From positions 79,220 to 143,219 of the forward strand of contig JABLXL010000002.1 of assembly GCA_013178005.1 (NCBI GenBank): a stretch of DNA of 64,000 nucleotides. The letters are read 5' to 3'. This stretch comes from Actinomycetota bacterium (GTDB lineage Bacteria; Actinomycetota; Geothermincolia; Geothermincolales; RBG-13-55-18). Every line of letters begins with the position of its first letter. Positions within the stretch are counted from its first letter, which is position 1. The notes under the pieces are model-generated. The model did not search any database. It had not been told where the DNA came from and saw only the letters and a program-made list of their open reading frames with translations. The translations under genes and the position numbers were made by a program. Positions 1-64,000 of the stretch are shown here, one piece after another.

Positions 1-1
1 C

Positions 2-265
2 GCCGGACGGGAGGAGCTGGCCGGCCTGGCTGACGTGCTCACCCGTTCCCTGGGAGCCCTCTCGAAGCTGCTGGGAGATCCGGCCTACAACCTGTGGGTG
101 CACGCCGCCCCCTGTGATGGCAAAGACTACCAGCATTACCACTGGCACCTGGAGATGATACCCCGCATCGTGATCAGCGCCGGCTTCGAGCTTGCCACCG
201 GGATGTACCTCAACATCATGGAACCCCGGGAAGCGGCGCGCCAGTTGCGCGTGAGCGCCGGTTAA
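2..265 (+). CDS. galT: Galactose-1-phosphate uridylyltransferase, C-terminal fragment
   Basis: The reading frame enters from the left edge and ends at a TAA, so only about 87 C-terminal residues are present. GalT exchanges UMP between UDP-glucose and galactose-1-phosphate in the Leloir pathway. The fragment contains the family's C-terminal HWHLEMIPR segment and a GFELATGMYLN stretch just before the end, both typical of bacterial GalT. The active-site HPH motif would lie upstream, outside the window. It is transcribed toward the minus-strand genes that follow, so the two transcription units converge near 270-340. The family call is fairly secure; start, length and operon cannot be seen. Confidence 0.8.
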   Translation, partial: AGREELAGLADVLTRSLGALSKLLGDPAYNLWVHAAPCDGKDYQHYHWHLEMIPRIVISAGFELATGMYLNIMEPREAARQLRVSAG

Positions 266-339
266 GGCCGACGCGCGCAGGCCGCGGGGTCACGCGCGTT
301 CGGCGCCTTCGCGGCGCCGTTCGCGTTCTCGCCCGGGCC

Positions 340-1743
340 TCAGCAACCCCGTGACAGGAGCTGGAAGTCGTGGTATGCGCGCAGGGCGAAGCAGGCGGAG
401 GTGGGAGTCAGGTAGGCGGGTATGCCCGCCGCGTGCAGCTTCGCGGCATGGGGCGCGGTGAAGGCGCTGGGGAAGAGCACCGAGACCAGGGGCTTGGAAA
501 GCGAGTCCCTGGCCTCCAGCATCTCCTGGGTGATGGCGGCGATGAGTCCGATATCGCCGTCGCGGGAGGCGGGGGCGGAGCCCACGGTCATCAGGATATC
601 CACGTCAGGGTCGCGATCCAGAATCTCCAGGGTCTTACGGTAATTTCCCGCAACCACCGCCCCGAAACCCAGGTCCACCGGGTTGGCGAAGGAGGTTCCC
701 TCGGAGGGAAGGAAGGAGGCCAGCTCGGAGCGGGTTTCCTCGCCGAGGGGGGCCAGCTCCAGCCCGTACCATTCGACGGCGTCCGCGCAGTTGACCGCGA
801 GGCCTCCGGGGGCGCTTACGATGGCCACCCGCTTGCCCGTGCAGGCGGGGAGGTGGTAGAGGGCGGCCGCGCAGTCCAGCATCTGCGCCAGGTCGCGCAC
901 CATGATCATCCCCGCCTGCCGCGCCGCTCCCACGAGGATCTCCGCGTCCCCTCCCAGGGCGGCGGTGTGGCTGGAGGCCGCCCTCTTTCCCGAGGCGGTG
1001 AGGCCGGTCTTGAGTACGATGAGGGGCTTCCTGCCCCGCATCTCGCATGCCACGCGCAGGAAACGGCGGGCGTCGCGTATCTCCTCCAAGTAGGCGAGGA
1101 CAAGGGATATGCGCGGGTCCTCGCTCATGTATTCCAGGTAGTCGGCGCAGTTGAGGTCGAGCTCGTTGCCGCTGGAGACGATCTTGTCGAAGAGCAGGCC
1201 GCGCTCGAGGCCGGTGACGTAGGCGATGCTGGACAGGGACCCGCTCTGGGAGATCATTCCAGCACTTCCCTCGGTAGGGAACATGCCGGCGAAGAGGGCT
1301 ATCCGGCCCCGGGAGGAATAGACGCCCATGCAGTTGGGCCCCACCAGGCGCAGCGCGCTCCCCTGGATGGCGCGACGTATTTCCTCCTCCAAAACCTTGC
1401 CTTCCTCCCTGCCCGTCTCCGAGAAACCCGCGGTGTTCACGATGCATCCTCTCACTCCCAGGGCCGCGCACTCCCGCACCAGAGGGGGAACGGAGGCCGG
1501 CGGGACCGCCAGGATCACAAGGTCGGGTATCTCGGGCAGGCTCGCGAGGTCGGGATAGCAACGGCGGCCCAGGATCTCGCCGTGCCGGGGGTTGACGGGA
1601 TAGAGGCCCCCCTGGAAACCCATGTCTCCGTAGGCGCGCAGGAAAAGGGTGCCGGGGTTGTCCATGCGCTCGGAAACCCCCACGATAGCGGCCGAAGAAG
1701 GGTGGAAGATACGGTCGAGGCTTTCCTTGAGTCGCTCGTCCAT
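340..1743 (-). CDS. CoA-binding acyl-CoA synthetase (NDP-forming), alpha-subunit type
   Basis: 467 residues. An N-terminal Rossmann-like CoA-binding domain (about 15-110) is followed by two succinyl-CoA-ligase-like domains. The segment SSHTAAL places the phosphorylatable histidine at about residue 259, as in the alpha subunit of ADP-forming acetyl-CoA synthetase. The enzyme class interconverts acyl-CoA + ADP + Pi with acid + ATP, but needs an ATP-grasp beta subunit or domain, and neither is present here or next door. ATG start; only 3 bases separate it from the upstream glycosyltransferase, so the two are probably co-transcribed. A role in acetate formation is possible but unproven; a protein acyltransferase-related or regulatory function is an alternative. 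Confidence 0.72.
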   Translation of the reverse strand: MDERLKESLDRIFHPSSAAIVGVSERMDNPGTLFLRAYGDMGFQGGLYPVNPRHGEILGRRCYPDLASLPEIPDLVILAVPPASVPPLVRECAALGVRGCIVNTAGFSETGREEGKVLEEEIRRAIQGSALRLVGPNCMGVYSSRGRIALFAGMFPTEGSAGMISQSGSLSSIAYVTGLERGLLFDKIVSSGNELDLNCADYLEYMSEDPRISLVLAYLEEIRDARRFLRVACEMRGRKPLIVLKTGLTASGKRAASSHTAALGGDAEILVGAARQAGMIMVRDLAQMLDCAAALYHLPACTGKRVAIVSAPGGLAVNCADAVEWYGLELAPLGEETRSELASFLPSEGTSFANPVDLGFGAVVAGNYRKTLEILDRDPDVDILMTVGSAPASRDGDIGLIAAITQEMLEARDSLSKPLVSVLFPSAFTAPHAAKLHAAGIPAYLTPTSACFALRAYHDFQLLSRGC

Positions 1744-1746
1744 GAG

Positions 1747-2991
1747 CTAGCCGCCCTGTGCGCTCTCTGGCAGGGGAGGGCACACGTGCAGGGCGCGCGG
1801 GCGGTACTCGTATTCCCTGACGGAGCGCTGGTAGACCTCCATGGTGTGGCGGGCGATGCGCCCCCAGTTGTATTTTTCCCCGATGAACCTCTGGGCGTCC
1901 TCGGTGAGGCGCCGGGCCAGTTGGTCGTCTGAGAGGATGCGGATCATGGCCTGGGCCAGCGATTCGGGGTTTCCGGGCTTGAAGCACAGGCCGGTCTCCT
2001 CGTGCACCACGATCTCCTTGAGGCCGCCGGTGTCGGCCACGATCACCGGGCTTCCCGCCACCATGGCCTCGAGCACCACCATGCCGAAGGGCTCGTAGAT
2101 GCTGGGGACGACGGTGATGTCGGCGCACTTGTAAAATCTCACCAGTTTCTCGGAGTCCACGAAACCCAGGAGCTTGATCTTCTCTCCCAGGCCCAGCTCC
2201 TCGATCATCACCTGCAGGGCTCGCGCATGCGGTCCCGTTCCCGCCACCAGGAAGCGCAGGTCCGGGAACTCCCTGAGTACCATGGGCATGGCCTCTATCA
2301 CCGTCTGCACGCCCTTCTCGTACACCAGCCTGCCCACGAAGAAGATCATGCGCGAATCCGGCTCCACGAACTGCCTGCGGATGCGCTCGGTATCGGCGTC
2401 GCAGCGGAACAGCTCGTACTCGATACCGTTGGGGATGACCGTCACCTTGTCCTCGGGCAACTCGAAGATGCGCGTGACCTCGTCCTTCATGTAGTTGCTG
2501 CAGGTGATGGTGCGCACGCTCTCGAAGGTGAGCCACCATTCCACCTGGTGGATGATCTTGGACATGCCGGGCGGTATATGGCCCTGGTGGCGGCCGTACT
2601 CGGTGGCGTGGATGGTCGCCACCAGCGGTATGCGGTAGGCGTGCTTGAGGGCGATCGCGGCGTGGGCCACCAGCCAGTCATGGGCGTGTATCACGTGCAC
2701 CTTGCCGATCCTCTCGTTGATGATGGGAACCGCCCTTTCCAGCAGGGCGACGTTGAACTGCAGCGTCCAGGGCACCCATTCATCCTGGGGGATCTCCGGC
2801 GGGTAGAGCGGCACGCGGTGGATGTGCACGCCGTCCGCGTGCTCGTAATCGGGCGCGCCGGGAGCGTCCTTGGTCACCACGTGGATGTTGACCCCCATGC
2901 GGGCGAGGTTAACCGCCAACTGGTGCACGTGCGTTCCCAGCCCCCCGATGATCCTGGGCGGGTACTCCCAGGACAGGATCAGCGTGTTCAA
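1747..2991 (-). CDS. GT4-family glucosyltransferase (glycogen / polyglucan synthase type)
   Basis: 414 residues, two-domain GT-B fold. Visible motifs are the N-terminal glycine-rich loop GGLGTHV (16-22), HAHDWL (102-107), GRLVYEKG (220-227) and the donor-binding E-x7-E element (E300 to E308). This is the pattern of retaining GT4 enzymes that use ADP- or UDP-glucose to extend alpha-1,4-glucans. The start is TTG with GGGGAT just upstream. It lies downstream of a GH57 branching enzyme and a methyltransferase on the same strand, separated from them by tandem hairpin repeats. The combination resembles mycobacterial Rv3030-Rv3031-Rv3032, whose Rv3032 glucosyltransferase makes methylglucose lipopolysaccharide and glycogen. 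The substrate here is inferred. Confidence 0.82.
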   Translation of the reverse strand: MNTLILSWEYPPRIIGGLGTHVHQLAVNLARMGVNIHVVTKDAPGAPDYEHADGVHIHRVPLYPPEIPQDEWVPWTLQFNVALLERAVPIINERIGKVHVIHAHDWLVAHAAIALKHAYRIPLVATIHATEYGRHQGHIPPGMSKIIHQVEWWLTFESVRTITCSNYMKDEVTRIFELPEDKVTVIPNGIEYELFRCDADTERIRRQFVEPDSRMIFFVGRLVYEKGVQTVIEAMPMVLREFPDLRFLVAGTGPHARALQVMIEELGLGEKIKLLGFVDSEKLVRFYKCADITVVPSIYEPFGMVVLEAMVAGSPVIVADTGGLKEIVVHEETGLCFKPGNPESLAQAMIRILSDDQLARRLTEDAQRFIGEKYNWGRIARHTMEVYQRSVREYEYRPRALHVCPPLPESAQGG

Positions 2992-3124
2992 GGTTATCCC
3001 CGTTCTCGCGCGTTCGGGTTTACCGGCGCATCCCCATGGCGTTTCCGGTCAAACCCCTCCGGACGGTCAAGCACATCGCTTTCAAGCAGGAATATTTTAA
3101 TAAATGGTTTGAAGTATCGCAATA

Positions 3125-3474
3125 TACCCGCATGTGGGGTCGTGTCTTTACTTTTTCATTCCGCCGCTTCGTAATACAAACACCCAACCTCATCCCGGAA
3201 TAAAAAAGTCAAGACACAACCCGGGTCAAGACGCGACCCGGTCGCATACCCGCATGTGGGGTCGTGTCTTTACTTTTTCATTCCGCCGTGGCGCATGACG
3301 AACACCCAACCTCATCCCGGAACAAAAAAGTCAAGACACGACCCGGGTCAAGACGCGACCCGGTCGCATACCCGCATGTGGGGTCGTGTCTTTACTTTTT
3401 CATTCCGCCGCTTCGTAATACAAACACCCAACCTCATCCCGGAACAAAAAAGTCAAGACACGACCCGGGTTCAT
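3125..3474. repeat. Three tandem 122-bp units, each a long inverted repeat (REP/MITE-like)
   Basis: Near-identical units begin at 3125, 3247 and 3369, a period of exactly 122 bases; the third is cut off near 3474. In each, a left arm reading GGGGTCGTGTCTTTACTTTT is matched about 60 bases later by its reverse complement, so every unit can fold into a stem of roughly 27 pairs with few mismatches. Units 1 and 3 share the same loop (CCGCTTCGTAATAC) while unit 2 differs (CCGTGGCGCATGAC). Units are joined by ACCCGGGTCAAGACGCGACC-type linkers. GGGGTC-arm hairpins are typical of RAYT-associated REP elements, but no transposase is in the window. Any transcript from the GH57 gene into the GT4 gene must cross them. 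Confidence 0.9.
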
Positions 3475-3482
3475 ACCCGGTC

Positions 3483-5024
3483 CTAAAGCCAGGGGTCGAG
3501 GGTGAGCCAGGAGAAGGGGTTGTCGGTGTTCTCGAGGAAGGCGAGTTTCTCCTCGTCCATTCTTCCCGTGAGGGCCATTTCCAGCAGGAGGTTGAAGCGC
3601 GCGCGGTGTGAGGACGCGCGGTCGCGGGCGTATGCGGCGGCCTGGTCGCGCGTGACCATGAAAGGCCAGTCGCTGGCCTGCAATATGAGCAACTCGCGAG
3701 CGGCCTGCAGGAGCGCCCTTTCACGCGGCGGCTCTCCAAGCGCCTCGCACGTCATGCAGGCCAGGGCGTCGCCGAACTCCATCTCGGACAGGTGGACGTA
3801 TTCCAACAACTCGCTGGTCTCGCGGTTGACCCAGGTGGAGAAGGTCCCGTCCACGTTCCATGCGGTCATGCCGACATGCAGCCGGCGCGGTTTCGACGCC
3901 CGCGCCTCGCCGGCTATGTGGCCGGGAAGCACAGCGTCGTCCTCGAGAAGCGCGAGAACGTGGCGCAGCCACAGCGTCCCCTCCAGCCACCAGTGGCCCA
4001 TAAGCTCGGTGTCATAGGCGGCAAGGATGAGTGTAGGCCCCCGCCTGGACCGGCAACTGGAAGCGATTTCCTCCCCGCGGCGGCGCATGTTTTCCACGAA
4101 GTGACTTGCGTCCTCGGACGCCTGCGCCACGGCGTTTTCCGGGCGGTAAACGTCCTTTTCGTCCAGGGGGGTGGCGGGAGAGGTCACGCGCCAGTACTGG
4201 AAACCGTACCCGTCGTAGTCCCGCTTCGCGTACTCACGGTAGTTGCCGCCCGCCGGGTATCCTCGCTCAGTCCACACCAGGTCATGCGCCAGGGGATCGC
4301 GGGCCAGGGCTATCAATGACGTGTCTCCCAGCAACCTTGGTTCCCAGGTAGGCCGGATGCCGCCTTCCTCAGGGACCGCGGTGTGGTCCAGTACCACGTA
4401 GGAAAGGGGAGGCGCGAAGCTCGAGAGCAGCTCGTCGAGCCCCGGGGTGTAGGCGCATTCGGGGAGCCAGAACCCCTCCGGGTCCCTGCCCAGGACGCGG
4501 CGGTAGGACTCCAGGCCGATGGCCACCTGGGCCCTGCGTTGGGGTTCCGAACTCAAGGCGGGGAGCAGGGCGTGGGTGGCCGCACTTGCCAGCACCTCCA
4601 CCCTTCCCGTCGCCGTGCCTTCCCTGAGGACCTCGGCCATCCTGCCCCTGAACCTTTTTTCGAAAGCGCCCAGGAGGCGGGAATAATGCTCCGCGAAGCG
4701 TCTGGCCAGATCCCCGCGGTTGTCATCGCCCAACCCGCGCATGCGCTCCACCTCGTTCCGGGCCTGGCGCGCCTTGTTCTCGAGGTATCCCGCCAGCCGA
4801 TCCTGGAGGTAGGGGTCGTCGAGCTGTTCCCACAGGATGGGGGTCAGGGTGAGGGCAAGCCTTCCAGGTTGCTTGCCGGCCGCCAGATCCTCCACCAGCT
4901 TCCAGATGGGGAGGTAGCATTCCGCCCACGCCTCGAGTATCCACTCCTCGCCCACGGGCCAGTCGCCGTTGCGCCTCACATAGGGCATGTGAGTGTGGAG
5001 GAGAAGGACGACCGGCACGGGCAT
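3483..5024 (-). CDS. GH57 1,4-alpha-glucan branching enzyme
   Basis: 513 residues, the usual size for GH57 branching enzymes. It has the family's conserved regions in order: HTH near the N-terminus (10-12), WLPECAY carrying the catalytic nucleophile Glu at about 189, and AYDTELMGHWW carrying the acid/base Asp at about 338, followed by a helical C-terminal domain with W-rich segments. These enzymes cut an alpha-1,4-glucan and re-attach the piece as an alpha-1,6 branch in the cytoplasm. The start lies one base after the stop of the upstream methyltransferase, so translation is probably coupled. Mycobacterial Rv3031 is the best-known actinobacterial relative in a comparable gene setting. Confidence 0.88.
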   Translation of the reverse strand: MPVPVVLLLHTHMPYVRRNGDWPVGEEWILEAWAECYLPIWKLVEDLAAGKQPGRLALTLTPILWEQLDDPYLQDRLAGYLENKARQARNEVERMRGLGDDNRGDLARRFAEHYSRLLGAFEKRFRGRMAEVLREGTATGRVEVLASAATHALLPALSSEPQRRAQVAIGLESYRRVLGRDPEGFWLPECAYTPGLDELLSSFAPPLSYVVLDHTAVPEEGGIRPTWEPRLLGDTSLIALARDPLAHDLVWTERGYPAGGNYREYAKRDYDGYGFQYWRVTSPATPLDEKDVYRPENAVAQASEDASHFVENMRRRGEEIASSCRSRRGPTLILAAYDTELMGHWWLEGTLWLRHVLALLEDDAVLPGHIAGEARASKPRRLHVGMTAWNVDGTFSTWVNRETSELLEYVHLSEMEFGDALACMTCEALGEPPRERALLQAARELLILQASDWPFMVTRDQAAAYARDRASSHRARFNLLLEMALTGRMDEEKLAFLENTDNPFSWLTLDPWL

Positions 5025-5025
5025 C

Positions 5026-5835
5026 TCACTCCTCCTCGTCGCATGCGCCGGCGGCGGGTTTGGTCCCGATGGCTATGAAGTCCAGCGCTTCCTCCAGGGA
5101 TGTCACGCGCACGCGGAAATCACGCTCGCGGATGGAGGGGATGAAGAGGGGGCGGTAGAAGAGCCTCTCCAGCCGGGGCGGCATGTCCAGGCAGAACTGC
5201 GAGAAGTTACGGCGCGCGATGAGGTCGTGCAGCCGCAGCTTGCGGGCATGGAAAATCCCAACCAGCCTCACCTCCGCGAAGAAGCCGCGCATGAAGGAGA
5301 GGAATTCGCGCGCGTCATATTCCACGATATGGAATGGGTTTACGGGCTTGTCCGACCCCGGGGAGATGATCAGGCGGTTGGGGGTGCTGATGGCGCAAAC
5401 GCCGCCCGGAGTGAGCACCCTGGCCGCCTCGCGCATGAAGCGTTCGGGCTCGTGGAGATGCTCTATGACCTGAAGGGAGCAGACCAGGTCGAAGGAGCGG
5501 TCCTCGAAGGGCAGCGAGTATATGTCGCCGTAGTGGAAACGCAGGTTGGGGCGCCGGTAGGTACGCCGGGCGTGGTATATGGCCTCGGGCGCCAGGTCGA
5601 CCCCCACGGCCTCTGTGGCGCGCGAGGCGAGGAGGTCGGTGCCGTATCCCTCGCCGCTGCCCAGGTCCAGCGCGCGTTTTCCCTCCGCGAGCGGAAGGAG
5701 ATAACGGTAGGCTACGAGGTGACGCTGGAACCAGTAGTTCTCCTCCCTCACGCCGGGTAGGGTCCGCTCTCCCGTGAGGATGAGAGGGGGGTAGTGGTCG
5801 GCCGGCAGGTCGGAGGTGTCCACGTTTCTATCCAT
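5026..5835 (-). CDS. Class I SAM-dependent methyltransferase
   Basis: About 269 residues from the ATG at 5835. Motif I is LDLGSGEGYGTD (56-67); an acidic residue ending strand 2 (GVDLAPE), a YGDIYSLPF segment and a VCSLQVIEHLHEP post-II motif follow, the layout of Methyltransf_11 proteins. The frame is open upstream to 6204, but that part is arginine/proline-rich and not conserved-looking; ATGs at 5853 and 5835 are both possible and neither has a clear ribosome site, so the exact start is uncertain. It heads the polyglucan gene set. By analogy with Rv3030 it may O-methylate glucose residues of a polysaccharide; this is inference from context. Confidence 0.72.
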   Translation of the reverse strand: MDRNVDTSDLPADHYPPLILTGERTLPGVREENYWFQRHLVAYRYLLPLAEGKRALDLGSGEGYGTDLLASRATEAVGVDLAPEAIYHARRTYRRPNLRFHYGDIYSLPFEDRSFDLVCSLQVIEHLHEPERFMREAARVLTPGGVCAISTPNRLIISPGSDKPVNPFHIVEYDAREFLSFMRGFFAEVRLVGIFHARKLRLHDLIARRNFSQFCLDMPPRLERLFYRPLFIPSIRERDFRVRVTSLEEALDFIAIGTKPAAGACDEEE

Positions 5836-6217
5836 CGCGCCGCCCGTTCCCATGGTCTCGACCGCCTGGCGCCGTTGCCTCCGGCGCGACTTCGCGGGGG
5901 CGACGGGGTGGTCCCGGAAAAAGGCCGGCATGGCAGGCAGGGCGGGATGGTAAAAATAGGAAAGAAGGCAGGTCACAATTACCTTCAGTTGTAAAGGAGT
6001 CGAGCCAGCAGCGATAACGCGTGGATTCGATGGGGTTCGGTTGGGATATTTGATACGCCGCTCCATGTTTTCCGCAAGCAGTGGATTGGTCCAAACTCCA
6101 CCTCTCGTCTCGCTTCCGGCAGGGACACGGGTTTGCGATCGCATCCCCACCGCGTCGTGCAGGTTTGAGTCCCGTCGTTCCGGCGGTTCCGCGGGGGCCT
6201 TCATGCCATTCTTTTCT
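5836..6217. other. Gene-free stretch between methyltransferase and isochorismatase genes
   Basis: About 380 bases separate two minus-strand genes. GC content is lower than in flanking genes, with AT-rich patches around 5945-6000. The stretch presumably holds the methyltransferase promoter and the 3' end of the isochorismatase transcript. I found no convincing -35/-10 pair, terminator, tRNA or small ORF with a plausible ribosome site. Confidence 0.5.
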
Positions 6218-6775
6218 TTATTTCACTAGGTCCAGTACGCGCTTGAACTCCTCGCCGTCCGCGCGGCGGGTCACCTCGTAGATGAACGCCTCCGAGGTGA
6301 CGACCTGAGCTCCAGCCTGGCGCATGCGTTCCAGGGCGATCTCGTGATCCTCGCGCTTTCGGGTCCCGGTGCCGTCGGCCACCACGTGGACCTGGTATCC
6401 GCGGTGCAGAGCGTCCATCACCGTCTGGCTTACGCAGATATGGGTCTCGATGCCCGTGACCACCAGGCGTTTCCTGCCCGTCGCCAGGAGCGCCTCCTCG
6501 AACTCGGGAACGCCGAAGCAGCTGAAGACGCGCTTCAGCACCGGGTTGTACTCGGCAAGCGCCGCCTTCACCTCTTCCACGGTGTAACCGAGGCCCTGCG
6601 GGTAATGTTCGGTGAGCACCACCGGGAGCTCGAAGATGGCGGAGAATGCGATCAGGCGGACGATGGTCTCCACCACCTCCTCGCGGTTGTGGATCATCCT
6701 GACCAGCTTCTCCTGTGGGTCGATGACCACCAGCACGCTGTCCTCGGCGTTGGCCAACGCGGGATGTCTTTGCAT
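6218..6775 (-). CDS. Isochorismatase-family cysteine hydrolase
   Basis: 185 residues. The catalytic triad of the family is visible as D19 (VVIDPQEK), K81 (LKRVFSCF) and C114 (ETHICVSQ), with the conserved cis-peptide GIETHICV segment. Relatives hydrolyse isochorismate, nicotinamide or other small amides; nothing in the sequence fixes the substrate. The open frame extends to 7051, but the ATG at 6775 is preceded by a textbook AAGGAGGGAAG ribosome site and starts the conserved fold, so it is chosen. It follows the FAD oxidoreductase gene by 32 bases and is probably in the same operon. Length is normal for the family. Confidence 0.85.
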   Translation of the reverse strand: MQRHPALANAEDSVLVVIDPQEKLVRMIHNREEVVETIVRLIAFSAIFELPVVLTEHYPQGLGYTVEEVKAALAEYNPVLKRVFSCFGVPEFEEALLATGRKRLVVTGIETHICVSQTVMDALHRGYQVHVVADGTGTRKREDHEIALERMRQAGAQVVTSEAFIYEVTRRADGEEFKRVLDLVK

Positions 6776-6807
6776 CTTCCCTCCTTTCGGGCGCCTCGCG
6801 CCGCGTT

Positions 6808-8121
6808 TCAGTCGCTGTCCTTCGCCGGCCCCTCCAGGTACTCGTCCACCAGGCGAGATACGTGGATGGCTGAATTGAAGGCCGTGTCCCCACCCGTCCC
6901 CTCTGCCCTTGTGGTGTCCCCGCAGAGGAAGAAATTGTCGATGGAGGGGATGACGAAATCGGGCCTGTCCTCCCCGGTCTGGCCGGGGCGGGGCAGGAAC
7001 CCGTCCACCATGGAGAGGCGCATGGGGCGTTCCCATTCCACGACCTCCCATATGCCCGGGAACATCTTTCCCAGCAGGTCCCGCAAGCGCTCCTCCTCCT
7101 GCCTCGCCTTCTCCTGGTTCTTAACCCAGGGCAGCGGCAGGGGGTAGTACCAGGAGAGGAGTTGCTTGCCCTCGGGGGCCATGGAGGGGTCGATATTGGA
7201 GGTGAACTGGCCCATGGTTACGGGCTCGGAGGTCACCAGGAGGCCGTCTTTGTCGCTCACCTTCTCCTTGAGGCCGACGTCGAGGGATATGCCCGCCGTG
7301 GGCACCAGTTCCCTCGCGCTTTTCACGAACTTTATCGGGAGGTCTTTGCCCCCGAAGAGGTCGGGCACCTCCTGGACGGGTATGGCCGAGATCACTGCGC
7401 GGGACGAATAGGACGCCGCGTCCGTCTTCACCTGGCTCACCACTCCCTTCTTGAGCATGAGGCGGTTCACCTTGGAGGAGGTCATGATCTGGCCGTTCTT
7501 TTCCACCTCCTCCCGAAGCCCTTCGACGATGGCGCGCGTGCCGCCCTTCGGGTATCCTACCTTGACCTTGGCGCGCAGGGCCTTCTTGAGGAAGGCGGCG
7601 AATTCCCCCGCGGAGGAATGCCTGAGGTCCGGGGCGATGATGCCTATGCCCGAGAGCACGCGCATAAGTTCGAGGGTCTCGGGCGACTTGCATCCCGAGG
7701 TGAGCTCCTCCATGGAAAGCTGATATTTCCGGCTTGGATTCCCGATCACCAGCTTCACCAGGTAGCGCGCGGCGCTCAGCTTGGCGGAGAAGGGGAGCAG
7801 GGGCGATTTGAAGATCTTGCCGACGTTGTTGGGAAGGGGTTGGAAGGAGCCCTCCCTCCAGAGCTCGGGCTCCCCGGGGGAGATGAACTCCAGGTCTCGC
7901 CCAATGCGCCGGAAGACCGCCGCCGCCGCGCCATCGCCGGCGAAACGGTTGGCGTGCAGCCCGTATTCCACCGTGTACCCATCCCTTTCCTGGTATCCTG
8001 CCCTGCCCCCGATGTTCCTCGACTTCTCGAGCAAAAGCACGCGGTATCCCTTGTGTGAGAGCAAGGCGCCCGCCGACAGGCCGGCGTATCCGCCGCCGAT
8101 GACTATCACGTCGTAATCCAT
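6808..8121 (-). CDS. FAD-dependent oxidoreductase, phytoene-desaturase-like
   Basis: 437 residues. The N-terminus carries the dinucleotide-binding VIGGGYAGLSAG motif (7-18), an acidic LLLEKS strand end and the GGRAGYQERDGY segment characteristic of the amine oxidase / phytoene desaturase superfamily. Near the C-terminus FFLCGDT supplies the second FAD contact and GGDTAFNSAIHVSRLV the closing helix. Such proteins desaturate, isomerise or oxidise carotenoid or other hydrophobic substrates; no carotenoid gene is nearby, so the substrate is unknown. ATG start preceded by AAGGGGG. The pairing with an isochorismatase-type hydrolase is not one I can assign to a pathway. Confidence 0.78.
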   Translation of the reverse strand: MDYDVIVIGGGYAGLSAGALLSHKGYRVLLLEKSRNIGGRAGYQERDGYTVEYGLHANRFAGDGAAAAVFRRIGRDLEFISPGEPELWREGSFQPLPNNVGKIFKSPLLPFSAKLSAARYLVKLVIGNPSRKYQLSMEELTSGCKSPETLELMRVLSGIGIIAPDLRHSSAGEFAAFLKKALRAKVKVGYPKGGTRAIVEGLREEVEKNGQIMTSSKVNRLMLKKGVVSQVKTDAASYSSRAVISAIPVQEVPDLFGGKDLPIKFVKSARELVPTAGISLDVGLKEKVSDKDGLLVTSEPVTMGQFTSNIDPSMAPEGKQLLSWYYPLPLPWVKNQEKARQEEERLRDLLGKMFPGIWEVVEWERPMRLSMVDGFLPRPGQTGEDRPDFVIPSIDNFFLCGDTTRAEGTGGDTAFNSAIHVSRLVDEYLEGPAKDSD

Positions 8122-8277
8122 CTCAGCCCCCTTGTCCTCGTTCCGAGCTGCACGAGCCGCGGGCCCGCCGGACGCTCCGGCGCCGCCGTTCGAGGAATAT
8201 TAAACCACATGGCTCCCGCCCCAGGAACGCCGGGATCCGGACAGCGGGAAAGAGCTGTAGTGAACAAAGCCGCGTTC

Positions 8278-8308
8278 TTGGCCCTCAACGACGGGCGTGG
8301 TTTATACT
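8278..8308 (+). promoter_or_regulatory. Candidate promoter for the alpha/beta hydrolase gene
   Basis: TTGGCC at 8278-8283 and TATACT at 8303-8308, separated by 19 bases, lie about 50 bases upstream of the hydrolase start in the divergent gap from the FAD oxidoreductase. The spacing is slightly long, so this is a moderate candidate. Confidence 0.4.
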
Positions 8309-8361
8309 ATTCCAGGTTGACGTGGACCGGTCTTGTTGGCCGTGAGAAAAGTCGAAGGGCG

Positions 8362-9012
8362 ATGCGCGCCGAAAGGGTTTATTTCTACGCCGATAGCCTG
8401 GAGCCCATAAGGCTCGAGGGCATCCTGGAGATGCCCGAGGACAGGCCCAGGCCGCCGGCCTGCATACTGTGCCACCCCCATCCCATCGGCGGCGGGTCCA
8501 TGCACGTGCCCCTGCTGGAGACGATGTCGGAAACCCTCTCCGCCCGTGGTTGGGCCTGCCTGCGCTTCAATTTCCGCGGCGTTGGCCGGAGCGGTGGCGT
8601 CTCCACGGGCGGGCTGCGCGAGGTGGAGGATGTCGAGGGCGCCTATGCCTTTCTGAGCGAGCGGGATGATGTTGAAGCCGAGGATATCTCCCTGGTGGGA
8701 TGGTCCTTTGGCTCCTGGGTGGGCTTGCGGTGGGCGGTGAAAGGGGGGCGCTGCCGCAGGGCGGCGCTGGTGGGGCCGCCGATGGTGGGGTTCGATTTCT
8801 TCACTTTCCTCGAACGCGAGGATGCGGCGATCCCGGAGGAATGCCTGTTGGTGGCGGGGGATCGCGACCAGTTCTCCGACACGGATAAACTGCGGCGGCT
8901 GGCCGAGCGCATGGGGGCCGACCTGCATGTGTTGCCGGGGGCTGACCACTTCCTCTTCGGGCGCGAGCGGGAGGTGGCGGAGGTCGTGGCGGAGCACTGG
9001 GCTGCGCGCTGA
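8362..9012 (+). CDS. Alpha/beta-hydrolase of the dienelactone-hydrolase / COG2945 type
   Basis: 216 residues from the ATG at 8362, which starts the conserved core; the frame is open further upstream but that part is not family-like. Oxyanion-hole segment CHPHPIGGG (37-45), nucleophile elbow GWSFG with Ser115, an acid in AGDRDQF (168-170) and catalytic His196 in GADHFLFG make a complete triad. Small cytosolic hydrolases of this type cleave esters or lactones; the substrate is unknown. It is a single gene read toward the Wood-Ljungdahl cluster, but a separate promoter precedes fhs, so it is probably not part of that operon. Confidence 0.8.
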   Translation: MRAERVYFYADSLEPIRLEGILEMPEDRPRPPACILCHPHPIGGGSMHVPLLETMSETLSARGWACLRFNFRGVGRSGGVSTGGLREVEDVEGAYAFLSERDDVEAEDISLVGWSFGSWVGLRWAVKGGRCRRAALVGPPMVGFDFFTFLEREDAAIPEECLLVAGDRDQFSDTDKLRRLAERMGADLHVLPGADHFLFGREREVAEVVAEHWAAR

Positions 9013-9087
9013 CGGGAAGCCGCTCGCCCTTGGGGTCACGGGTTGCTCTACCTGCAAAAACGCTTTTTCGACGCGCCTGGTTCCCGT

Positions 9088-9116
9088 TTGCAATACCCGG
9101 GGTGAATGGATATAAT
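9088..9116 (+). promoter_or_regulatory. Strong sigma70-type promoter upstream of fhs
   Basis: TTGCAA at 9088-9093 and a perfect TATAAT at 9111-9116 are separated by the ideal 17 bases. Transcription would begin near 9123 and give a leader of about 187 bases ahead of fhs. This is the best promoter match seen ahead of the Wood-Ljungdahl genes and the likely start of the main operon. Confidence 0.7.
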
Positions 9117-9124
9117 ACTTTGGA

Positions 9125-9140
9125 CGCTCCGAAAGGAGCG
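9125..9140 (+). promoter_or_regulatory. Leader hairpin with GAAA tetraloop
   Basis: CGCTCC (9125-9130), GAAA, GGAGCG (9135-9140): a perfect six-pair stem closed by a GNRA tetraloop, lying at or just after the predicted start point of the fhs transcript. It could stabilise the 5' end of the mRNA or belong to a larger structured leader. I do not recognise a known riboswitch in the remaining 170 bases. Confidence 0.5.
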
Positions 9141-9309
9141 ATAACGCCTTCCGCGCGTGACGAGGACTTCACCGGGGACTCAGAGGTCTTTGGATACAGG
9201 CCTCGGGCCTTCGGTTAAATATATGTCTAAAAACGGCCTTGCGGCTGTGAAATGCGGTGAAGGAGACGCCCGAAAACCGTCAACACAGGAAGAGGAAAGG
9301 AGTTGCAGC

Positions 9310-11013
9310 ATGGTTCCGAGCGACCTGGAAATCGCGCAAGCGGCGGAGCTCCTGCCCATCATGGAGATCGCCAAGAAGATGGGCCTGGAGGAAGACGAGA
9401 TCGATCTCTACGGCAAGTACAAGGCCAAGATCGACTTCGAGCGCTTCCTGGAAAGGGTGAAGGACAAGCCTAACGGCAAGTACATCGACGTGACGGCCAT
9501 CACCCCCACCCCCCTGGGAGAGGGCAAGACCGTGACCTCCATTGGCCTAACCGAGTCCCTGGCCAAGATCGGCAAGAACGTGGTGCTCGCGCTGCGGGAG
9601 CCCTCCCTGGGCCCGGTCTTCGGCATCAAGGGCGGGGCCGCCGGCGGGGGCTATTCCCAGGTGGTGCCCATGGAGGACCTCAACCTCCACTTCACCGGGG
9701 ACATCCACGCCGTTGGGGCGGCCAACAACCTGCTGGCGGCGATGATCGACACCAGCATCCTGCTGGGCAACCCGCTGAACATCGATCCCTTGACCATCTC
9801 CTGGAGAAGGGTGGTCGACATCAGCGACCGCGCCCTCCGCGACATCGTCATAGGACTGGGCGGGCGGGAGAACGGCTACCCGCGCCAGACCGGCTACGAC
9901 ATCACCGTGGCCTCGGAGGTAATGGCCATCCTGGCCCTGGCAACCAGCCTCAAGGACTTGAGGGAGCGCCTGGGCCGCATCGTGGTCGCCTATACCTACG
10001 ACGGAAAGCCGGTGACCGCCGAGGACCTCAAGGCGGCGGGCGCCATGACCGTGCTTCTCAAGGAGGCGCTCAAGCCCAACCTCATCCAGACCCTCGAGCA
10101 TAACCCCTGCATCATGCACGCGGGACCCTTCGCCAACATCGCCCACGGCAACAACTCCATCGTGGCCGATTACGTCGCTCTGAAGTGCGGCGACTACGTG
10201 GTCACGGAGTCCGGTTTCGGCGCCGACATGGGGGCGGAGAAGATGATGAACATCAAGTGCCGCTATTCCGGCCTCACCCCGGATTGCGTGGTCATCACCT
10301 GCACCATCCGCGCCCTCAAAATGCACGGCGGCGCCTTCGAGGCACGTCCCGGCAAGCCCCTCGACGAGGAGCTGGTGAAGAAGGAGAACATGCCGGCGCT
10401 CGAGGAGGGCACGGGGAACCTCATCAAGATGATAGAGAACATGAAGCTCTTCGGCCTCCCCGTGGTGGTGACCATAAACAGGCGCACCACCGACATGGAC
10501 AAGGAGATCGAGCTGGTCAAGAAGCTCGCCGAGGAGGCAGGCGTGGTGGCCTGCTGCCCCATCGAGGTATGGGCAAAGGGCGGCGAGGGCGGCAAGGAGG
10601 CCGCGGAGGCGGTGGTGGCCGCCTGCGACCAGCCCAAGGACTTCAAGTTCCTCTACCCCGACGACGCCTCCATCAAGGAGAAGATCGAGGCCATCGCCAC
10701 CAAGATCTACGGGGCGGACGGGGTGGACTACACCCCCCTCGCCGAGCAGAAGATCAAGCAGTACACCGAGGCCGGCTACGACAAGCTGCCCATCTGCATG
10801 GCAAAGACCCATCTCTCCCTCTCCCACGACCCCAACCTCAAGGGCGTTCCCAAGGGGTTCCGGCTTCCCGTGGTGGACATCAGGCCCTCCATCGGTGCCG
10901 GGTTCCTCTACCCGCTTTGCGGCGCCATGAGGACCATGCCCGGTCTGCCCAGCCGTCCGGCGGCGGTGGACGTGGACATCGACGAGAACGGGAGGACCAT
11001 GGGGTTGTTCTAA
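9310..11013 (+). CDS. fhs: Formate-tetrahydrofolate ligase
   Basis: 567 residues, normal for the family. It makes 10-formyl-THF from formate, THF and ATP, the ATP-consuming step of the methyl branch. The P-loop TPLGEGKTVT lies at 67-76, followed by the highly conserved EPSLGPVFGIKGGAAGGG segment and, later, HGNNSIVAD and TESGFGADMGAEK. The frame is open to 9157, but the ATG at 9310 has AAAGGAG about 8 bases upstream and starts the conserved N-terminus. First gene of the Wood-Ljungdahl cluster. The downstream gene starts 95 bases later, after a stem-loop. Identification is essentially certain. Confidence 0.97.
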   Translation: MVPSDLEIAQAAELLPIMEIAKKMGLEEDEIDLYGKYKAKIDFERFLERVKDKPNGKYIDVTAITPTPLGEGKTVTSIGLTESLAKIGKNVVLALREPSLGPVFGIKGGAAGGGYSQVVPMEDLNLHFTGDIHAVGAANNLLAAMIDTSILLGNPLNIDPLTISWRRVVDISDRALRDIVIGLGGRENGYPRQTGYDITVASEVMAILALATSLKDLRERLGRIVVAYTYDGKPVTAEDLKAAGAMTVLLKEALKPNLIQTLEHNPCIMHAGPFANIAHGNNSIVADYVALKCGDYVVTESGFGADMGAEKMMNIKCRYSGLTPDCVVITCTIRALKMHGGAFEARPGKPLDEELVKKENMPALEEGTGNLIKMIENMKLFGLPVVVTINRRTTDMDKEIELVKKLAEEAGVVACCPIEVWAKGGEGGKEAAEAVVAACDQPKDFKFLYPDDASIKEKIEAIATKIYGADGVDYTPLAEQKIKQYTEAGYDKLPICMAKTHLSLSHDPNLKGVPKGFRLPVVDIRPSIGAGFLYPLCGAMRTMPGLPSRPAAVDVDIDENGRTMGLF

Positions 11014-11045
11014 TAGGCGGCCCCGAATACATGTGACGATGGAAC

Positions 11046-11075
11046 GATACCCCGGTCCAGCAGGGCCGGGGTATC
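11046..11075 (+). promoter_or_regulatory. Intercistronic stem-loop between fhs and acsV
   Basis: GATACCCCGG at 11046-11055 pairs perfectly with CCGGGGTATC at 11066-11075 around a 10-base loop. No T-run follows, so full Rho-independent termination is unlikely; partial attenuation, or an RNA-processing or mRNA 3'-protection element, is more likely. Confidence 0.6.
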
Positions 11076-11108
11076 TTCGAGCGGGGGAATCAATGCGGAG
11101 GCCGGGAA

Positions 11109-13094
11109 TTGGCGGATGAAAACTGCAGGGTGCTCTTCCTGCCCGACAATAGGTTCGTGACCGTCGCCAGGGGCGAGATCCTTCTGCGCGCGGCCATGGA
11201 CGCGGACGTGCACATCAACGCCTCATGCGGCGGCTCGGGGTCATGCGGCAAGTGCCGGGTGCTCATCGAGGAAGGGGAGGTGGAGCGGGAACCGAATCCG
11301 AAGCTGAGCGAGGCCGAGGCCGCCAGGGGTTACGCCCTGGCCTGCCAGACCCGCGTGCTTTCGGACCTCAAGGTCACCATCCCTCTGGAGTCACGCATCG
11401 GGGACAAGCGTATCTTCGAGCGCGCCGAGCCCACCCCCGCGCATGGTTACCTCCTCTCGGCCGCGGACTGGGAGGAGCGCCTTCCCGCATGGGAACTGGA
11501 TCCCCCGACTCGCAAGTACCACCTGGTGCTGCCCCAGCCTTCCCTCGACGACAACGCCAGCGACGCCGAGCGCATCAAGCGCGGCCTGGCGGTGGAAGCC
11601 GGACTGCGCGACGTGGTCATCGATTACCCGGTGCTGCAACGCCTGCCCAACATGATCCGCCAGAGCGACTGGGACATCACGGTGACGGTGCTCGATTCCG
11701 GCGAGGAGCTGAGGGCGGTGCGCATCGAGCAGGGCGACACCACGGAGAGGCAGTCGGCCATCGCCATCGACGTCGGCACCACCACCATCTCCGCGGAGCT
11801 CATCGACCTGCGCACCGGCGAGGTCACCGCGCGGGCCTCCGACTACAACGCCCAGGTGGCCTTCGGGGAGGACGTCATCACCCGCATCATCTACGCCATC
11901 CGGGGAACCGGGCTGGCTAAGCTGCAGTCGGTGGTGGTGGGAACGATATGGAACCTCATCAAGAGCCTGGTGGAGCAGGCCGGGATCGAGTACTGCAATA
12001 TCACCCACGTGGTGATCGCGGGCAATACCACCATGACCCACCTGCTGCTGGGCCTGAACCCCAAGTACATACGCGAGGAGCCCTATATCCCGTCGGCGAC
12101 GTTCTTCCCCTGGATAAAGTGCTCCGACATCGGGCTGCGCATCGCCGCCGGCGTTTACCTGTATGCCCTTCCCTGCGTTGCCTCCTACGTGGGAGGGGAC
12201 ATCGTCGCGGGCATGCTTGCCTCGGGGATCTTTAACACCGACAAGCTTACCCTGTACATCGACATCGGCACCAACGGGGAGATGGTCCTGGGCAACCGCG
12301 ACTGGATGCTCTCTTGCTCGTGCTCGGCCGGCCCGGCCTTCGAGGGAGGGGGTGTCAAGCACGGCATGCGCGCCACCAACGGCGCCATCGAGCAGGTGCG
12401 CATCGACAAGATAGGGTACGAGCCCATGATCATCACCGTGGGCAACCGCAAGCCCATCGGCATATGCGGCTCGGGGCTCATAGACGCCCTCTCGGAGATG
12501 TTCCTCACCGGGGTTATCAACGAGAAGGGCAAGATAAACACCGACCTTCCCACGCCGCGCGTGCGCAGGCGCGAGGGAGGAGCCGAGTACGTGCTGGTGT
12601 GGGCGGAGGACTCCGCCACGCGCCGCGACATCGTCATCACCGAGGTGGACATAGACAACCTCATGCGCGCCAAGGCGGCGGTATACGCGGGCATAGAGAT
12701 CCTCCTATCCTCCATGGACATGGACGTTTCCATGATCGATGAGCTGCTCATCGCGGGCGCGTTCGGCCGCTACCTGGAGGTGGACAAGGCGGTGACCATT
12801 GGATTGTTGCCCGACATCGGTTACGAGAAGATCAAGTTCGTGGGCAACGGTTCCCTGCTGGGCGCGCACCTCTCTGCCCTTTCGCGGGAGATGCTCAACA
12901 AGGCCAACGAGATCGCCCACCAGATGACCTACCTCGAGCTTTCCATGAACCCCGCCTTCATGGAGCATTACATTTCCGCCCTCTTCTTCCCCCATACCGA
13001 CCTGAATGCTTTCCCCAGCGTGAAAGAGAAGCTGGAGGCCTACCGCTCGGTGCAGAGGATGGCGGCCCGGGATAAGGTCGGAGAGGAGGGATAG
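11109..13094 (+). CDS. acsV: Corrinoid-protein reductive activator (RACE / AcsV)
   Basis: 661 residues. The N-terminal 2Fe-2S ferredoxin domain has C40, C46, C49 and C79 (C-x5-C-x2-C-x29-C). A linker is followed by an ASKHA-type ATPase region beginning with AIDVGTTTISAEL near 218 and containing IDIGTNGEMVLG and AGAFGRYLE (DUF4445 family). RACE proteins use ATP hydrolysis to drive electrons into the corrinoid iron-sulfur protein, restoring Co(I) after accidental oxidation. The start is TTG at 11109, supported by GGAGG seven bases upstream. Only four bases separate it from cooC. The placement beside the CODH/ACS genes fits the role in maintaining the AcsCD methyl carrier. Confidence 0.92.
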   Translation: MADENCRVLFLPDNRFVTVARGEILLRAAMDADVHINASCGGSGSCGKCRVLIEEGEVEREPNPKLSEAEAARGYALACQTRVLSDLKVTIPLESRIGDKRIFERAEPTPAHGYLLSAADWEERLPAWELDPPTRKYHLVLPQPSLDDNASDAERIKRGLAVEAGLRDVVIDYPVLQRLPNMIRQSDWDITVTVLDSGEELRAVRIEQGDTTERQSAIAIDVGTTTISAELIDLRTGEVTARASDYNAQVAFGEDVITRIIYAIRGTGLAKLQSVVVGTIWNLIKSLVEQAGIEYCNITHVVIAGNTTMTHLLLGLNPKYIREEPYIPSATFFPWIKCSDIGLRIAAGVYLYALPCVASYVGGDIVAGMLASGIFNTDKLTLYIDIGTNGEMVLGNRDWMLSCSCSAGPAFEGGGVKHGMRATNGAIEQVRIDKIGYEPMIITVGNRKPIGICGSGLIDALSEMFLTGVINEKGKINTDLPTPRVRRREGGAEYVLVWAEDSATRRDIVITEVDIDNLMRAKAAVYAGIEILLSSMDMDVSMIDELLIAGAFGRYLEVDKAVTIGLLPDIGYEKIKFVGNGSLLGAHLSALSREMLNKANEIAHQMTYLELSMNPAFMEHYISALFFPHTDLNAFPSVKEKLEAYRSVQRMAARDKVGEEG

Positions 13095-13098
13095 TAGG

Positions 13099-13857
13099 AT
13101 GTCCTACGTCATCGCGGTTTCGGGCAAGGGCGGCACGGGCAAGACCACCTTCGCGGCGCTCTCCGTGGCCTACCTGGTGCGGGTCACGGGAAAGGCGGTG
13201 CTGGCGGTGGACGCCGACTCCAATGCCAACCTGGACTACGCCCTGGGCACCAGGGTCGAAAAGACCATCGGCGCGGTGAGGGAGTACCTCACCGAGAACA
13301 TCAAGAACATGCCCGCGGGCATGTCCAAGGAGGTCTGGGTGGAGACGCTCCTGCAGCAGGCCCTGGTGGAGGAGAAAGGGTTCGACCTCATCTCCATGGG
13401 GAGGCCGGAGGGCCCCGGGTGCTACTGCTACCTTAACAACATCTTCCGCCGTTACCTCGACCTCATGACCGGTCGCTACGACTACGTGGTCATGGACAAC
13501 GAGGCGGGAATGGAGCACCTCTCGCGGCGCACCACCACCGGGGTGGACGTGATGTTCATCGCCTCCGACCCCACGGTCAGGGGGGTGCAGACTGCCCTGC
13601 GCATCCGCGACCTGGCGCGGGAGCTTAAGCTGGACATCAGGCGCATGGCCCTGGTGATATCCAGGGTGCGGGACGGCCTTCCGGAAAACCTCCGCGGCAT
13701 CGCGGAGGAGGGAAACCTGGAGATCGCCGGATGGGTGCCCGACGACGACCTGCTGCGGGACTACGACGAGTCGGGGAAGGCGCTGACGGATCTTCCCCAG
13801 GAGAGCCCCGCCCGGAGGGCGATCGAGGGGATACTGGAGGATTATGTCAAGAGGTGA
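13099..13857 (+). CDS. cooC: CooC/AcsF-type nickel-insertion ATPase for CODH/ACS
   Basis: 252 residues, MinD/ParA-like P-loop ATPase. The deviant Walker A GKGGTGKT spans 9-16, the switch I aspartate lies in VDADSNANL, and a C-x-C pair (C108, C110 in GPGCYCYLNN) matches the metal-binding CXC of CooC. These dimeric ATPases bind nickel and help load the C-cluster of CO dehydrogenase (CooC) or the A-cluster of ACS (AcsF). ATG preceded by GGAGG. It follows acsV by four bases and is separated by 189 bases from fchA, where a second promoter may lie. Confidence 0.92.
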   Translation: MSYVIAVSGKGGTGKTTFAALSVAYLVRVTGKAVLAVDADSNANLDYALGTRVEKTIGAVREYLTENIKNMPAGMSKEVWVETLLQQALVEEKGFDLISMGRPEGPGCYCYLNNIFRRYLDLMTGRYDYVVMDNEAGMEHLSRRTTTGVDVMFIASDPTVRGVQTALRIRDLARELKLDIRRMALVISRVRDGLPENLRGIAEEGNLEIAGWVPDDDLLRDYDESGKALTDLPQESPARRAIEGILEDYVKR

Positions 13858-14010
13858 AGCGCGGGGCGATTCAGGCGGCCGCTTGCGCCCGGGCCGGCCG
13901 GCATGGCGAAAGGTTGGAGACGCGGAAAACGCCGGGAAGGCCGGGGATCGAGGGGGCCGCAGTGCTCGTGAGTGACAGATGGCATAAACCTGGAAACGAA
14001 GGGAAATTAG

Positions 14011-14019
14011 TGAGATAAT
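14011..14019 (+). promoter_or_regulatory. Candidate extended -10 promoter ahead of fchA
   Basis: In the AT-rich end of the cooC-fchA gap, TGA followed by GATAAT (14014-14019) forms an extended -10 element; a -35 match is weak. Transcription from here would start near 14026 and give a very short leader for fchA. It could be an internal promoter for fchA-folD and the CODH/ACS genes. Confidence 0.35.
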
Positions 14020-14046
14020 CATAATTTGGACCGGGGAGGTCTGACG

Positions 14047-14673
14047 ATGTACGTAGAGAAGCCCATGATCGTATTTCTGGACAAGCTAGCCTCCAGGTCG
14101 CCGGAGCCGGGCGGTGGCTCGGTATCAGCCCTGGTGGGCGCGCTGGGAGCCGCCCTGGTTTCCATGGTGGGAAACCTGACCCTGGGAAAGGAAAAATACG
14201 CCGACGTCCAGGACCAGGTGGAGGAACTTCTGAAATCATCCGAGAAGGCCCGCGATCAGCTTCAGGGTTTGATCCAGAAAGACACCGAGGTATACGCGGA
14301 CGTTTCCGCCGCTTTCAAGATGCCCCGCGACACCGAGGAGCAGAAAGCGGAGCGCGCGGCCCGCGTGCAGGAAGCGCTGAAGCTCGCCACCGAGGTGCCC
14401 TTCGAGATCGCCGAGAAATGCCTGGAGGTGGCGCGCCTGTCGGAGACGGCGGCCGAGATAGGCAACGTGGGAGCCGTGAGCGACGCCGGGGTGGCGGTGC
14501 TGCTCGCGGAGGCCGCGGCCCAGAGCGCGGCCCTCAACGTGAAGATAAACATCAACGGAATCGAGGACGTCGCCTTCTGCGAAGGCAAATGGTCGCGCAT
14601 CCAGGAGATCCTTGAGGAGACGGCGGAGCTCCGCGACCGCGTGGTGAGAGTCACCTACGAGAAGCTGGGCTGA
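14047..14673 (+). CDS. fchA: Methenyl-THF cyclohydrolase / formiminotransferase-cyclodeaminase family
   Basis: 208 residues, the normal length of stand-alone FchA. The helical cyclodeaminase-like fold begins with the family motif SPEPGGGSVSAL and includes a conserved GNVGAVSDAGVAV segment. FchA interconverts 10-formyl-THF and 5,10-methenyl-THF, the second step of the methyl branch. ATG at 14047 preceded by GGGGAGG; an upstream TTG at 14026 in the same frame is less likely. It stands immediately before folD, as in several acetogens. Its activity matters here because the adjacent FolD lacks the lysine that normally catalyses the cyclohydrolase reaction. Confidence 0.9.
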   Translation: MYVEKPMIVFLDKLASRSPEPGGGSVSALVGALGAALVSMVGNLTLGKEKYADVQDQVEELLKSSEKARDQLQGLIQKDTEVYADVSAAFKMPRDTEEQKAERAARVQEALKLATEVPFEIAEKCLEVARLSETAAEIGNVGAVSDAGVAVLLAEAAAQSAALNVKININGIEDVAFCEGKWSRIQEILEETAELRDRVVRVTYEKLG

Positions 14674-14706
14674 TTTCCCGGCGAGGAAAGGAAAGGAGCG
14701 AGGGAA

Positions 14707-15645
14707 ATGACGGTGGTCATCGATTGCGTAGCCATCGGCGACGAGTTGATGAAGGAGATCATCGCGGAAACCGAGGCCCTGAAGGCAAAGGGCATAACCC
14801 CCGGTATCGCAACCCTTCTGGTGGGGGACGATTTCGGAGCCAAGATGTACCGCGGGCAGGTGGAGAAGTTCTGCGAGGAGGCGGGGTTCGCCTACATCAA
14901 CGAGAACCCCCCCGCGGACGTGAGCGAGGAAGAGGTGGTAGAGATCGTCAAGCGCCTCAACGCCGACAAGGCGGTGAGCGGGATACTTCCCTTGCGCCCC
15001 TTCCCGGAGCACATCTCGGACAGCGCGGTGATCAACTCCATCGACGTGAACAAGGACATCGACTGCTTCCATCCCTTCAACATGGGAAAGCTGGCCCTGG
15101 GCGAGCCCACCTTCCCTCCCGCCACCCCCTCGGCGGTGATCGAGATCCTCGACCGCTACGCCAAGGAAGTAAAGAAGATGGATCCCAAGGATTTCTACGA
15201 GGGGGCCGAGGTGTGCGTGGTGGGACACTCCAACATCGTGGGCAAACCGGTGGCCTTCCTCATGCTTAACCGCAACGCCTCCACCACCGTGGTGCACGTT
15301 TTCACCTCCATGAAGGGCAACCTGGAGAAGCACACCAAGGCCGCGGACATCCTGGTGGTGGCGGCCGGCAAGGCGGACCTCATCGGCCCCGACCAGGTGA
15401 AGGAGGGGGCCATCGTGGTGGACGTGGGCATCAACCGCGTCAAGGTGCTGGACGAGAAGGGCGAGCCGGTGCTCAACGAGAAGGGCAAGCCCAAGACCAA
15501 GACGGTGGGCGACGTCTCCTTCGACGCGGTCAAGGACATGACCGAGGCCATCACCCCGGTCCCCGGCGGAGTGGGCTCGGTGACCAACCGCATGCTGATG
15601 AAGAACGCCCTGCGCGCCTGCAAGCTGCAGCACGGCCTGGAATGA
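14707..15645 (+). CDS. folD: Methylene-THF dehydrogenase (FolD family), cyclohydrolase residues altered
   Basis: 312 residues, slightly longer than usual. The FolD fold is clear: GKP and VVGHSNIVGKP in the dinucleotide-binding domain, KDIDCFHPFN, DVGINR and the closing PVPGGVG. The residue aligning with the essential cyclohydrolase lysine (E. coli K54) is Val52 in MYRGQVEKFC, and the glutamine of the QLPLP motif (E. coli Q98) is Leu96 in GILPLRPFP; the aspartate (E. coli D121) is kept as D119. I therefore infer a monofunctional dehydrogenase oxidising or forming methylene-THF, with FchA doing the cyclohydrolase step. A short lysine-rich insertion (about 258-276) precedes GDVSFDAV. ATG with GGAAAGGAG upstream. 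Confidence 0.9.
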   Translation: MTVVIDCVAIGDELMKEIIAETEALKAKGITPGIATLLVGDDFGAKMYRGQVEKFCEEAGFAYINENPPADVSEEEVVEIVKRLNADKAVSGILPLRPFPEHISDSAVINSIDVNKDIDCFHPFNMGKLALGEPTFPPATPSAVIEILDRYAKEVKKMDPKDFYEGAEVCVVGHSNIVGKPVAFLMLNRNASTTVVHVFTSMKGNLEKHTKAADILVVAAGKADLIGPDQVKEGAIVVDVGINRVKVLDEKGEPVLNEKGKPKTKTVGDVSFDAVKDMTEAITPVPGGVGSVTNRMLMKNALRACKLQHGLE

Positions 15646-15721
15646 CGTCCGACAAGGTTCGCGGAAGCGGATAGTAATAATATTGATCACGGCGGTTATA
15701 AGCAGCGGAAAGGAGAGAAGA

Positions 15722-16663
15722 ATGGCATTCAATCTACCGACGGAGACGGCCAAGGGCAAGGTCCGCGAGGTAGAGCTGGGAGCCGGCGACAAGGCAAGGA
15801 AGGTGGGAGGAGAGAACGTGCTCCCCTTCCACCTCTGGGAAGGTGAGATGCCCAATAGGCCCATCGTCGCCGCCGAGGTCTCCGACGAGGTCGGGGAACT
15901 GGTGCCGGCGCTGGAGAAGGCCCTGGGCGAGGTGAAGAACGACCCCGTGGCCTGGGCCAAGAAAGCGGTTGAGGAGTGGGGCGCGGACGCCATATTCCTC
16001 CTGCTCACCTCAACCGACCCCAAGGCAACCGACGCCCCCGCTGAGCAGGCGGCGGAGACGGTGCTCAAGGTGGAGGAAGCGGTCAACGTCCCGGTGATCG
16101 TTTACGGCACCGAGGATCTGGACAAGGACGCGGAGATCGCCAGGGTGGTGGCCACCAAGGCCGAGGGCAAGAACCTGCTCATCGGACCGGCCAAGGAGGA
16201 GAACTTCAAGAAGGTTGGCGCGCCCGCCATCGGCTACAAGCAGACGGTGGCCGGCATGACCCCCATCGACGTCAACCTGGCCAAGCAGCTCAACATTCTC
16301 CTCACCAACCTGGGCATGGAGGCGGAGAAACTGGTCATCGACCCCACCACCGGCGCCCTGGGCTACGGCCTGGAGTACACCTACTCGGTGATGGAGCGCC
16401 TGAAGATCGCCGGGCTTTTCCAGGACGACTCCATGACCCAGATGCCCATGCTGGCCAACATCGGCACCCAGGCCTGGAAGACCAAGGAGGCCAAGAGCTC
16501 CGAGGAGGAGTACCCGGAGTGGGGCGACCCCGAGAAGCGCGGCATCATGTGGGAGACCATCACCGCCGTGGCCCTGCTCCTGGCCGGGGCGGACATCCTG
16601 GTGCTCAGGCACCCCGAGTCCATCCGCCTGGTGAAACAGCTTATAGCCGACCTTTCGGGCTAG
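15722..16663 (+). CDS. acsD: CODH/ACS corrinoid iron-sulfur protein, small subunit
   Basis: 313 residues, TIM-barrel small subunit of the CoFeSP (AcsD / CdhD). Together with AcsC it carries the methyl group on cobalt between methyl-THF (via AcsE) and the ACS A-cluster. The sequence shows the family's LPFHLWEGEMPNRP opening, LLTSTDPKATDA, a DPTTGALGYGLEYTYSVMER segment and TQAWKTKEAK. ATG at 15722 with GGAGAG upstream; a GTG at 15683 in frame is less likely. Note the short opening region before the barrel is lysine/glutamate-rich. It precedes acsA with 65 bases holding two inverted repeats. Confidence 0.93.
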   Translation: MAFNLPTETAKGKVREVELGAGDKARKVGGENVLPFHLWEGEMPNRPIVAAEVSDEVGELVPALEKALGEVKNDPVAWAKKAVEEWGADAIFLLLTSTDPKATDAPAEQAAETVLKVEEAVNVPVIVYGTEDLDKDAEIARVVATKAEGKNLLIGPAKEENFKKVGAPAIGYKQTVAGMTPIDVNLAKQLNILLTNLGMEAEKLVIDPTTGALGYGLEYTYSVMERLKIAGLFQDDSMTQMPMLANIGTQAWKTKEAKSSEEEYPEWGDPEKRGIMWETITAVALLLAGADILVLRHPESIRLVKQLIADLSG

Positions 16664-16680
16664 GCTTTCATATATAAAGG

Positions 16681-16709
16681 AGGTTCGGGAAGAACCTGAA
16701 TCCGGATTC
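16681..16709 (+). promoter_or_regulatory. Paired inverted repeats between acsD and acsA
   Basis: AGGTTC (16681-16686) pairs with GAACCT (16692-16697) around a five-base loop, immediately followed by the perfect 12-base palindrome GAATCCGGATTC (16698-16709). The acsA ribosome site begins two bases later. The palindrome could be a protein-binding dyad or an RNA-processing site that isolates acsA translation. Confidence 0.5.
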
Positions 16710-16728
16710 CACAGGAGGAACAGCACTC

Positions 16729-18666
16729 ATGGCAGAACTGGAGGAAATGACGGCGTGCGAAGCCACGCTGGAAATGCTTAGAAAAGCCAAGGAGGAGGGG
16801 CAGGAGACCGCCTTCGACCGCGTGCAGCAGCAGAAAGGGTGCGCCTTCGGAGAGGCGGGAAGCTGCTGCCGCATCTGCAACATGGGACCCTGCCGTATCA
16901 ACCCCAAGAAGCCCGACGAGAGCCGGGGGGTATGCGGAGCCAACATCGACACCATCGTGGCGCGCAACTTCGCGCGCATGGTGGCGGGGGGTTCCTCCGC
17001 CCACTCCGACCACGGGCGAGCGGTGGCCGAGACCCTGATCATGGCCGCCAAGGGCGAGACGACGGACTACCAGATCAAGGACCGTGTCAAGCTCCTGGAG
17101 GTGGCGGCGGACCTGGACATCGAGATCGGCGACAGGGACATCAACGACATCGCCCTGGAGGTGGGCGAGCGATGCCTGGCCATGTTCGGGCAGCAGGAGG
17201 GCGAGCTGGCCTTCGCCCTGCGGGCGCCCGAGAAGCGCAAGGAGATATGGCGCCAGCGCGGGGTCTTCCCGCGCGGCATCGACCGCGAGGTGGTGGAGGT
17301 CATGCACCGCACCTCCATCGGGGTCGACCAGGACTATGAGAACATCCTCAAGGGCGCCGAGCGCTGCGCGCTTTCCGATGGGTGGGGCGGCTCCATGATC
17401 GGCACCGAGCTGCAGGACATCCTCTTCCAGACCCCGGTGCCCCTGGAGAGCAAGATCAACCTGGGCGTGCTCAAGGAGGACGAGGTCAACATCATCGTCC
17501 ACGGGCACGAGCCCATCCTCTCGGAGATGATCGTGCTCGCCGCCAGCCTGCCGGAGATGCAGGAGAAGGCGGAGAAGGTGGGCGCCAAGGGGATCAACCT
17601 CTCGGGCATCTGCTGCACCGCCAACGAGGTGCTCACCCGCCACGGGGTGCCCATCGCCGGCAACGTGCTGCAGCAGGAGCTGGCCCTCTTGACCGGTGCG
17701 GTGGAGGCCATGGTGGTGGACGTGCAGTGCGTGTACCAGGGCATCGGGCAGATAGCCAGTTGCCTGCACACCGACATCATCACCACCTCCCCCAAGGCCA
17801 AGATGCCCTACGCGAGGCACATCGAGTTCCACGAGGACCATGCCCTGGACATCGCCAAGGAGATAGTCTCCGCGGCCATCGACAACTTCCCCAAGCGAGG
17901 CAAGGTGAGCATCCCCGAAAACACGGAGTCGCTCATCGCCGGCTTCAACCACGAGTACATCAATTACATGCTGGGCGGGAAGTACCGCGCCTCCTACCGC
18001 CCCCTGAACGACGCCATCATCGACGGCCGCATCCGCGGCGTGGTGGGCGTGGTGGGCTGCAACAACCCCCGCGTCAAGCACGACGACATCCACGTCAGGG
18101 TGACCAGGGAGCTCATCGCCAACGGCTGCCTGGTGGTTATGACCGGATGCGCCGCGCAGTCGGTGGCCAAGGCGGGGCTCATGCTCCCCGAGGTGGCGCG
18201 CGAGATCTGCCCCCAGGGACTGTGGGAGGTCTGCGAGGCGGTGGGAATACCGCCGGTGCTCCACGCCGGTTCATGCGTGGACAACAGCCGCATCCTCATG
18301 TCCCTCACCGCCATGGTGCAGGAGGGCGGCCTGGGCGACGACATCAGCGACCTGCCGGCGGCGGGTTGCGCTCCGGAGTGGATGAGCGAGAAGGCCATCT
18401 CCATCGGAGAGTACTTCGTGGTTTCTGGAGCGGCCGTGGTCTTCGGAGTGAGCTGGCCCACCCTGGGCTCGAAGAACGTGACCGAACACCTGTTCGAGAA
18501 GTACAACGAGATATACAAGAACAGCTGGCACTTCGAGCCGGACCCGGAGAAGATGGTGGGCAAGCTCCTCACCCTCATCGATAGCAAGCGCGAGGCCCTG
18601 GGCATATCCGCCAAGCGCGAGAGGGTGCTCTACGACATGGCCATGAGGAGGGAGTTGGAGATCTAA
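16729..18666 (+). CDS. acsA: Ni-dependent carbon monoxide dehydrogenase catalytic subunit
   Basis: 645 residues. It reduces CO2 to CO at the Ni-Fe-S C-cluster and delivers CO to AcsB. The N-terminal cysteines C38 and C46 (D-cluster) and C47, C50, C55 and C69 (B-cluster) have exactly the spacing of Moorella CODH. Later conserved segments include GICCTANEV, VQCVYQG and VGVVGCNNPR, plus MTGCAAQS, consistent with C-cluster ligation. ATG preceded by GGAGGAAC. Its stop overlaps the acsB start by one base (TAATG), so the two subunits are probably translationally coupled, in keeping with the CODH/ACS complex. Also known as cooS in stand-alone enzymes. Confidence 0.96.
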   Translation: MAELEEMTACEATLEMLRKAKEEGQETAFDRVQQQKGCAFGEAGSCCRICNMGPCRINPKKPDESRGVCGANIDTIVARNFARMVAGGSSAHSDHGRAVAETLIMAAKGETTDYQIKDRVKLLEVAADLDIEIGDRDINDIALEVGERCLAMFGQQEGELAFALRAPEKRKEIWRQRGVFPRGIDREVVEVMHRTSIGVDQDYENILKGAERCALSDGWGGSMIGTELQDILFQTPVPLESKINLGVLKEDEVNIIVHGHEPILSEMIVLAASLPEMQEKAEKVGAKGINLSGICCTANEVLTRHGVPIAGNVLQQELALLTGAVEAMVVDVQCVYQGIGQIASCLHTDIITTSPKAKMPYARHIEFHEDHALDIAKEIVSAAIDNFPKRGKVSIPENTESLIAGFNHEYINYMLGGKYRASYRPLNDAIIDGRIRGVVGVVGCNNPRVKHDDIHVRVTRELIANGCLVVMTGCAAQSVAKAGLMLPEVAREICPQGLWEVCEAVGIPPVLHAGSCVDNSRILMSLTAMVQEGGLGDDISDLPAAGCAPEWMSEKAISIGEYFVVSGAAVVFGVSWPTLGSKNVTEHLFEKYNEIYKNSWHFEPDPEKMVGKLLTLIDSKREALGISAKRERVLYDMAMRRELEI

Positions 18667-20852
18667 TGAGTAGGATAATCGCAACCGCGGCAATCAAGGG
18701 GGCCTACAAGGAGGTGGCCGAGGCCGAGCGCGTGTTCAACGAGACGCTCGAGTCCGCCGGCGCCACCGCGAAGGTGGAGCTCCCCAACACGGGCTATTAC
18801 CTGCCCATCATCTACGCCCTCACCGGCCACAAGGTGGAGAAGGTGGAGGACATGGCCAAGGCCCTGGAGCTGGCCAAGGACCTGTTGCCGCCCGTGCCGA
18901 AGGCAAGGCACTGGGTGCCCTACCTGGGGCACGCCCTGGACGCGGGCATCGCCACCCTCTTCGCCGGGGAGATCATCGAGGGATGCAAGTACGTCACCAA
19001 CCCCCCCGTGGATGACCTCTGGCTGGGGGCGGCCGACGACGTGATCATGCGCGAGCGCGGGGTGGAATTCGTGGACGGTTCCGCCCCCGGGTTCTGCGCC
19101 CTGGTGGGCCGCGCCTCCACGCCGGAGATGGCGGACCAGATCGTGGTGGAGCTGCTGCAGAAGAACCTCTACGTGTGGATCTCCGGCCACGTGGACGGAG
19201 AGAGCATCGCCGAGCAGCTCCAGCAGGTGGACCGCCAGCTCGGTTGGGACACCCGCATCGTGCCCTACGGCAAGGAGATGTCCTCCGCGGTGTACTCACT
19301 GGGGTTCGCCGCCCGCGCCGCCATGTCCTTCGGCGGCGCCCAGCCCGGCGATTTCACCAAGATCCTGCGCTACAACAAGAACCGCATCTTCGCCTTCGTG
19401 CTGGCGCTGGACTACGTGGACGAGCAGAAGTACGCCTACGCGGCGGGGGCCATAAACTACGGCTTCCCCACCATCGCCAACACCAAGATCCCGGACATTC
19501 TCCCCACCGGAGTGTGCACCTACGAGCACGTGGTGGGAAGCGTCCCCGAGGAGGAGATCGTCCAGAAGTGCGTGGAGGTAAGGGGCCTCAAGATCCAGAT
19601 CGCCGAGATCCCCATCCCCATGGCCTACGGCCCCGCCTTCGAGGGCGAGGTCATCCGCAAGGACGACATGTACGTCCAGTTCGGCGGGAACATCACCCCC
19701 GCCTTCGAGTACGTGACCATGCGGGAGATGGACGAGATCACCGACGGCGTCATCGAGGTGGTGGGTCCGGAGATCGACGACGTCAACGAGGGCGACGCCC
19801 TGCCCCTGGGCATCGTGGTGGAGGTGGCCGGGCGCAAGATGCAGGAGGACTTCGAGTCCATCCTTGAGCGCCAGATCCACCACCTCATCAACGGCGCCGA
19901 GGGCATCTGGCACATGGGCCAGCGCGACATCGTGTGGACGCGCATCTCCAAGAAGGCCCAGGCCAAGGGGTTCAAGATCCGCCACTACGGCGAGATCATC
20001 CACGCCAAGCTGATCAACGACTTCCCCTCCATCGTGGACAAGGTGCAGGTGACCATCTACACCAACCCCGAGGACGTGGAGAAGTGGCTGGCCACGGCGC
20101 GCCAGGCCTACCGTTACCGCGACGAGAAGACGGCGGGGATGACCGATGAGTCGGTGGACACCTTCTACTCCTGCACCCTGTGCCAGTCCTTCGCCCCCAC
20201 CCACGTGTGCATCATCTCGCCCCAGAGGCTGGGGCTGTGCGGCGCCTACAACTGGCTGGACGGCAAGGCCGCCTACGAGATCGACCCCACCGGACCCAAC
20301 CAGCCGGTGAAGAAGGGAGACTGCACCGATCCGGTGAAGGGCGAATGGCCGGCCATCAGCGAGTTCGTGAAGGAGAAGTCCGGCGGCAACGTGGAGAACG
20401 TCAAGATGTACACCATGATGGAGGACCCCATGACCTCGTGCGGGTGCTTCGAGTGCATCGTGGCCTTCCTGCCCATGTGCAACGGGGTGATGATCGTCAA
20501 CCGCGAGTATTCGGGGATGACCCCGAGCGGCATGCCCTTCTCCACCCTTGCCAACTCGGTGGGCGGCGGCAACGTCACCCCCGGGTTCATCGGCATCGGC
20601 AAGGTGTACATCACCTCCAAGAAGTTCATCTCCGCGGACGGGGGCTTCAAGCGCATCGTGTGGATGCCCAAGGAGCTCAAGGAGACCCTCAAGGAGCAGC
20701 TGGAGAAGCGCTGCCAGGACGATGACGTCAACGACCCGGACTTCATCAACAAGATCGCCGACGAGGATGTGGGCACCAGCGAGGAGGAGATCCTCCCCTG
20801 GCTGGAGGAGAAGGGACATCCCGCCCTCACCATGGACCCGATGCTGATGTAG
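18666..20852 (+). CDS. acsB: Acetyl-CoA synthase subunit of CODH/ACS
   Basis: 728 residues, matching the full-length bacterial ACS (archaeal CdhC is shorter). It condenses CO, the corrinoid methyl group and CoA into acetyl-CoA at the Ni-Ni-Fe4S4 A-cluster. The A-cluster cysteines are all present: C503, C506, C515, C525, and the C-G-C pair C592 and C594, each exactly three positions below the Moorella numbering. The N-terminal region is the CO-tunnel and CODH-contact domain. The ATG overlaps the acsA stop. A strong GC hairpin follows directly after its stop, before acsC. Confidence 0.97.
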   Translation: MSRIIATAAIKGAYKEVAEAERVFNETLESAGATAKVELPNTGYYLPIIYALTGHKVEKVEDMAKALELAKDLLPPVPKARHWVPYLGHALDAGIATLFAGEIIEGCKYVTNPPVDDLWLGAADDVIMRERGVEFVDGSAPGFCALVGRASTPEMADQIVVELLQKNLYVWISGHVDGESIAEQLQQVDRQLGWDTRIVPYGKEMSSAVYSLGFAARAAMSFGGAQPGDFTKILRYNKNRIFAFVLALDYVDEQKYAYAAGAINYGFPTIANTKIPDILPTGVCTYEHVVGSVPEEEIVQKCVEVRGLKIQIAEIPIPMAYGPAFEGEVIRKDDMYVQFGGNITPAFEYVTMREMDEITDGVIEVVGPEIDDVNEGDALPLGIVVEVAGRKMQEDFESILERQIHHLINGAEGIWHMGQRDIVWTRISKKAQAKGFKIRHYGEIIHAKLINDFPSIVDKVQVTIYTNPEDVEKWLATARQAYRYRDEKTAGMTDESVDTFYSCTLCQSFAPTHVCIISPQRLGLCGAYNWLDGKAAYEIDPTGPNQPVKKGDCTDPVKGEWPAISEFVKEKSGGNVENVKMYTMMEDPMTSCGCFECIVAFLPMCNGVMIVNREYSGMTPSGMPFSTLANSVGGGNVTPGFIGIGKVYITSKKFISADGGFKRIVWMPKELKETLKEQLEKRCQDDDVNDPDFINKIADEDVGTSEEEILPWLEEKGHPALTMDPMLM

Positions 20853-20854
20853 GA

Positions 20855-20879
20855 AAGAGGGGGGCGCGTCCCCCCTCTT
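20855..20879 (+). promoter_or_regulatory. Strong stem-loop after acsB
   Basis: AAGAGGGGGG (20855-20864) pairs with CCCCCCTCTT (20870-20879) around the loop CGCGT. The stem begins two bases after the acsB stop. CTTGCG follows instead of a clear T-tract, so it may be a weak terminator or a processing/protection hairpin separating acsB from acsC. Confidence 0.6.
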
Positions 20880-20932
20880 CTTGCGACATAACGAGGTGGG
20901 AATACCGCTGATCAAGTAGGAAGGAGAAGGAG

Positions 20933-22282
20933 ATGGGACTTTCGGGCTTGGATATCTTCAAGAAGCTACCCAAGACCAATTGCAAGGAATGCGGCTTCCC
21001 GACCTGCCTCGCCTTCGCCATGAAGCTGGCGGCGGGACAGACGGCTCTCGACGAATGTCCCTACGTGACGGACGAGGTAAGGGCGGAGCTGGCCGAGGCC
21101 AGCGCCCCTCCCATCCGCGGGGTCACCGTCGGAGTGGGGGATGAGGCCTTCAAGGTGGGCGAGGAGCTGGTGCTCTTCCGCCACGAGAAGACCTTCTTCA
21201 ACCCCGCGGTCCTGGGCGTCTTGGTTAGCGACGACATGGACGACGCCAAGGTGGACGAGCTCTTGAAGCAGGCGAATGAGTGCGAGCACGAGCGCGTGGG
21301 CGTGATCCTCAAGGTAGGAGCCATCGCCGTAAAGGCCGCCTCCGGTGACGCAGGCAAGTTCAAGGCCCTGGTGGAGAAGGTGAAGGGCGCCACCGCCAAG
21401 CCCCTCATCCTCATGGCCGAGGACGTGGAAGTGATGAAGGCGGGAGTGGAGGCCGCGGGGGATTCCCGGCCGCTGCTCTATGCCGCCACCGAGGCCAACG
21501 CCGACGCCATGGGCGCGCTGGCGAAAGAGAAGGAGCTCCCCCTGGCGGTGAAGGCGGAGGACCTGGACAAGCTGGCGGAGCTCTCGGAGAAGCTCACCGG
21601 CATGGGGCTCAAGGACCTGGTGCTCGACCCCGCGCCGCGCAAGCCGGGGGAGACCTTCAAGGACCTGGTGGCCATCCGCAGGGCGGCCCTCAACCAGAAG
21701 TTCGCCGCCTTCGGGTTCCCCACCATCACCTTCCCCTGCGAGGAGACGGACGACGAGCTCTACGAGACCGCCCTGGCGGCGATGTACATCTGCAAGTACG
21801 GAGGCATCGTGGTGCTATCCCATGCCGAGCAGTGGAGGATGTATCCACTGCTGGTGCTGGGACTGAACATATATACCGACCCCCAGCGCCCCATGGCCGT
21901 GGACTCCAAGTTCTACGAGATCGGGGCCCCGGACGAGAACAGCCCGGTGCTGGTGACCACCAACTTCTCCCTCACCTACTTCATCGTCTCCGGCGAGATC
22001 GAGGGGAGCAAGATCCCGGCCTGGCTGGGCGTGGTGGACGTGGACGGGCAGTCGGTGCTCACCGCTTGGGCGGCGGGCAAGTTCGTGCCCGAGACCATCG
22101 CCAAGTTCATCAATACCTCGGGCATCGCGGACAAGGTAAAGCACCGCAAGCTGATCATCCCCGGCTACGTGGCCCAGATCTCGGGCGAGCTTGAGGAGGA
22201 GCTGCCCGACTGGGAGATCGTCATCGGCACTCGTGAGGCCGCGGACATCCCGGCCTTCCTGCGCCAGTTCTCCACCACTTGA
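20933..22282 (+). CDS. acsC: CODH/ACS corrinoid iron-sulfur protein, large subunit
   Basis: 449 residues. The N-terminal 4Fe-4S domain has C17, C20, C25 and C42 (NCKECGFPTC then ECPY), the cluster that feeds the low-potential electron to cobalt. A TIM barrel and a C-terminal cobalamin-binding Rossmann-like domain follow; the cobamide is held base-off, so no DxHxxG motif is expected or seen. It pairs with AcsD as the methyl carrier and is the target of AcsV and AcsE. ATG preceded by AAGGAGAAGGAG. Known as CdhE in archaea. Length is typical. Confidence 0.95.
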   Translation: MGLSGLDIFKKLPKTNCKECGFPTCLAFAMKLAAGQTALDECPYVTDEVRAELAEASAPPIRGVTVGVGDEAFKVGEELVLFRHEKTFFNPAVLGVLVSDDMDDAKVDELLKQANECEHERVGVILKVGAIAVKAASGDAGKFKALVEKVKGATAKPLILMAEDVEVMKAGVEAAGDSRPLLYAATEANADAMGALAKEKELPLAVKAEDLDKLAELSEKLTGMGLKDLVLDPAPRKPGETFKDLVAIRRAALNQKFAAFGFPTITFPCEETDDELYETALAAMYICKYGGIVVLSHAEQWRMYPLLVLGLNIYTDPQRPMAVDSKFYEIGAPDENSPVLVTTNFSLTYFIVSGEIEGSKIPAWLGVVDVDGQSVLTAWAAGKFVPETIAKFINTSGIADKVKHRKLIIPGYVAQISGELEEELPDWEIVIGTREAADIPAFLRQFSTT

Positions 22283-22346
22283 GCTCGGGCTCGTGGCGGG
22301 AGCGCCATGGCCGGCGAGCATGTAGCCGCCAAGTCGGGGCTAGGAC

Positions 22347-22366
22347 CATGCCGCCGGCCGGGCATG
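22347..22366 (+). promoter_or_regulatory. Stem-loop between acsC and metV
   Basis: CATGCC (22347-22352) pairs with GGCATG (22361-22366), with a GC-rich eight-base interior that can pair further. It is one of several hairpins placed between cistrons of this cluster. Confidence 0.4.
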
Positions 22367-22412
22367 CGATATAGACGCAGAACGATCACAGTACGGAGGA
22401 GGAACGCGAAAG

Positions 22413-23078
22413 ATGATCATCACCACATCGAAGCCCTTCGAGGAGGTGCTCAAGGAACTCGAGGGCCAGGACAAGGTGTTCATCGTCGGCTGCGGCTCAT
22501 GCGCCACCACCTGCGAGACGGGTGGGGAGCCGCAGGTGGCCGAGATGAAGGCCAAGCTCGAGGCGGAGGGAAAGACGGTGACCGGCACCGTCGTTTACGA
22601 GGAAGTCTGCCACGAGCTCAACACCAAGCGGAAGTTCCGCGAGAACAAGGAAGCGGTGGAGGCCGCCGACGGCTTCCTGGTCATGTGCTGCGGGGCGGGT
22701 TGCCAGTCGGTGCGCGAGGCTACCGAGAAGGAAGTGCATCCTGCCTGCGACACCGTGTTCCTGGGCAACATCCTGCGCCAGGGGCAGTTCGTGGAGAAGT
22801 GTTCCCTGTGCGGTGACTGCGTGCTCGAGGACTTCGGGGCGATCTGCCCCGTGACCCGTTGCCACAAGGGCATCCTCAACGGACCCTGTGGCGGCACCGA
22901 CGAGGGCAAGTGCGAGACGGACAAGGAAAAGGACTGCGGCTGGACCCTCATCTACAACCAGCTTGAGAAGTTGGGCAAGCTCGACCGTTTCAAGCGCATC
23001 TACGGCCTCAAGAACTGGCAGGCGAGCATGAAGCCGGGCCGGGTGATCTTCGAGCGCAAGGGCGAAGGGGGTGAATAG
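22413..23078 (+). CDS. metV: MetV: zinc-binding subunit of methylene-THF reductase
   Basis: 221 residues, matching the 'methylenetetrahydrofolate reductase C-terminal domain-containing' MetV family. It is cysteine-rich: VGCGSCATTC near the start, EEVCHEL, MCCGAGC, then CSLCGDC, CPVTRC, GPCGG and a final C before DCGW. MetV partners with the flavoprotein MetF in acetogens and helps transfer electrons for reduction of methylene-THF to methyl-THF. ATG preceded by GGAGGAACG. The stop falls one base before the metF ATG (an alternative GTG would overlap), strongly suggesting a MetVF complex. No RnfC2, HdrA or MvhD partner gene is adjacent, so the physiological electron donor cannot be read from context. 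Confidence 0.92.
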   Translation: MIITTSKPFEEVLKELEGQDKVFIVGCGSCATTCETGGEPQVAEMKAKLEAEGKTVTGTVVYEEVCHELNTKRKFRENKEAVEAADGFLVMCCGAGCQSVREATEKEVHPACDTVFLGNILRQGQFVEKCSLCGDCVLEDFGAICPVTRCHKGILNGPCGGTDEGKCETDKEKDCGWTLIYNQLEKLGKLDRFKRIYGLKNWQASMKPGRVIFERKGEGGE

Positions 23079-23079
23079 C

Positions 23080-24009
23080 ATGACTCTGCTTTTCGACAAA
23101 CACGCCAAGCCCAGCATCCAGGAGGTCATGGAGTCCGGCAAGTTCCTCATCACCGGCGAGATCGGGCCCCCAAAGGGCACGGACATCGACGAGATGATCC
23201 ACCACATCGACCTGCTCAAGGACAAGGTCCATGCCATGAACATCACCGACAACCAGTCCTCGGTGATGCGCTATCCCTCCCTGGGCACGGCCCTGATCAT
23301 CCTGGAGCGCGGTGGTGAGCCCAACCTGCAGGTCACCTGCCGCGATCGCAATCGCCTGGCCATCGAGGCCGACCTGCTCTTCGCCTACACCCGCGGCGTG
23401 CGCAGCGTGCTCTGCCTCACAGGGGATTCCGTCCCCGTGGGAGACCACAAGGAGGCCAAGGGCGTCTTCGATTGCGAGAGCGTGCAGCTCCTGCAGATCA
23501 TCCGCAACATGGAGGAGGGCCGTGACTCGGGCGGCAACGAGCTGCAGGGCGGCGTGAAGTTCTACAAAGGCGCCATCGTCACCCCTGAGGCCGACCCCAT
23601 CGAGCCCCAGATGCTCAAGTTCGAGAAGAAGATCGAGGCGGGGGCGCAGTGGTTCCAGACCCAGGCCGTCTATGACATGGACAACTTCAAGCGCTTCATG
23701 GAGAGAGCGCGCAAGATCAACGACAAGGTGAAGATCTGCGCCGGCCTGGTGCTGCTCACCTCCATGGGCGCCATCCGATACATGAACGCCAATGTGCCTG
23801 GTGTATTCGTCCCCGATAACCTGGTCAAGGAGATGGCGGATGCCCCTAAGGGCGAGGCCCTCAACACCGGCATCAGGATCATGGCGCGCCAGATCCGCCA
23901 GTGCATAGACGAAAAGCTCTGCGACGGCGTGCACATCATGGCCATCGGGAAGGAAGATGTCGTTCCCAAGATACTGGAAGAGGCCGGGGTGGACATCACC
24001 AAGATGTAA
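23080..24009 (+). CDS. metF: 5,10-methylene-THF reductase (MetF)
   Basis: 309 residues, FAD-dependent TIM barrel. ITGEIGPPKGTD carries the catalytic Glu region, and ITDNQSSVMRYPS, LQVTCRDRNR (THF-site D/R) and LCLTGDSV are family signatures. It reduces methylene-THF to methyl-THF, the last step of the methyl branch before transfer to the corrinoid protein. I choose the ATG at 23080, spaced correctly from GGGGGTG; a GTG at 23071 overlapping metV is possible. Sits directly after metV. After its stop there is a short gap with a REP-like hairpin. Confidence 0.93.
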   Translation: MTLLFDKHAKPSIQEVMESGKFLITGEIGPPKGTDIDEMIHHIDLLKDKVHAMNITDNQSSVMRYPSLGTALIILERGGEPNLQVTCRDRNRLAIEADLLFAYTRGVRSVLCLTGDSVPVGDHKEAKGVFDCESVQLLQIIRNMEEGRDSGGNELQGGVKFYKGAIVTPEADPIEPQMLKFEKKIEAGAQWFQTQAVYDMDNFKRFMERARKINDKVKICAGLVLLTSMGAIRYMNANVPGVFVPDNLVKEMADAPKGEALNTGIRIMARQIRQCIDEKLCDGVHIMAIGKEDVVPKILEEAGVDITKM

Positions 24010-24053
24010 CACCGAAAGCGATCAGCCGCTATCGGTGACGCATAAAGGGAAAT

Positions 24054-24077
24054 GGGGTCAGGGTAAATCCTGACCCC
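24054..24077. repeat. Isolated REP-like perfect hairpin with GGGGTC arm
   Basis: GGGGTCAGG (24054-24062), loop GTAAAT, CCTGACCCC (24069-24077): nine perfect pairs starting 45 bases after the metF stop. The GGGGTC arm resembles the 3.1-3.5 kb tandem units and RAYT-associated REPs, although a transcriptional role (attenuator between metF and the next gene) is also possible. Confidence 0.6.
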
Positions 24078-24167
24078 ACCCTACGGGGTAAAGGCGAGCG
24101 TCGTTGGCGAGCAGCCGCGCCCCTCGGAGAGGGAACGCGGTGCCGGGGATATGGAGAGGACTTTGGC

Positions 24168-25205
24168 GTGGTGAGCTGGAAGCCTCGTATGATGGCCACG
24201 GCGATAGGAAGCCTGCCGCATACCGACGCCCAAAAGGCCTGCGAGATCACCCTCGAACATCTGCGCGATGCACCGGCATGGCCGCAGCTCCCTCACCGGG
24301 ATTTCCGGGAGAACATGTACGCCCAGTACAGCGAGGGCTTGCCGGGTGTGGTGGTGGATGCGGAGAAGCGCAAGGTCTTTTGCGACACCGCGCGCGACCT
24401 GCTCCCCGCCGTTGAGGAGGTTTTCAGGGCTTCCCTGGAGGGAGACCTCTCAAGGGGGGCCATAGGTGAGCAGTACGCCGCCGGACTCCATGCCTTCGCG
24501 GAGAAAGTGAGGAGGGAGGGGAGAAAGTACCCCCTCCTCAAGGGGCAGGTGACCGGGCCTATCAGCTTCGGTCTCACCGTTCTTGACGAGAATAACCGGC
24601 CCATACTCTACAACGACGATCTTGCCGAGGCCATGGTGAGGCTGCTCAACCTCAAGGCGCGTTGGATGGAGGCGTTTCTGAGGGGAACGGGCGCCGCGGA
24701 GGAGATACTCATCTTCTTCGACGAGCCCTATCTGGTGTCGGTAGGCTCGGCCCTGGTGAGCGTTAGCCCGCGGCAGGTGGTGGACTCCCTGCGCCTTTGC
24801 GGCGATGGATTGACCTGCCTTACCGGGGCGCACTGCTGTGGTAACACCGACTGGCCCCTGCTCTTCCAGGCCGGGGTGCAGGTGGTGAATTTCGACGCCT
24901 ACGGGTATATGGAGAGCATGGCCCTCTACCCTGAGGAGCTGACTTCCTTTCTTGAGGAGGGAGGCGTGTTGGCCTGGGGGCTGGCGGTGAACGATCCTCG
25001 CATCGATTCGGAGACGGTTGACAGCCTGGCCCGACGTTTCGAGGAGGGAGTGGAACTCCTGGCCTCGCGCGGCGTGCCCGGGGAACTCCTGCGGGAACGG
25101 GCGATGATCACGCCCTCCTGTGGGTTGGAAGGGGTTACCACGGCGCAGGCGGAGCGGGCATACGAGATGGTTTCGATGCTGGCCGAGAGATTGCGCCAGG
25201 CATGA
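24168..25205 (+). CDS. Core MetE-type methionine synthase (short, cobalamin-independent fold)
   Basis: 345 residues, about half of classical MetE and lacking its N-terminal THF-binding half. The UROD/MetE C-terminal barrel contains IGSLPHTD near the N-terminus, QVTGP, the zinc ligands H222-x-C224 (AHCCGN) and a late C318 in TPSCGL. Core-MetE proteins of Dehalococcoides and methanogens take methyl from a corrinoid protein rather than methyl-THF polyglutamate; the position between CoFeSP/MetF genes and acsE fits that use, making methionine from the pathway's methyl group. The GTG at 24168 has GGAGAGG eight bases upstream; an ATG at 24189 is less supported. The stop overlaps lipA (ATGA). A UROD-like corrinoid methyltransferase is the alternative. 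Confidence 0.72.
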   Translation: MVSWKPRMMATAIGSLPHTDAQKACEITLEHLRDAPAWPQLPHRDFRENMYAQYSEGLPGVVVDAEKRKVFCDTARDLLPAVEEVFRASLEGDLSRGAIGEQYAAGLHAFAEKVRREGRKYPLLKGQVTGPISFGLTVLDENNRPILYNDDLAEAMVRLLNLKARWMEAFLRGTGAAEEILIFFDEPYLVSVGSALVSVSPRQVVDSLRLCGDGLTCLTGAHCCGNTDWPLLFQAGVQVVNFDAYGYMESMALYPEELTSFLEEGGVLAWGLAVNDPRIDSETVDSLARRFEEGVELLASRGVPGELLRERAMITPSCGLEGVTTAQAERAYEMVSMLAERLRQA

Positions 25206-26134
25206 GCGAGGACGGACGGGAGAAGACATTGGAGAGGGAAGGAAAAGAAAGGCAGCGGGTCCGCGAAAGGCATAACGACGAGCGCATGCCGCGCTGGCTC
25301 CACCGCCCCATCCAGGCGGACAGGGGTATGCGCGAGGTGGATGCGCTCCTGCGCAGGCTGGACCTGCACACCGTTTGCGAGAGCGCCAAATGCCCCAACC
25401 GCATGGAATGCTTCTCGCGACGTACCGCCACTTTCATGCTCCTGGGCGATACCTGTACCCGCAACTGTGCCTTTTGCGGCGTTGCCAAGGGGGTTCCCGC
25501 CGCGCCGGACGCCGGGGAGCCGGAGCGGGTGGCGGAGGCGGCCGCGCAACTGGGCCTGGAACACGTGGTCATCACCAGCGTCACCCGTGACGACCTCGGG
25601 GACGGAGGGGCATCCCTTTTCGCCGCTGCGGTGCGTGCCGTGAAGGCCCGCCTTCCCGGGGCCACGGTGGAGGTGCTGACGCCGGATTTCCGGGGCGACC
25701 TACGGGCCCTTCGCCTGGTGCTGGGTGCGGGACCGGATATCTTCAACCACAATCTGGAAACGGTGGAGGGGCTGTACGAAAGGGCGAGGCCGGGGGCCGA
25801 TTACCGCCGCTCTCTCGCCCTGCTCGAGACGGCCAAGAACGAGGGCATGGGGGTGAGTACCAAGAGTGGGATAATGGTGGGGCTGGGCGAGACGCGAGAG
25901 CAGTTGCGGGCCCTGTTCCGCGACCTGGCGGAAGTGGGTTGTGATATGCTGACCATCGGGCAGTACCTGAGGCCGTCGCGTGCCCAGCTGAAAGTGGACA
26001 GGTTCCTCTCGCCGCGGGAGTTCGCGGAACTGGCGCGGGAGGCGGAGGAGGCGGGCATACCGCTGGTGGCCTCCGCCCCTTTCGTGCGCAGTTCCTACCG
26101 GGCGGGAGAGCTTTGGCAAAGCGCTTGTATGTAA
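25202..26134 (+). CDS. lipA: Lipoyl synthase (radical SAM)
   Basis: 310 residues. The auxiliary 4Fe-4S cluster motif C59-x4-C64-x5-C70 (CESAKCPNRMEC), the radical-SAM cluster C85-x3-C89-x2-C92 (CTRNCAFC) and the closing RSSY motif are all present, so the enzyme should be active. It inserts two sulfur atoms into protein-bound octanoyl groups. The ATG overlaps the stop of the methionine-synthase-like gene by four bases. The first 28 residues are a charged extension rich in E and R. The lipoyl substrates in this window would be GcvH at 54.3 kb; LipB/LipM is not seen. Placement inside a Wood-Ljungdahl operon links glycine cleavage to the THF pool. Confidence 0.95.
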   Translation: MSEDGREKTLEREGKERQRVRERHNDERMPRWLHRPIQADRGMREVDALLRRLDLHTVCESAKCPNRMECFSRRTATFMLLGDTCTRNCAFCGVAKGVPAAPDAGEPERVAEAAAQLGLEHVVITSVTRDDLGDGGASLFAAAVRAVKARLPGATVEVLTPDFRGDLRALRLVLGAGPDIFNHNLETVEGLYERARPGADYRRSLALLETAKNEGMGVSTKSGIMVGLGETREQLRALFRDLAEVGCDMLTIGQYLRPSRAQLKVDRFLSPREFAELAREAEEAGIPLVASAPFVRSSYRAGELWQSACM

Positions 26135-26188
26135 CAGGTGTGAAGATCGACGGGTCGATCGCGAGGTGAAGACGAGGAGGAGGAAAAG

Positions 26189-27076
26189 ATGCTGATCATC
26201 GGCGAGAAGGTCAACGTGATGATGAAGAAGATCGGCGCCGCCATGAAGGAGTTCGACAAGAAGCCCATCCAGGAGATGGCGCTTCTGCAGGTCGAGGGTG
26301 GGGCCAACTGGCTTGACATCAACCTGGGGCCTGCTACAAAGCAGGGGCCTGAGCGCATGCGCTTCGTGGTAGAGGCGGTACAAGAGGTCACCGACGTGCC
26401 ATTGGCCCTGGACACCATGAACATCGAGGCCATGAAGGCGGGACTGGAGACGGTGAAGGGCCGTGAGGTGATGATCAATTCCATTTCCTCCCAGCCCGAT
26501 CGCATCGCCGCCCTCATGCCCATGGCCGTCGAATACAACGCCTGGGTAGTGGGGCTGGTACTCAACGACCAGGGCAACGTGCCCCGTGACGCCTCAGAGA
26601 GGGTGGAGGTCGCCTACAACATCATCATGGCCGCCCAGGAGCATGGGATCCCCTTGGACAAGCTGCTCATCGACCCCATCGTCCTCCCCATCAGCGTCAC
26701 CCAGGACCAGGTTCACGCGCTCATCGACGCCATGGACATGCTGCAGGGCGTGTTCGCGGAGTTCGATCCCGCCCCCGGCACCGTGGTAGGACTTTCCAAC
26801 GTCTCCAACGGCGTACCGGACGAGTCCCTGTGCAGCCTCCTTAACCGCACCTTGCTGGCGGTGCTCATGGTCAAGGGGCTGACCGCGGCCATCGTGGACC
26901 CCAACGACGAGGCGCTCATGGGCGTAGTGAACAAGAACGAGGAGTACCAGATAGTGGAGAAGATCGTCAACGGCGAGGCCGTGGACGAGAGCGATCCCCT
27001 CACCATCAAGCTCCTCAAGACCTGGCGGGTGCTTACGGAGGAGACCCTGTACGCCCATTCCTATCTCGAACTTTAG
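26189..27076 (+). CDS. acsE: Methyl-THF:corrinoid iron-sulfur protein methyltransferase
   Basis: 295 residues, pterin-binding TIM barrel. LIIGEKVNV opens the barrel, followed by NWLDINLGPA and ALDTMN (THF-contacting Asp and Asn), INSIS, LIDPIVLPI, and VVGLSNVSNG with the asparagine that activates the N5-methyl group. AcsE moves the methyl group from methyl-THF to Co(I) of AcsCD. ATG preceded by GAGGAGGAGG. The protein is about 30 residues longer at its C-terminus than Moorella MeTr. It is followed by a strong hairpin and a 500-base gap, so it probably ends a transcript. Confidence 0.93.
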   Translation: MLIIGEKVNVMMKKIGAAMKEFDKKPIQEMALLQVEGGANWLDINLGPATKQGPERMRFVVEAVQEVTDVPLALDTMNIEAMKAGLETVKGREVMINSISSQPDRIAALMPMAVEYNAWVVGLVLNDQGNVPRDASERVEVAYNIIMAAQEHGIPLDKLLIDPIVLPISVTQDQVHALIDAMDMLQGVFAEFDPAPGTVVGLSNVSNGVPDESLCSLLNRTLLAVLMVKGLTAAIVDPNDEALMGVVNKNEEYQIVEKIVNGEAVDESDPLTIKLLKTWRVLTEETLYAHSYLEL

Positions 27077-27090
27077 TCGTTTAGTAGCTT

Positions 27091-27122
27091 GCGAGGGCCG
27101 GGGCGCCGGCCGTGGCCCTCGC
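27091..27122 (+). terminator. Hairpin at the end of the fhs-acsE transcript
   Basis: GCGAGGGCC (27091-27099) pairs perfectly with GGCCCTCGC (27114-27122), with more GC pairing inside the 14-base loop. It begins 14 bases after the acsE stop. No T-run follows, so it may act with Rho or protect the 3' end rather than terminate alone. Confidence 0.5.
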
Positions 27123-27584
27123 ACGTACATGATGGAGGCAGGAGAGCGGGGAGCGCGGGCCGAAAAAGGCATGGCGTGGATGGTGAGGATTCGTCCCGAT
27201 ATGGGCCGGAGATGACGGAAGTCGGCGCCATGGCCATGCATAAGGGCCCGAGGAGGCGAGGCTTTCTCGAGTCCCGACGTCCCGTGCATCCTCGAGGTGA
27301 TGGACGGCATGGTGAACGGGCCCACCACCGAAGACATCTAGGAGGGGTGAGGAGACGGCGCACCGCGCGATGGCGGGCCGGGTCGGCGTGGATTTGCCGT
27401 ACACGGCGTGGGATTGCTGCCGGGCCGCATGCGGGCGGGGACGCTACGACGCACATGCGCCAAGCGATCCGCGAGCGCTGACGCCTTGCCTTGAGACGTA
27501 TGGGCGGGTTGAGATCCTCACGTGACGGTGATTGCCGTGGATGTGTGGGGCTTTCGATCCCTGGATACGGCGAGGTGGATTGAC
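27123..27584. other. Gene-free stretch before the formate dehydrogenase genes
   Basis: About 460 bases between acsE and the NuoE-like gene. Apart from the coding-like remnant at 27212-27341 it is a mixture of GC-rich sequence without ribosome sites. I see no tRNA. A promoter for the formate dehydrogenase operon would be expected here, but no convincing -35/-10 pair was found. Confidence 0.4.
27212..27341 (+). pseudogene. Possible frameshifted coding remnant
   Basis: Two pieces show the GC-rich third-position codon pattern of real genes but lie in different frames. From the ATG at 27212 one frame reads MTEVGAMAMHKGP; after about 27260 another frame reads VPCILEVMDGMVNGP and then TTEDI to a TAG at 27341. 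A single indel between them would restore one short open frame. The product is not recognised. It could equally be a chance pattern in high-GC DNA or a sequencing/assembly indel in a small gene. Confidence 0.25.
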
Positions 27585-28106
27585 ATGAATGAAGAAGCCT
27601 GTCAGTGCAAGCAGAGGTTCGCGGATGTGAACGACCTCGGTCCGCTGGAGGAGATCCTCGAGCGCTACCGTGAAGAGAAAGGGGCACTCATACCCCTGCT
27701 GCAGGACGCCCAGGAGGCTTACGGCTACCTGGACGAGAAGATCATGCGCGCCCTGGCCAGGGGCGCGGGCTACCAGCTCAGCCAGGTCTACGGCGTGGCC
27801 ACCTTCTACACCCAGTTCAGGCTGGAGCCCATCGGAGAGCACCTCATCCGCGTCTGCCACGGCACCGCCTGCCACGTGGCGGGGGCCGAGCTCATCTCCG
27901 AGGAGATCTCCAACCTCCTGGGGATCAAGGACGGGCAGACCACCGAGGACATGAAGTTCACCCTGGAATCGGTGATGTGCGTGGGCGCCTGCTCCCTGTC
28001 TCCCATCATGATCGTGGACGAGGACACCCACGGCAAGCTCAAGCCCGCCAACGTGCGCAAGGTGCTCAAGCGTTACATGGGCGATACCGGGGAGGCGGAA
28101 GAATGA
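27585..28106 (+). CDS. NuoE/HydC-like [2Fe-2S] subunit of formate dehydrogenase
   Basis: 173 residues. Thioredoxin-like 2Fe-2S domain with C91-x4-C96 (CHGTACHVAGA) and C132-x3-C136 (CVGACSLSP), as in NuoE, HydC and HndA. An N-terminal helical part (LEEILERYREEKGALIPLLQ) is typical. It relays electrons to or from the flavin subunit encoded next. ATG at 27585 with GAGGTGG upstream; an upstream GTG at 27522 is possible but precedes non-family sequence. The stop overlaps the next start (ATGA), so the subunits are translationally coupled. Confidence 0.88.
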   Translation: MNEEACQCKQRFADVNDLGPLEEILERYREEKGALIPLLQDAQEAYGYLDEKIMRALARGAGYQLSQVYGVATFYTQFRLEPIGEHLIRVCHGTACHVAGAELISEEISNLLGIKDGQTTEDMKFTLESVMCVGACSLSPIMIVDEDTHGKLKPANVRKVLKRYMGDTGEAEE

Positions 28107-29887
28107 GCGGCAACGGCAAGGCCAAGCTAGTCCTGGGCTACGGCACCTGCGGTATCGCCGCCGGGGCCAACGCGGTGAAGGAGGCCCTGGAGAGCGAGCT
28201 GGCTAGCGGGAAATACCCCGCATTCCTGGACATCGCCGGCTGCATGGGCTTTTGCTTCCGCGAGCCCATCGTCGAGGTCACCACCCCGGACGGGAGGTCG
28301 GTGGTCTACGGAGACCTCACCCCCAAGCGGGTGCCCCAGCTCCTGCAGGCGCTGGCCGCGGGCGAGGTCATCGAGGACTGGGTGGTGAGGCGCTCCGATG
28401 ACCCCGCCGCGGGAGAGGGGGACTTCCTGGCCAACCAGCACCGCATCGTACTGCGCAACTGCGGCAACATCAACCCCGAGAGCATCCAGGAATACATCGG
28501 AGCCGGCGGGTACGAGGCGGCGCGCAAGGCGCTCACCTCCATGACCCCCGAAGAGCTCATCGACGAGGTCTCCAAGTCCGGCATCCGGGGCCGCGGCGGC
28601 GCGGGTTTCCCCACCGGCACCAAGTGGGGCTTCGCGCGCAAGGCGAAGGGCGACCAGAAGTACCTGGTGTGCAACGCCGATGAGGGCGACCCGGGCGCCT
28701 TCATGGACCGCAGCGTGCTTGAGGGCGACCCCCACTCGGTCATCGAGGGCATGATCATCGCCGGCTACGCCATCGGGGCCACCCAGGCATATATATACTG
28801 CCGCGCCGAGTACCCCCTGGCCCTGAAACGGCTGGAAATCGCCATCGCCGCCTGCCACGAGATGGGCTTCCTCGGCAAGGGCATCTTCGGCACCGACTGG
28901 GACTTCGACATCAAGATCAAGAAGGGGGCGGGAGCCTTCGTATGCGGCGAGGAGACGGCGCTCATCGCCTCCATCGAGGGCAAGCGGGGCATGCCGCGCC
29001 CGCGGCCGCCATTCCCCGCCAACGAGGGGCTGTGGGGAAAACCCACCAACATCAACAACGTGGAGACCCTGGCGGCCATCCCCTGGATCATCGCCAACGG
29101 CGGGGATAAGTACGCCTCCATAGGCACGGAGAAGAGCAAGGGGACCAAGGTCTTCTGTCTGGCGGGAAAGATCCGCCGCAGCGGCCTCGCCGAGGTGCCC
29201 ATGGGATATACCCTGCGCCAGGTCATCTTCGACGTCGGCGGGGGGGTGAGAGAGGGCAAGGAGTTCAAGGCGGTGCAGATGGGAGGCCCCTCCGGGGGGT
29301 GCCTGCCCGCCAGCCTCCTGGACACCCTGGTGGATTACGAGGCCATCACCGCCACCGGCGCCATCATGGGCTCCGGGGGCATGATCGTGGCCGACTCCTC
29401 CACCTGCATGGTGGACCTGGCGCGTTACTTCCTCTCCTTCACCCAGGAGGAGAGCTGCGGCAAGTGCGTTCCCTGCCGCATCGGCACCAAGCGCATGCTG
29501 GAGATCCTTGCCCGCATCTGCGAGGGGAAGGGAGAGCCGGAGGATATCGAGAGGCTGGAGACCCTGGCCGGGGACATCAAGGCGGCCAGCCTTTGCGCCC
29601 TGGGGGGGACGGCCCCCAACCCCGTGCTCACCACCCTCAAGTACTTCCGCAACGAGTACGAGGACCACATCCTGCGCGGCAAGTGCACCGCCGGGGTGTG
29701 CCCGGCGCTGATCACCGTGATCATCGACCAGGATACCTGCACCGGCTGCGGGGCATGCGCCAAGGTGTGCCCGGTGGAGGCCATCAGCGGGGAGAAGAAG
29801 CAGCCCCACTCCATCGACGCCGCAAAGTGCATCCGGTGCAAGCTCTGCGTGAGCCGCTGTCCGGAAGAGGCCATCTACACGGAATGA
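28103..29887 (+). CDS. NuoF/HydB-like NAD(P)H-binding flavoprotein subunit
   Basis: 594 residues in four parts: an N-terminal thioredoxin-like Fe-S domain (GTCGIAAGA, then GCMGFC), the NuoF FMN/NADH domain (RGRGGAGFPTGTKWGF and the ADEGDPGAFMDR loop), an SLBB-like part with a 4Fe-4S site (ESCGKCVPCRIGTKRML), and two C-terminal ferredoxin clusters (CTGCGACAKVCP and CIRCKLCVSRCP). This is the HydB/HndC layout found in electron-bifurcating hydrogenases and formate dehydrogenases, so it probably exchanges electrons with NAD(P) and perhaps ferredoxin. ATG overlaps the preceding stop; fdhA starts 10 bases after its own stop. Confidence 0.9.
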   Translation: MSGNGKAKLVLGYGTCGIAAGANAVKEALESELASGKYPAFLDIAGCMGFCFREPIVEVTTPDGRSVVYGDLTPKRVPQLLQALAAGEVIEDWVVRRSDDPAAGEGDFLANQHRIVLRNCGNINPESIQEYIGAGGYEAARKALTSMTPEELIDEVSKSGIRGRGGAGFPTGTKWGFARKAKGDQKYLVCNADEGDPGAFMDRSVLEGDPHSVIEGMIIAGYAIGATQAYIYCRAEYPLALKRLEIAIAACHEMGFLGKGIFGTDWDFDIKIKKGAGAFVCGEETALIASIEGKRGMPRPRPPFPANEGLWGKPTNINNVETLAAIPWIIANGGDKYASIGTEKSKGTKVFCLAGKIRRSGLAEVPMGYTLRQVIFDVGGGVREGKEFKAVQMGGPSGGCLPASLLDTLVDYEAITATGAIMGSGGMIVADSSTCMVDLARYFLSFTQEESCGKCVPCRIGTKRMLEILARICEGKGEPEDIERLETLAGDIKAASLCALGGTAPNPVLTTLKYFRNEYEDHILRGKCTAGVCPALITVIIDQDTCTGCGACAKVCPVEAISGEKKQPHSIDAAKCIRCKLCVSRCPEEAIYTE

Positions 29888-29897
29888 GGAGGTCGGA

Positions 29898-32633
29898 ATG
29901 GAGCAGGTTCGTTTGACCATAGACGGCAAAGAGGTCGTGACCACCTCCGACCGTACCATCCTGGAGGCGGCGAGGGAGGCCGGGGTACGCGTCCCCAGCC
30001 TCTGCTACGAGGAGCGCATGGACCCCTACGGCGCCTGCCGCATCTGCCTGGTGGAGGTGGAGGGCGCGAGGGGGCTGCTTCCGGCCTGTTACACCAAGGT
30101 CACCGACGGCATGGTGGTGCGCACCGCCACCGAGGACCTGGCTCGCATCAGGCGCACCATCCTGGAGCTCATCCTCTCCGACCACCCCAAGGACTGCATG
30201 ACCTGCGAGAGCGCGGGCGACTGCGAGCTGCAGGACCTGGCCTACGAGTACGGGGTGAAGGAAACGTCCTACAAGGGGGAGGAGCACCACTACGAGGTCC
30301 TGGCGGATAACCCCCTCATTGAGCGCGACTACGACAAGTGCATCCTCTGCGGGCGTTGCATCCGCATCTGCCGCGAGGTGCAGGGCGTGGGGGTCTATGA
30401 TTTCGTTAACCGCGGCTTCGAGTCCGTGCCGGGGATACCTTACGGAAAGCCCATGACCGAGTCCCCCTGTGAGTTCTGCGGGCAGTGCGTCTCCACCTGT
30501 CCCACCGGCGCCATTATCTCCATCCCCTCCAAGGGCAAGGGGCGCTCCTGGCAGGTGGAGAAGGTGAGGACCACTTGTCCCTACTGCGGGTGCGGGTGCC
30601 AGCTCGACCTGCACGTGCGCGACGGAGAGATAATCGAGGTCTCCTCGCCGGTGATGGTCGGGCCGGGCGAGGGCAACCTGTGCGTGAAGGGGCGCTACGG
30701 CTACGGTTTCGTGCATCACCCGGACCGCCTCACCCAGCCCCTGGTGAGGAAGGGCGGAAAGGGCGGCGAGCTGGTCCCCGCCACCTGGGAGGAAGCCCTG
30801 GGCGCGGTGGCGGGCCACATCCGCAAGGCCATGGACGAGGGGGGGCCGGATTCGGTGGCCTTCCTGGCCTCGGCGAGGTGCACCAACGAGGAGAACTACC
30901 TCATGCAGAAGCTTGCCCGCGCGGTGGTCGGCACCAACAACGTCGACCACTGCGCGCGTTTATGACACAGCTCCACCGTCGCCGGTCTGGCGACAGCTTT
31001 CGGGAGCGGGGCCATGACCAACTCCATCGACGACCTGGAAAAGGCCGATTGCATCCTGGTCATAGGGTCCAACACCACCGAGGGGCATCCCATCATCGGG
31101 CTGCGCATCAAGCGCGCGGTGATGAAGAACGGCTGCCGGCTCATCGTGGCCGAGCCGCGCCACATCCGCCTCTGCTATTACGCCGGGCAGTGGATACGGC
31201 AGAAACCTGGGACCGACGTCGCCCTGCTCAACGGGATGATGAACGTCATCCTCTCCGAGGGGCTGGCGGACGAGGACTTCATCCGCGAGCGCACCGAGGG
31301 CTTCGAGGAGTTCAGGAAGACGGTGGAGCAGTACCCTCCCGAGAGGGCGGCGGAGATCTGCGGCGTGGAGGCGGAGGAAATCAGGCGCGCCGCCCGCACC
31401 TTCGCCTCCGCGGAGAGCGCGGCCATCGTCTATGCCATGGGCATCACCCAGCACACCACCGGGGTGGACAACGTCCTCAGCCTGGCAAACCTGGCCATGC
31501 TCACCGGCAACCTGGGCAAGGAGGGCGCGGGGGTCAACCCCCTGCGCGGCCAGAACAACGTGCAGGGCGCCTGCGACATGGGCGGGCTTCCCAACGTCTT
31601 CACCGGCTACCAGCCCGTCTCCGACCCCAAGGTGAGGGAGAAGTTCGAGGCGGCGTGGGGGGTGGATTACCTGCCGGGAAATCCCGGCCTGACCCTCACG
31701 GAGATGACGGACGCCGCCCACCGCGGGGACGTCAAGGTCCTCTATATAATGGGCGAGAACCCGGTCATCTCCGACCCCGACATCAGGCATCTCAAGGAAG
31801 CCCTGGAGAGGGTTGAGTTCCTGGTGGTACAGGATATCTTCCTCACCGAGACCGCAGCCTACGCGGACGTGGTGCTGCCCTCGGCTTCCTTCGCGGAGAA
31901 AGAGGGCACCTTCACCAACACCGACCGCCGCGTGCAGAGGGTGCGCAAGGCGGTGGAGCCGCCGGGGGAGGCCAGGGAGGACTCCTGGATCATCGCCCAG
32001 GTGGCGGCGCGGCTGGGCTATGACATGGGTTATATCTCAGCGGAGAAGGTGATGGAGGAGATCGCCTCCCTCACCCCATCCTACGGCGGCATCTCCTACC
32101 AGAGACTGGAAAAGGAGGGCGAGCTGAGGTGGCCCTGCCCGGACGCGGAGCACCCGGGAACGCCCATCCTCCATGTGGGGAAATTTACCAGGGGCAAAGG
32201 CCTTTTCAGCGCGGTGGAATACAAGCCGCCCGCCGAGGAGCCGGATGAGGAGTACCCCTTCATCCTCACCACGGGGAGGCTGCTTGCCCACTACCATACC
32301 GGGAGCATGACCAGGAGGGTGGAGCCCCTCAACGAGCTGGTGCCGCGCAACCGGGTCTGGATCAACCCCGCGGACGCCGAGAGGCTGGGGGTGGCGGACG
32401 GAGACGAGGTGGGCCTGCAGTCGCGGCGCGGCGCCATAAAGCTGGAGGCCAAGGTGACCAGGAAGGTGTCGGAAGGAGTGGTTTTCGTCCCCTTCCACTT
32501 CGGGGAGTCGCCCGCCAACGCCCTTACCAATTCCGCCCTGGACCCGGTGGCCAAGATCCCGGAACTCAAAGTGGCCGCGGTGCGGGTGCTGGCCGGAGAG
32601 GACGCGAAGGGCGTGACCTACGATATGGCATGA
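29898..32633 (+). CDS. fdhA: Selenocysteine-containing formate dehydrogenase alpha subunit (UGA at 30963 read as Sec)
   Basis: 911 residues when the in-frame TGA at 30963-30965 is read as selenocysteine (residue 356). The context [15 protein letters not shown] is the classical FdhA active site, where position U is Sec or Cys. The N-terminal 2Fe-2S domain has C36, C47, C50 and C64; a NuoG-type H-x3-C-x2-C-x5-C site and two 4Fe-4S clusters ([11 protein letters not shown] and [11 protein letters not shown]) follow, then the molybdopterin/tungstopterin domains opening with [10 protein letters not shown]. It reduces CO2 to formate, the first step of the methyl branch. Conceptual translation without recoding would give a false 355-residue protein and a second frame from 31014. 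ATG with GGAGGTCGG upstream. Confidence 0.93.
30963..31007 (+). promoter_or_regulatory. UGA selenocysteine codon with bacterial SECIS hairpin
   Basis: After the TGA (30963-30965), GTCGCC (30978-30983) and GGCGAC (30989-30994) form six perfect pairs around the loop GGTCT, the same apical GGUCU seen in the E. coli fdhF SECIS. An outer stem GCTCC (30970-30974) with GGAGC (31003-31007) extends it. The loop lies about 18 bases after the UGA, inside the range needed for SelB. The organism must encode SelA, SelB, SelC and SelD; none is in this window. Confidence 0.9.
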
Positions 32634-32806
32634 GGCGCGCCGGCGGCGAAATGATCGCGATGGCCGCCTGTTCGTGCTGACCGCGGCGGCGCGGGATGGT
32701 AGAATAGTTAGGGACTGGGGCACGAGGAGAGCGAGATAAGGTCTAACCGTCAAGGTCTGGTTCCATGAAGGGGCCGCGAGGATCGTAGAAACGGGAGAGA
32801 TGCCAC

Positions 32807-34315
32807 ATGAATCTATACCATAATCTCGTGAGGACCGCGGAGAAGAACCCCGATGCCACGGCCCTGTACTTCGGGCACGAGACCATTTCGTACGGGGAGC
32901 TGCTGGCCCGCACCAACCGCCTGGCCAACGCCCTGCGCGAGTTGGGGGTGGACGGGGACTCCAAGGTGGCCATCCTCTTGCGCAACGTGCCCGAGTTCGT
33001 GATCTCCTATTACGCCGTCCTCGCCCTGGGGGCGGTGGTGGTCCCCTTGTGTTACATGTGCCTGGCGGAAGAGGTGGAGAAGATCGTCTGCGACTCCATG
33101 GTGGAGACACTCATCACCAACTTCGAGTTCGACGACCTGGTAAAGGACCTTCAGGCTTCCATGTGTTCCCAGATCAGCCGCATCATCGTGAAGGATGCCC
33201 CGGAACTGGAGGGCGTGATCCAGTTCGAGAAGCTGGTGGAGGGAAAGGAGACGGAGTTCACGGCCGTTGAGCGCTCCGACGACGAAGTGGCGGCCCTCCT
33301 CTACGCGCCCACATCGTCGAAGGTGGTGAGGGGTTGCATGCTCACCCACGGCAACCTGGGCTGGAACGCGCGCACCATCGCCGAGAAGTGCGCCATGGAC
33401 GAGAGCGACGTGGTCATGGGGGTGCTGCCGTTCTTCGCCGCCTACGGCCAGAGTTGCGTGATGAACGCCTCCATATACGCCGGCGCCAGCATCGTTATGC
33501 ACGAGTCCTTCATCCCCGGCGAGGTCCTGAAGTCGCTTCAGCACGAGCAGGCGACGATCTTCTTCGGCGTTCCCACCATGTACGTGTACATCCTCAACCA
33601 CCCCCTCATCTACCAGTACGACCTGGGGTCGGTCAGGCTGTGGTTCTGCGGCGGCGCGCCCTTCCCGCGCGAGGTCATGGACCGCTGGAACAACGAGCTG
33701 GGCTCGAGGATCTACGAGGGCTACGGTCTCACCGAGGCCGCGCCCCTGGTCACCATGCAGCCCCTGGAGGGCCCGTACAAGGTGGGGTCCATCGGCAAGG
33801 CCCCGGAGGACCTGGAGCTCAAGGTCATCGACGAAGAGGGCAACGAGCTGCAGCGCGGCGAGGTGGGAGAGCTCATCGTGCGCGGGCCCAACATCATGAA
33901 GGGCTACTACAACAAGCCGGAGGACACGGCCGAGGTGCTCAAGGACGGGTGGCTGTATACCGGCGACATGGTGTATATGGACGAGGACGACTATGTGTTC
34001 ATCGTGGGGAGGAAGAAAGACCTCATCATCCGCGGCGGGTTCAACATCTACCCGCGCGAGATCGAGGAGGTGTTGGTGAGCCATCCCCTCATCTCGGAGG
34101 CGGCCGTGGTGGGCGTTCCCAATAAGTACCTCGGCGAGGAGGTTAAGGCCTACGTGAAGCAGAAACCGGGCTCCAACCTCACCGAGGAGCAGGTGCTGGA
34201 ATACTGCGAGGAGCGCTTGCCTTACTACAAGACGCCCAAGTTCGTGGTCTTCGTGAGGTCCTTCAAGAAGGACCCCTCGGGTCAGATCCTCAAGGAACTC
34301 ATAGAAGAGGAGTGA
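32807..34315 (+). CDS. AMP-forming acyl-CoA synthetase-like protein with altered P-loop
   Basis: 502 residues, ANL superfamily. The middle and C-terminal signatures are intact: YEGYGLTEAAP (A5-type), GWLYTGDM, GRKKDLIIRGGFNIYP and a late lysine in SGQILKEL that normally drives adenylation. The phosphate-binding loop, however, reads YAPTSSKVVRG (166-176) where family members have YTSGTTGxPKG, losing both glycines and the lysine. Either the enzyme uses a divergent loop, or it has lost normal adenylation. The ATG follows a 173-base gap after fdhA and may have its own promoter. Natural substrates would be fatty or other carboxylic acids; not determined. Confidence 0.8.
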   Translation: MNLYHNLVRTAEKNPDATALYFGHETISYGELLARTNRLANALRELGVDGDSKVAILLRNVPEFVISYYAVLALGAVVVPLCYMCLAEEVEKIVCDSMVETLITNFEFDDLVKDLQASMCSQISRIIVKDAPELEGVIQFEKLVEGKETEFTAVERSDDEVAALLYAPTSSKVVRGCMLTHGNLGWNARTIAEKCAMDESDVVMGVLPFFAAYGQSCVMNASIYAGASIVMHESFIPGEVLKSLQHEQATIFFGVPTMYVYILNHPLIYQYDLGSVRLWFCGGAPFPREVMDRWNNELGSRIYEGYGLTEAAPLVTMQPLEGPYKVGSIGKAPEDLELKVIDEEGNELQRGEVGELIVRGPNIMKGYYNKPEDTAEVLKDGWLYTGDMVYMDEDDYVFIVGRKKDLIIRGGFNIYPREIEEVLVSHPLISEAAVVGVPNKYLGEEVKAYVKQKPGSNLTEEQVLEYCEERLPYYKTPKFVVFVRSFKKDPSGQILKELIEEE

Positions 34316-34432
34316 GGCCATGCCCGCCGCGGCGCTCGCGTCCGCGGGCGAGTTCGCCACGTGGATACGGCCGCCTCGCCTGGGGGCGGTGCGGGCGCCG
34401 CGTTCGTTCTCCCGCATGACCGAGGACCGTGT

Positions 34433-35068
34433 TTGAACGGCACCGTCGTCGATGACGTCCTGAAATGGCTCATGCCCCTGTTCCTCGACTGGGGGTACCT
34501 CATCGTCTTTGCCGGGGTGGCGCTGGAGAGCTTCTTTCTCACCGGCTGGATAGCGCCCGGCACCACCGTGGTATTGATCGCCTCCTTCTATTCCGCGCAC
34601 GGGGCCATGAACGTCTATATGGTCTGGGCGACGGTGGTGGTATCGGCCCTGCTCGGAGACAACCTCGGATTCCTGATCGGCAGGCGCATGGGCAGGGAGC
34701 TTGAGGACAGGTACCGCGGCAAGCCGCGCTTCTCCAGGGGCATGGGGAGGGTGCGGCGCTTCTTCTCGCGTTACGGGGCCGCCACGGTGCTCTTCGGTCG
34801 CCTTTTGTCGGGGGTGGACGCCTTCATACCCCTGGCCGCGGGGAGCGGCGGGATGCCGCGCGCGAAATACGTGCTCTACGACGTGCCGGCGATCGTGCTG
34901 TGGTCGGGATTGCTCTGCGCCCTCGGCTATTTCCTGGGGGAGAACTGGAGGGCCATCGACAGGTTCATAGGGAGCTTGGGCTGGGGCCTCCTTCTTGGCG
35001 TCATCCTGGTGTCCCTCGTCGTCCTCGCCGTGAAGAGGGGCCGCGGCAAGTCCCGGCCCGCGGCTTGA
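34433..35068 (+). CDS. DedA-family membrane protein
   Basis: About 211 residues. It contains the DedA/SNARE-associated signature: a re-entrant segment with ESFFLTGWIAPGTT, a GDNLGFLIGRRMGR segment, FGRLLSGVDAFIPLAAG with its conserved arginine, and about five hydrophobic helices. DedA proteins are inner-membrane, proton-dependent and include undecaprenyl-phosphate or phospholipid flippases. The TTG at 34433 with GAGGA just upstream best matches the fold; the frame is open to a GTG at 34361 whose extra part is not membrane-like. It follows the acyl-CoA synthetase-like gene by about 120 bases. Substrate unknown. Confidence 0.75.
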   Translation: MNGTVVDDVLKWLMPLFLDWGYLIVFAGVALESFFLTGWIAPGTTVVLIASFYSAHGAMNVYMVWATVVVSALLGDNLGFLIGRRMGRELEDRYRGKPRFSRGMGRVRRFFSRYGAATVLFGRLLSGVDAFIPLAAGSGGMPRAKYVLYDVPAIVLWSGLLCALGYFLGENWRAIDRFIGSLGWGLLLGVILVSLVVLAVKRGRGKSRPAA

Positions 35069-35523
35069 GGGAGCTCGGGGTCCTCCGTAAAACCGCCTGC
35101 GCCGGGGTCGCCGCGCGGGATACCGGGGCGTGCAGGCCCTGGCGCTTTCTTCTTTACGATTTGTCTTTTTGCTCGGCCACGGGCGATATGTTGTGTTTGC
35201 CTGGAATGGTGGTCGTGTCCGCACTTTTCTGTCCCGAGGAGATGACGCGTTTTGCCTCCGTTAGCTCCTTTGCTCAGCTACGATCACCTTGCTCATTAAA
35301 CCTGGGGTCGAGCCATCGCTTTTAGGTTCCGAGGGGGCAGCGCGCATCCGCCCGGCGGGCCGCTGATGCCGTATCGTTTGGGCAAAAGCTCTCCGGGTTG
35401 GAGAAGGCCGGGAGGCCGCCCCATCATCCTGGCAAAGCAAGCTAATTCGACAAGGGGAGAGGGGCGATCTTTCCCCGATGTTCGATCTGGGCGATATGGT
35501 GCTACGCCCGGTCTCCGCCACGA
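35069..35523. other. Gene-free stretch upstream of the antiporter operon
   Basis: Together with the following promoter this makes a 550-base non-coding interval, lower in GC than its surroundings. It includes several short stems, for example CTCTCC/GGAGAA and GGCC/GGCC around 35387-35425, and T-rich patches near 35150-35175 and 35225. I see no ORF with a ribosome site, no tRNA and no riboswitch that I can name. Confidence 0.4.
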
Positions 35524-35553
35524 TTTACAGCGTTTTCGGGCGTGTGATAAAAT
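35524..35553 (+). promoter_or_regulatory. Promoter of the antiporter operon
   Basis: TTTACA (35524-35529) and an extended -10, TGA followed by TAAAAT (35548-35553), are separated by 18 bases. The predicted start near 35560 gives a leader of about 60 bases before mrpE. Confidence 0.6.
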
Positions 35554-35622
35554 GACGCAAATTTTCAGGCTGTTCTGGTGTTCTCAGGGGTGCATACGCA
35601 GTAGCCGACGGGGGATTGGACG

Positions 35623-36123
35623 TTGACCGGAAGTAGCGACGTTCGCAAGAAGGCCCTTCTTGCCTGCATCCTCTTTGCCTTCTGGGTGATCTTCACCGCC
35701 ACCGTGGCCCTGTACGACCTGGTGCTGGGGGCGATCTGCTCCGCCTTCGTGGCGGCACTCACGGTGGCCCTGCTGGGCCGGGCGCTCGATCCCCGCATAA
35801 CCCCCATGGTGCTGCTGCGCCTGCCGGTGTTCATGGTCCGCCTGGTCTGGGAGATCATCAAGGCCAACTACGACGTGGCCAAGATCATCCTCAATCCCAG
35901 GCTCCCCATCGATCCCAGGATCGTGGAGTACCGCACCTACCTGCCCGACGACCTTCCCCGCACCGTTTTCTCGGACTCCATCACCCTCACCCCGGGAACG
36001 GTGACGGTGGAGCTCGAGGGCGACGTCCTCAACGTGCACTGCCTGTGCCCCTACCACGAGGAGGGGCTGGCGGGACTGGAAAAACTGGTGGCATGGCTGT
36101 TCGGGGTGAAAAGGGATGGATGA
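35623..36123 (+). CDS. mrpE: Na+/H+ antiporter MrpE subunit (MbhA-like)
   Basis: 166 residues. Two or three hydrophobic helices at the N-terminus (residues about 10-60) and the conserved cytoplasmic part with SITLTPGTVTVELEGD and LNVHCLCP, the MrpE/MnhE signature. MrpE is a small structural subunit of the multisubunit cation/proton antiporter. The start is TTG at 35623 with GGGGGATT upstream. It opens a cluster in the order E-F-G-(MbhD-like)-(B)-C-D, identical to the antiporter part of archaeal Mbh hydrogenases. The stop overlaps mrpF by eight bases. Confidence 0.9.
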   Translation: MTGSSDVRKKALLACILFAFWVIFTATVALYDLVLGAICSAFVAALTVALLGRALDPRITPMVLLRLPVFMVRLVWEIIKANYDVAKIILNPRLPIDPRIVEYRTYLPDDLPRTVFSDSITLTPGTVTVELEGDVLNVHCLCPYHEEGLAGLEKLVAWLFGVKRDG

Positions 36124-36388
36124 TTTCCTCACCGTGATCGCGCTCATCGTCAGCCTCAACGCGGTGATCTGCCTCTACCGCGCGGCGGTGGGGCCCACCA
36201 CCCAGGACCGGTTGCTGGGGGTGAACATCGTCGGCACCAAGACCCTTGTGGTGGTGGTGCTCATCACCTTCATCCAGGCGGAGAGCTTCTTCCTAGACGT
36301 GGCCATGGTCTACGCGTTGCTGCTCTTCGTGGTCACCGTGGCCCTCTCCCGGTACCTGGAGGCCGAGGGATGGAAGGAGGCGGGATAG
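36116..36388 (+). CDS. mrpF: Na+/H+ antiporter MrpF subunit
   Basis: 90 residues with three hydrophobic helices. RAAVGPTTQDRLLGVNIVGTKT is the conserved MrpF/MnhF loop, with the family's D-R pair. ATG overlaps the mrpE 3' end. MrpF is a small membrane subunit at the core of the antiporter. Its stop precedes the mrpG ATG by two bases, so the chain is translationally linked. Confidence 0.88.
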   Translation: MDDFLTVIALIVSLNAVICLYRAAVGPTTQDRLLGVNIVGTKTLVVVVLITFIQAESFFLDVAMVYALLLFVVTVALSRYLEAEGWKEAG

Positions 36389-36390
36389 GC

Positions 36391-36720
36391 ATGGCCAAGG
36401 ACATCGTGGCCGGCGTCCTGTGCTGCGTGGGCACCTTCTTCTTCCTCCTTGGGACCACCGGGCTCCTGCGCATGCCGGACATCTTCACCCGCCTGCACCC
36501 CTCCACCAAGTGCGACACCCTGGGGGCGTGTTCCATCATCATCGGGCTCGCGGTTTACAGCGGCTGGTCGTGGGAGATGCCCAAGCTCGTGGTCATCGCC
36601 TGCTTCCTCCTGCTGTCCAGCGCCACCTGCGGGCACGCCATCGGGCGCTCCGCCCTGCGGAGGGACATCGGGTACTGGCGTAGGAAGGGGACGGAGGTGG
36701 AGGATGGGGACGGCGCTTAA
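36391..36720 (+). CDS. mrpG: Na+/H+ antiporter MrpG subunit
   Basis: 109 residues, three hydrophobic helices. LLGTTGLLRMPDIFTRLHP followed by KCDTLGA is the hallmark of MrpG/MnhG. The ATG at 36391 has GGAAGGAGG upstream; an in-frame ATG at 36370 inside mrpF is less likely. The end overlaps the next gene by 17 bases. Confidence 0.88.
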   Translation: MAKDIVAGVLCCVGTFFFLLGTTGLLRMPDIFTRLHPSTKCDTLGACSIIIGLAVYSGWSWEMPKLVVIACFLLLSSATCGHAIGRSALRRDIGYWRRKGTEVEDGDGA

Positions 36721-36958
36721 CCTGGTTTTCATCGCTTTGCTGGTGGCCACGGCCCTCCTCGCCGTCTTCGCCCGCGACCTGCTCGCGGCGGTGATCATAT
36801 TCTCCGTTTACAGCCTGATCATGGCGCTGATGTGGCAACGCCTGCAGGCGCCCGACCTGGCCCTGACCGAGGCGGCGGTGGGGGCGGGGGTGACCACGGT
36901 GCTCTTCGTGGTCACCATCTTCAAGACCCGGCGCAGGGAGGAGGAGGAAAAGGAGTGA
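36704..36958 (+). CDS. MbhD-like / DUF4040 antiporter subunit
   Basis: 84 residues, three hydrophobic stretches, with FSVYSLIMALMWQRLQAPDLALTE and AAVGAGVTT: the DUF4040 fold equivalent to a C-terminal piece of MrpA and to MbhD. The ATG at 36704 overlaps mrpG; the stop overlaps the GTG of the next gene (GTGA). The split of MrpA-C into small proteins is typical of Mbh/Mbx-type operons. The last eight residues are nearly all charged (RRREEEEKE). Confidence 0.82.
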   Translation: MGTALNLVFIALLVATALLAVFARDLLAAVIIFSVYSLIMALMWQRLQAPDLALTEAAVGAGVTTVLFVVTIFKTRRREEEEKE

Positions 36959-37704
36959 AGAACCTCCTGGCGCTGCTCTTCATCATCGCCCTGGCGGCCT
37001 TGCTCCTCTACGTGGCGGCCAACATGCCGCCCATGGGAGACCCCGACAATCCCACCGCCACCCACGTCATCCCCCGCTACCTGGAGGGGGCCGAGAAGGA
37101 AACCCATACCGAAAACGTGATCACCGGCATCATCCTCAATTACCGCGGCTACGACACCATGGGGGAGGTGACGGTGATCTTCAGCGCCCTGGCGGCGGTG
37201 CTGGCGGTGCTGGGAAGGGAGAGGCGCGGTCGCATCCATGCCTACGTGGACCGCTCCACGGTACCCTCCTCGGTCATCGTGCGCACCATGGTGCGTTTCC
37301 TGGTGCCCCTCATCGTTCTCTTCTCCGTCTACACCATCCTGCACGGGGAGATCTCCCCGGGCGGGGGGTTCCAGGGAGGGGCGATCATCGGGGGGAGCAT
37401 GATCGTCTTCACCACCATCTTCGGGCTCTACGAGTCCTCCCGCCGCATCCCCCAGAAGGTCAGGTTTCCCCTGGAGGGGTCGGCGGTGGTCACCTTCTTC
37501 CTGGTGGGCGTGCTGGGCATGGTGGGGGGAGGGAACTTCCTCACCTACGCCTGGCCGAGGGTGGCGGCGGGGTTGCAACCCGCGCTGGTCACCTGGCTCA
37601 CGGTGCTGGTGGAGATAGGGATAGGCCTGGGAGGGGCCATGGTGCTGACCTCCATCCTCTTCTGCATGATCCGTGAGGAGGAAGAGATTGCGGTTGTTGC
37701 ATAA
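36955..37704 (+). CDS. mrpB: Fused MbhE-like and MrpB (MnhB) antiporter subunit
   Basis: 249 residues from the GTG at 36955. The first ~100 residues (one N-terminal helix, THVIPRYLEGAEKETHTENVI then NYRGYDTMGEV) match MbhE, the second C-terminal piece of MrpA, and the rest is the MnhB domain with LHGEISPGGGFQGGAI. In archaeal Mbh these are two proteins, so this looks like a natural fusion; no stop or start with ribosome site separates them. Seven or eight hydrophobic helices in total. It overlaps the mrpC start by 17 bases. Confidence 0.85.
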   Translation: MKNLLALLFIIALAALLLYVAANMPPMGDPDNPTATHVIPRYLEGAEKETHTENVITGIILNYRGYDTMGEVTVIFSALAAVLAVLGRERRGRIHAYVDRSTVPSSVIVRTMVRFLVPLIVLFSVYTILHGEISPGGGFQGGAIIGGSMIVFTTIFGLYESSRRIPQKVRFPLEGSAVVTFFLVGVLGMVGGGNFLTYAWPRVAAGLQPALVTWLTVLVEIGIGLGGAMVLTSILFCMIREEEEIAVVA

Positions 37705-38080
37705 TTACCATTACGCCGCGGCCATGCTGCTCTTCTGCATCGGCCTCTACACGGTCATCGCGCGCCGCAACATCATCAAGAAGCTCATCGGGCTGAACAT
37801 CATGGAGACCTCGGTCTTCTTCTTCTATATCTCCCTGGGTTACCTGGACGGGGGGATAGCTCCCATCAGGACGGGGGGAGCCGACCCGGCGCGCATGGTG
37901 AACCCCATACCCCAGGCGCTCATCCTCACCGGCATCGTGGTGGCGGTCAGCGTGACCGCGCTCGCCCTTTCCCTGGTCATACTGCTCTACCGCCAGTACG
38001 GCACCCTGGACGTGGACCGGCTGTACCGCGACGAGGACGGGGGGACGCACGGAGGTCCTTCCGGGGAGGACGCGCCGTAA
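37688..38080 (+). CDS. mrpC: Na+/H+ antiporter MrpC subunit (NuoK-like)
   Basis: About 130 residues. Three hydrophobic helices with GLYTVIARRNIIKKLIGLNI and VNPIPQALILTGIVV, the MrpC/NuoK signature that carries membrane glutamates or their substitutes in the proton path. The TTG at 37688 lies six bases after GGAGG; a GTG at 37673 and a TTG at 37694 are alternatives. The C-terminal 30 residues are charged and probably cytoplasmic. The stop abuts the next ATG directly. Confidence 0.87.
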   Translation: MRLLHNYHYAAAMLLFCIGLYTVIARRNIIKKLIGLNIMETSVFFFYISLGYLDGGIAPIRTGGADPARMVNPIPQALILTGIVVAVSVTALALSLVILLYRQYGTLDVDRLYRDEDGGTHGGPSGEDAP

Positions 38081-39565
38081 ATGGGTGCCTACCGACACTT
38101 CCCCATACTCATGATCACCGTTCCGCTGGTGTGCGCGGTGCTGCTGCCTTTCCTCGGGTACCTCAGGGAGAGGTGGGTGCCCCGGGCCGCCCTCGTTCCC
38201 CTGTCGGTCTCGACCCTGCTGGGCCTGTTGCTGGTGGGCAAGATACCGGCCCAGGGGTACCTCAGCTACCACCTTGGGGGTTGGGAGCCGCCCTTCGGGA
38301 TCGAGATCCGCGTGGATTACATAGGGCTTTTCCTGCTCCTGGTGGTCTGCGGCATATCCCTGCTGGCCATGGTCTTCTCGCCGCGCTACATCGGCAAGGA
38401 GGTGTCGGGAGGCAGGCTCACCGCCTATTACGTGCTCTTCCTGCTCATGAGCGGGGCCATGCTGGGCTTCGTGGCCACGGGCGACGTCTTCAACCTCTTC
38501 GTGTTCATGGAGATACTGGCCCTCACCTCGTATGCCCTGGTGGCCATCACCGGCAACCGCAACGCGGTGCGCGCCGCCTTCAAGTACCTGCTCATGGGGG
38601 CGCCGTCGTCCATCATGGTGCTGCTGGCGATAGGCCTGCTCTATTCCGCCACCGGCTCCCTGAACATGGCCGACCTGTCGGCGCGCATCGCCGAATCGGG
38701 CTATACCGAGGTGCTGGTGGTGTCATTCATCCTCTTCGTGATCGGCTTCGGGGTGAAGGCCGCCCTCTTTCCCCTTCACATGTGGCTTCCCGACGCCCAT
38801 TCCATAGCTCCCTCGCCCATCAGCGCCATGCTCTCGGGCTTGCTGGTGGAGGTGTCCGCCTTCGCCCTGTTGCGCCTGACCTTCTCCGTCTTCACGGCGG
38901 GCAACGACGCTATCATCGGCGGGACCTCGGAGGCGGTGAGCGTCTTCGCCGCGGCGGCGGTGCTCTACGGCGGCATCATGGCCATCATGCAGAAGGACCT
39001 CAAGGTGATGATCGCCTACTCCACCATCAGCCATATCGGGTACATATTCCTGGGCATCACCTCCTTCACCAAGGAGGGATTGGCAGGCGCCATGTACCAC
39101 ATGCTGGACCACGGCCTGGCCAAGGCCTGCCTCTTCCTCTGCGCGGGGTGCATAATCTACGTGAAGGGCTACAGGAGGATCGAGGACCTGAAGGGCGCCT
39201 GGAGGCAGATGCCCTGGACCTGTTTCGCTTTCTCCGTCGCCGCCATCTCGGTCATCGGCATACCCCCCACGGCGGGTTTCATCAGCAAGTTCTACCTCAT
39301 CTACGGCAATTTCACCGCGGAGCGGTGGCCCTACGCGCTGGTGCTCCTGGTGGGGGCGATCCTGGCGGCGGTCTACTGCCTGCGGGTGATATATTACATG
39401 TTTTTCCAGCCGGATAAGCGAGGCGCATGGGAGGAGGGAGGCGGCGACGCCCCGGCGTCCATGCTCGCGCCGGTGTGCCTTCTCGCCGCGGGCACCCTCT
39501 TTTTCGGCGTCTTCTCGGGACTGATCATAGATTCGTTGCTGAAGGCGGCCGCCTTCCTGCTCTGA
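38081..39565 (+). CDS. mrpD: Antiporter large subunit MrpD (NuoN/M-like), first copy
   Basis: 494 residues, about 14 transmembrane helices. The proton-path residues are visible: Glu in FVFMEILALTSYAL, Lys in GFGVKAALFPLHMWLPDAH, Lys in DLKVMIAYSTISHIGY and the His/Lys of MLDHGLAKACLF. Homologous to MrpD and MbhH. Such subunits couple ion translocation in Complex I-like machines. ATG directly at the mrpC stop. It is the first of three large antiporter-type subunits in a row, each of which keeps the key acidic and basic residues. Confidence 0.9.
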   Translation: MGAYRHFPILMITVPLVCAVLLPFLGYLRERWVPRAALVPLSVSTLLGLLLVGKIPAQGYLSYHLGGWEPPFGIEIRVDYIGLFLLLVVCGISLLAMVFSPRYIGKEVSGGRLTAYYVLFLLMSGAMLGFVATGDVFNLFVFMEILALTSYALVAITGNRNAVRAAFKYLLMGAPSSIMVLLAIGLLYSATGSLNMADLSARIAESGYTEVLVVSFILFVIGFGVKAALFPLHMWLPDAHSIAPSPISAMLSGLLVEVSAFALLRLTFSVFTAGNDAIIGGTSEAVSVFAAAAVLYGGIMAIMQKDLKVMIAYSTISHIGYIFLGITSFTKEGLAGAMYHMLDHGLAKACLFLCAGCIIYVKGYRRIEDLKGAWRQMPWTCFAFSVAAISVIGIPPTAGFISKFYLIYGNFTAERWPYALVLLVGAILAAVYCLRVIYYMFFQPDKRGAWEEGGGDAPASMLAPVCLLAAGTLFFGVFSGLIIDSLLKAAAFLL

Positions 39566-39582
39566 GACAAAGGGGGTAGTCG

Positions 39583-41100
39583 ATGCCGGACAAGAGTGCT
39601 TTCTCGGTGATCCCGCTGGTGGCGGTCCTGCTGCCATGGTTCTCCCTGGTGGTGATCACGGCGAGCCCGAAAAAGGCCCGCGGTCTGCGCCTGTGGCTGT
39701 GCGCCCTGGGGGCCCTGGCCACCTTCGGGGTGGTGTTGTCCCTCCTCCCGGGCATCCTGGACGGGAACACCTACACCATCAAGCTGGCCAGCGTGGTGGA
39801 GGGCCTGGAGATGCGCCTGACCGTGGACACCCTGGGGTACTATTTCTCCCTCATCCTGGCCTTCCTGTGGCTGCTGGCCACCGTCTATTCCATATCCTAC
39901 ATCGACCACAAGGAGAACCGCTTCTTCGTCTTCATGGCCCTGTGCGAGTCCTTCCTCATCGGCTGCGCCTTCTCGGCCAACATGTTCACCTACTTCATCT
40001 TCTACGAGCTCATGACCTTCGGTTCCTACCCCCTGATCATCCACGAGGAGACGGCCATGGCGAGGCGCGCGGGCTACAAGTACCTGGTGTACGCCATCAG
40101 CGCCGGCACGGTGCTCTTCTTCGCCATCGTCGCCCATTACTTCTGGGGCGACGGCCAGCTCGGCTTCGGCTCCTACGGAGTGCTCAGCCTGGAGTTCGCG
40201 GGCCGCGCGGCGCTCATGACCGTTTTCTTCACCTACCTGGCCGGGTTCGGGGTCAAGGCGGCCATCATGCCCCTGCACGGCTGGGTGCCCGACGCCCACC
40301 CCGCGGCGCCCTCACCCGCCAGCGCCCTGCTCTCGGGCGTCATCCTCAAGGCGGGGGCCTTCGGCATCATACGCGTGTGCTTCAACGTCTTCGGGGTGGA
40401 GTTGATGCGGGACCTGAAGGTCCACGTGGTCATGGCGGTGCTCGCCTGCATCACCATCGTGGTGGCTTCCGTCTTCGCCCTGACCCAGGACAACCTCAAG
40501 CGAAGGCTGGCGTATTCGAGCATCGGGCAGGTCTCCTACATAATCCTCGGCCTCTCCATGCTCTCCCACGACGGCGCGCTGGGAGGGGTCATGCACCTGA
40601 CCCACCACGCCCTCATGAAGGGCTGTCTCTTTCTTTGCGCCGGGGTGATCCTGGTGAAGACGGGGAAGAAGAACATAAGCGACATGAAGGGAATAGGGTA
40701 CAAGCTTCCCATCACCATGATCTGCTTCTCGGTATGCGCCCTGGCCATGATGGGCACGCCGCCCTCGGTGGGATTTATTACCAAGTGGCTGCTGGGGAGC
40801 GGGTCCCTGGAGGCGGGGTTGCCGGTGTACGTCATCGTGCTCCTGGTCAGCGCCCTGCTCAACGCGGCCTACTTCCTGCCCATCATCTACACCGCGTTCT
40901 TCCGCTGGGAGGGAGACGAGGCGGAGGAAGGCGAGGAGCATCACCGCCCCAAGCTGGCCTTCGGAAAGGAGGCGGACCACGAGATGGTGGTCCCCATCGT
41001 CATACTGGCGGCGCTGGTGGTCATCGTGGGCATCTGGGTGACGGTGCCCGGTTTCCCTTATTCCTTCGTGAGCAAGGTGGTGGGGATCATCTTCCCCTGA
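39583..41100 (+). CDS. Antiporter large subunit, MrpD/NuoM-like, second copy
   Basis: 505 residues, about 14 helices. It keeps the Glu of YFIFYELMTFGSYPL, the Lys of GFGVKAAIMPLHGWVPDAH, the Lys/Arg of NLKRRLAYSSIGQVSY and HHALMKGCLF. It resembles the antiporter subunits of Mrp-type and energy-converting hydrogenase/oxidoreductase complexes rather than NuoN. A cytoplasmic acidic loop (EGDEAEEGEEHH) lies near the C-terminus. ATG with GGGGGTAG upstream, 17 bases after the first copy. It is not an exact duplicate of the first copy; the family relation is clear but the precise name is not. Confidence 0.85.
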   Translation: MPDKSAFSVIPLVAVLLPWFSLVVITASPKKARGLRLWLCALGALATFGVVLSLLPGILDGNTYTIKLASVVEGLEMRLTVDTLGYYFSLILAFLWLLATVYSISYIDHKENRFFVFMALCESFLIGCAFSANMFTYFIFYELMTFGSYPLIIHEETAMARRAGYKYLVYAISAGTVLFFAIVAHYFWGDGQLGFGSYGVLSLEFAGRAALMTVFFTYLAGFGVKAAIMPLHGWVPDAHPAAPSPASALLSGVILKAGAFGIIRVCFNVFGVELMRDLKVHVVMAVLACITIVVASVFALTQDNLKRRLAYSSIGQVSYIILGLSMLSHDGALGGVMHLTHHALMKGCLFLCAGVILVKTGKKNISDMKGIGYKLPITMICFSVCALAMMGTPPSVGFITKWLLGSGSLEAGLPVYVIVLLVSALLNAAYFLPIIYTAFFRWEGDEAEEGEEHHRPKLAFGKEADHEMVVPIVILAALVVIVGIWVTVPGFPYSFVSKVVGIIFP

Positions 41101-41117
41101 GGCGGTGAGGTACGGGT

Positions 41118-43247
41118 TTGCACGAGGAAAAGGCGGCGATTCTCGCGTTCTCGGCGCTCCCCGCCGTGTCCGTGGCCCTGCCCGTGCTGGGCGCGGCCTG
41201 CGCGGCGGCGGCGGGGGAGGCGCGTTCCCGCCTGCGCAACTGGGCCGCGGTGATTTCGTCGGGCGCCACCCTGGTGGCGGTGGCGGCGTTGCTGGCGCGC
41301 GTCCTTTCGCAGGGACCGGTGTACTTCAACCTTGATATCATGCGCATAGGCGACCGCTTCGTGGGGAACCTGGAGGTGGACGCCATGGGTGCCTTCTTCG
41401 CCTTCTTCGCCTCGCTTCTGTGGTTCGCGGCCTCCATGCATGCCTTCCGTTACATGGACCACGAGCACAAGCGCACCCGTTTCTACCTCTTCATGCTCCT
41501 CACTGAGGCCGCCACCCTGGGCGTTTTCATGGTGCAGGATTTCTTCACCCTCTACCTCTTTTTCGAGGCCATGGGGTTGCTGGCCTACCTGCTGGTCATC
41601 CACTCCGAAACCGAGCGTTCCCGCGCGGCGGCGACCAAGTATATATGCATGACCGTGGTGGGCGGGCTGAGCCTGGTGGGCGGCATCTTCCTCTACCTGG
41701 GTTACGCGGGCACGGTGGCCTTCCGGCCCCTGGCGGAGAGCGCCTGGCTGGCGGGACCCTTCAAGGTCGTCGCCCTGGTGGGCCTGATCGCGGGGTTCGG
41801 GGTGAAGGCGGGCATGGTTCCCCTGCACATCTGGCTTCCCGACGCCCACCCCGCGGCGCCTTCCCCCGCCAGCGCCCTCCTTTCCGGGGTGATGATAAAG
41901 GCCGGCGCCTACGGCATCATCAGGACCTTGCTCTCCTTTTTCCAGCAGCCGGCGGCGCACGCGGGAGAGGCGGCGGAGGCGCACGGGGCGGCGCATGTCG
42001 CGGGCGGCCTCGCCTCCGACGTGCAGGCGTTGGGGATGGTGGTCATCCTCGTGGCCGTGGCCACCATGTTCATCGGCATGCTGCTGGCCCTGGTGCAGAG
42101 CGACATCAAGCGCACCCTGGCCTATTCCAGCGTGAGCCAGATGGGATACATCCTTTTCGGGGCGGGGTGTCTGGCCTACCTGGGCGCGGAAGGGCCCATG
42201 GGCATGGGTGGAAGCCTCTACCACGTGCTCAACCACGCCTTCTTCAAGGGGTGTTTCTTCCTCGCGGCCGGGTCCATCCTCTTCCGCGCCCACGAGCTGG
42301 ACATGTTCAAGCTGGGAGGCCTGTGGCGCCGCATGCCCGTCACCGCCTTCTGCTGGTGCGTCGCGGCCCTGGGCATCATGGGCATCCCGCCCTTCGGCGG
42401 CTTCGTGTCCAAGACCCTCCTGCACCACGCCATCCTTGAATCACACCATCTCGCCGAGGCCGGGCACCTGGGCACGGCCGGCCTGGTCAAGTTCGCGGAG
42501 ATAATGTTCATCATTACCAGCGGGGGCACCATCTGCTACATCACCAAGATGACCTATTACACCTTTTTCCGCCGCCCGCGCGGAGAGCACGCCCACCACG
42601 TGGAGCACGTGCGCGAGGCTCCATCATGGATGCTGGCGGGCACCGCGCTGCTGGCGGCGGGGGTGCTGGTCAACGGCCTCTTCCCCGGCCTGCTCCTGCG
42701 GCGGCTGGTGGGGCCGGTGGTGGGGACGGTCCCCGGCTTCGACGCCCACGTGGCCGCCCACCTCTCCGAGGTGCCGGTATACATATGGGCCAACATCAAG
42801 GAGATCCTGGTCCCCTTGGCCATCGGCCTGGGACTCTTCCTGCTGGGCGCGTGGCCGGACCTGCTGGGGGCGAGGCGGCGCGGGCCGGACCTCTTCCGCT
42901 TTCGCCTCCCCCGCTGGATGGGAGTGGATTACTGGTACGTAAGGGGGGCCAGGGGTTCGCTTGCCCTGCTCTTCACGGGAAAGCGCCTTTACGCTCCCGT
43001 GAAGGAGGGGGTGGTGAGGGAGGCCAGGAAGGGGGCCGCGGGGGTGGTGCGCGCGGTGCGCGACGTTATCTACCCGAGCCTGACCACGAAGCCCATGCAG
43101 TGGGTTAAGGCGCAGTCCTTGAGGTGGTACCGGGAGGCGCGCACCGGGGTCCTGCCGAGGGTGAGGGAATACCAGGGCGACCTGGCGGTGGGGGCGCTGG
43201 TGATCGCGGTCTCCCTGACCCTGTTCCTGATCATGCGGCTGCTCTGA
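41118..43247 (+). CDS. Antiporter large subunit, NuoL/MrpA-like, with C-terminal extension
   Basis: 709 residues from the TTG at 41118. About 14 helices of the NuoL/MrpA core with Glu in LYLFFEAMGLLAYL, Lys in GFGVKAGMVPLHIWLPDAH, Lys in DIKRTLAYSSVSQMGY and the His of VLNHAFFKGCFF. After about residue 560 comes an extra part: a helix, an arginine-rich stretch with a DYWYVRGARG motif, and a final hydrophobic helix (GALVIAVSLTLFLI). The extension is not the MbhD/MbhE segment, which is encoded separately upstream. A small gene downstream encodes a related version of this tail. Confidence 0.85.
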   Translation: MHEEKAAILAFSALPAVSVALPVLGAACAAAAGEARSRLRNWAAVISSGATLVAVAALLARVLSQGPVYFNLDIMRIGDRFVGNLEVDAMGAFFAFFASLLWFAASMHAFRYMDHEHKRTRFYLFMLLTEAATLGVFMVQDFFTLYLFFEAMGLLAYLLVIHSETERSRAAATKYICMTVVGGLSLVGGIFLYLGYAGTVAFRPLAESAWLAGPFKVVALVGLIAGFGVKAGMVPLHIWLPDAHPAAPSPASALLSGVMIKAGAYGIIRTLLSFFQQPAAHAGEAAEAHGAAHVAGGLASDVQALGMVVILVAVATMFIGMLLALVQSDIKRTLAYSSVSQMGYILFGAGCLAYLGAEGPMGMGGSLYHVLNHAFFKGCFFLAAGSILFRAHELDMFKLGGLWRRMPVTAFCWCVAALGIMGIPPFGGFVSKTLLHHAILESHHLAEAGHLGTAGLVKFAEIMFIITSGGTICYITKMTYYTFFRRPRGEHAHHVEHVREAPSWMLAGTALLAAGVLVNGLFPGLLLRRLVGPVVGTVPGFDAHVAAHLSEVPVYIWANIKEILVPLAIGLGLFLLGAWPDLLGARRRGPDLFRFRLPRWMGVDYWYVRGARGSLALLFTGKRLYAPVKEGVVREARKGAAGVVRAVRDVIYPSLTTKPMQWVKAQSLRWYREARTGVLPRVREYQGDLAVGALVIAVSLTLFLIMRLL

Positions 43248-43422
43248 GGGCGGCATGGCTAGAGGCCGTCATGCCGGCGTGGAGGCGGGAAACGCGGGCG
43301 TTCAGCGGCGCGGGCGCTGGTGCGTGTCCCTCCCATGACCGCCTGGCGGTATAGAATTATTAAGTACGGCAGATGGATGAGCGGGTAGGCATCGAGGGTG
43401 TCTGCGAGGTGAGCTGAAGGCC

Positions 43423-43854
43423 ATGGGCGTGGGTATCGGCTTGTGGGCGGTGAGGGCGGCGGAAAACGGCCTGGCCCGGGATTTCTTCGCGGTGCTGGTG
43501 GCTGCCGTGGCCGGGATCGCGGTGATCTTCTACGCCGCGGCCTCGGACCTCTTCGATCTGAAGCTGTTCAAGTTCGACCCTTTCTCCATGAGGGTCCCGA
43601 AGGAAGCGAGGGTGGAGTACTGGTACACGCGGGCGGCGCGCTGGTTCGAGGCCTTCCTGGCGGGAGGGGGTTGGAGGTACGCCAAGGCGAAGAAGCAGGC
43701 CAAGGTGCGCATTAAGGGGGACTGGCGCCGCCTTCGGCGGGAGACCAGGCGCATGCTGCCGGAGGCCGCCAGGCGGTTGAACCGCGACATCGCCCTTGGG
43801 GCCCTGGCCATCGCCGTCGTGCTGGTGGCGCTGCTCATCTTCAGCCTGGTATGA
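43423..43854 (+). CDS. Small membrane protein related to the tail of the NuoL-like subunit
   Basis: 143 residues. A hydrophobic helix at about 20-45, an RVEYWYTRAARW motif, an arginine/lysine-rich helical middle and a last hydrophobic helix (ALGALAIAVVLVALLIF). The YWYxRxAR motif, the basic middle and the LP...R....D.A.GAL.IAV end align with the C-terminal 120 residues of the preceding 709-residue subunit, so this is probably a paralogue of that tail. ATG at 43423 with GAGGTGAG upstream; 175 bases separate it from the antiporter gene. No known family is recognised. It may complete or regulate the antiporter. Confidence 0.7.
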   Translation: MGVGIGLWAVRAAENGLARDFFAVLVAAVAGIAVIFYAAASDLFDLKLFKFDPFSMRVPKEARVEYWYTRAARWFEAFLAGGGWRYAKAKKQAKVRIKGDWRRLRRETRRMLPEAARRLNRDIALGALAIAVVLVALLIFSLV

Positions 43855-43905
43855 GGTCCCGCGCCGGAGGGCGTGGGCGGTAAGAGCCTTATAAGGGGGT
43901 TGCGC

Positions 43906-44145
43906 ATGAGAAAGGGACACGTATCGCTTCTGGTGCTGCTTGCCTGTGTGTTATTGTTGTTGGGAAGCCTTTCTCCCGCCCTGGCGCAGGGGGAGGGCGA
44001 AGCGGATGGCGGGGGAGGCGGCACCGTGCGCCTCATCGTGACCATAGCCGTCATCTGGCTGGCCATTATGGCCGCGGTGATCACGGTGGTCGTGGTCACG
44101 CGCAAGAAGTCCGGGGAAGAGGAAAGGGAAAGCCGCGAGGGTTAG
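43906..44145 (+). CDS. Small exported or membrane protein of unknown function
   Basis: 79 residues. The N-terminus looks like a signal peptide (basic start, LLVLLACVLLLLG core, then SPALAQG as a possible cleavage site), followed by a glycine/glutamate-rich spacer, a second hydrophobic helix (VTIAVIWLAIMAAVITVVVV) and a charged tail. ATG at 43906 with AAGGGGGT upstream. Not recognised. It lies in the same direction as the antiporter genes and next to two other small membrane proteins, suggesting a shared complex or operon. Confidence 0.6.
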   Translation: MRKGHVSLLVLLACVLLLLGSLSPALAQGEGEADGGGGGTVRLIVTIAVIWLAIMAAVITVVVVTRKKSGEEERESREG

Positions 44146-44173
44146 GGGCGCGGAAGATAAGGAGTGGTAAAAC

Positions 44174-44617
44174 ATGGAAGACAGGATAGGCCTCGTGTCG
44201 AGGTGGTTCGTGGCGCTTACGGTCGTTTTCATCCCCCTCTCCATCCTGGTGCTCATCTCCGGTTCATGGGGGGCCAACTTCCTCTCCAGCCAGTGGACGC
44301 GCTACCTGCTTTTCGCTTCCTGGGTCGCGCTCACCGTGTCGCTGGTGGTGGGGGCGGGGAACACCGTGGTCTTCATGGCGGAGGATAAGGAGGAAGATGA
44401 AAAGAGCCCCCGCGTGGTCGCGAGGGGCGAGGACCCGGAGGGGGAGAAGGAAGGCGGGGAGGAAACACCGGCCCCCTCGGCCTCGCGAGGCAAATCCTCC
44501 AATATGAGCTACAACCTGCTCCTGGTGCAGGTGGCCACCTTCCTGGTGGGCGTGGTGCTCTACGTGGCCTTCATATCCTGGATGCTCCTTCCCAAGATCG
44601 TCATGAACGCCTATTGA
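44174..44617 (+). CDS. Three-helix membrane protein of unknown function
   Basis: 147 residues. Helices at about 12-30, 43-68 and 115-140, with a long acidic cytoplasmic loop (residues about 70-105, rich in E, K and P) between the second and third. No known domain recognised. ATG at 44174 preceded by AAGGAG. The neighbouring UPF0280 gene starts six bases after its stop. Confidence 0.6.
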   Translation: MEDRIGLVSRWFVALTVVFIPLSILVLISGSWGANFLSSQWTRYLLFASWVALTVSLVVGAGNTVVFMAEDKEEDEKSPRVVARGEDPEGEKEGGEETPAPSASRGKSSNMSYNLLLVQVATFLVGVVLYVAFISWMLLPKIVMNAY

Positions 44618-44623
44618 TCCTCG

Positions 44624-45355
44624 ATGGGAACGGGAAAATACGCCCATCGCTTCTACCGGGAGAGCATGCACGCGGTGGGCCTGGTCCCCTTCCGCGTGGT
44701 GCTGGCAGAGAGCGACCTCTATATCTTCGCGCGCCGCGACCTCTCGGAGCAGGCGCGCCTCTCTCTTTCCCGGCACCGTTCCGACCTGGAGGGCTTTATC
44801 GCCCGCCAGCCCCTCTTCGCGTCTTCTTTTCGTCCCTACCAGGTGCCCGATGACGCGCCGGCGGTGGTGAGGGCCATGGCGGAGGCGGCGGGTCGCGCCG
44901 GGGTGGGTCCCATGGCCGCGGTGGCGGGCGCGGTGGCGGACATGGTGGGTGGCGACCTGGCGCCGTTGAGCGATGAGATCATCGTGGAGAACGGCGGCGA
45001 CATACACATGCGTTCCGCACGCCCGCGCAGGGTGGGGGTGTTCGCGGGCGACTCCGCCTGGAGCGGCCGGCTGGCGTTGAGGGTCGGTCCCACCCCCCCG
45101 GAGGGGATAGGGATATGCACCTCCTCCGCCACCGTGGGGCCGTCCTACAGCGCGGGGGCGGCGGATTGCGCCCTGGTGGTGGCGGAGAGCGCCGCCCTGG
45201 CCGATGCCGCGGCCAGCGCGCTGGGGAACCGCGCCAAAACCCCGGAGCGCATCGAGGAAGCACTTGATGCGGTTTGCTCCATAGAAGGCGTGACCGGTTG
45301 CCTGTTGATAATGGGCGAACACCTGGGCGTCCGTGGCGCCCTCGAACTCGAGTGA
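44624..45355 (+). CDS. UPF0280 / ApbE-related family protein
   Basis: 243 residues. ENGGDIHMR and a following G-rich strand (GICTSSATVGPSYS) match the UPF0280 family, which is distantly related to ApbE flavin transferases. In the middle, MAAVAGAVADMVG is the family helix. ApbE attaches FMN to Rnf/Nqr-type membrane subunits, but UPF0280 proteins lack proof of that activity, and no FMN acceptor motif protein is adjacent. ATG six bases after the preceding stop. It converges with the nitrilase-family gene. Confidence 0.8.
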   Translation: MGTGKYAHRFYRESMHAVGLVPFRVVLAESDLYIFARRDLSEQARLSLSRHRSDLEGFIARQPLFASSFRPYQVPDDAPAVVRAMAEAAGRAGVGPMAAVAGAVADMVGGDLAPLSDEIIVENGGDIHMRSARPRRVGVFAGDSAWSGRLALRVGPTPPEGIGICTSSATVGPSYSAGAADCALVVAESAALADAAASALGNRAKTPERIEEALDAVCSIEGVTGCLLIMGEHLGVRGALELE

Positions 45356-45382
45356 GCGACTAAAGGCCTTGCTCAGGGACGC

Positions 45383-46354
45383 TCAGGGCAGGCTGAGCGA
45401 GGACACCTCCGCGGCGCGCCGCCTGCGTTCCCGGCTGAGGCGGTAATAGAAGCCGCCCGCGACCTCCATGACACGCCACAGGTTCGTGGCGAATGGAACC
45501 TTTAACGCCCAGCGCCCGCGGCGGGCGGCGCACGAGCCGGTTTTTCGAGCGGGGTCGAGGGCGACCTCGGATGCGATAACCCCCTCCTCGTCTTCCAGCT
45601 GGGCTTTGACCGTGCCGTCGCTGTCGGCGATGGCCGAAAGGCCTGGAAAGCTAGAGGTCTGGGTGAGGAAGGGCAGGCCGGGCATGGGGGACACCCAGGG
45701 GCCGCACTTGTTGGCGAACACCGCCGGAACCCCGAGCATCGAGGCGTAGAAAGGGGCCATCTCCTTCAGGACCCGGTTGAACGCGGCGACCGCCGAGGCG
45801 GGGAAGAGGGGGTTGGGCATGGGCGATGGTGCGGAGTGGGGCATGAGCATAAGGTCGATGGACCGGGAACACAGCTTCCCGGGGATGTAGGCCAGCATGT
45901 TCTCGTAGCATATCCCGATCCCGATCCTGCCCAGCTCGCAGTCGATGAAATGCGGCCCGTCCTCGCCCCGGGTGAAGAAGGCCTCGGCGCAAGCGGGCGT
46001 GCGCTTCCGCACCTTCCCGGCTTCCGACCCATGCGGGTCGACGAGGACGAAACTGTTGTAGAAGTCCTCGCCCTGCGCCTCAAGGTAGCTCGTGCCCAGC
46101 CACACGCCCAGCCGGCGCGAGGTGTGGCGCAGCCACTGCATGGTCTGTCCCTCCGCGGGCTCGGCCGCATCCCATATCTCGCGGGAGAAGATGTATCCGG
46201 TGGGCATGAACTCCGGGAACAGGATGAGGGATGCCCCTTCCAGAGCCGCCCTCTCCGCCAGCCGCGTGGCTCGTTCCAGGTTGCCCGCTATGTCGCCGTT
46301 CCTGGACTCCATCTGGACCGCGGCCACCTTGAGCGTTCGCGCGCCTTCCTTCAT
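45383..46354 (-). CDS. Carbon-nitrogen hydrolase (nitrilase superfamily)
   Basis: 323 residues. The Glu-Lys-Cys triad is complete: E48 in LFPEFMPTGY, K117 in GKVRKRTP and C149 in GICYENML. Members hydrolyse amides or nitriles, for example N-carbamoyl amines, omega-amides or NAD side groups; the substrate here is unknown. ATG with AAAGGAG upstream. It is a single gene on the minus strand between the antiporter and ligA blocks. The C-terminal 40 residues are arginine-rich beyond the catalytic fold. Confidence 0.82.
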   Translation of the reverse strand: MKEGARTLKVAAVQMESRNGDIAGNLERATRLAERAALEGASLILFPEFMPTGYIFSREIWDAAEPAEGQTMQWLRHTSRRLGVWLGTSYLEAQGEDFYNSFVLVDPHGSEAGKVRKRTPACAEAFFTRGEDGPHFIDCELGRIGIGICYENMLAYIPGKLCSRSIDLMLMPHSAPSPMPNPLFPASAVAAFNRVLKEMAPFYASMLGVPAVFANKCGPWVSPMPGLPFLTQTSSFPGLSAIADSDGTVKAQLEDEEGVIASEVALDPARKTGSCAARRGRWALKVPFATNLWRVMEVAGGFYYRLSRERRRRAAEVSSLSLP

Positions 46355-49016
<2,662 letters not shown>

Positions 49017-49034
49017 GCGTCCGGGAGGTTGGGG

Positions 49035-49706
49035 ATGGCGCCGTACGTGCTGGTGGCCTCCGCGGCGACGATGCTGATCCTGGCGATCTGGATCAGGCGC
49101 TTCGGCGGCGCGCGCGGCGAGCCCGCCCGGTACCTGGTGGTATGGCTGGCGCTGAGCGTGGCGGCCTCCCTTGTTATGGCGGCGAGCCTTTGGGTGAAGG
49201 ACGAGACGGTCGCGCTCTCCTTCGCCGCCGCCGCGCGTTCCCTGGCGATGATAGCCGCCTTCGTGGTCTTCATCTTCACGCGCTCCTTCAGCCGCGGCCC
49301 CGATTGCGCGCTTTACTTCTGGTCGGTTCCCCTGCAACTCGGACTGGCGGCCAACATCCTCAACTGGGAGAGCATCTACCGCCTGGAGGCCGGGGCCTGG
49401 GTGCTGGACGCGGGCGATTCCTTCGCCATCACCATCGCTTCCGTGACCATGATATATTCCGTCCTCGCCGTAGCCTATGCGCTGATGCTTTTCTATACCC
49501 TCAAGAGGGAGGGCAAGGAGGAGGAAAGCCGCCGGACCCTGGTCATGACCGTGGCCCTGGTCCTGCTGCTGGCGGCCGGATCGGTGAGGGGCATGGCCGG
49601 AGGCATCCTCGGCCATGCCGTTAACGCCGGGTACGTCGGCTACCTGGTGGGAGTGCTGTTGCTGGTATGGGCATTCCGGGTCCCCCTGGCGCCCAGGGAG
49701 CTTTGA
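49035..49706 (+). CDS. Multi-helix membrane protein inserted between gatC and gatA
   Basis: 223 residues with about seven hydrophobic helices. No charged periplasmic domain is present; it has a short arginine-rich loop near residue 25 and a charged [11 protein letters not shown] loop before the sixth helix. I do not recognise a family. ATG at 49035 with GGGAGG upstream, 18 bases after gatC and 19 bases before gatA, so it is surely in the same transcript. It may be a passenger gene rather than part of tRNA amidation. Confidence 0.7.
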
Positions 49707-49725
49707 ACATGGAAGGGAAGGGAAA

Positions 49726-51201
49726 TTGGACAAACTCTACGCCATGAAAGCATGGGAGTTGAAAAGCCTGCTGGAGCGGCGCGAGGTCTCCGCCGCCGAA
49801 GTCCTCGACTCCGTCCTGGACCGCATCGTGGAAGTCGAGGGCAAGGTGCGTTCCTATATCACCGTCACCGAGGAGGAGGCGCGAAAGGCCGCCGCTGCCG
49901 CAGACGCCGCCCGCGCCAGGGGCGAGGACGCGGGGGCGGCGGCGGGAGTGCCCATGGCGGTGAAGGACGTGCTCTGCACCCGCGGGGTGCGCACCACCTG
50001 CGGATCGCGCATGCTCGAGAACTACCTGCCCGTATACGACGCCACGGTGGTGGGGCGGTTGCGCGCGGAGGGGTTGACCATGGTGGGCAAGGCCAACATG
50101 GACGAGTTCGCCATGGGCTCCTCCACGGAGAACTCCGCCTTTTTCCCCACCCGCAATCCCTGGGACCTGGGGAGGGTGCCCGGGGGGTCGAGCGGCGGAT
50201 CCGCGGCGGCGGTGGCTGCGGGAGAGGCGGTGTGGGCGCTGGGCTCCGATACCGGGGGCTCCATCCGCCAGCCCGCTTCCTTCTGCGGGCTGGTGGGGTT
50301 GAAGCCCACTTACGGGCTGGTGTCGCGTTACGGCCTGGTGGCCTTCGCCTCGTCCCTGGACCAGGTGGGCCCCATCGCCCGCGACGTGAGGGACTGCGCG
50401 CTGCTGCTCTCCCTGCTGGCCGGGCACGACCCCCTGGATTCCACCTCCCTTCCCGGCGAGGTCCCGGACTACCTCGCGGCCCTGGGGGGCGGCGTGCGCG
50501 GCCTCAAGGTGGGGGTGCCGCGAGAGCTGGTGCAGGAAGGCCTCACCGCGGGGGTGAGGGAGTCGCTGGAGAACGCCCTGCGCCTGCTGGAGGAGATGGG
50601 GGCGGAGGTATCGGAGGCCTCCCTGCCGAACCTCGACTACGCCCTCAGCGCCTACTACATCATCGCCCCCGCCGAGGCCAGCTCCAACCTCGCGCGCTTC
50701 GACGGGGTCCGCTACGGGCTGCGCGTAGAGGGCGCGGCGGACATGCTGGAGATGTACGGGCGCACGCGCGCGGCCGGCTTCGGGCCCGAGGTGAAGAGGC
50801 GCATCATGCTGGGCACCTACGCACTCTCGGCGGGGTACTACGAGGCCTATTACGGGCAGGCCCAGAAGGTGAGGACGCTCATCATCATGGACTTCGAGGA
50901 GGCGTTCCGCCGCTTCGACGTGCTGGTGAGCCCCACCTCTCCCACCCCCGCCTTCGGCCTGGGGGAGAAGGTGGAGGACCCCCTCTCCATGTACCTCTCC
51001 GACGTTTGCACCATACCGGTGAACCTGGCGGGCATCCCCGCCGTGAGCATCCCCTGCGGCCTGGACGAAGGCCTTCCGGTGGGGCTTCAGATCATGGGAA
51101 AGGTGCTGGACGAGGCCAACCTCCTGCGCGTGGCCCATGCTCTGGAGGAGGCGCTGGAGTTCCGGGCGGAGCCGGACCCCGCGAGGGGGGTGGGAAGATG
51201 A
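49726..51201 (+). CDS. gatA: Asp/Glu-tRNA amidotransferase subunit A (amidase)
   Basis: 491 residues. The Ser-cis-Ser-Lys triad is complete: K80 in MAVKDVL, S155 in PGGSSGGSA and S179 in DTGGSIRQP, one position off the S. aureus numbering. GatA releases ammonia from glutamine for GatB. TTG at 49726 follows a GGGAAGGGAA ribosome site; an ATG at 49744 is an alternative. It overlaps gatB by four bases (ATGA). Confidence 0.94.
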
Positions 51202-52655
51202 GCGCGTACGAGGCGGTGATCGGGCTGGAAATCCACGCGGAGCTAAAAACCAGCTCCAAGATGTTCTGCGCCTGCGATGCTTCCTTCGGCGGGGAGCCCA
51301 ACAGCAGGACCTGCCCGGTATGCCTGGGCTTGCCGGGGGTGCTGCCGGTGCTCAACCGCCAGGCGGTGGTCCTGGCCACGCGCCTCGCCCTCGCCCTGAA
51401 CTGCGAGATAGCGCCCCACAGCATCTTTCACCGCAAGAACTACTTCTATCCCGATATGCCCAAGAACTTCCAGATATCCCAGTACGACCTCCCGCTGGGG
51501 GTCGGCGGCCACCTGGAGGTGGAGGCGGACGGGGAGAGTTTCCGCGTGGGCATCACCCGCGTTCACCTGGAGGAGGACACCGGGAAGACCGTGCACGTGA
51601 GCGAGAGCGGTCGCATCCACGGCTCGGAATACAGCCTGGAGGATTTCAACCGCGCGGGGGTGCCCCTGTTGGAGATAGTGACCGAGCCTGACATCCGCAC
51701 CCCCGAGCAGGCGCGCGCCTTCATGCAGGAACTGAAGAGCATCATGGAGCACCTCGAGGTATCCGACTGCAGGATGGAGGAGGGGAGCCTGCGCTGCGAC
51801 GCCAACATATCCCTGCGCCCCGCCGGGAGCACGAAACTCGGGGTGAAGACGGAGGTCAAGAACATGAACTCCTTCCGGGCCCTGCAGCGCGCCCTGGCCT
51901 ACGAGATTGAGCGGCAGGAGGGAGTCCTGGAGTCGGGCGGCGAGGTCAACCAGGAGACCCGCCACTGGGACGCCGACGCCAACGTCACCACCCCCCTGCG
52001 CACCAAGGAGTACGCGTACGACTACCGTTATTTTCCTGAGCCCGACCTGGTGCCCCTGGAGCTGGACCGGGAGTTCATCGCCTCCGTAGAGGCGACCCTG
52101 CCGGAGCTGCCGGCGCAGAGGAGGAGGCGCCTGCGCGAGGACTACGGGCTGCCCGCCCACGACGCCGTGATCCTCACCTCGTCCAAGGCCATGGGGGATT
52201 TCTACGAGGCGGCGGTGGCGGCGGGAGCCGATCCCAAGGCGGCCAGCAACTGGATGATGGGGGAACTCTCCGCTTATCTCAACGCCAAGGGCATGGAGAT
52301 CGAGGAGGTGCCGGTATCCCCTGCTCAACTCGCCGGGATGATCAAGCTGGTGGAAAAAGGCACCATATCGGGAAAGATCGCCAAGTCCGTGTTCGAGGAG
52401 ATGCTGGAGAGCGGTCGGAGCGCGGAGGAGATCGTGGCGGAGCGCGGCCTCACCCAGATCAGCGACGAGGGCGAGCTCGACGCGGTGGTGGGAGAGGTGA
52501 TTAAGGAGAACGCCTCCGTGGTCGAGGACTTTCGCAAGGGAAAGGAGAAGGCCGTTTCCTTCCTGGTCGGGCAGGTGATGCGCAAGACGCAAGGGAGGGC
52601 CAACCCGCAGCTGGTCAACGATCTCCTGTTACGCAAGCTGCGCGGAGGGGATTGA
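51198..52655 (+). CDS. gatB: Asp/Glu-tRNA amidotransferase subunit B
   Basis: 485 residues. GLEIHAEL opens the cradle domain; [24 protein letters not shown] and [17 protein letters not shown] are the conserved catalytic and Mg-binding segments, and a helical tail domain (about 410-485) binds tRNA. GatB phosphorylates the tRNA-bound Glu or Asp and receives ammonia from GatA. The same frame is open far upstream inside gatA, but the ATG at 51198 overlapping the gatA stop is the true start. Confidence 0.95.
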
Positions 52656-53015
52656 GGCTTGCCCGCCACCGCAGCGCCGATAGGAGGCGCCGAATTGATC
52701 GCCGCCGAATGGGGAGGCGAAGCGCCTCGCCGGAAAGAGGGGTCTGGCGCGGAGGCAATGATTCCGTCCGGGGTCGGTAATCGGCCGCCTTTTAGGGGAA
52801 GTACGCGGGTCGGACGTTGCCGGGCGAAGGGAGGCCCCGTGTTGGCGAAAGACGAAAGACGGGCCGCCCTCTCTGGGTACCGCGTGTAGATAAGGACGGG
52901 GAACGCTCGTTATAGCTTTAGGTGAAGGCGTCTCCAGCGGGCGCTGTCATCAGGCGACGGGGATGGAGACGGGGACGCATTCGGCACGACTATGGTGCGA
53001 AAAGGAGGAGATGAA
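52656..53015. other. Gene-free stretch between gatB and the zinc-ribbon protein gene
   Basis: About 360 bases. A short GAGGCG/CGCCTC dyad lies at 52714-52728. I find no T-tailed terminator, no tRNA and no convincing promoter, though the zinc-ribbon gene must be transcribed from somewhere here. Confidence 0.4.
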
Positions 53016-54056
53016 ATGGACGAACCGACCCAAGGATTCTGTCCGGGTTGCGGTAAGCCCGTGAAGGGAGGCGCCTCATTCTGCACTCATTGCGGAACAG
53101 CCCTTGGGGCCCAGGGCGGGCCGCCGCCGGAAGCCGCCGGAAGCGCAGAGGGCGCAGCCGCCGCCGGCACGGCGCTGGCGGAGGAGGCGGTTTCCGCGCC
53201 CATGCCCCCCACGGGGGCGCCGCCGGTTCCCCCGGGGGCTCCCCCGTATGCGGCGCCTGGAGCCGGTGGCGTGGGGGGAGAGGCGCCGATGCCGGGAGCC
53301 GCGCCCGCGCGGAAGAGCAAGGCCCCCCTGGTCGTCGGGATCCTGGGCGGGATCCTGATCGCGGGAGGCATCGCGGTGCTGGTGCTCTGGCTGACGGTGT
53401 GGAGGGGCGGCGCCGGGGGGACCGGGAACCCCGTGGCCCTGGCGGAGAAATATATCTCCGCCATGGAGAACGGCGACGCCAAGGCGTACATGGACTGCTT
53501 CGAACCGGGATTTTTCAAGATGGAAGATAATCCCATATTTAAGGATATGGACATCGAGAAGATGATCGAGATGACCTTCGAGATGTCCGAGATTGACTTC
53601 CAAGACGTCGCGCTGGAAAAGAAATCGGAGAGCGGGGACAGGGCGGAGGTGGTCACCACGTCGGGGAAGCTCAAGGCCTCGGTGATGGGTTTCGAGCAGG
53701 AACACGACCTCGCTGATGACCCCCTTATCTTCAAAATGGTCAAGAAGGACGGCCGCTGGTACCTGGTGGATGATCCCATGCCCGGCTCCATGAGCACGGA
53801 GTTCGATCTCGAGGACATGGACCTCGAGGACATGGGCTTTGAGGACGAAGATCTCGAGGAGATGGAGGACTTGAACCCGGAGGACTTAGAGGAGCTGCTT
53901 CCCGAGGACATGAACCTGGAGGACCTCGAGGAGTTCCTTCCCGAGGACCTCGACCTCGAGGAGCTGGAGAACATGAGTCCGGAGGAGTTGGAGAAAATGC
54001 TCGAGGACCTGGAGCGCATGCTGGAGGAGCTGCCCGAGGAAGGGACCAGCTCCTGA
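53016..54056 (+). CDS. Zinc-ribbon membrane protein with acidic leucine-rich tail
   Basis: 346 residues in five parts: a zinc ribbon with C9, C12, C23 and C26; a Pro/Ala/Gly-rich linker (about 30-100); one transmembrane helix (104-129); an alpha+beta domain (about 140-255) of the size and pattern of DUF4878/NTF2-like lipoproteins (AEKYISAMENGDAKAYMDCF then KKDGRWYLVDD); and an extremely acidic tail (about 262-342) of short LED/EEL-type repeats with almost no basic residues. The topology suggests a cytosolic ribbon and an external NTF2-like domain. ATG at 53016 with AAGGAGGAG upstream. Function unknown. Similar ribbon-linker-helix proteins are common in Actinobacteria. Confidence 0.75.
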   Translation: MDEPTQGFCPGCGKPVKGGASFCTHCGTALGAQGGPPPEAAGSAEGAAAAGTALAEEAVSAPMPPTGAPPVPPGAPPYAAPGAGGVGGEAPMPGAAPARKSKAPLVVGILGGILIAGGIAVLVLWLTVWRGGAGGTGNPVALAEKYISAMENGDAKAYMDCFEPGFFKMEDNPIFKDMDIEKMIEMTFEMSEIDFQDVALEKKSESGDRAEVVTTSGKLKASVMGFEQEHDLADDPLIFKMVKKDGRWYLVDDPMPGSMSTEFDLEDMDLEDMGFEDEDLEEMEDLNPEDLEELLPEDMNLEDLEEFLPEDLDLEELENMSPEELEKMLEDLERMLEELPEEGTSS

Positions 54057-54237
54057 ATCGTCCCGTCACGAGTGGGGATCGTCCGGAGCGTGTCAGGCTC
54101 CTGTGGGGCCTTCGCCCGGAGGCCGAATCCTCGGGCCATGCTTGAAAGTCGTCTTTGAGGCGATGGAAGATGTGCGAAACGGGAGCTTGAGGGTCTGCTA
54201 GCCCGGTCATGCGGAAAATCGTTTTAAGGTAATGGAA

Positions 54238-54260
54238 AACGGGGGCGGAAAGCCCCCGTT
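54238..54260 (-). terminator. Rho-independent terminator of the lpd-gcvH operon
   Basis: AACGGGGGC (54238-54246) and GCCCCCGTT (54252-54260) form nine perfect pairs around a five-base loop. Read on the minus strand the stem is followed directly by GTTTTCC, a usable T-tract, 26 bases after the gcvH stop. Confidence 0.75.
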
Positions 54261-54286
54261 GCGGTTCCCTTCCCTCTATAGGACGA

Positions 54287-54664
54287 TTATTCCGAGACCA
54301 GCTTCTCGTAGGCGGCGGCGTCGAGCAGGTCTTCCACGCCGGAATCCTCGGCCAGCTCCACCTTGACCATCCAGCCCTGCTCGTAGCAGTCCTCGTTGAT
54401 GATCTCCGGCGCCTCCACCACCTCCTGGTTGACCTCGATGATGGTGCCGTTGACGGGGCTGTACACGTCGGATACGGATTTCACCGACTCGATCTCGGCG
54501 TAGGGCTTGCCCGCCACCACCTCCGTGCCCACGGCCGGCAGCTCGAGGAAAACGATCTCGCCCAGCTGGTCCTGGGCATAGTAGGTGATGCCCAGGGTGG
54601 CGTTGTTGCCCTCGATCCTTGCCCAGCAGTGCTCCGGATGGTACTTGAGATCCTCGGGATACAT
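54287..54664 (-). CDS. gcvH: Glycine cleavage system H protein
   Basis: 125 residues. The lipoyl-lysine K62 lies in ESVKSVSD, and the flanking ITYYAQDQLGEIVFLELP and SPVNGTIIEVN segments are classical GcvH. It carries the aminomethyl group of glycine between the P, T and L proteins. The ATG at 54664 has GGAGGTG six bases upstream; a GTG at 54673 overlaps that ribosome site and is less likely. Its lipoyl group would be made by the LipA encoded at 25.2 kb. It lies downstream of lpd with a 72-base gap. GcvP and GcvT are not in the window. Confidence 0.93.
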   Translation of the reverse strand: MYPEDLKYHPEHCWARIEGNNATLGITYYAQDQLGEIVFLELPAVGTEVVAGKPYAEIESVKSVSDVYSPVNGTIIEVNQEVVEAPEIINEDCYEQGWMVKVELAEDSGVEDLLDAAAYEKLVSE

Positions 54665-54736
54665 CGGCTTCACCTCCAGGTAGCTCCGATATGACTATGC
54701 CATAATAACGCAACCCGTTCGCGCACGCCACACCCG

Positions 54737-56146
54737 TCACTTGCGCGCCGGAGCAGCGTGGATGGCGCGGTCGTGGGCCGCCTCCGCCGCCTCCATGACC
54801 GCCTCCGCCAGGCTGGGATGCGCGTGCACCGTCTTTCCTATCTGGTCCGCGGTCACGCCCACCTGTATGGCCAGGGCGATCTCGTGGATGAGGTCTGAAG
54901 CGTGGGCGCTCATGATCTGGCAGCCGATGACCTTATCGCTCTTGGCGTCCACCACCAGCTGCACGAAGCCCTGGCCCTTGCCCATGGCCAGCGCCTTTCC
55001 AAGACCTCCGAACATGAAGCGCCCGATGCGCGTCTCGATGCCTTTTTCCTCCGCCTTGGCGGGGGTGAGGCCCACGCTGGCTATCTCCGGCTCGGTGAAG
55101 ATGCACGCCGGCACGACGTCGTAGTTCATCACCGAATCCTCTCCCATGGCGTTCTCCGCCGCGCAGATGCCCTCGAAGGAGGCCACGTGGGCGAGGAGTA
55201 TGCCGCCCACCACGTCCCCGATGGCGTAGATGCCGGGAACGCTGGTCTCCATGCGCTCGTTCACCACTATCTCCCCGCGCTGGCCCATCTCCACGCCTAT
55301 CTCCTCCAGGCCCAGCCCCTTGGAGTTCAAGGAGCGGCCGATGGAGACCAGGAGCTTTTCCGCCTCCAGCACTTCCCCGTTGGAGAGCCTCGCCTTGACC
55401 CCGTCGGGACGGTATTCCACCATCTCCTCGATGGTGGTCTCGGTGAGGATCTCGATGCCCTTCTTGTTGAGGATGCGCTTCATCTGCTGGGCCACGCGCT
55501 CGTCCTCGGTGGGCAGGATGCGAGGCATGAGCTCAACCATGGTCACCTTGGTGCCCAGGGCGTTGTAGATGGTGGCGAACTCCGACCCCACCACGCCGCT
55601 GCCCACGATGATCATGGACTTCGGTATCTCGGTGAGCTCCAGTCCCTCCGTGGAGGTGAGGATGGCGGGCTGGTCGAAGTCGAAGGTGGGAAGGCGCGCC
55701 GGCTCGGAGCCGGTGGCGATGATCACCTTCTCCGTCTCGATGTCGATCTCCCCCTCCTCTCCCTGCACCTTTACCAGGTTCGGGGAGGCCAGGCTCGCCG
55801 CTCCCTTCACCACCTCCACCTTGTTGGCCTTCAAGAGCTGCGCGATGCCGTTGCGCAGCTGGGCGCTTATCTTCTCCTTGCGCTCCACCATCGCCTTGAG
55901 GTCGGGCACCGGCTCGGAGACCTTGATGCCGTACTCGCCCGCCTCCTTGATGGTCTCCAGGGCCTCGGCGCAGGCGAGGAGCGCCTTGGTGGGTATGCAG
56001 CCCCAGTTGAGGCAGGTCCCACCCAGCAGGTTCTTCTCCACCAGCACCACGCCGTCGCCGAGCTGGGCCGCGCGGATGGCCGCCACGTAGCCGCCGGGCC
56101 CGGCGCCGATGACCGTGAGCCTCGCCTTTTTCGTCTCTGCTGCCAT
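54737..56146 (-). CDS. lpd: Dihydrolipoyl dehydrogenase (glycine cleavage L protein)
   Basis: 469 residues. FAD motif VIGAGPGGYVAA, redox disulfide C45/C50 in GGTCLNWGCIPTK, NAD-binding VGSGVVGSEFA, second FAD contact YAIGDVVGG, and the His-Glu pair of HAHPSLAEA. It reoxidises dihydrolipoyl groups with NAD+. ATG with AAGGAGG upstream. The pairing with gcvH and not with acyltransferase genes points to a glycine cleavage/synthase role, which in this organism would exchange one-carbon units with the methylene-THF of the Wood-Ljungdahl cluster. Confidence 0.95.
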   Translation of the reverse strand: MAAETKKARLTVIGAGPGGYVAAIRAAQLGDGVVLVEKNLLGGTCLNWGCIPTKALLACAEALETIKEAGEYGIKVSEPVPDLKAMVERKEKISAQLRNGIAQLLKANKVEVVKGAASLASPNLVKVQGEEGEIDIETEKVIIATGSEPARLPTFDFDQPAILTSTEGLELTEIPKSMIIVGSGVVGSEFATIYNALGTKVTMVELMPRILPTEDERVAQQMKRILNKKGIEILTETTIEEMVEYRPDGVKARLSNGEVLEAEKLLVSIGRSLNSKGLGLEEIGVEMGQRGEIVVNERMETSVPGIYAIGDVVGGILLAHVASFEGICAAENAMGEDSVMNYDVVPACIFTEPEIASVGLTPAKAEEKGIETRIGRFMFGGLGKALAMGKGQGFVQLVVDAKSDKVIGCQIMSAHASDLIHEIALAIQVGVTADQIGKTVHAHPSLAEAVMEAAEAAHDRAIHAAPARK

Positions 56147-56457
56147 GTCTTCCTCCTTCGAACGTAACTCGCGTGCGATGGGTTAACCGCCCGGGCGGTC
56201 GAAAACGTCCCGGCATATTTTATCACTATAATGTGGATCGAGGCGCAGCGGCGAAAACAAAGAGTTGGGCGGCGGTTCCCCGGAAGGACGGGGCCTCCGC
56301 GGCGTCGCTTTGCCGGGAAAACCGCGGATCCGAGCTTGGCGAAAGGCCTCGACGTATCCGATAATGGAAGCCGTATCCCAGGGTGGGGAACGACCCCCGC
56401 CGGGAGCGACGCCCGGCGGCGGGAAGGAGCAAAGAGAGCGAGGAGGAGAGAGCGCCG
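56147..56457 (+). promoter_or_regulatory. Divergent promoter region; TATAAT for leuC-type operon at 56227-56232
   Basis: A 311-base gap between lpd (minus) and the LeuC-type gene (plus). A perfect TATAAT lies at 56227-56232 inside an AT-rich patch (56215-56235); its -35 is weak. On the minus strand the same patch gives TAAAAT, so it may serve both directions. The plus-strand leader would be about 220 bases long, with no recognised T-box or leucine attenuator. Confidence 0.4.
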
Positions 56458-57711
56458 ATGGGAAAGACCATGGCGGAGAAGATATTCGCCGCCCACTGCG
56501 GAAGGGAGGTCGCCGCGGGAGAGCTGGTGGTGGCGGAGGTGGACTTCATGATGGGGCAGGACGGCACCTCGCCCCTGGCCATCAGGGCCTTCCGGGAACT
56601 CGGGGGCTCCCAGGTGAAGGACCCGTCTCGCGTCGCCCTGGTCATCGACCACAGCGCCCCCAGCCCGCTGGAGGGGGTGTCCAACCTCCACGCCATGATG
56701 CGGGACTTCGCGCGCGAGCAGGGGGTGGGACTCTACGACGTCGGCAGCGGGGTCTGCCATTGCCTGTTGCCGGAGCAAGGGCACGTGGCGCCGGGAGACA
56801 TCGTGATCGGTGCCGATTCCCACACCACCACCTACGGGGCCATAAACGCCTTCTCCACCGGCGTGGGCTCCACCGACCTCGCCGCGGCCATGCTCACCGG
56901 AAAGCTGTGGTTCAAGGTGCCCGAATCCCTGCGCCTGGAGCTTCGCGGCAAGCTGCGGGAGGGCGTTTATTCCAAGGACGTGGCCCTTTTCCTGGCGGGC
57001 GAGCTGACCGCCGACGGGGCCACCTACATGGCGGTGGAGTACGCGGGCGAGGTCATCTCCTCTTTGAGCGTGGAGGCGCGTTTCACCATCTCCAACATGG
57101 CGGTGGAGATGGGGGCAAAGGCGGGAATAATGGAGGCGGACGAGAAGACCCTGACGTGGATGAAGGGCAGGGTGTCCAGGGCGTTCAAGCCGGCGGAGCC
57201 GGACCGGGACGCCCGCTACCGCGAGGTGAGGGAGTTCGACCTCGGGGACCTCGTCCCCATGGTGGCGGAGCCGCACCGCGTGGACGCCGTCCGCCCGGTG
57301 GAGGAGGTCGAGGGGACGCCCGTCCAGGAGGCGGTCATCGGCACCTGCACCAACGGGCGCCTGGAGGACCTGGAGGTCGCGGCGCGCATCCTGGCGGGAC
57401 GAAGGGTGAGCCCGGAGGTGCGCCTCATCGTGGCGCCCGCCTCGCGCCAGGTTTTCATGGAGGCCATGGAGAAGGGGATTGTGCGGGCCCTGGTGGAGGC
57501 GGGAGCGGCCTTCGTCACCCCGGGCTGCGGCCCCTGCGTGGGCACGCACAACGGGGTTCCCGCCGACGGCGAGACGGTGATTTCCACCGCCAACCGCAAT
57601 TTCAAGGGCCGCATGGGAAACGCCAACGCCTTCATCTACCTGGCGAGCCCCGCCACGGTGGCGGCGAGCGCGGTGGCGGGCAAGATAACCGATCCCAGGC
57701 GCATGCTGTGA
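56458..57711 (+). CDS. Aconitase-superfamily hydro-lyase large subunit (LeuC/HacA type)
   Basis: 417 residues, the size of the LeuC2/homoaconitase large subunit. 4Fe-4S ligands lie in GVCHCLLPE, IGTCTNGR and TPGCGPCVG; GADSHTTTYGAINAF and FSTGVGSTDLA are conserved substrate-site segments. With the small subunit it dehydrates and rehydrates a hydroxy-acid such as isopropylmalate, homocitrate or citrate. The next gene but one is an isocitrate-dehydrogenase-type enzyme, so aconitase activity is a real alternative to leucine biosynthesis. ATG at 56458 with GGAGGAGAG upstream. Confidence 0.85.
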   Translation: MGKTMAEKIFAAHCGREVAAGELVVAEVDFMMGQDGTSPLAIRAFRELGGSQVKDPSRVALVIDHSAPSPLEGVSNLHAMMRDFAREQGVGLYDVGSGVCHCLLPEQGHVAPGDIVIGADSHTTTYGAINAFSTGVGSTDLAAAMLTGKLWFKVPESLRLELRGKLREGVYSKDVALFLAGELTADGATYMAVEYAGEVISSLSVEARFTISNMAVEMGAKAGIMEADEKTLTWMKGRVSRAFKPAEPDRDARYREVREFDLGDLVPMVAEPHRVDAVRPVEEVEGTPVQEAVIGTCTNGRLEDLEVAARILAGRRVSPEVRLIVAPASRQVFMEAMEKGIVRALVEAGAAFVTPGCGPCVGTHNGVPADGETVISTANRNFKGRMGNANAFIYLASPATVAASAVAGKITDPRRML

Positions 57712-57732
57712 GTGTCACGGAGGAGTCGTGAT

Positions 57733-58242
57733 ATGAGCAAAGGGATGATCCTCAGGGGCAGGGCCCACGTGTTCGGCGACGACATCAACACCGATTACAT
57801 CATCTCGGGAAAATACAAGTTCAAGACCCTGGACATGGACGAGCTGGCCTGTCACTGCATGGAGGACATCGACCCCGATTTCTCGTCCCGGGTGAAGCCG
57901 GGGGATTTCATCGTCGCGGGGAGCAATTTCGGGTGCGGGTCCTCGCGGGAGCAGGCGCCGCTGGTGATCAAGCATGCCGGGGTGGGCGCGGTGCTGGCGA
58001 AGTCCTTCGCCCGCATCTTCTTCCGCAACGCCGTGAACAAGGGCCTGCCGGTGGTGGAGTGCGACACCTCGGGGATCGAGAGCGGGGACGAGCTTGAGGT
58101 GGACCTGGCCGGCGGCAGGGTAGTAAATATTACCAAGAAGACGGAGGTCGTGGTCGTGCCCCTGCCCCCGGTGATGATGGACATCCTCACCGAGGGCGGT
58201 TTGACAGAGTACCTTAAGAACCACGGAGGTTTCGAGCTATGA
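57733..58242 (+). CDS. Aconitase-superfamily hydro-lyase small subunit (LeuD/HacB type)
   Basis: 169 residues, swivel domain. DDINTDYI, then the specificity loop GKYKFKT (26-32) and the nucleotide-like [15 protein letters not shown] segment are family hallmarks. In this family the loop after KY decides the substrate (isopropylmalate enzymes have hydrophobic residues, homoaconitases a basic one); here K29 and K31 are basic, favouring a tricarboxylic acid. ATG at 57733 with GGAGGAG upstream. The stop overlaps the next start (ATGA), so the three genes are coupled. Confidence 0.83.
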
Positions 58243-59234
58243 GAAGGGTGACGCTGATACCGGGGGACGGGATTGGGCCGGAGATCGTGGAGGCCTGCCG
58301 GCGCATCATAGAGGCGGCGGGAGTGGAGATCGAATGGGACGTGCAGAGGGCCGGGGCCGAGGTCATGGAGGAGTACGGCACCCCACTTCCCACCCATGTG
58401 CTCGAATCCATCCGCGCCAACAAGGTGGCCATGAAAGGCCCCATCACCACCCCGGTCGGCTCGGGCTTCCGCAGCATCAACGTCGCCCTGCGCAAGGAGC
58501 TCGACCTCTACGCCAACCTGCGCCCGGCCAAAAGCATCGAGGGCGTGCGCTCGCCTTACAAGGATATAGACCTGGTAGTGGTGAGGGAGAACACCGAGGA
58601 CCTCTACGCGGGCATCGAGCGCCGGGTGGACGAGGACACCGCGGAGAGCGTCAAGCTCATCACCCGCGGCGCCTCGGAGCGCATCTGCCGTTTCGCCTTC
58701 GAGTACGCCAGGCGCGAGGGCAGGCGCAAGGTGACCGCGGTGCACAAGGCCAACATCCTCAAGTTCACCGACGGGCTCTTCCTGGAGGTGGCGCGAAAAG
58801 TGGCCCAGGACTACCCGGACATCGAGTTCGAGGACCGCATCGTGGACAACATGGCCATGCAGCTGGTCCAGAAGCCCCATATCTACGACGTGCTTGTCCT
58901 GCCCAACCTATACGGCGATATCATCTCCGACCTCTGCGCAGGGCTGGTAGGGGGGCTGGGGGTGGCGCCCAGCGCCAATATCGGCGACGAAATCCAGGTC
59001 TTCGAGCCCGTGCACGGCAGCGCCCCCAAGTACACGGGGATGAACAAGGTCAACCCCACCGCCCAGATCCTCACCGGCGTGCTCATGCTCCACTACCTGG
59101 GGGAGGAGGAGGCGGCGCGGCGCATCTACGAGGCCACCGCGGCGGTGATCGCGGAGGGAAAGACGGTCACCTACGACCTGGGAGGGGACGCCGGCACCTC
59201 CGAGATGGCCGACGCCATCATCGCCAGGCTCTGA
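58239..59234 (+). CDS. icd: Isocitrate dehydrogenase-type beta-decarboxylating dehydrogenase
   Basis: 331 residues. The substrate site has S79, N81, R85 and R95 ([20 protein letters not shown]), the same spacing as E. coli isocitrate dehydrogenase S113/N115/R119/R129; R116 in VVVREN and K170 in AVHKANI are also kept. The cofactor site reads HGSAPKYTG with K264 and Y265, the NADP-type pair of E. coli (K344/Y345). An isopropylmalate dehydrogenase would show hydrophobic residues at the gamma-group site, so isocitrate is favoured, with 2-oxoglutarate as product. Short, single-domain form. ATG overlaps the preceding stop. Homoisocitrate cannot be excluded. Confidence 0.75.
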
Positions 59235-59599
59235 CAAGCCCTGAAGCCGGTACGGCGGACGGGCGGCGGACCCTTATCCGGCTTCGTTGGAACGCGTCGC
59301 CGGGAGAAGGAGATGGCGCCGCACCGTCAAAGCGCCGTGGCGCACGGCGGGGCCGGTGCACCGCGTAGTGAACCGGGACAGGGTGTTGGCATACGGGTTG
59401 ATATGCTGTAAATTGGTTTTAGCGATACAAACAGGGTGTGTGGCCAAGGATGGATGGTCTCGGTTGAAACCCGTTTCCGTGCGGGGAGACCGTCGCAAGC
59501 GTAGCGCGCGGGGTAGATAACGGACCGGTTCCATCGACCCATCCAACCCGGGAAGCAATGCTTGGATGTTTTTCGTTTCCAGGTGGAAAGGAGGGCGCG
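59235..59599 (+). promoter_or_regulatory. Promoter and structured leader of the secreted propeller protein gene
   Basis: TTGGCA (59386-59391) and TAAATT (59409-59414), 17 bases apart, make a candidate promoter in this 365-base gap. Downstream the leader can fold: GGTCTC (59456-59461) pairs with GAGACC (59486-59491), enclosing CCCG (59470-59473) with CGGG (59482-59485). It is followed by GTCGCAAGCG and, further on, ACGGACCGGTTCC. The pieces recall parts of a cyclic-di-GMP-I riboswitch, but the order and the first GGCAAA element do not fit, so no riboswitch is claimed. Confidence 0.4.
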
Positions 59600-62500
59600 A
59601 TGAAACCGCGTGTCCGTGTACGAAAGTATCTTTGCTCGTTCTTGTTCATGCTCTTGATCTCCCAGTTGCTCGTCCCGGGCGGCGCCCTTGTGGCCGCGCC
59701 GGGGGACGTCGTGCGTTGCTCGGTGTCCAGCGGAGGGGTGGAGGGGAACGGCCACAGCTCTCGATGCAAGCTCAGTTCCGACGGCAGGTACGTGGCCTTC
59801 GAATCCGAGGCCAATAACCTCGTCCCCGGTGACGGCAATAACACGTGGGACGTATTCCGCAAGGATCTGCAAACCGGGGCCATCGTGCGCTGTTCAACGG
59901 ATTCTTCGGGGGGGGAGGGCAACGGGTCCAGCTACACCCTGTCGATCAGTTCCGACGGCAGGTACGTGGCCTTCATGTCGCAGGCCACCAACCTTGTCTC
60001 CCCCGCTACTTCCAATGTTGGAAACGTATTCCGCAAGGACCTCCAGACGGGAACGACCGTGCTCTGTTCCACCAGTTCCGCGGGAGTGGAGGGAAACGCA
60101 TTCAGCGGATCCCCATCCATAAGTTCCGACGGCAGGTACGTGGCCTTCGAAAGCTTAGCCACCAACCTTGTGCCCGGAGACACCAACGGACAGCGCGACG
60201 TGTTCCGAAAAGACCTGCAGACCGGGGCCATCGTGCGCTGTTCTACGGATTCGCTGTGGCAGGAGGGCAATGGGCTCAGCAGCGGCTCCTTCATCAGCTC
60301 GGACGGTACGCATGTAGCGTTTTATTCCTACGCCTCCAATCTCGTGACCGGTGACACCAACGGGACATCCGATGTCTTCCGCAAGGATGCGCAAACCGGC
60401 GCCGTGACCCGCTGTTCCACCGACTCCGCGGGTGGGCAGGCCAATAATAGCAGCATAACGCCCTCCCTCAGCCCCGACGGAAGGTACGTTGTTTTCGCAT
60501 CCACCGCCACGAACCTGGTGTCCGGGGACAACAACGCAATGGATGACATCTTCCGCAAGGACATACAGACCGGGGCCATCGTGCGTTGTTCCACCTCATC
60601 CGGAGGAGGCGAGGCGGATGCCAACAGCAGCGCTCCAAGCATCAACGCCGATGAAAGATACGTGACCTTCCTGTCCGCCGCTACGAATCTGGTTTCGGGT
60701 GACACCAACGGGGAACAGGACGTATTCCGCAAAGATATCCAGACCGGAGCCACCGTGCGCTGCTCCACGAGCTCGGCCGGGACGCAAGGGAATGGCGAGA
60801 GCGATAACCCCTCGATAAGCGGAGATGGAAAGTACGTCTTGTTCAATTCCCTTGCCACCAACCTGGTCGGTGGGGACGGCAACGGCAAGAGCGACGTGTT
60901 CCGCAAGGAGCTTGCCCCCCCGCCTCCCGCCATCACCTCCATCGCCCCCGATAAAGGGGAAGCGGGAACGGAGGTGACCATAGCCGGTACGGATTTCGGC
61001 GATAGCCAGGGGAGTTCCTACGTATCCTTCGGAAGCGTCCAGGCCACCCAGTACCTCTCCTGGTCGGACACGCAGATCAAGGTGAAGGTGCCCGCGGAGG
61101 TGTCCGGCACGGTGGGGGTGACCGTGACCACCGGGGGCGGGACCTCCAACGCGGTGGAGTTCACGCTGAAAGAGGTGCCCCAGCCCCAAGCTCCCGCCAT
61201 CACCTCCATCGCCCCCGATAAAGGGGAAGCGGGAACGGAGGTGACCATAGCCGGTACGGATTTCGGCGACACGCGGGGAAGTTCCTACGTATCCTTCGGA
61301 AGCGTCCAGGCCACCCAGTACCTCTCCTGGTCGGACACGCAGATCAAGGTGAAGGTGCCCGCGGGGGTGTTCGGGACGGTAGAGGTGACCGTGACCACCT
61401 CCGCAGGGACCTCCAACGCGGTGGAGTTCAGCAACACCACCACCTTCTACTTCGCCGAGGGCTATACCGGGGAGGGATTCGAGGAGTGGTTGTGCCTGGG
61501 CCAGCCGGTGGACGCCCCCCTGGACGTGGAGGTGACCTACCTCTTCACCGACGGCTCCACCCAGGTGGAGAACTACACCGTGCCCGCGCTCTCGCGCCTC
61601 ACGATATTCGTGAACGACACCGTGGGCGAGGGCAAAGAGGTCTCGCTGAAGTGCGAGGCGGACTATCCCTTCGTCGCGGAGAGACCCATGTACTTCAACT
61701 ACGGGGGAGCGTGGAGCGGGGGCCACGACGTGGTGGGGGCCACCGCCCCCTCGGACACCTGGTACTTCGCCGAGGGATATACCGGACCCGGCTTCGAGGA
61801 ATGGGTGTGCGTGTTGAACCCCGGGGACGCCCCGGCCGACCTCACCTTCCGTTTCCAGACCCAGGAGGAGGGGGAGAAGACGGTGGAGGATCTCTCCGTT
61901 CCCGCCCATTCGCGCCGCTCCTTCAAGGCCAACGACCTCCTTGGAGGAGGGGCTTACCAGACCTCGCTAAAGGTGGAGTCCACCCAGCCGGTGGTGGCCG
62001 AGCGCCCCATGTACTTCAACTACTCCGGCACCGGGGGCTGGAACTGGACCGGGGGCCACTGCGTGATGGGGGTCCCGGAGCTCGCCAGCGATTACTTCTT
62101 CGCCGAGGGCTACACCGGATCCGGCTTCGAGGAGTGGATCACGATCCAGAACCCCGGAGAAGATCCCATCTCCATAGAGGCCACCTACATGATGGGCACC
62201 GGCGCGGTGAAGGAGGAGATCTACGACATCCCCGCCAAAAGCCGCTCCACCATCTACGTGCCGGACGTGGTGGGCGCGGATCAGGAAGTATCGGCGCGCC
62301 TCACCTCGCCCTCGCCCTTCCTCGCCGAGCGCCCCATGTACTTCAACTACATGGGTACGGGGGGCTGGGGATGGACGGGAGGGCACTGCGTGATCGGCAC
62401 TCCCGCCGCCGCCAGGGAGTGGTTCTTCGCCGAGGGCTACACCGGATCCGGCTTCGAGGAGTGGCTGTGCATACAGAACCCCACCGGGGACGATGCCTCG

Positions 62501-62725
62501 GTGACCATCACCTACTACCCAAGCGAGGGCACTCCCATAGTAAAAGAGCCCATAACCGTGGCCGCCAACTCCCGCCATACCGTCTTCGTCAACGCCCACG
62601 CCGGGGCGGACCTGCAGATCTCGGCCGAGGTGGTCTCCACCAAGCCGGTGATCTGCGAGCGGCCCATATACTTCGACTACAAAGGCTGGACGGGGGGGCA
62701 CGACGTGGTGGGGTATGCCCCGTAG
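59600..62725 (+). CDS. Secreted seven-bladed propeller / IPT / FAEGYTG-repeat protein
   Basis: 1041 residues. A signal peptide (basic start, YLCSFLFMLLISQLLV core, then AAPG) is followed by seven ~57-residue units (about 35-440) that share SSDGRYVAF, NLVxGDTNG and DVFRKDxQTG: a TolB/PD40-like seven-bladed propeller. Two 89-residue IPT/TIG domains (about 443-612) are encoded by nearly identical DNA. Four ~108-residue repeats beginning FAEGYTGxGFEEW and ending with ERPMYFNY or a variant fill 615-1041. No sortase motif or transmembrane tail is visible; the C-terminus is GGHDVVGYAP. It is probably an extracellular or surface adhesion protein. ATG at 59600 with AAAGGAGGG upstream. Confidence 0.85.
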   Translation: MKPRVRVRKYLCSFLFMLLISQLLVPGGALVAAPGDVVRCSVSSGGVEGNGHSSRCKLSSDGRYVAFESEANNLVPGDGNNTWDVFRKDLQTGAIVRCSTDSSGGEGNGSSYTLSISSDGRYVAFMSQATNLVSPATSNVGNVFRKDLQTGTTVLCSTSSAGVEGNAFSGSPSISSDGRYVAFESLATNLVPGDTNGQRDVFRKDLQTGAIVRCSTDSLWQEGNGLSSGSFISSDGTHVAFYSYASNLVTGDTNGTSDVFRKDAQTGAVTRCSTDSAGGQANNSSITPSLSPDGRYVVFASTATNLVSGDNNAMDDIFRKDIQTGAIVRCSTSSGGGEADANSSAPSINADERYVTFLSAATNLVSGDTNGEQDVFRKDIQTGATVRCSTSSAGTQGNGESDNPSISGDGKYVLFNSLATNLVGGDGNGKSDVFRKELAPPPPAITSIAPDKGEAGTEVTIAGTDFGDSQGSSYVSFGSVQATQYLSWSDTQIKVKVPAEVSGTVGVTVTTGGGTSNAVEFTLKEVPQPQAPAITSIAPDKGEAGTEVTIAGTDFGDTRGSSYVSFGSVQATQYLSWSDTQIKVKVPAGVFGTVEVTVTTSAGTSNAVEFSNTTTFYFAEGYTGEGFEEWLCLGQPVDAPLDVEVTYLFTDGSTQVENYTVPALSRLTIFVNDTVGEGKEVSLKCEADYPFVAERPMYFNYGGAWSGGHDVVGATAPSDTWYFAEGYTGPGFEEWVCVLNPGDAPADLTFRFQTQEEGEKTVEDLSVPAHSRRSFKANDLLGGGAYQTSLKVESTQPVVAERPMYFNYSGTGGWNWTGGHCVMGVPELASDYFFAEGYTGSGFEEWITIQNPGEDPISIEATYMMGTGAVKEEIYDIPAKSRSTIYVPDVVGADQEVSARLTSPSPFLAERPMYFNYMGTGGWGWTGGHCVIGTPAAAREWFFAEGYTGSGFEEWLCIQNPTGDDASVTITYYPSEGTPIVKEPITVAANSRHTVFVNAHAGADLQISAEVVSTKPVICERPIYFDYKGWTGGHDVVGYAP
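60926..61440 (+). repeat. Tandem IPT-domain DNA repeat, 267-bp unit
   Basis: Two copies of a 267-base unit begin at 60926 and 61193, encoding consecutive IPT domains. The first ~75 bases are identical and the rest differ at few positions, so the duplication is recent or kept uniform by gene conversion. The period is an exact multiple of three. Confidence 0.85.
61451..62725 (+). repeat. Four in-frame repeats coding for FAEGYTG modules
   Basis: The conserved start codons of FAEGYTG fall at 61451, 61766, 62099 and 62426, giving units of 315, 333 and 327 bases plus the last. Each module has a conserved NPG-type turn and ends with a (V/E/C)ERPMYFNY-like segment followed by GGHxVxG. Copies 2-4 are closest to each other. 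Confidence 0.8.
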
Positions 62726-62823
62726 GAAAGAGGTCAATGAAGGGAAGAAGTGGGAACGCCGCCTCTGCCACAAAGCCTGCCTTGTCGGGAGGGCACGACG
62801 TGGTGGGGTATGCCCCGTAGGAA
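62696..62823. repeat. 33-bp direct repeat flanking the stop of the propeller gene
   Basis: The 33 bases from 62696 to 62728, which encode the C-terminal GGHDVVGYAP, the stop and a few more bases, recur exactly at 62791-62823, offset by 95. The second copy lies outside the gene but still reads GGHDVVGYAP-stop in one frame, so it looks like a remnant of a duplicated or recombined 3' end. Confidence 0.8.
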
Positions 62824-63029
62824 GGTCGGTCGATGAAGGGATGGAGAACGTTGCCTTGAGCGGGCATTAGTTCCCGCTGGAGGAAACGACGCAATACGTG
62901 AGAACGACGCGTAGGAGCACGAAAGGCAAAGCCCCAAAGCCCGCTTGACGGCTTTGAACAATATCTAAATAATACAATCTATAACCGCGGCTCGGGCATG
63001 GCGCCGCTTTTCTTATCGGGAGGAAATAA
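62824..63029 (+). promoter_or_regulatory. Hairpin and promoter ahead of ilvD
   Basis: CAAAGCC (62935-62941) pairs with GGCTTTG (62950-62956), a weak terminator-like hairpin for the preceding gene. Overlapping it, TTGACG (62945-62950) and AATAAT (62968-62973), 17 bases apart, form a good promoter; the transcript would start near 62980, about 50 bases before ilvD. No T-box or leader peptide rich in branched-chain codons is seen. Confidence 0.5.
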
Positions 63030-64000
63030 ATGGAACTCATCAGCGATACCGCGAAAAAGGGCGTGCAGAGGGCGCCCCACCGTTCCCTGCTCAAGGCCAT
63101 AGGCTACACCGACCAAGAGATAGGGCAGCCCTGGGTAGGGGTGGCGTGCGCGTTCAACGAGGTCATACCCGGGCATACCCACCTGCAACAGTTGGCCGAA
63201 GCGGTCAAGGCGGGCGTGCGCATGGCGGGCGGTACCCCCATGCAGTTCGGGATCATCGGCATCTGCGATGGCATAGCCATGGGGCACGCGGGCATGCGCT
63301 ATTCCCTGCCTTCCCGTGAGAATATCGCCGATTCCGTGGAGCTCATGGCCAGGGCCCACGCCTTCGACGCCCTGGTGCTGGTCACCAACTGCGACAAGAT
63401 CGATCCCGGGGTGCTCATGGCGGCGGCGCGCCTCAACCTCCCCGCGGTGGTGGTGAGCGGCGGCCCCATGCTTGCGGGACGCCACCGGGGCAGGGACGTG
63501 GACTTCATAACCGTCATGGAGGCGCAGGGCGCGGTGGAGTCCGGACGCATGGAGCCGGAGGAGCTCGCGGAGCTGGAGGAGCTGGCGTGCCCGGGCTGCG
63601 GGAGCTGCGCCGGGCTCTTCACCGCCAACTCCATGAACTGCCTCACCGAGGCCATCGGCATGGGCTTGCCGGGCAACGGGACCATCCCCGCCGTCCATGC
63701 CCAGCGCCTGCGCCTCGCCAAGCAGGCGGGGATGGCGGTGATGGAGATGCTGCGCAAGGGGCGCAGGCCGCGGGACATCATCACCCCGGCCTCGCTGCGC
63801 AACGCCCTGGCGGTGGACATGGCCATCGGCGGCTCGTCCAACACCGTGCTCCACCTGCTGGCCATCGCCTACGAGGCCGGCGTGGAGCTTGACCTCAAGA
63901 CCATCCAGGAGGTGTGCGACGCCACCCCCAACCTGGCCCGAATCAGCCCGGCGGGGGAGGGGCGCCACCACATGCAGGACCTGCACGAGGCGGGCGGGAT
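63030..64000 (+). CDS. ilvD: Dihydroxy-acid dehydratase, N-terminal part
   Basis: The first 323 codons are present; the gene runs off the right edge. Conserved segments are [36 protein letters not shown] and [17 protein letters not shown], with the Fe-S cysteines C40, C121 and C193. The enzyme dehydrates dihydroxy-isovalerate and its homologue in valine, isoleucine and leucine synthesis. ATG at 63030 with GGGAGGAAATAA upstream. The rest of the pathway (ilvB, ilvC) may follow outside the window. Confidence 0.95.

Follow-up and report, generated by a model that had tools for sequence, protein, structure and literature searches.

The locus raises the question of whether its FolD still catalyzes both reactions of the usual bifunctional enzyme, or whether the cyclohydrolase step has passed to the product of the neighboring fchA gene. 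According to the original prediction, the E. coli FolD residues K54 and Q98, known to be needed for cyclohydrolase activity, are replaced by Val52 and Leu96, D121 and the dehydrogenase motifs remain, and fchA, located 33 bases upstream, makes up for the loss, so that the bifunctional enzyme is functionally split.

Genomic context

The window, i.e. the whole stretch of 64,000 nucleotides that was analyzed, belongs to a 3.6-Mb draft genome (97% complete) of an acetogen-like actinobacterium. Among named genomes, MAGs of Candidatus Solincola (Geothermincolia, Actinomycetota) are its closest relatives. Its Wood-Ljungdahl cluster is encoded on the + strand in the order fhs, acsV, cooC, fchA, folD, acsD, cooS, acsB, acsC-like, metV and metF, with the acsC-like gene assigned by position alone. 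The following features were used:

9157..11013, + strand, fhs, formate-THF ligase (NF010030 827 bits, cut-off 652)
11109..13094, + strand, acsV/RACo-type corrinoid activation protein (family/domain profile matches)
13099..13857, + strand, cooC-like MinD/ParA ATPase (weak family matches and operon position)
14047..14673, + strand, fchA (PF04961 228 bits; NF045657 239 bits; PDB 7vg4 180 bits)
14674..14706, + strand, fchA-folD gap of 33 bases with an AGGAG-type ribosome-binding site
14707..15645, + strand, folD, ORF of 312 aa, predicted dehydrogenase-only 5,10-methylene-THF dehydrogenase (PF00763/PF02882; alignment to 1B0A; structure)
15683..16663, + strand, acsD/cdhD, corrinoid Fe-S protein small subunit (NF003376 over cut-off)
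16729..18666, + strand, cooS, CO dehydrogenase catalytic subunit (TIGR01702 over cut-off)
18666..20852, + strand, acsB, acetyl-CoA synthase (NF040764 over cut-off)
22413..24009, + strand, metV and metF, methylene-THF reductase (PF12225, PF02219)

The true start of fhs is probably downstream of GTG 9157. For fchA, ATG 14047 is a better start than the listed TTG 14026, with a ribosome-binding site (GGGGAGG) at 14033-14039. The predicted spacing of 33 bases was confirmed, with the last base of fchA at 14673 and the first of folD at 14707. The genome contains one FolD; a second copy elsewhere was rejected after a genome search found none. Likewise, fchA is the sole FchA-family (FTCD_C) gene of the genome. 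Its product scored 239.2 bits over the full profile of the NCBIfam equivalog NF045657, below the cut-off of 275 bits, which is an annotation threshold and not a biological feature. Because of this score, the product was called FchA-like by sequence and context and not by NF045657.

Electron-transfer genes follow the cluster at 27977-32633 (NuoF-like, then FdhA-like with a NuoG-type N-terminus) and suggest a formate dehydrogenase complex linked to NAD(P). At 29898-32633, a formate dehydrogenase-like molybdopterin gene was listed as two ORFs separated by an in-frame TGA (30963-30965). With this codon read as selenocysteine, one frame of 911 residues is obtained, containing CARLUHSS, which resembles the FdhA selenocysteine motif. 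An Rfam scan of window positions 8000-36000 gave no match and no SECIS family.

Active-site residues of FolD

Both Pfam domains of FolD scored above the curated cut-offs (PF00763 97.1 bits, PF02882 177.7 bits), which places the protein in the FolD family. Residues were numbered by alignment to E. coli FolD 1B0A (38% identity), which is gap-free in the active-site region. Three segments are relevant:

14848..14862, + strand, part of the active-site helix, Y48 (E. coli Y50, kept) through V52
14980..15006, + strand, GILPLRPFP motif replacing GILVQLPLP
15052..15075, + strand, KDIDCFHP motif with D119 (E. coli D121, kept; codon GAC 15061-15063)

The position of E. coli K54 is occupied by V52 (codon GTG 14860-14862) and that of Q98 by L96 (codon TTG 14992-14994). 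The catalytic lysine and the QLPLP glutamine, the two residues by which bifunctional FolDs were recognized, are thus both lost, and D119 is present as predicted. Adjoining L96, a new conserved arginine is found (R97, 14995-14997). Another lysine at the active site, which would have spoken against the original prediction, was looked for in the alignment, and no replacement was found in the active-site helix of K-less FolDs. The lysine at position 54 of the window protein itself, two residues past V52, also occurs in most bifunctional FolDs (0.78 K). A substitute lysine or a misalignment was therefore rejected, since the alignment is ungapped there and the helix holds no new conserved lysine.

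An AlphaFold2 model (pLDDT 97; TM 0.85-0.92 to 1B0A) indicates that the normal FolD fold and the dehydrogenase motifs are kept, in line with the prediction. Comparison of folD with four close relatives gave a dN/dS of about 0.05-0.14, so the gene is constrained and not decaying; a pseudogene was rejected on account of this strong purifying selection. Sequencing error does not explain V52, because a change from V to K takes two base changes and the state recurs in dozens of independent assemblies; for the latter reason an assembly error was rejected for the V/L state (residues at the K54/Q98 positions) as a whole. In window-type FolDs, the nucleotide loop is longer by two residues (an insertion at positions 199-200).

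Close relatives and copies in Bacillota

For comparison, close relatives with 59-97% FolD identity (Geothermincolia, Thermoleophilia-like and some Bacillota MAGs) were read, comprising L033-L082 from a scan of named genomes (at least 59% identity) and L003-L027 from the window's class and one further family. The proposed check for the same Val/Leu pair was positive: the K54 position is V in all relatives read, except for one G, and the Q98 position is always L. Across the alignment of the window's clade, V52 is found in 97% and L96 in 100%. Directly upstream of folD, fchA is present in every close relative whose contig reaches far enough; those without a visible upstream fchA (L018/L063, L069, L076) start at or near a contig edge. 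Whole-genome searches of 13 named relatives revealed no FolD other than the window type. Among family members, G199 has fchA but no FolD, its contig ending just after fchA, and G080 has neither.

Bacillota MAGs (L042-L060, of which L057 is an exception from Actinomycetota) encode FolDs 79-87% identical to that of the window. Their FchA is only about 40% identical to the window FchA, and no other Wood-Ljungdahl genes are nearby, whereas in Geothermincolia relatives fchA is flanked by cooC and folD within the Wood-Ljungdahl operon. In L042 (4108-5936), the fchA-folD pair is located between xseA/ispA-type and dxs/tlyA-type genes, a type of locus that often carries the ordinary folD of Firmicutes. 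Since this is a housekeeping locus without Wood-Ljungdahl genes, the split FolD would serve general folate metabolism in these MAGs. The pairing also indicates that the association of K-less FolD with an FchA persists when the FchA is from a different line. Together, the sequences suggest FolD gene replacement between Actinomycetota and Bacillota, in either direction; the pattern repeats in many MAGs, and contig mis-binning is possible in individual ones.

FolD type and neighboring fchA

For a wider survey, 192 distinct FolDs of Actinomycetota and Clostridia were sampled from genomes with and without FchA-family genes, partly picked by similarity to the window. A gene was scored as adjacent if an FchA-family gene was located at most 300 bases away on the same strand. 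K54 was lost in all 98 FolDs with an adjacent gene (97 without K54 and Q98, one without K54 only). Among the 94 others, 71 keep both residues, 22 have lost both, and one has Q at K54 with Q98 kept; conversely, none of the 71 FolDs keeping K54 and Q98 has an FchA-family neighbor. After thinning of similar sequences, 0 kept and 29 lost were counted with adjacent fchA, and 16 kept and 7 lost without (Fisher p=2e-8, a value which ignores remaining relatedness, the counts being phylogenetically non-independent).

K-less FolDs away from fchA were inspected by eye, leaving out L069 and L076. Their genomes either encode an FchA-family protein at another locus or have a second FolD with K54 and Q98 (K/Q), except for G278, which is 66% complete. 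In some genomes an FTCD_C gene coexists with a K/Q FolD (e.g. G071, G017, G367, G379), so that such a gene anywhere in the genome is no predictor of K54 loss, whereas adjacency is. The clostridial FolD with Q at K54 (L206, genome G380) is encoded about 43 kb from an FchA-family gene and is possibly an intermediate state. Judged by these residues, the FolD/FchA split occurs commonly among Clostridia that carry fchA and among other Actinomycetota, and it is not particular to acetogenesis.

Number of losses

A maximum-likelihood FolD tree was built without the columns of the trait. One K-less clade contains Clostridia and some Actinomycetota families (mostly A/F). The other is actinobacterial (V/L); besides the window type and its copies in Bacillota, it includes a second type, with D121E. 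A long-branched single row (L249, I/Q) is placed apart from both. One ancestral loss for all K-less FolDs is disfavored: none of 200 bootstrap trees contained a single K-less clade, and the AU test rejected such a clade (p=0.014) with 54 of the 57 K-less rows in the named group, three rows that were long or odd being omitted from it. Taken by themselves, the starred branches of the careful tree do not require two losses. Probably, K54 and Q98 were lost in at least two independent events, that of the window lineage being its own.

The replacing residues differ among clades (V/L, A/F, L/L). R97 and A143 are common to both loss clades in the alignment, a pattern that a single loss with a misled tree would explain as well. 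Fixed throughout the window's clade, R97 is also frequent in both other loss groups and absent from 41 of 41 K/Q FolDs. G143 is changed to alanine or serine along with K54 loss in both clades, a change absent from the aligned bifunctional FolDs. In the second K-less type of other Actinomycetota (L028, L031, L095-L114, L134-L140), D121 is changed to E, the nucleotide loop of several members contains an acidic residue (SCDVNT), and a normal FolD is sometimes found alongside.

A broader reading, which we regard as slightly more likely than not, is that loss of K54 and Q98 recurred convergently in association with fchA, with at least two origins, apolar replacements and gain of an arginine; that an fchA neighbor predicts a dehydrogenase-only FolD; and that a window-like version was exchanged between Actinomycetota and Bacillota, the latter having it beside a different FchA in a housekeeping locus.

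Proposed function and alternative explanations

We are highly confident that the window FolD is a dehydrogenase only and FchA the cyclohydrolase. The functional split that had been predicted is supported by the loss of K54 and Q98, the single FolD, the sole FchA-family gene next door and the 98/98 association. Published E. coli mutants fit the assumed need for both residues: K54N had no detectable cyclohydrolase and ~19% dehydrogenase activity, and Q98H ~1% and 8%, respectively (PMC5688156). From these activities, K54 is required for the cyclohydrolase but not the dehydrogenase of E. coli FolD. Counting against our reading, hydrolysis of methenyl-THF is partly spontaneous (PMC5688156), so that part of the flux needs no enzyme.

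Accepting the split, FolD would interconvert methylene-THF and methenyl-THF with pyridine nucleotide. Methenyl-THF and 10-formyl-THF would scarcely be interconverted by FolD, since it has lost the essential lysine and the site-positioning glutamine. The cyclohydrolase would come from FchA, whose gene lies immediately upstream in the Wood-Ljungdahl operon, and in the CO2-fixing direction the enzymes would act in the order Fhs, FchA, FolD, MetVF. What the analysis shows directly are the substitutions and that they are fixed, the single copy of each gene, the operon and the close association with fchA; the catalytic phenotypes of FolD and FchA are inferred.

Within this explanation, the substitutions may represent neutral drift without any gain, after FchA had made the FolD cyclohydrolase redundant. 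Redundancy by itself would be enough to loosen the constraint on K54 and Q98, and the variation of the replacing residues among clades agrees with this. We nevertheless regard drift as the lesser possibility, although a real one: V52 and L96 are (nearly) fixed in the window's clade and R97, A143 and V292 change alongside, which suggests remodelling of FolD. In addition, the C. perfringens FolD is reportedly a faster dehydrogenase than that of E. coli, which also counts against drift.

Alternatively, FolD might keep a reduced but useful cyclohydrolase, with R97 partly replacing K54 and FchA only adding capacity. The distribution of R97 and the retention of Y50 and D121 would be in keeping with this. 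We consider it improbable, as E. coli K54N shows no detectable cyclohydrolase activity despite intact Y50, Q98 and D121 (PMC5688156), the active-site helix contains no extra lysine, and fchA is never missing in the window's clade where contigs permit checking.

Least probable by a further step is that the neighboring FTCD_C protein is a formimino-THF cyclodeaminase of histidine/purine breakdown and that the genome manages by spontaneous hydrolysis without a true cyclohydrolase: the Pfam family does span both activities and the NCBIfam FchA score is below cut-off, but a formiminotransferase (FTCD_N) domain was not found in the genome, for which FTCD/histidine degradation was rejected, the best PDB match is the methenyl-THF cyclohydrolase FchA 7vg4 (180 bits, against 103 for FTCD and 87 for 1o5h), and Geothermincolia relatives share the position within the operon. 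The fchA product is thus very probably a methenyl-THF cyclohydrolase.

Comparison with known systems

Aluri et al. 2016 (Microbiology 162:145), whose study is cited in PMC7219735 and PMC11559097, are said to have found that C. perfringens FolD is a monofunctional dehydrogenase and FchA a cyclohydrolase, both being needed to replace E. coli FolD. Clostridium perfringens has separate fchA and folD genes, like the window. Clostridial FolDs beside fchA (that of C. perfringens not among them) are mostly A/F, also I/F, L/F and A/L, and belong to the other clade, whereas the window FolD is V/L, about 36-42% identical to the compared clostridial FolDs, and encoded in a full Wood-Ljungdahl operon. Saccharomyces MTD1 (1EDZ) is a monofunctional dehydrogenase and reportedly also lacks the lysine and the glutamine. 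It is eukaryotic and distant from the window FolD (38 bits), and close kinship with this fungal type was rejected for that reason. E. coli FolD (1B0A) and other bifunctional FolDs have the same fold and dehydrogenase motifs as the window FolD but keep K54 and Q98, and none was found beside fchA in the 192-FolD sample.

The second Actinomycetota type (here L028, L031, L095-L114) resembles the window FolD in having V, L or I at K54, L at Q98 and mostly R97, and is its sister clade (100/99 support for both together). It differs in that D121 is E and a second, bifunctional FolD is often present; no Wood-Ljungdahl operon was found in the short loci read.

As referenced in PMC7793690, NAD-dependent methylene-THF dehydrogenases were purified from Clostridium formicoaceticum and Acetobacterium woodii (Moore 1974, Ragsdale 1984), and the C. 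formicoaceticum cyclohydrolase is separate from the dehydrogenase (Clark 1982). The A. woodii gene order is fhs1-fchA-folD-rnfC2-metVF (PMC10472528). These acetogen dehydrogenases, purified as enzymes separate from a cyclohydrolase, resemble the arrangement proposed for the window but come from a different phylum. Splitting of the two steps between FolD and FchA is an established kind of arrangement with experimental precedent, of which the window FolD is a new and probably independently evolved case.

Implications for annotation

Merino et al. 2020 described fch as absent in clades UBA1414, UBA9087 and RBG-13-55-18 and concluded from this apparent absence that their FolD is bifunctional, like that of Moorella (PMC7325909). 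Their figure legend has an ftcD gene (PMC7325909), which may be the fchA discussed here. The Candidatus Solincola sediminis RBG_16 MAG (L039) carries fchA and a V/L FolD in the operon. The Geothermincolia sequences, that of L039 included, argue against a bifunctional FolD without fch in related actinobacteria (PMC7325909); L039 may be one of their two Rifle genomes, and Geothermincolia may correspond to their clade RBG-13-55-18. Window-type FolDs match only NCBIfam models named 'bifunctional', all below cut-off, and pathway reconstructions can therefore overlook an indispensable fchA. The K54/Q98 rule provides a simple test for correcting FolD annotations, and the repeated loss of both residues is a natural experiment on why one enzyme becomes two.

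Follow-up and report, generated by a model that had tools for sequence, protein, structure and literature searches.

A UGA codon with a GGUCU-loop hairpin as the probable selenocysteine site of formate dehydrogenase FdhA in a Geothermincolia-like actinobacterium

The gene fdhA, which encodes a formate dehydrogenase alpha subunit in an actinobacterial draft genome, is almost certainly a selenoprotein gene, in which an in-frame UGA is read as selenocysteine (Sec) with the GGUCU hairpin behind it as the SECIS element. The pairing of UGA-encoded Sec with a hairpin is well known in formate dehydrogenases; here it is seen in an actinobacterial lineage that has been little studied. The window, i.e., the whole stretch of 64,000 nucleotides that was analysed (G000:C12:79220-143219), comes from a 3.6-Mb draft (G000) of 98 contigs that is 97% complete. 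In the literature on Geothermincolia, no title on this fdhA was present among the matches listed (titles and abstract starts), and in that on Solincola, no title on Ca. Solincola was present among the matches listed. The features of the gene and its surroundings are as follows:

29898..32633, plus strand: fdhA, formate dehydrogenase alpha subunit, 911 aa with TGA codon 356 as Sec (TIGR01591)
within 29898..32633, plus strand: NuoG-like Fe-S domains at the FdhA N-terminus (profile search)
30963..30965, plus strand: in-frame TGA, Sec codon, residue 356, followed by His
30978..30994, plus strand: bacterial SECIS, 6-bp stem 30978-30983 / 30989-30994 with GGTCT loop 30984-30988
29887..29892, plus strand: AGGAGG, likely ribosome-binding site of fdhA (read from the sequence)
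28103..29887, plus strand: NuoF-like FMN/Fe-S subunit, start approximate (PF01512, PF10589)
27522..28106, plus strand: NuoE-like 2Fe-2S subunit (PF01257)
26189..27076, plus strand: pterin-binding methyltransferase, AcsE-like (PF00809; below the NCBIfam cut-offs)
22413..24009, plus strand: genes with PF12225 (MTHFR C-terminal, MetV-like) and PF02219 (MTHFR, MetF)
16729..22282, plus strand: genes for CO dehydrogenase, acetyl-CoA synthase and CdhD/FeS-type proteins (corrinoid protein)

Translation of 29898-32633 with the TGA as a residue gives a protein of 911 aa, ending at a terminal TGA at 32631-32633. The first-pass annotation had placed the internal TGA between HCARL and HSSTVAGLA, at the Cys/Sec site of formate dehydrogenases, and had described the frame as open beyond it; both are correct, with exactly 355 residues before the codon and 555 codons after it. 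The product scores 897.8 bits against the NCBIfam model for formate dehydrogenase subunit alpha (TIGR01591, cut-off 666.25), and its Pfam domains follow one another from the N-terminus as Fer2_4, NADH-G_4Fe-4S_3, Fer4-type, Molybdop_Fe4S4, Molybdopterin and Molydop_binding. The best matches among solved structures are 9wxb, over FdhA residues 4-899, and 6tg9, over residues 4-902. In these FdsA-type proteins, the column of the TGA codon is occupied by the active-site Cys, with His next in each. A paralogous FdhA-like gene of the same genome (C25:30818-33487, L150) also carries the TGA and the hairpin.

The site was compared across 170 loci (L021-L190), of which one (L170) does not reach it, leaving 169 codons. 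The loci derive from two overlapping collections and include paralogues, and some stem from identical or almost identical genomes. The codon is TGA in 119 of the homologous sites, TGC in 33 and TGT in 17; the proposed comparison with Cys-type FdhA sequences thus finds a Cys codon at the very same position in 50 of 169.

As was anticipated in the first-pass annotation, mechanical listing of open reading frames splits the gene into 29898-30965 (355 aa) and 31014-32633 (539 aa). The recovery of both frames is the argument for a real stop, which would leave either a pseudogene or two separate proteins, yet this is an extremely improbable explanation. The interruption coincides exactly with the catalytic residue and lies within a single Pfam domain (PF00384, FdhA 277-704), and the same codon is TGA in 118 other loci, although, with two overlapping collections, these are not all independent. 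Moreover, no other in-frame stop occurs in the aligned columns of 115 of the 119 TGA loci, and in the remaining four, the extra stop lies close to the natural end (query position 901-904). A second recoding event in the homologues was considered and rejected, as extra stops occur in the aligned columns of 7 of 169 loci, in six of them close to the natural end (query position 899-904). The seventh, the Cys-type FdhA of L138 (G276), contains an in-frame TAG at query position 744, well inside the gene.

The hairpin GUCGCC-GGUCU-GGCGAC comprises 17 nt and reaches -9.5 kcal/mol when folded alone, with 18 nt from the UGA to the start of the loop. The six-pair stem with a GGTCT loop at the right distance, as originally described, is therefore present at 30978-30994. 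The bSECIS model quoted in PMC13188914 has an apical loop of 3-9 nt, an upper stem of 4-16 bp, G in the first two loop positions, a UGA-to-loop distance of 16-37 nt and an MFE of at most -7.5 kcal/mol; the fdhA element (loop 5 nt, stem 6 bp, 18 nt, -9.5 kcal/mol) satisfies these constraints. RNA folding, proposed as a check of the region, does not by itself establish a SECIS. The folding energies of four stretches are unremarkable against shuffles (z of -1.0, -0.5, +0.7 and -0.3), Rfam at gathering thresholds gave no match in the window, and of the 886 in-frame positions in fdhA, 219 precede a hairpin of at least 6 bp with G in the loop. For these reasons, the mere presence of a hairpin after the TGA says little. 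When the window was searched for further cases of TGA read-through, length alone gave 143 candidates, of which 34 have a loose hairpin. The exact form of the element is less common. Of 127,880 positions (window, both strands), a single one has GGTCT enclosed by a 6-bp stem in this register, and synonymous recoding of the fdhA peptide with the gene's own codon usage produces the exact element in 1.1% of draws. The codon GGT is rarely used in fdhA, accounting for 3 of the 87 Gly codons.

The decisive evidence comes from the homologues. For the element counts, L170, L264, L265 and duplicate rows, with no difference in the 48 nt behind the codon (8 TGA, 1 Cys), were excluded, leaving 111 TGA and 49 Cys sites. 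GGTCT is found in 108 of the TGA sites versus 12 of the Cys sites, and the intact element, a 6-bp stem with GGTCT, in 92 versus one (L083); Fisher's test gives p 5e-24 for the latter contrast, with kinship ignored. When one representative is kept per 75%-identity cluster, the intact element is present in 58/67 TGA and 1/41 Cys sites, and at 65% identity in 30/32 and 1/23. The stem also covaries. Its third pair is G-C in 50 sites, C-G in 48, T-A in 8, A-T in 3 and G-T in 2; paired cells in the stem alignment amount to 646 of 666, compared with a maximum of 571 in 500 shuffles, and changes on both sides of the stem number 74, compared with at most 29 in six controls in which the partner was slid 1-3 nt either way. 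Exceptions are three TGA sites without GGTCT (L044, L104, L130) and 17 of the 111 with fewer than six stem pairs. On this comparative basis, the association of the TGA with the hairpin element across homologues is overwhelming.

The same counts bear on the idea that UGA does encode Sec while the hairpin is a mere by-product of the conserved VAGLA peptide. The peptide is largely kept in the Cys homologues and GGTCT does appear in the dozen Cys sites mentioned above, as this idea would have it. However, when synonymous codons are drawn at each gene's usage, 2.46 intact elements are expected among the 111 TGA sites, far below the number observed, and 0.38 among the 49 Cys sites. The difference between TGA and Cys sites also persists in all three bands of G+C of the fetched locus: 30/37 versus 1/27 below 0.5, 31/36 versus 0/11 at 0.5-0.6 and 31/38 versus 0/11 at 0.6-0.7. 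A by-product of the peptide is accordingly given only a minute probability, and the hairpin is taken as the SECIS of a Sec codon.

A sequencing or assembly error in place of a Cys codon would be another way to obtain the TGA, and it draws some credit from the state of the genome, a draft in many contigs, and from Cys being a common alternative at the site. The relatives speak against it, as does the intact element itself, present here and in a single one of the 49 Cys sites. The TGA and an identical hairpin are found in a same-genus genome whose gene is 92% identical (L022). Among the named relatives found for the gene, the nearest is 'Candidatus Solincola quzhuomuensis' (L051, 84% identical), from a genus placed in Actinomycetota, Ca. 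Geothermincolia; it shows the same TGA and hairpin, as do other relatives. Because the TGA recurs in the congener and in the Ca. Solincola record, the error that the first-pass annotation had named as a way to overturn its reading (TGA for TGC) is very unlikely, to the point of near exclusion.

The machinery for Sec insertion is encoded in the same genome. On contig C49, selD (376.8 bits), selA (595.5), selB (380.4) and tRNA-Sec (78.8) follow in this order, each above its cut-off, within about 28964-34672 (~6 kb), and ARAGORN assigns the tRNA the anticodon tca (UCA). The genes selA, selB, selC and selD, which were to be looked for in the genome, are thus all present in one cluster, and since both selB and tRNA-Sec lie on C49, refutation by their absence fails. 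The SelD of this genome reads SGUAAK with an in-frame TGA, at what we take to be the Sec site of SelD; a search for this site found it in L232, L233 and L017 and did not find it in L191, L192, L194 and L195. A second selB match (C19, with two TAG) was discarded, as it overlaps an ORF taken by eye for EF-Tu; the neighbours of this ORF look by eye like EF-G and ribosomal-protein ORFs. A general reassignment of UGA to one of the standard amino acids, for instance Trp or Gly, is a vanishingly improbable reading of this organism. Apart from the tRNA-Sec(UCA), selA, selB and selD just described, it is opposed by the TGA stops that close fdhA, the gene of the NuoF-like subunit and a gene with its end at 34315, and by the site column, which holds only Cys or TGA in 169 of 169 homologous sites.

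The class was sampled by 31 genomes within a set of 396. Among the 31, selA is present in 27 and a tRNA-Sec match at E <= 1e-9 in 26, with the anticodon read by ARAGORN in G000, G187 and G283 only. All 24 class genomes in which a TGA FdhA was seen carry selA; one of them, G133, has TGA FdhA and selA but no tRNA-Sec match at E <= 1e-9. The four genomes without selA comprise three in which a Cys FdhA was read (G229, G030, G262) and G321. Also with selA are G187 and G273, in which the sites that were read hold Cys, and G303, in which the match stops short of the site. A TGA considered as the Sec codon of G273 was rejected, as the Sec codon there reads TGC and the TGA lies elsewhere.

A probable example of the loss of the Sec codon is provided by G187, of the same genus as the window, in which both FdhA copies found have TGC (L023, L183). 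The main copy, L023, has a GGGCT loop and a broken closing pair, and in L183, the stem is still able to pair and the loop is also GGGCT. The genome retains selA, tRNA-Sec and a TGA-containing selD. With Cys in both copies found and the sel genes kept, Sec is not indispensable, and the two copies look like a recent Sec-to-Cys conversion. This picture fits the FdhA Sec-to-Cys conversions, including some Cys genes with remnant hairpins, that are described in PMC1794560. In a separate observation, two Cys-codon FdhA paralogues, L161 (G044) and L166 (G251), have partial SECIS-like hairpins, that of L166 with a GGTCT loop. Both genomes also carry a TGA FdhA and a GCA tRNA resembling tRNA-Sec.

A tRNA of this kind is also encoded in the genome studied here:

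G000:C33:22273-22362 (L224:3270-3363), minus strand: tRNA-Sec-shaped tRNA-Cys, anticodon GCA, U73, encoded CCA (RF01852, 65.0 bits)

It occurs besides a canonical tRNA-Cys (C4, L257). Similar GCA tRNAs are found in 9 of the 31 class genomes, this one included, and, counted by eye, no fewer than 22 of the 396 phylum genomes show the core CTGCAAACCCGTNGGC; the pattern used for the core is loose, most other rows look like chance, and a reversed control also matches. The tRNA resembles the selC* tRNA-Cys of PMC7609411, which in the available part of that paper is listed from Firmicutes, Thermodesulfobacteria, Nitrospirae and Proteobacteria, with Actinomycetota absent from the listing. The selC* tRNA-Cys is described there as an 8/4 form with an A51a bulge, whereas the predicted fold here, with 13 stacked acceptor and T-arm pairs (7+6), is not obviously of this form. 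Five ORFs within 7 kb of the tRNA were scanned; three have families (subtilase-like, B12-binding radical SAM and PAS), and no selB-like gene is among the five. It is conceivable, if very unlikely, that the two tRNA-Sec-shaped tRNAs, Sec(UCA) and U73 Cys(GCA), link the delivery of Sec and Cys at UGA and at UGC/UGU codons with a hairpin, such as those of L161 and L166. If true, UGA-Sec would not stand alone, being coupled to the GCA tRNA at SECIS-like Cys codons.

The arrangement can be compared with known systems. In E. coli fdhF, UGA stands at the catalytic Sec and is immediately followed by a GGUCU-loop hairpin, the upper stem of which has a bulged U. The fdhA site is similar in the position of its UGA and hairpin and differs in its uninterrupted 6-bp stem. 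FdhA matches E. coli formate dehydrogenase H (chain 1aa6) with E 3.2e-183; unlike fdhF, fdhA encodes an additional Fe-S region, NuoG-like and N-terminal, and is accompanied by NuoE/NuoF-like partner genes. Close known systems are the FdhA of Moorella mulderi (L086) and, grouped with it, those of other anaerobes. The M. mulderi protein is 54% identical over nearly the whole length and has the same TGA codon and a GGTCT hairpin, although it belongs to a different phylum and its stem is GTGGCC/GGCCAT rather than GTCGCC/GGCGAC.

A Wood-Ljungdahl gene cluster occupies 16729-32633 of the window, with fdhA preceded by the nuoE- and nuoF-like genes. Based on these neighbours, FdhA is probably the NAD-linked formate dehydrogenase / CO2 reductase of the pathway. 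In the mechanism proposed here, for which we infer Sec insertion, SelB binding and the electron carrier, metal and catalytic direction of FdhA, SelB with Sec-tRNA-Sec(UCA) would bind the GGUCU hairpin directly 3′ of the UGA. Selenocysteine would then be incorporated at residue 356, the position of the active-site Mo/W ligand. The 911-residue FdhA would work with the NuoE-like and NuoF-like subunits, in a complex that probably heads the methyl branch of the Wood-Ljungdahl pathway.

The Sec reading of fdhA implies no new mechanism. It corrects the reading of a key CO2/formate enzyme in the draft genome of a Geothermincolia-like actinobacterium, where two broken ORFs from mechanical calling could make the Wood-Ljungdahl pathway seem incomplete. 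The presence of Sec and Cys relatives in one genus and class also offers a natural setting in which to compare how the SECIS is lost once Sec has been converted to Cys.

Follow-up and report, generated by a model that had tools for sequence, protein, structure and literature searches.

The nine genes at positions 35623-43247 probably encode a stand-alone cation/proton antiporter of the group 3 Mrp kind, with small subunits of the MBS type and no MrpA, a reading to which we give a probability of roughly 80% from sequence. Group 3 Mrp itself is already known, and the form described here, with three large subunits (D1, D2 and D3) and a detached brace, is a variant within a three-to-five-unit series. 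New are the series of three-, four- and five-unit loci, the longer brace of the four-unit loci, the detached brace subunit and hybrid complex-I clusters with five pumps. The window, that is, the whole stretch of 64,000 nucleotides that was analysed, corresponds to C12:79220-143219 in a draft genome that totals 3.61 Mb in 98 contigs and is 97% complete. By D3, the nearest named relatives are Candidatus Solincola spp. (88% to S. daggyaiensis), which NCBI places in the Actinomycetota, Ca. Geothermincolia.

Gene set and small subunits

The nine genes all lie on the plus strand, overlap or abut each other, and were assigned with Pfam as MrpE, MrpF, MrpG, MbhD, a fused MbhE-MrpB, MrpC and three Proton_antipo_M proteins, the latter matched at E 3e-66, 1e-55 and 1e-63. 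These matches bore out the gene content, order and coordinates of the earlier note, including its three large subunits and the absence of an Fe-S or NiFe subunit from 35623-43247. The note had ended the cluster at 43247, and this part was incomplete: four further co-directional genes follow, so that a tail at 43423-45355 had been missed. Its comparison to archaeal Mbh was close, but the MbhE-MrpB fusion is that of MBS/Mbx (6u8y_E) and not of MBH, and in its arrangement the cluster resembles MBS and stand-alone group 3 Mrp more closely than MBH. The gene order is kept in dozens of loci and is therefore not due to chance.

Table 1. Features of the antiporter cluster and its surroundings in the window
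Feature	Position	Strand	Basis or remark
NuoE-like	27522-28106	+	neighbouring redox gene, not part of antiporter
NuoF-like	28100-29887	+	neighbouring redox gene, not part of antiporter
FdhA, NuoG-like N-terminus, one in-frame TGA read as Sec	29898-32633	+	neighbouring redox gene
Promoter-like match	35524..35553	+	upstream of MrpE; 1 found vs 1.6 expected, number no better than chance
MrpE/MbhA-type subunit, 166 aa, TTG start as called	35623..36123	+	PF01899 E 6e-33
MrpF/MbsB-type subunit	36116..36388	+	PF04066 E 1.6e-15
MrpG/MbhC-type subunit	36370..36720	+	PF03334 E 5e-26
MbhD (DUF4040) subunit	36704..36958	+	PF13244 E 4e-24; PDB matches MbsD, MbhD
Fused MbhE-MrpB, 249 aa	36955..37704	+	PF20501 + PF04039
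MrpC/NuoK-type subunit	37673..38080	+	PF00420 (Oxidored_q2)
D1, MrpD/MbhH-type antiporter subunit, 494 aa	38081..39565	+	PF00361; MbhH E 2e-72
D2, second antiporter subunit, 505 aa	39583..41100	+	PF00361; MbhH E 2e-54
D3, third antiporter subunit, 709 aa	41118..43247	+	PF00361; MbhH E 1e-57
Detached brace subunit, 143 aa	43423..43854	+	paralogue of D3 TM15-lateral helix-TM16 tail; HMM
79-aa protein, predicted signal peptide/TM plus TM	43906..44145	+	hydropathy; conserved in family; no family matched
147-aa protein, three predicted TM helices	44174..44617	+	hydropathy; conserved in family; no NCBIfam family
PRK04334-family protein ('hypothetical' in NCBIfam)	44624..45355	+	NF003323 E 3.5e-78; synteny

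For all small subunits tested, the best match was to MBS (MbsB, MbsD, MbsE, MbsG), ahead of MBH or Mrp. The MrpF-type subunit matched MbsB (6u8y_B) best in the PDB, followed by MrpF and MbhB, and the MrpC-type subunit gave bit scores of 106 for MbsG, 80 for MbhG and 44 for MrpC. The fused MbhE-MrpB was aligned with 6u8y_E across residues 2-201 (E 7e-27), and MbsE, which is 235 aa in 6u8y, carries the same fusion. The MrpF-type subunit contains the conserved Asp-Arg of the proposed Na+ path in GPTTQDR, MbhD contains its conserved Glu within APDLALTEAAVGAG, the MrpC-type subunit has a Glu at the position of MbsG E37, and the fused protein retains the YRGYDTMGEVTV motif (MbhE motif YRGYDTxGE). 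The regions around the MrpF Asp-Arg, the MbhD Glu, the MbsG/MrpC Glu and the MbhE motif have been assigned to the Na+ path and the coupling point (PMC7419157, PMC7684303).

Large subunits, brace and unit number

MbhH was the best sequence match for each of the three large subunits. In a tree of 62 proteins D1, D2 and D3 formed three groups, each of which also contained the corresponding proteins of other actinobacteria and of a Dehalococcoidia genome, and D3 was placed outside the MrpA/NuoL/HyfD clade, with some of the deep forks being weak. D3 carries a TM15-lateral helix-TM16 brace. Pfam detected no PF13244/PF20501 (MbhD/MbhE) tail on D3, MbhD and MbhE being encoded separately, and thus there is no MrpA here. 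A fold search with the AlphaFold model of D3 (mean pLDDT 66, with the brace modelled at low confidence) ranked MrpA/NuoL first, probably because of the brace; sequence and the tree did not bear out an identity of D3 as MrpA or NuoL, and this identity was rejected.

When 21 loci were compared, the TM5 Glu, TM7 Lys and TM12 Lys were invariant across D1-D3, and D3, like D2 of the three-unit loci, retained the TM8 Lys. All four pump charges are present in D2 of the window. Within the family of the window genome, TM8 of D1 has a Glu instead of the usual Lys, so pumping need not be the same in D1, D2 and D3. Four- and five-unit loci include extra D2 copies, some of which have Ala or Cys in place of the TM8 Lys.

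The 143-aa protein encoded downstream of D3 was 29% identical to the D3 tail over 147 columns by BLAST. An HMM of its family matched the D3 tails of the family with E down to 2e-17 (7e-12 for D3 of the window), compared to 0.17 for the best shuffled sequence. No Pfam or NCBIfam family matched the protein, and it was seen in the window genome's family only. Its model is helical (pLDDT 65). Both this model and that of D3 were built from 11-12 close sequences and reached a pLDDT of 65-66 only, so the geometry of the brace is a low-confidence prediction. Wherever the loci of the order extend so far, the PRK04334 gene is next in line, and its product is presumably related to ApbE.

The set without a redox core recurs in the class Ca. 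Geothermincolia, in other actinobacterial classes and in one Dehalococcoidia genome. The order E-F-G-MbhD-EB-C-D1-D2-D3 was found in families f1, f2, f4 and f5, in whose loci the simple ORF picker did not call all of the small genes, and recognisable E, F and G were absent from the f3 locus (G144). Four large subunits were found in loci of f47, f11 and f54, and five in f36. The lateral helix lies in the stretch that separates the final two TM helices of D3, and this spacer was 101-139 residues long in three-unit loci compared to 247-499 in eight four-unit loci. Five genomes carry both versions, with three- and four-unit spacers of 135 and 359 (G105), 139 and 318 (G126), 134 and 318 (G148), 134 and 247 (G191), and 134 and 359 residues (G312); these genomes are related and therefore represent few independent events. 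The D3 tails of the five-unit loci were masked or incomplete. Locus L145 had only three large subunits and a 373-residue spacer, on a contig that is cut inside the cluster, and the G005 four-unit locus had two identical-looking D2 copies that may have arisen by recent duplication or in the assembly.

Across MBH, MBS and complex I, the lateral helix is longer the more antiporter subunits there are (PMC7684303), and a growth of the brace by ~26 aa is expected per extra unit (PMC9040806). Simple scaling at ~26 aa per unit did not fit, since the brace of the four-unit loci was longer by 100-390 aa, and simple length matching is therefore not the whole story. Related genomes have also extended complex I to five pumps with the same subunit families: the hybrid complex-I clusters of related actinobacteria have five pumping subunits, partly of the D1-D3 families.

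Redox neighbours, alternative readings and proposed exchange

In the whole genome, PF00361 was found above the cut-off only in D1, D2 and D3, and PF00146 (NuoH/MbhM) was not found. The latter was also absent from 18 of 18 genomes of the order and from 11 of 15 further genomes with the large-subunit families, and in f5 and a number of other families the module is present with no detectable PF00146. Searches with the Nuo and Hyf redox subunits of E. coli found a connecting module beside none of the 31 homologous loci; the matches there were limited to formate dehydrogenase/NuoEFG-like genes within the order and to genes of the Rnf type on the Dehalococcoidia contig (L090). The genome was searched for a hidden Mbh-type redox module with PF00374, PF01058, PF00346 and PF00146, and none of the three candidates fits. 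The C75 hydrogenase is a TAT-exported uptake type that adjoins RnfC and RnfD, and C16 holds a divergent hydrogenase-like pair. PF00346 gave one divergent NuoD-/49-kDa-like protein on contig C8, in a degenerate cluster of three genes, without an Fe-S subunit, that also encodes a very divergent antiporter-like and another membrane protein. The equivalent cluster in family f4 has four genes, NuoH-, NuoB-, antiporter- and NuoD-like, so the Solincola version looks reduced. No MbhJKLMN or MbsJKLMN was linked to the cluster or to the homologous loci. Of a complex I with NuoB, C/D, H and I beside NuoJKLMN, only NuoE/F-like proteins and a NuoG-related Mo enzyme were found nearby, and large and small subunits related to Ehr or group 4 NiFe hydrogenases were absent beside the antiporter, the sole candidate being the separate C8 cluster.

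The redox genes at 27522-32633, 3 kb upstream of the cluster, encode the NuoE-like, NuoF-like and selenocysteine-containing FdhA subunits of an NAD-type formate dehydrogenase and not an Mbh/Nuo connecting module. FdhA reads through a single TGA at HCARLUHSS, which we take to be the usual selenocysteine place. At most loci of the order the antiporter follows nuoE-nuoF-fdhA, an AMP-ligase and often DedA, and in f4 and f5 the cluster lies away from nuoE-nuoF-fdhA. In f11/f54, a three-D copy is found near MobB, FdhD, MobA, FdhE, NrfD, a 4Fe-4S protein and a molybdopterin enzyme. Because the three-unit locus lies close to formate dehydrogenase genes in two lineages, it may be functionally connected with formate; a physical electron link is not visible. 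Counted against the antiporter reading were the Glu in place of the TM8 Lys in D1, the kept NuoE/NuoF/FdhA linkage, which hints at a formate tie that a housekeeping antiporter would not need, the FdhD/FdhE/NrfD/Mo-enzyme linkage in another lineage, which gives the same hint, and the draft state of the genome (97% complete, 98 contigs).

It is improbable that the cluster forms the membrane arm of a pump driven by formate, on which the upstream NuoE, NuoF and FdhA would dock and in which electron transfer would drive ions. The nuoE-nuoF-fdhA synteny through most of the order favours such a pump, as do a distinct Mo-enzyme set, of the NrfD type and with FdhD/FdhE, close to three-D loci in a further lineage of actinobacteria and the precedent of FDH-Ehr complexes with fdhA/nuoE/nuoF proposed in Saganbacteria and Riflemargulisbacteria (PMC6349859), but the cluster has no NuoB/NuoI/NuoD/NuoH-type connectors, PF00146 is absent from the genome and the order, AMP-ligase and DedA genes lie in between, and the class members f4 and f5 carry the module apart from Fdh. 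The earlier note had also considered a membrane part whose redox module lies elsewhere. This option has no support beyond gene neighbourhood: no candidate able to connect was found, the only NuoD-like gene being that of C8. We regard it as very unlikely that the cluster is the pumping half for the C8 NuoH/antiporter/NuoD-like cluster or for a NiFe hydrogenase. C8 does encode a 49-kDa-like, a divergent antiporter-like and a third membrane protein, and class relatives retain the four-gene NuoH/NuoB/antiporter/NuoD-like version. However, C8 itself already encodes an antiporter-like subunit and, in the window genome's family, lacks an Fe-S subunit, the C75 hydrogenase is of the exported uptake type beside RnfC/RnfD, and f5 and several other families carry the module without detectable PF00146.

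There is also little chance that the cluster is a plain Mrp for pH and Na+ homeostasis that uses one or two of its large subunits, the extra ones being redundant. A single D suffices in P. furiosus (PMC8415708) and the TM8 Lys is lost in some D copies, yet the three subunits, their order and the TM5/TM7/TM12 charges are kept across the Actinomycetota, the set of three is found in a Dehalococcoidia genome as well, and the brace is longer in four-unit loci, as expected with all units in one row. The stand-alone antiporter, which the earlier note had offered as one of its two options, is supported by the absence of NuoH/MbhM from the genome and from 18 genomes of the order, by the lack of NuoB/CD/H/I- or Hyf-type redox genes beside the 31 loci and by the genetically tested relative in P. 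furiosus (PMC8415708).

In such an antiporter, MrpE/F/G, MbhD and MbhE-MrpB would let Na+ (or K+) pass across the membrane, MrpC/MbhD would be the coupling point, and D1, D2 and D3 would move one proton each in the opposite direction. The row would be braced by the lateral helix of D3 and probably also by the 143-aa protein. Following the scheme of PMC7419157, H+ would enter through the D subunits and Na+ leave via the small-subunit domain, with the direction reversed where Na+ drives the exchange, as has been suggested for P. furiosus (PMC8415708). A full Rnf set lies on the same contig as the antiporter cluster, and the genome has three further RnfD genes, two of which adjoin RnfC and a hydrogenase or formate-dehydrogenase-like set. 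There are two V/A-type ATP synthases, and one c-subunit has a Q...ET pattern, residues that we take to be typical of Na+ binding in V/A-ATPase c-subunits. With Rnf-type pumps, two V/A-type ATP synthases and no complex I, the antiporter would therefore exchange Na+ and H+ gradients and buffer cytoplasmic pH, and a Na+/H+ exchanger would link the ion circuits of Rnf and ATP synthase.

The number of protons moved per NuoL/M/N-type subunit is a central question for complex I, and PMC7684303 states that measurements of H+ and Na+ stoichiometry were lacking for Mrp, MBH and MBS. A natural series that varies only in subunit number, without redox chemistry, is a clean system for this question, and the three-, four- and five-unit relatives could show the contribution of each subunit. 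Tentatively, the series may be geared, with the same Na+ module coupled to a single proton unit in P. furiosus Mrp, to two in classical Mrp, to three in the window and to four or five in the longer loci, the brace adjusted to the row and the H+/Na+ ratio rising with the unit number. The case further shows that a membrane arm can exceed the two-unit Mrp in length and still have no redox partner, and that anaerobic-type actinobacteria with a Wood-Ljungdahl pathway and without complex I keep one such arm.

Comparison with known systems

Group 3 Mrp is defined by one or possibly several MrpD-type large subunits without an MrpA gene (PMC8415708). In the window, D1-D3 lie outside the MrpA/NuoL clade, MrpA is absent, homologues of MrpB, C, E, F and G are present, and the residues of the H+ and Na+ paths are conserved with the exception of the TM8 Lys, which is Glu in D1. 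The group 3 Mrp of P. furiosus (PF1147-53, mrpEFGBB'CD; Haja & Adams 2021, PMC8415708) shares the gene order, the lack of MrpA and of a redox module, and the MbhD/E/F-type domains; it is stand-alone, genetically tested, uses Na+ and affects pH tolerance. In contrast to the three large subunits and detached brace protein of the window, it has one large subunit and no lateral-helix subunit, and its B-type domain fusion joins MbhD and MbhE, whereas that of the window joins MbhE and MbhF.

The antiporter half of MBS (Mbx; 6u8y, PMC7684303) has the closest small subunits and the same MbhE-MrpB fusion (MbsE), and its second large subunit MbsH' shows TM15-lateral helix-TM16 as in D3, but MBS has the MbsJKLMN redox/membrane anchor, absent here, and two large subunits instead of three. 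MBH of P. furiosus (6cfw) has the order A-B-C-D-E-F-G-H in common with the window, and its MbhH is the best match of D1-D3; it has one large subunit, separate MbhE and MbhF and a NiFe module, and the window differs in all three. The group 1/2 Mrp of Bacillus, Anoxybacillus and Dietzia shares the ion-exchange machinery and the key charges, but has two large subunits and an MrpA that is a single protein including the MbhD/E parts, whereas D3 of the window is outside the MrpA clade. The rhizobial green complex I and Complex_I_3 of Manganitrophaceae (PMC9040806) have added antiporter subunits and a lengthened lateral helix, as here; these are redox complexes, unlike the module in the window, and it is the hybrid five-unit complex-I clusters of the relatives that resemble Complex_I_3.

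Genes beside the antiporter module and its variants

The formate dehydrogenase gene FdhA, upstream of the module, contained a single in-frame TGA, at HCARLUHSS, and its product is therefore likely to be a selenoprotein. On a Dehalococcoidia contig (L090), the same module with all three large subunits (D1–D3) was preceded by an ApbE-domain protein and followed by convergent genes for RnfD, RnfC and an Fe-S protein, and this gene neighbourhood suggests a link between Rnf and the antiporter. In the module of genome G144 (L056, family f3), E, F and G were not recognisable; an 80-aa protein stood in the place of MbhD and a 237-aa protein in that of MbhE-MrpB, followed by C and D1–D3, and the module adjoined AMP-ligase and formate dehydrogenase genes.

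Loci compared and their coordinates
Locus	Contig or genome	Positions	Feature
Window	G000:C12	29898-32633	FdhA
L090	Dehalococcoidia contig	669-15415	Three-D module
L056	G144	8299-10956	Module variant
L016	G000:C75	983-6692	TAT-exported NiFe hydrogenase, RnfC, RnfD
L018	G000:C33	1-7066	Formate-dehydrogenase-like Mo/Fe-S gene set, RnfC, RnfD
L019	G000:C16	8251-11141	Divergent hydrogenase-like small and large subunits
L014	G000:C8	8296-12219	Degenerate NuoH/antiporter/NuoD-like cluster
L098	class relative	5953-10103	Degenerate NuoH/antiporter/NuoD-like cluster
L147	G304:C41	1658-16127	Complex-I-type cluster
L111	G276:C46		Complex-I-type cluster
L146			Complex-I-type cluster
L148			Complex-I-type cluster
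L149			Complex-I-type cluster

Rnf, hydrogenase-like and NuoD-like genes

The window genome carried a complete Rnf cluster on contig C12, RnfC and RnfD genes directly adjoining the redox genes of L016 and L018, and a fourth RnfD alone on C49. In the large subunit of L019, the PF00374 match was confined to the first 68 positions and the N-terminal Cys motif was atypical (RICGGDS). A NuoB-like subunit with CxxC was absent from the NuoH/antiporter/NuoD-like cluster in the Solincola family copies inspected, and was retained in that of class relatives.

Complex-I-type clusters with extra pumping subunits

Besides NuoM and NuoN, the complex-I-type clusters encoded a pair of D2-family subunits and, where NuoL would stand, a D3-like subunit, giving five pumping subunits in L147 and L111, where the contig was complete enough. 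The protein in the NuoI position was 660–673 aa long, with flavin/NAD and 4Fe-4S domains in L147. Ca. Manganitrophaceae are said to be the only holders of a five-pump complex I (PMC9040806), and these clusters look like a second such lineage.
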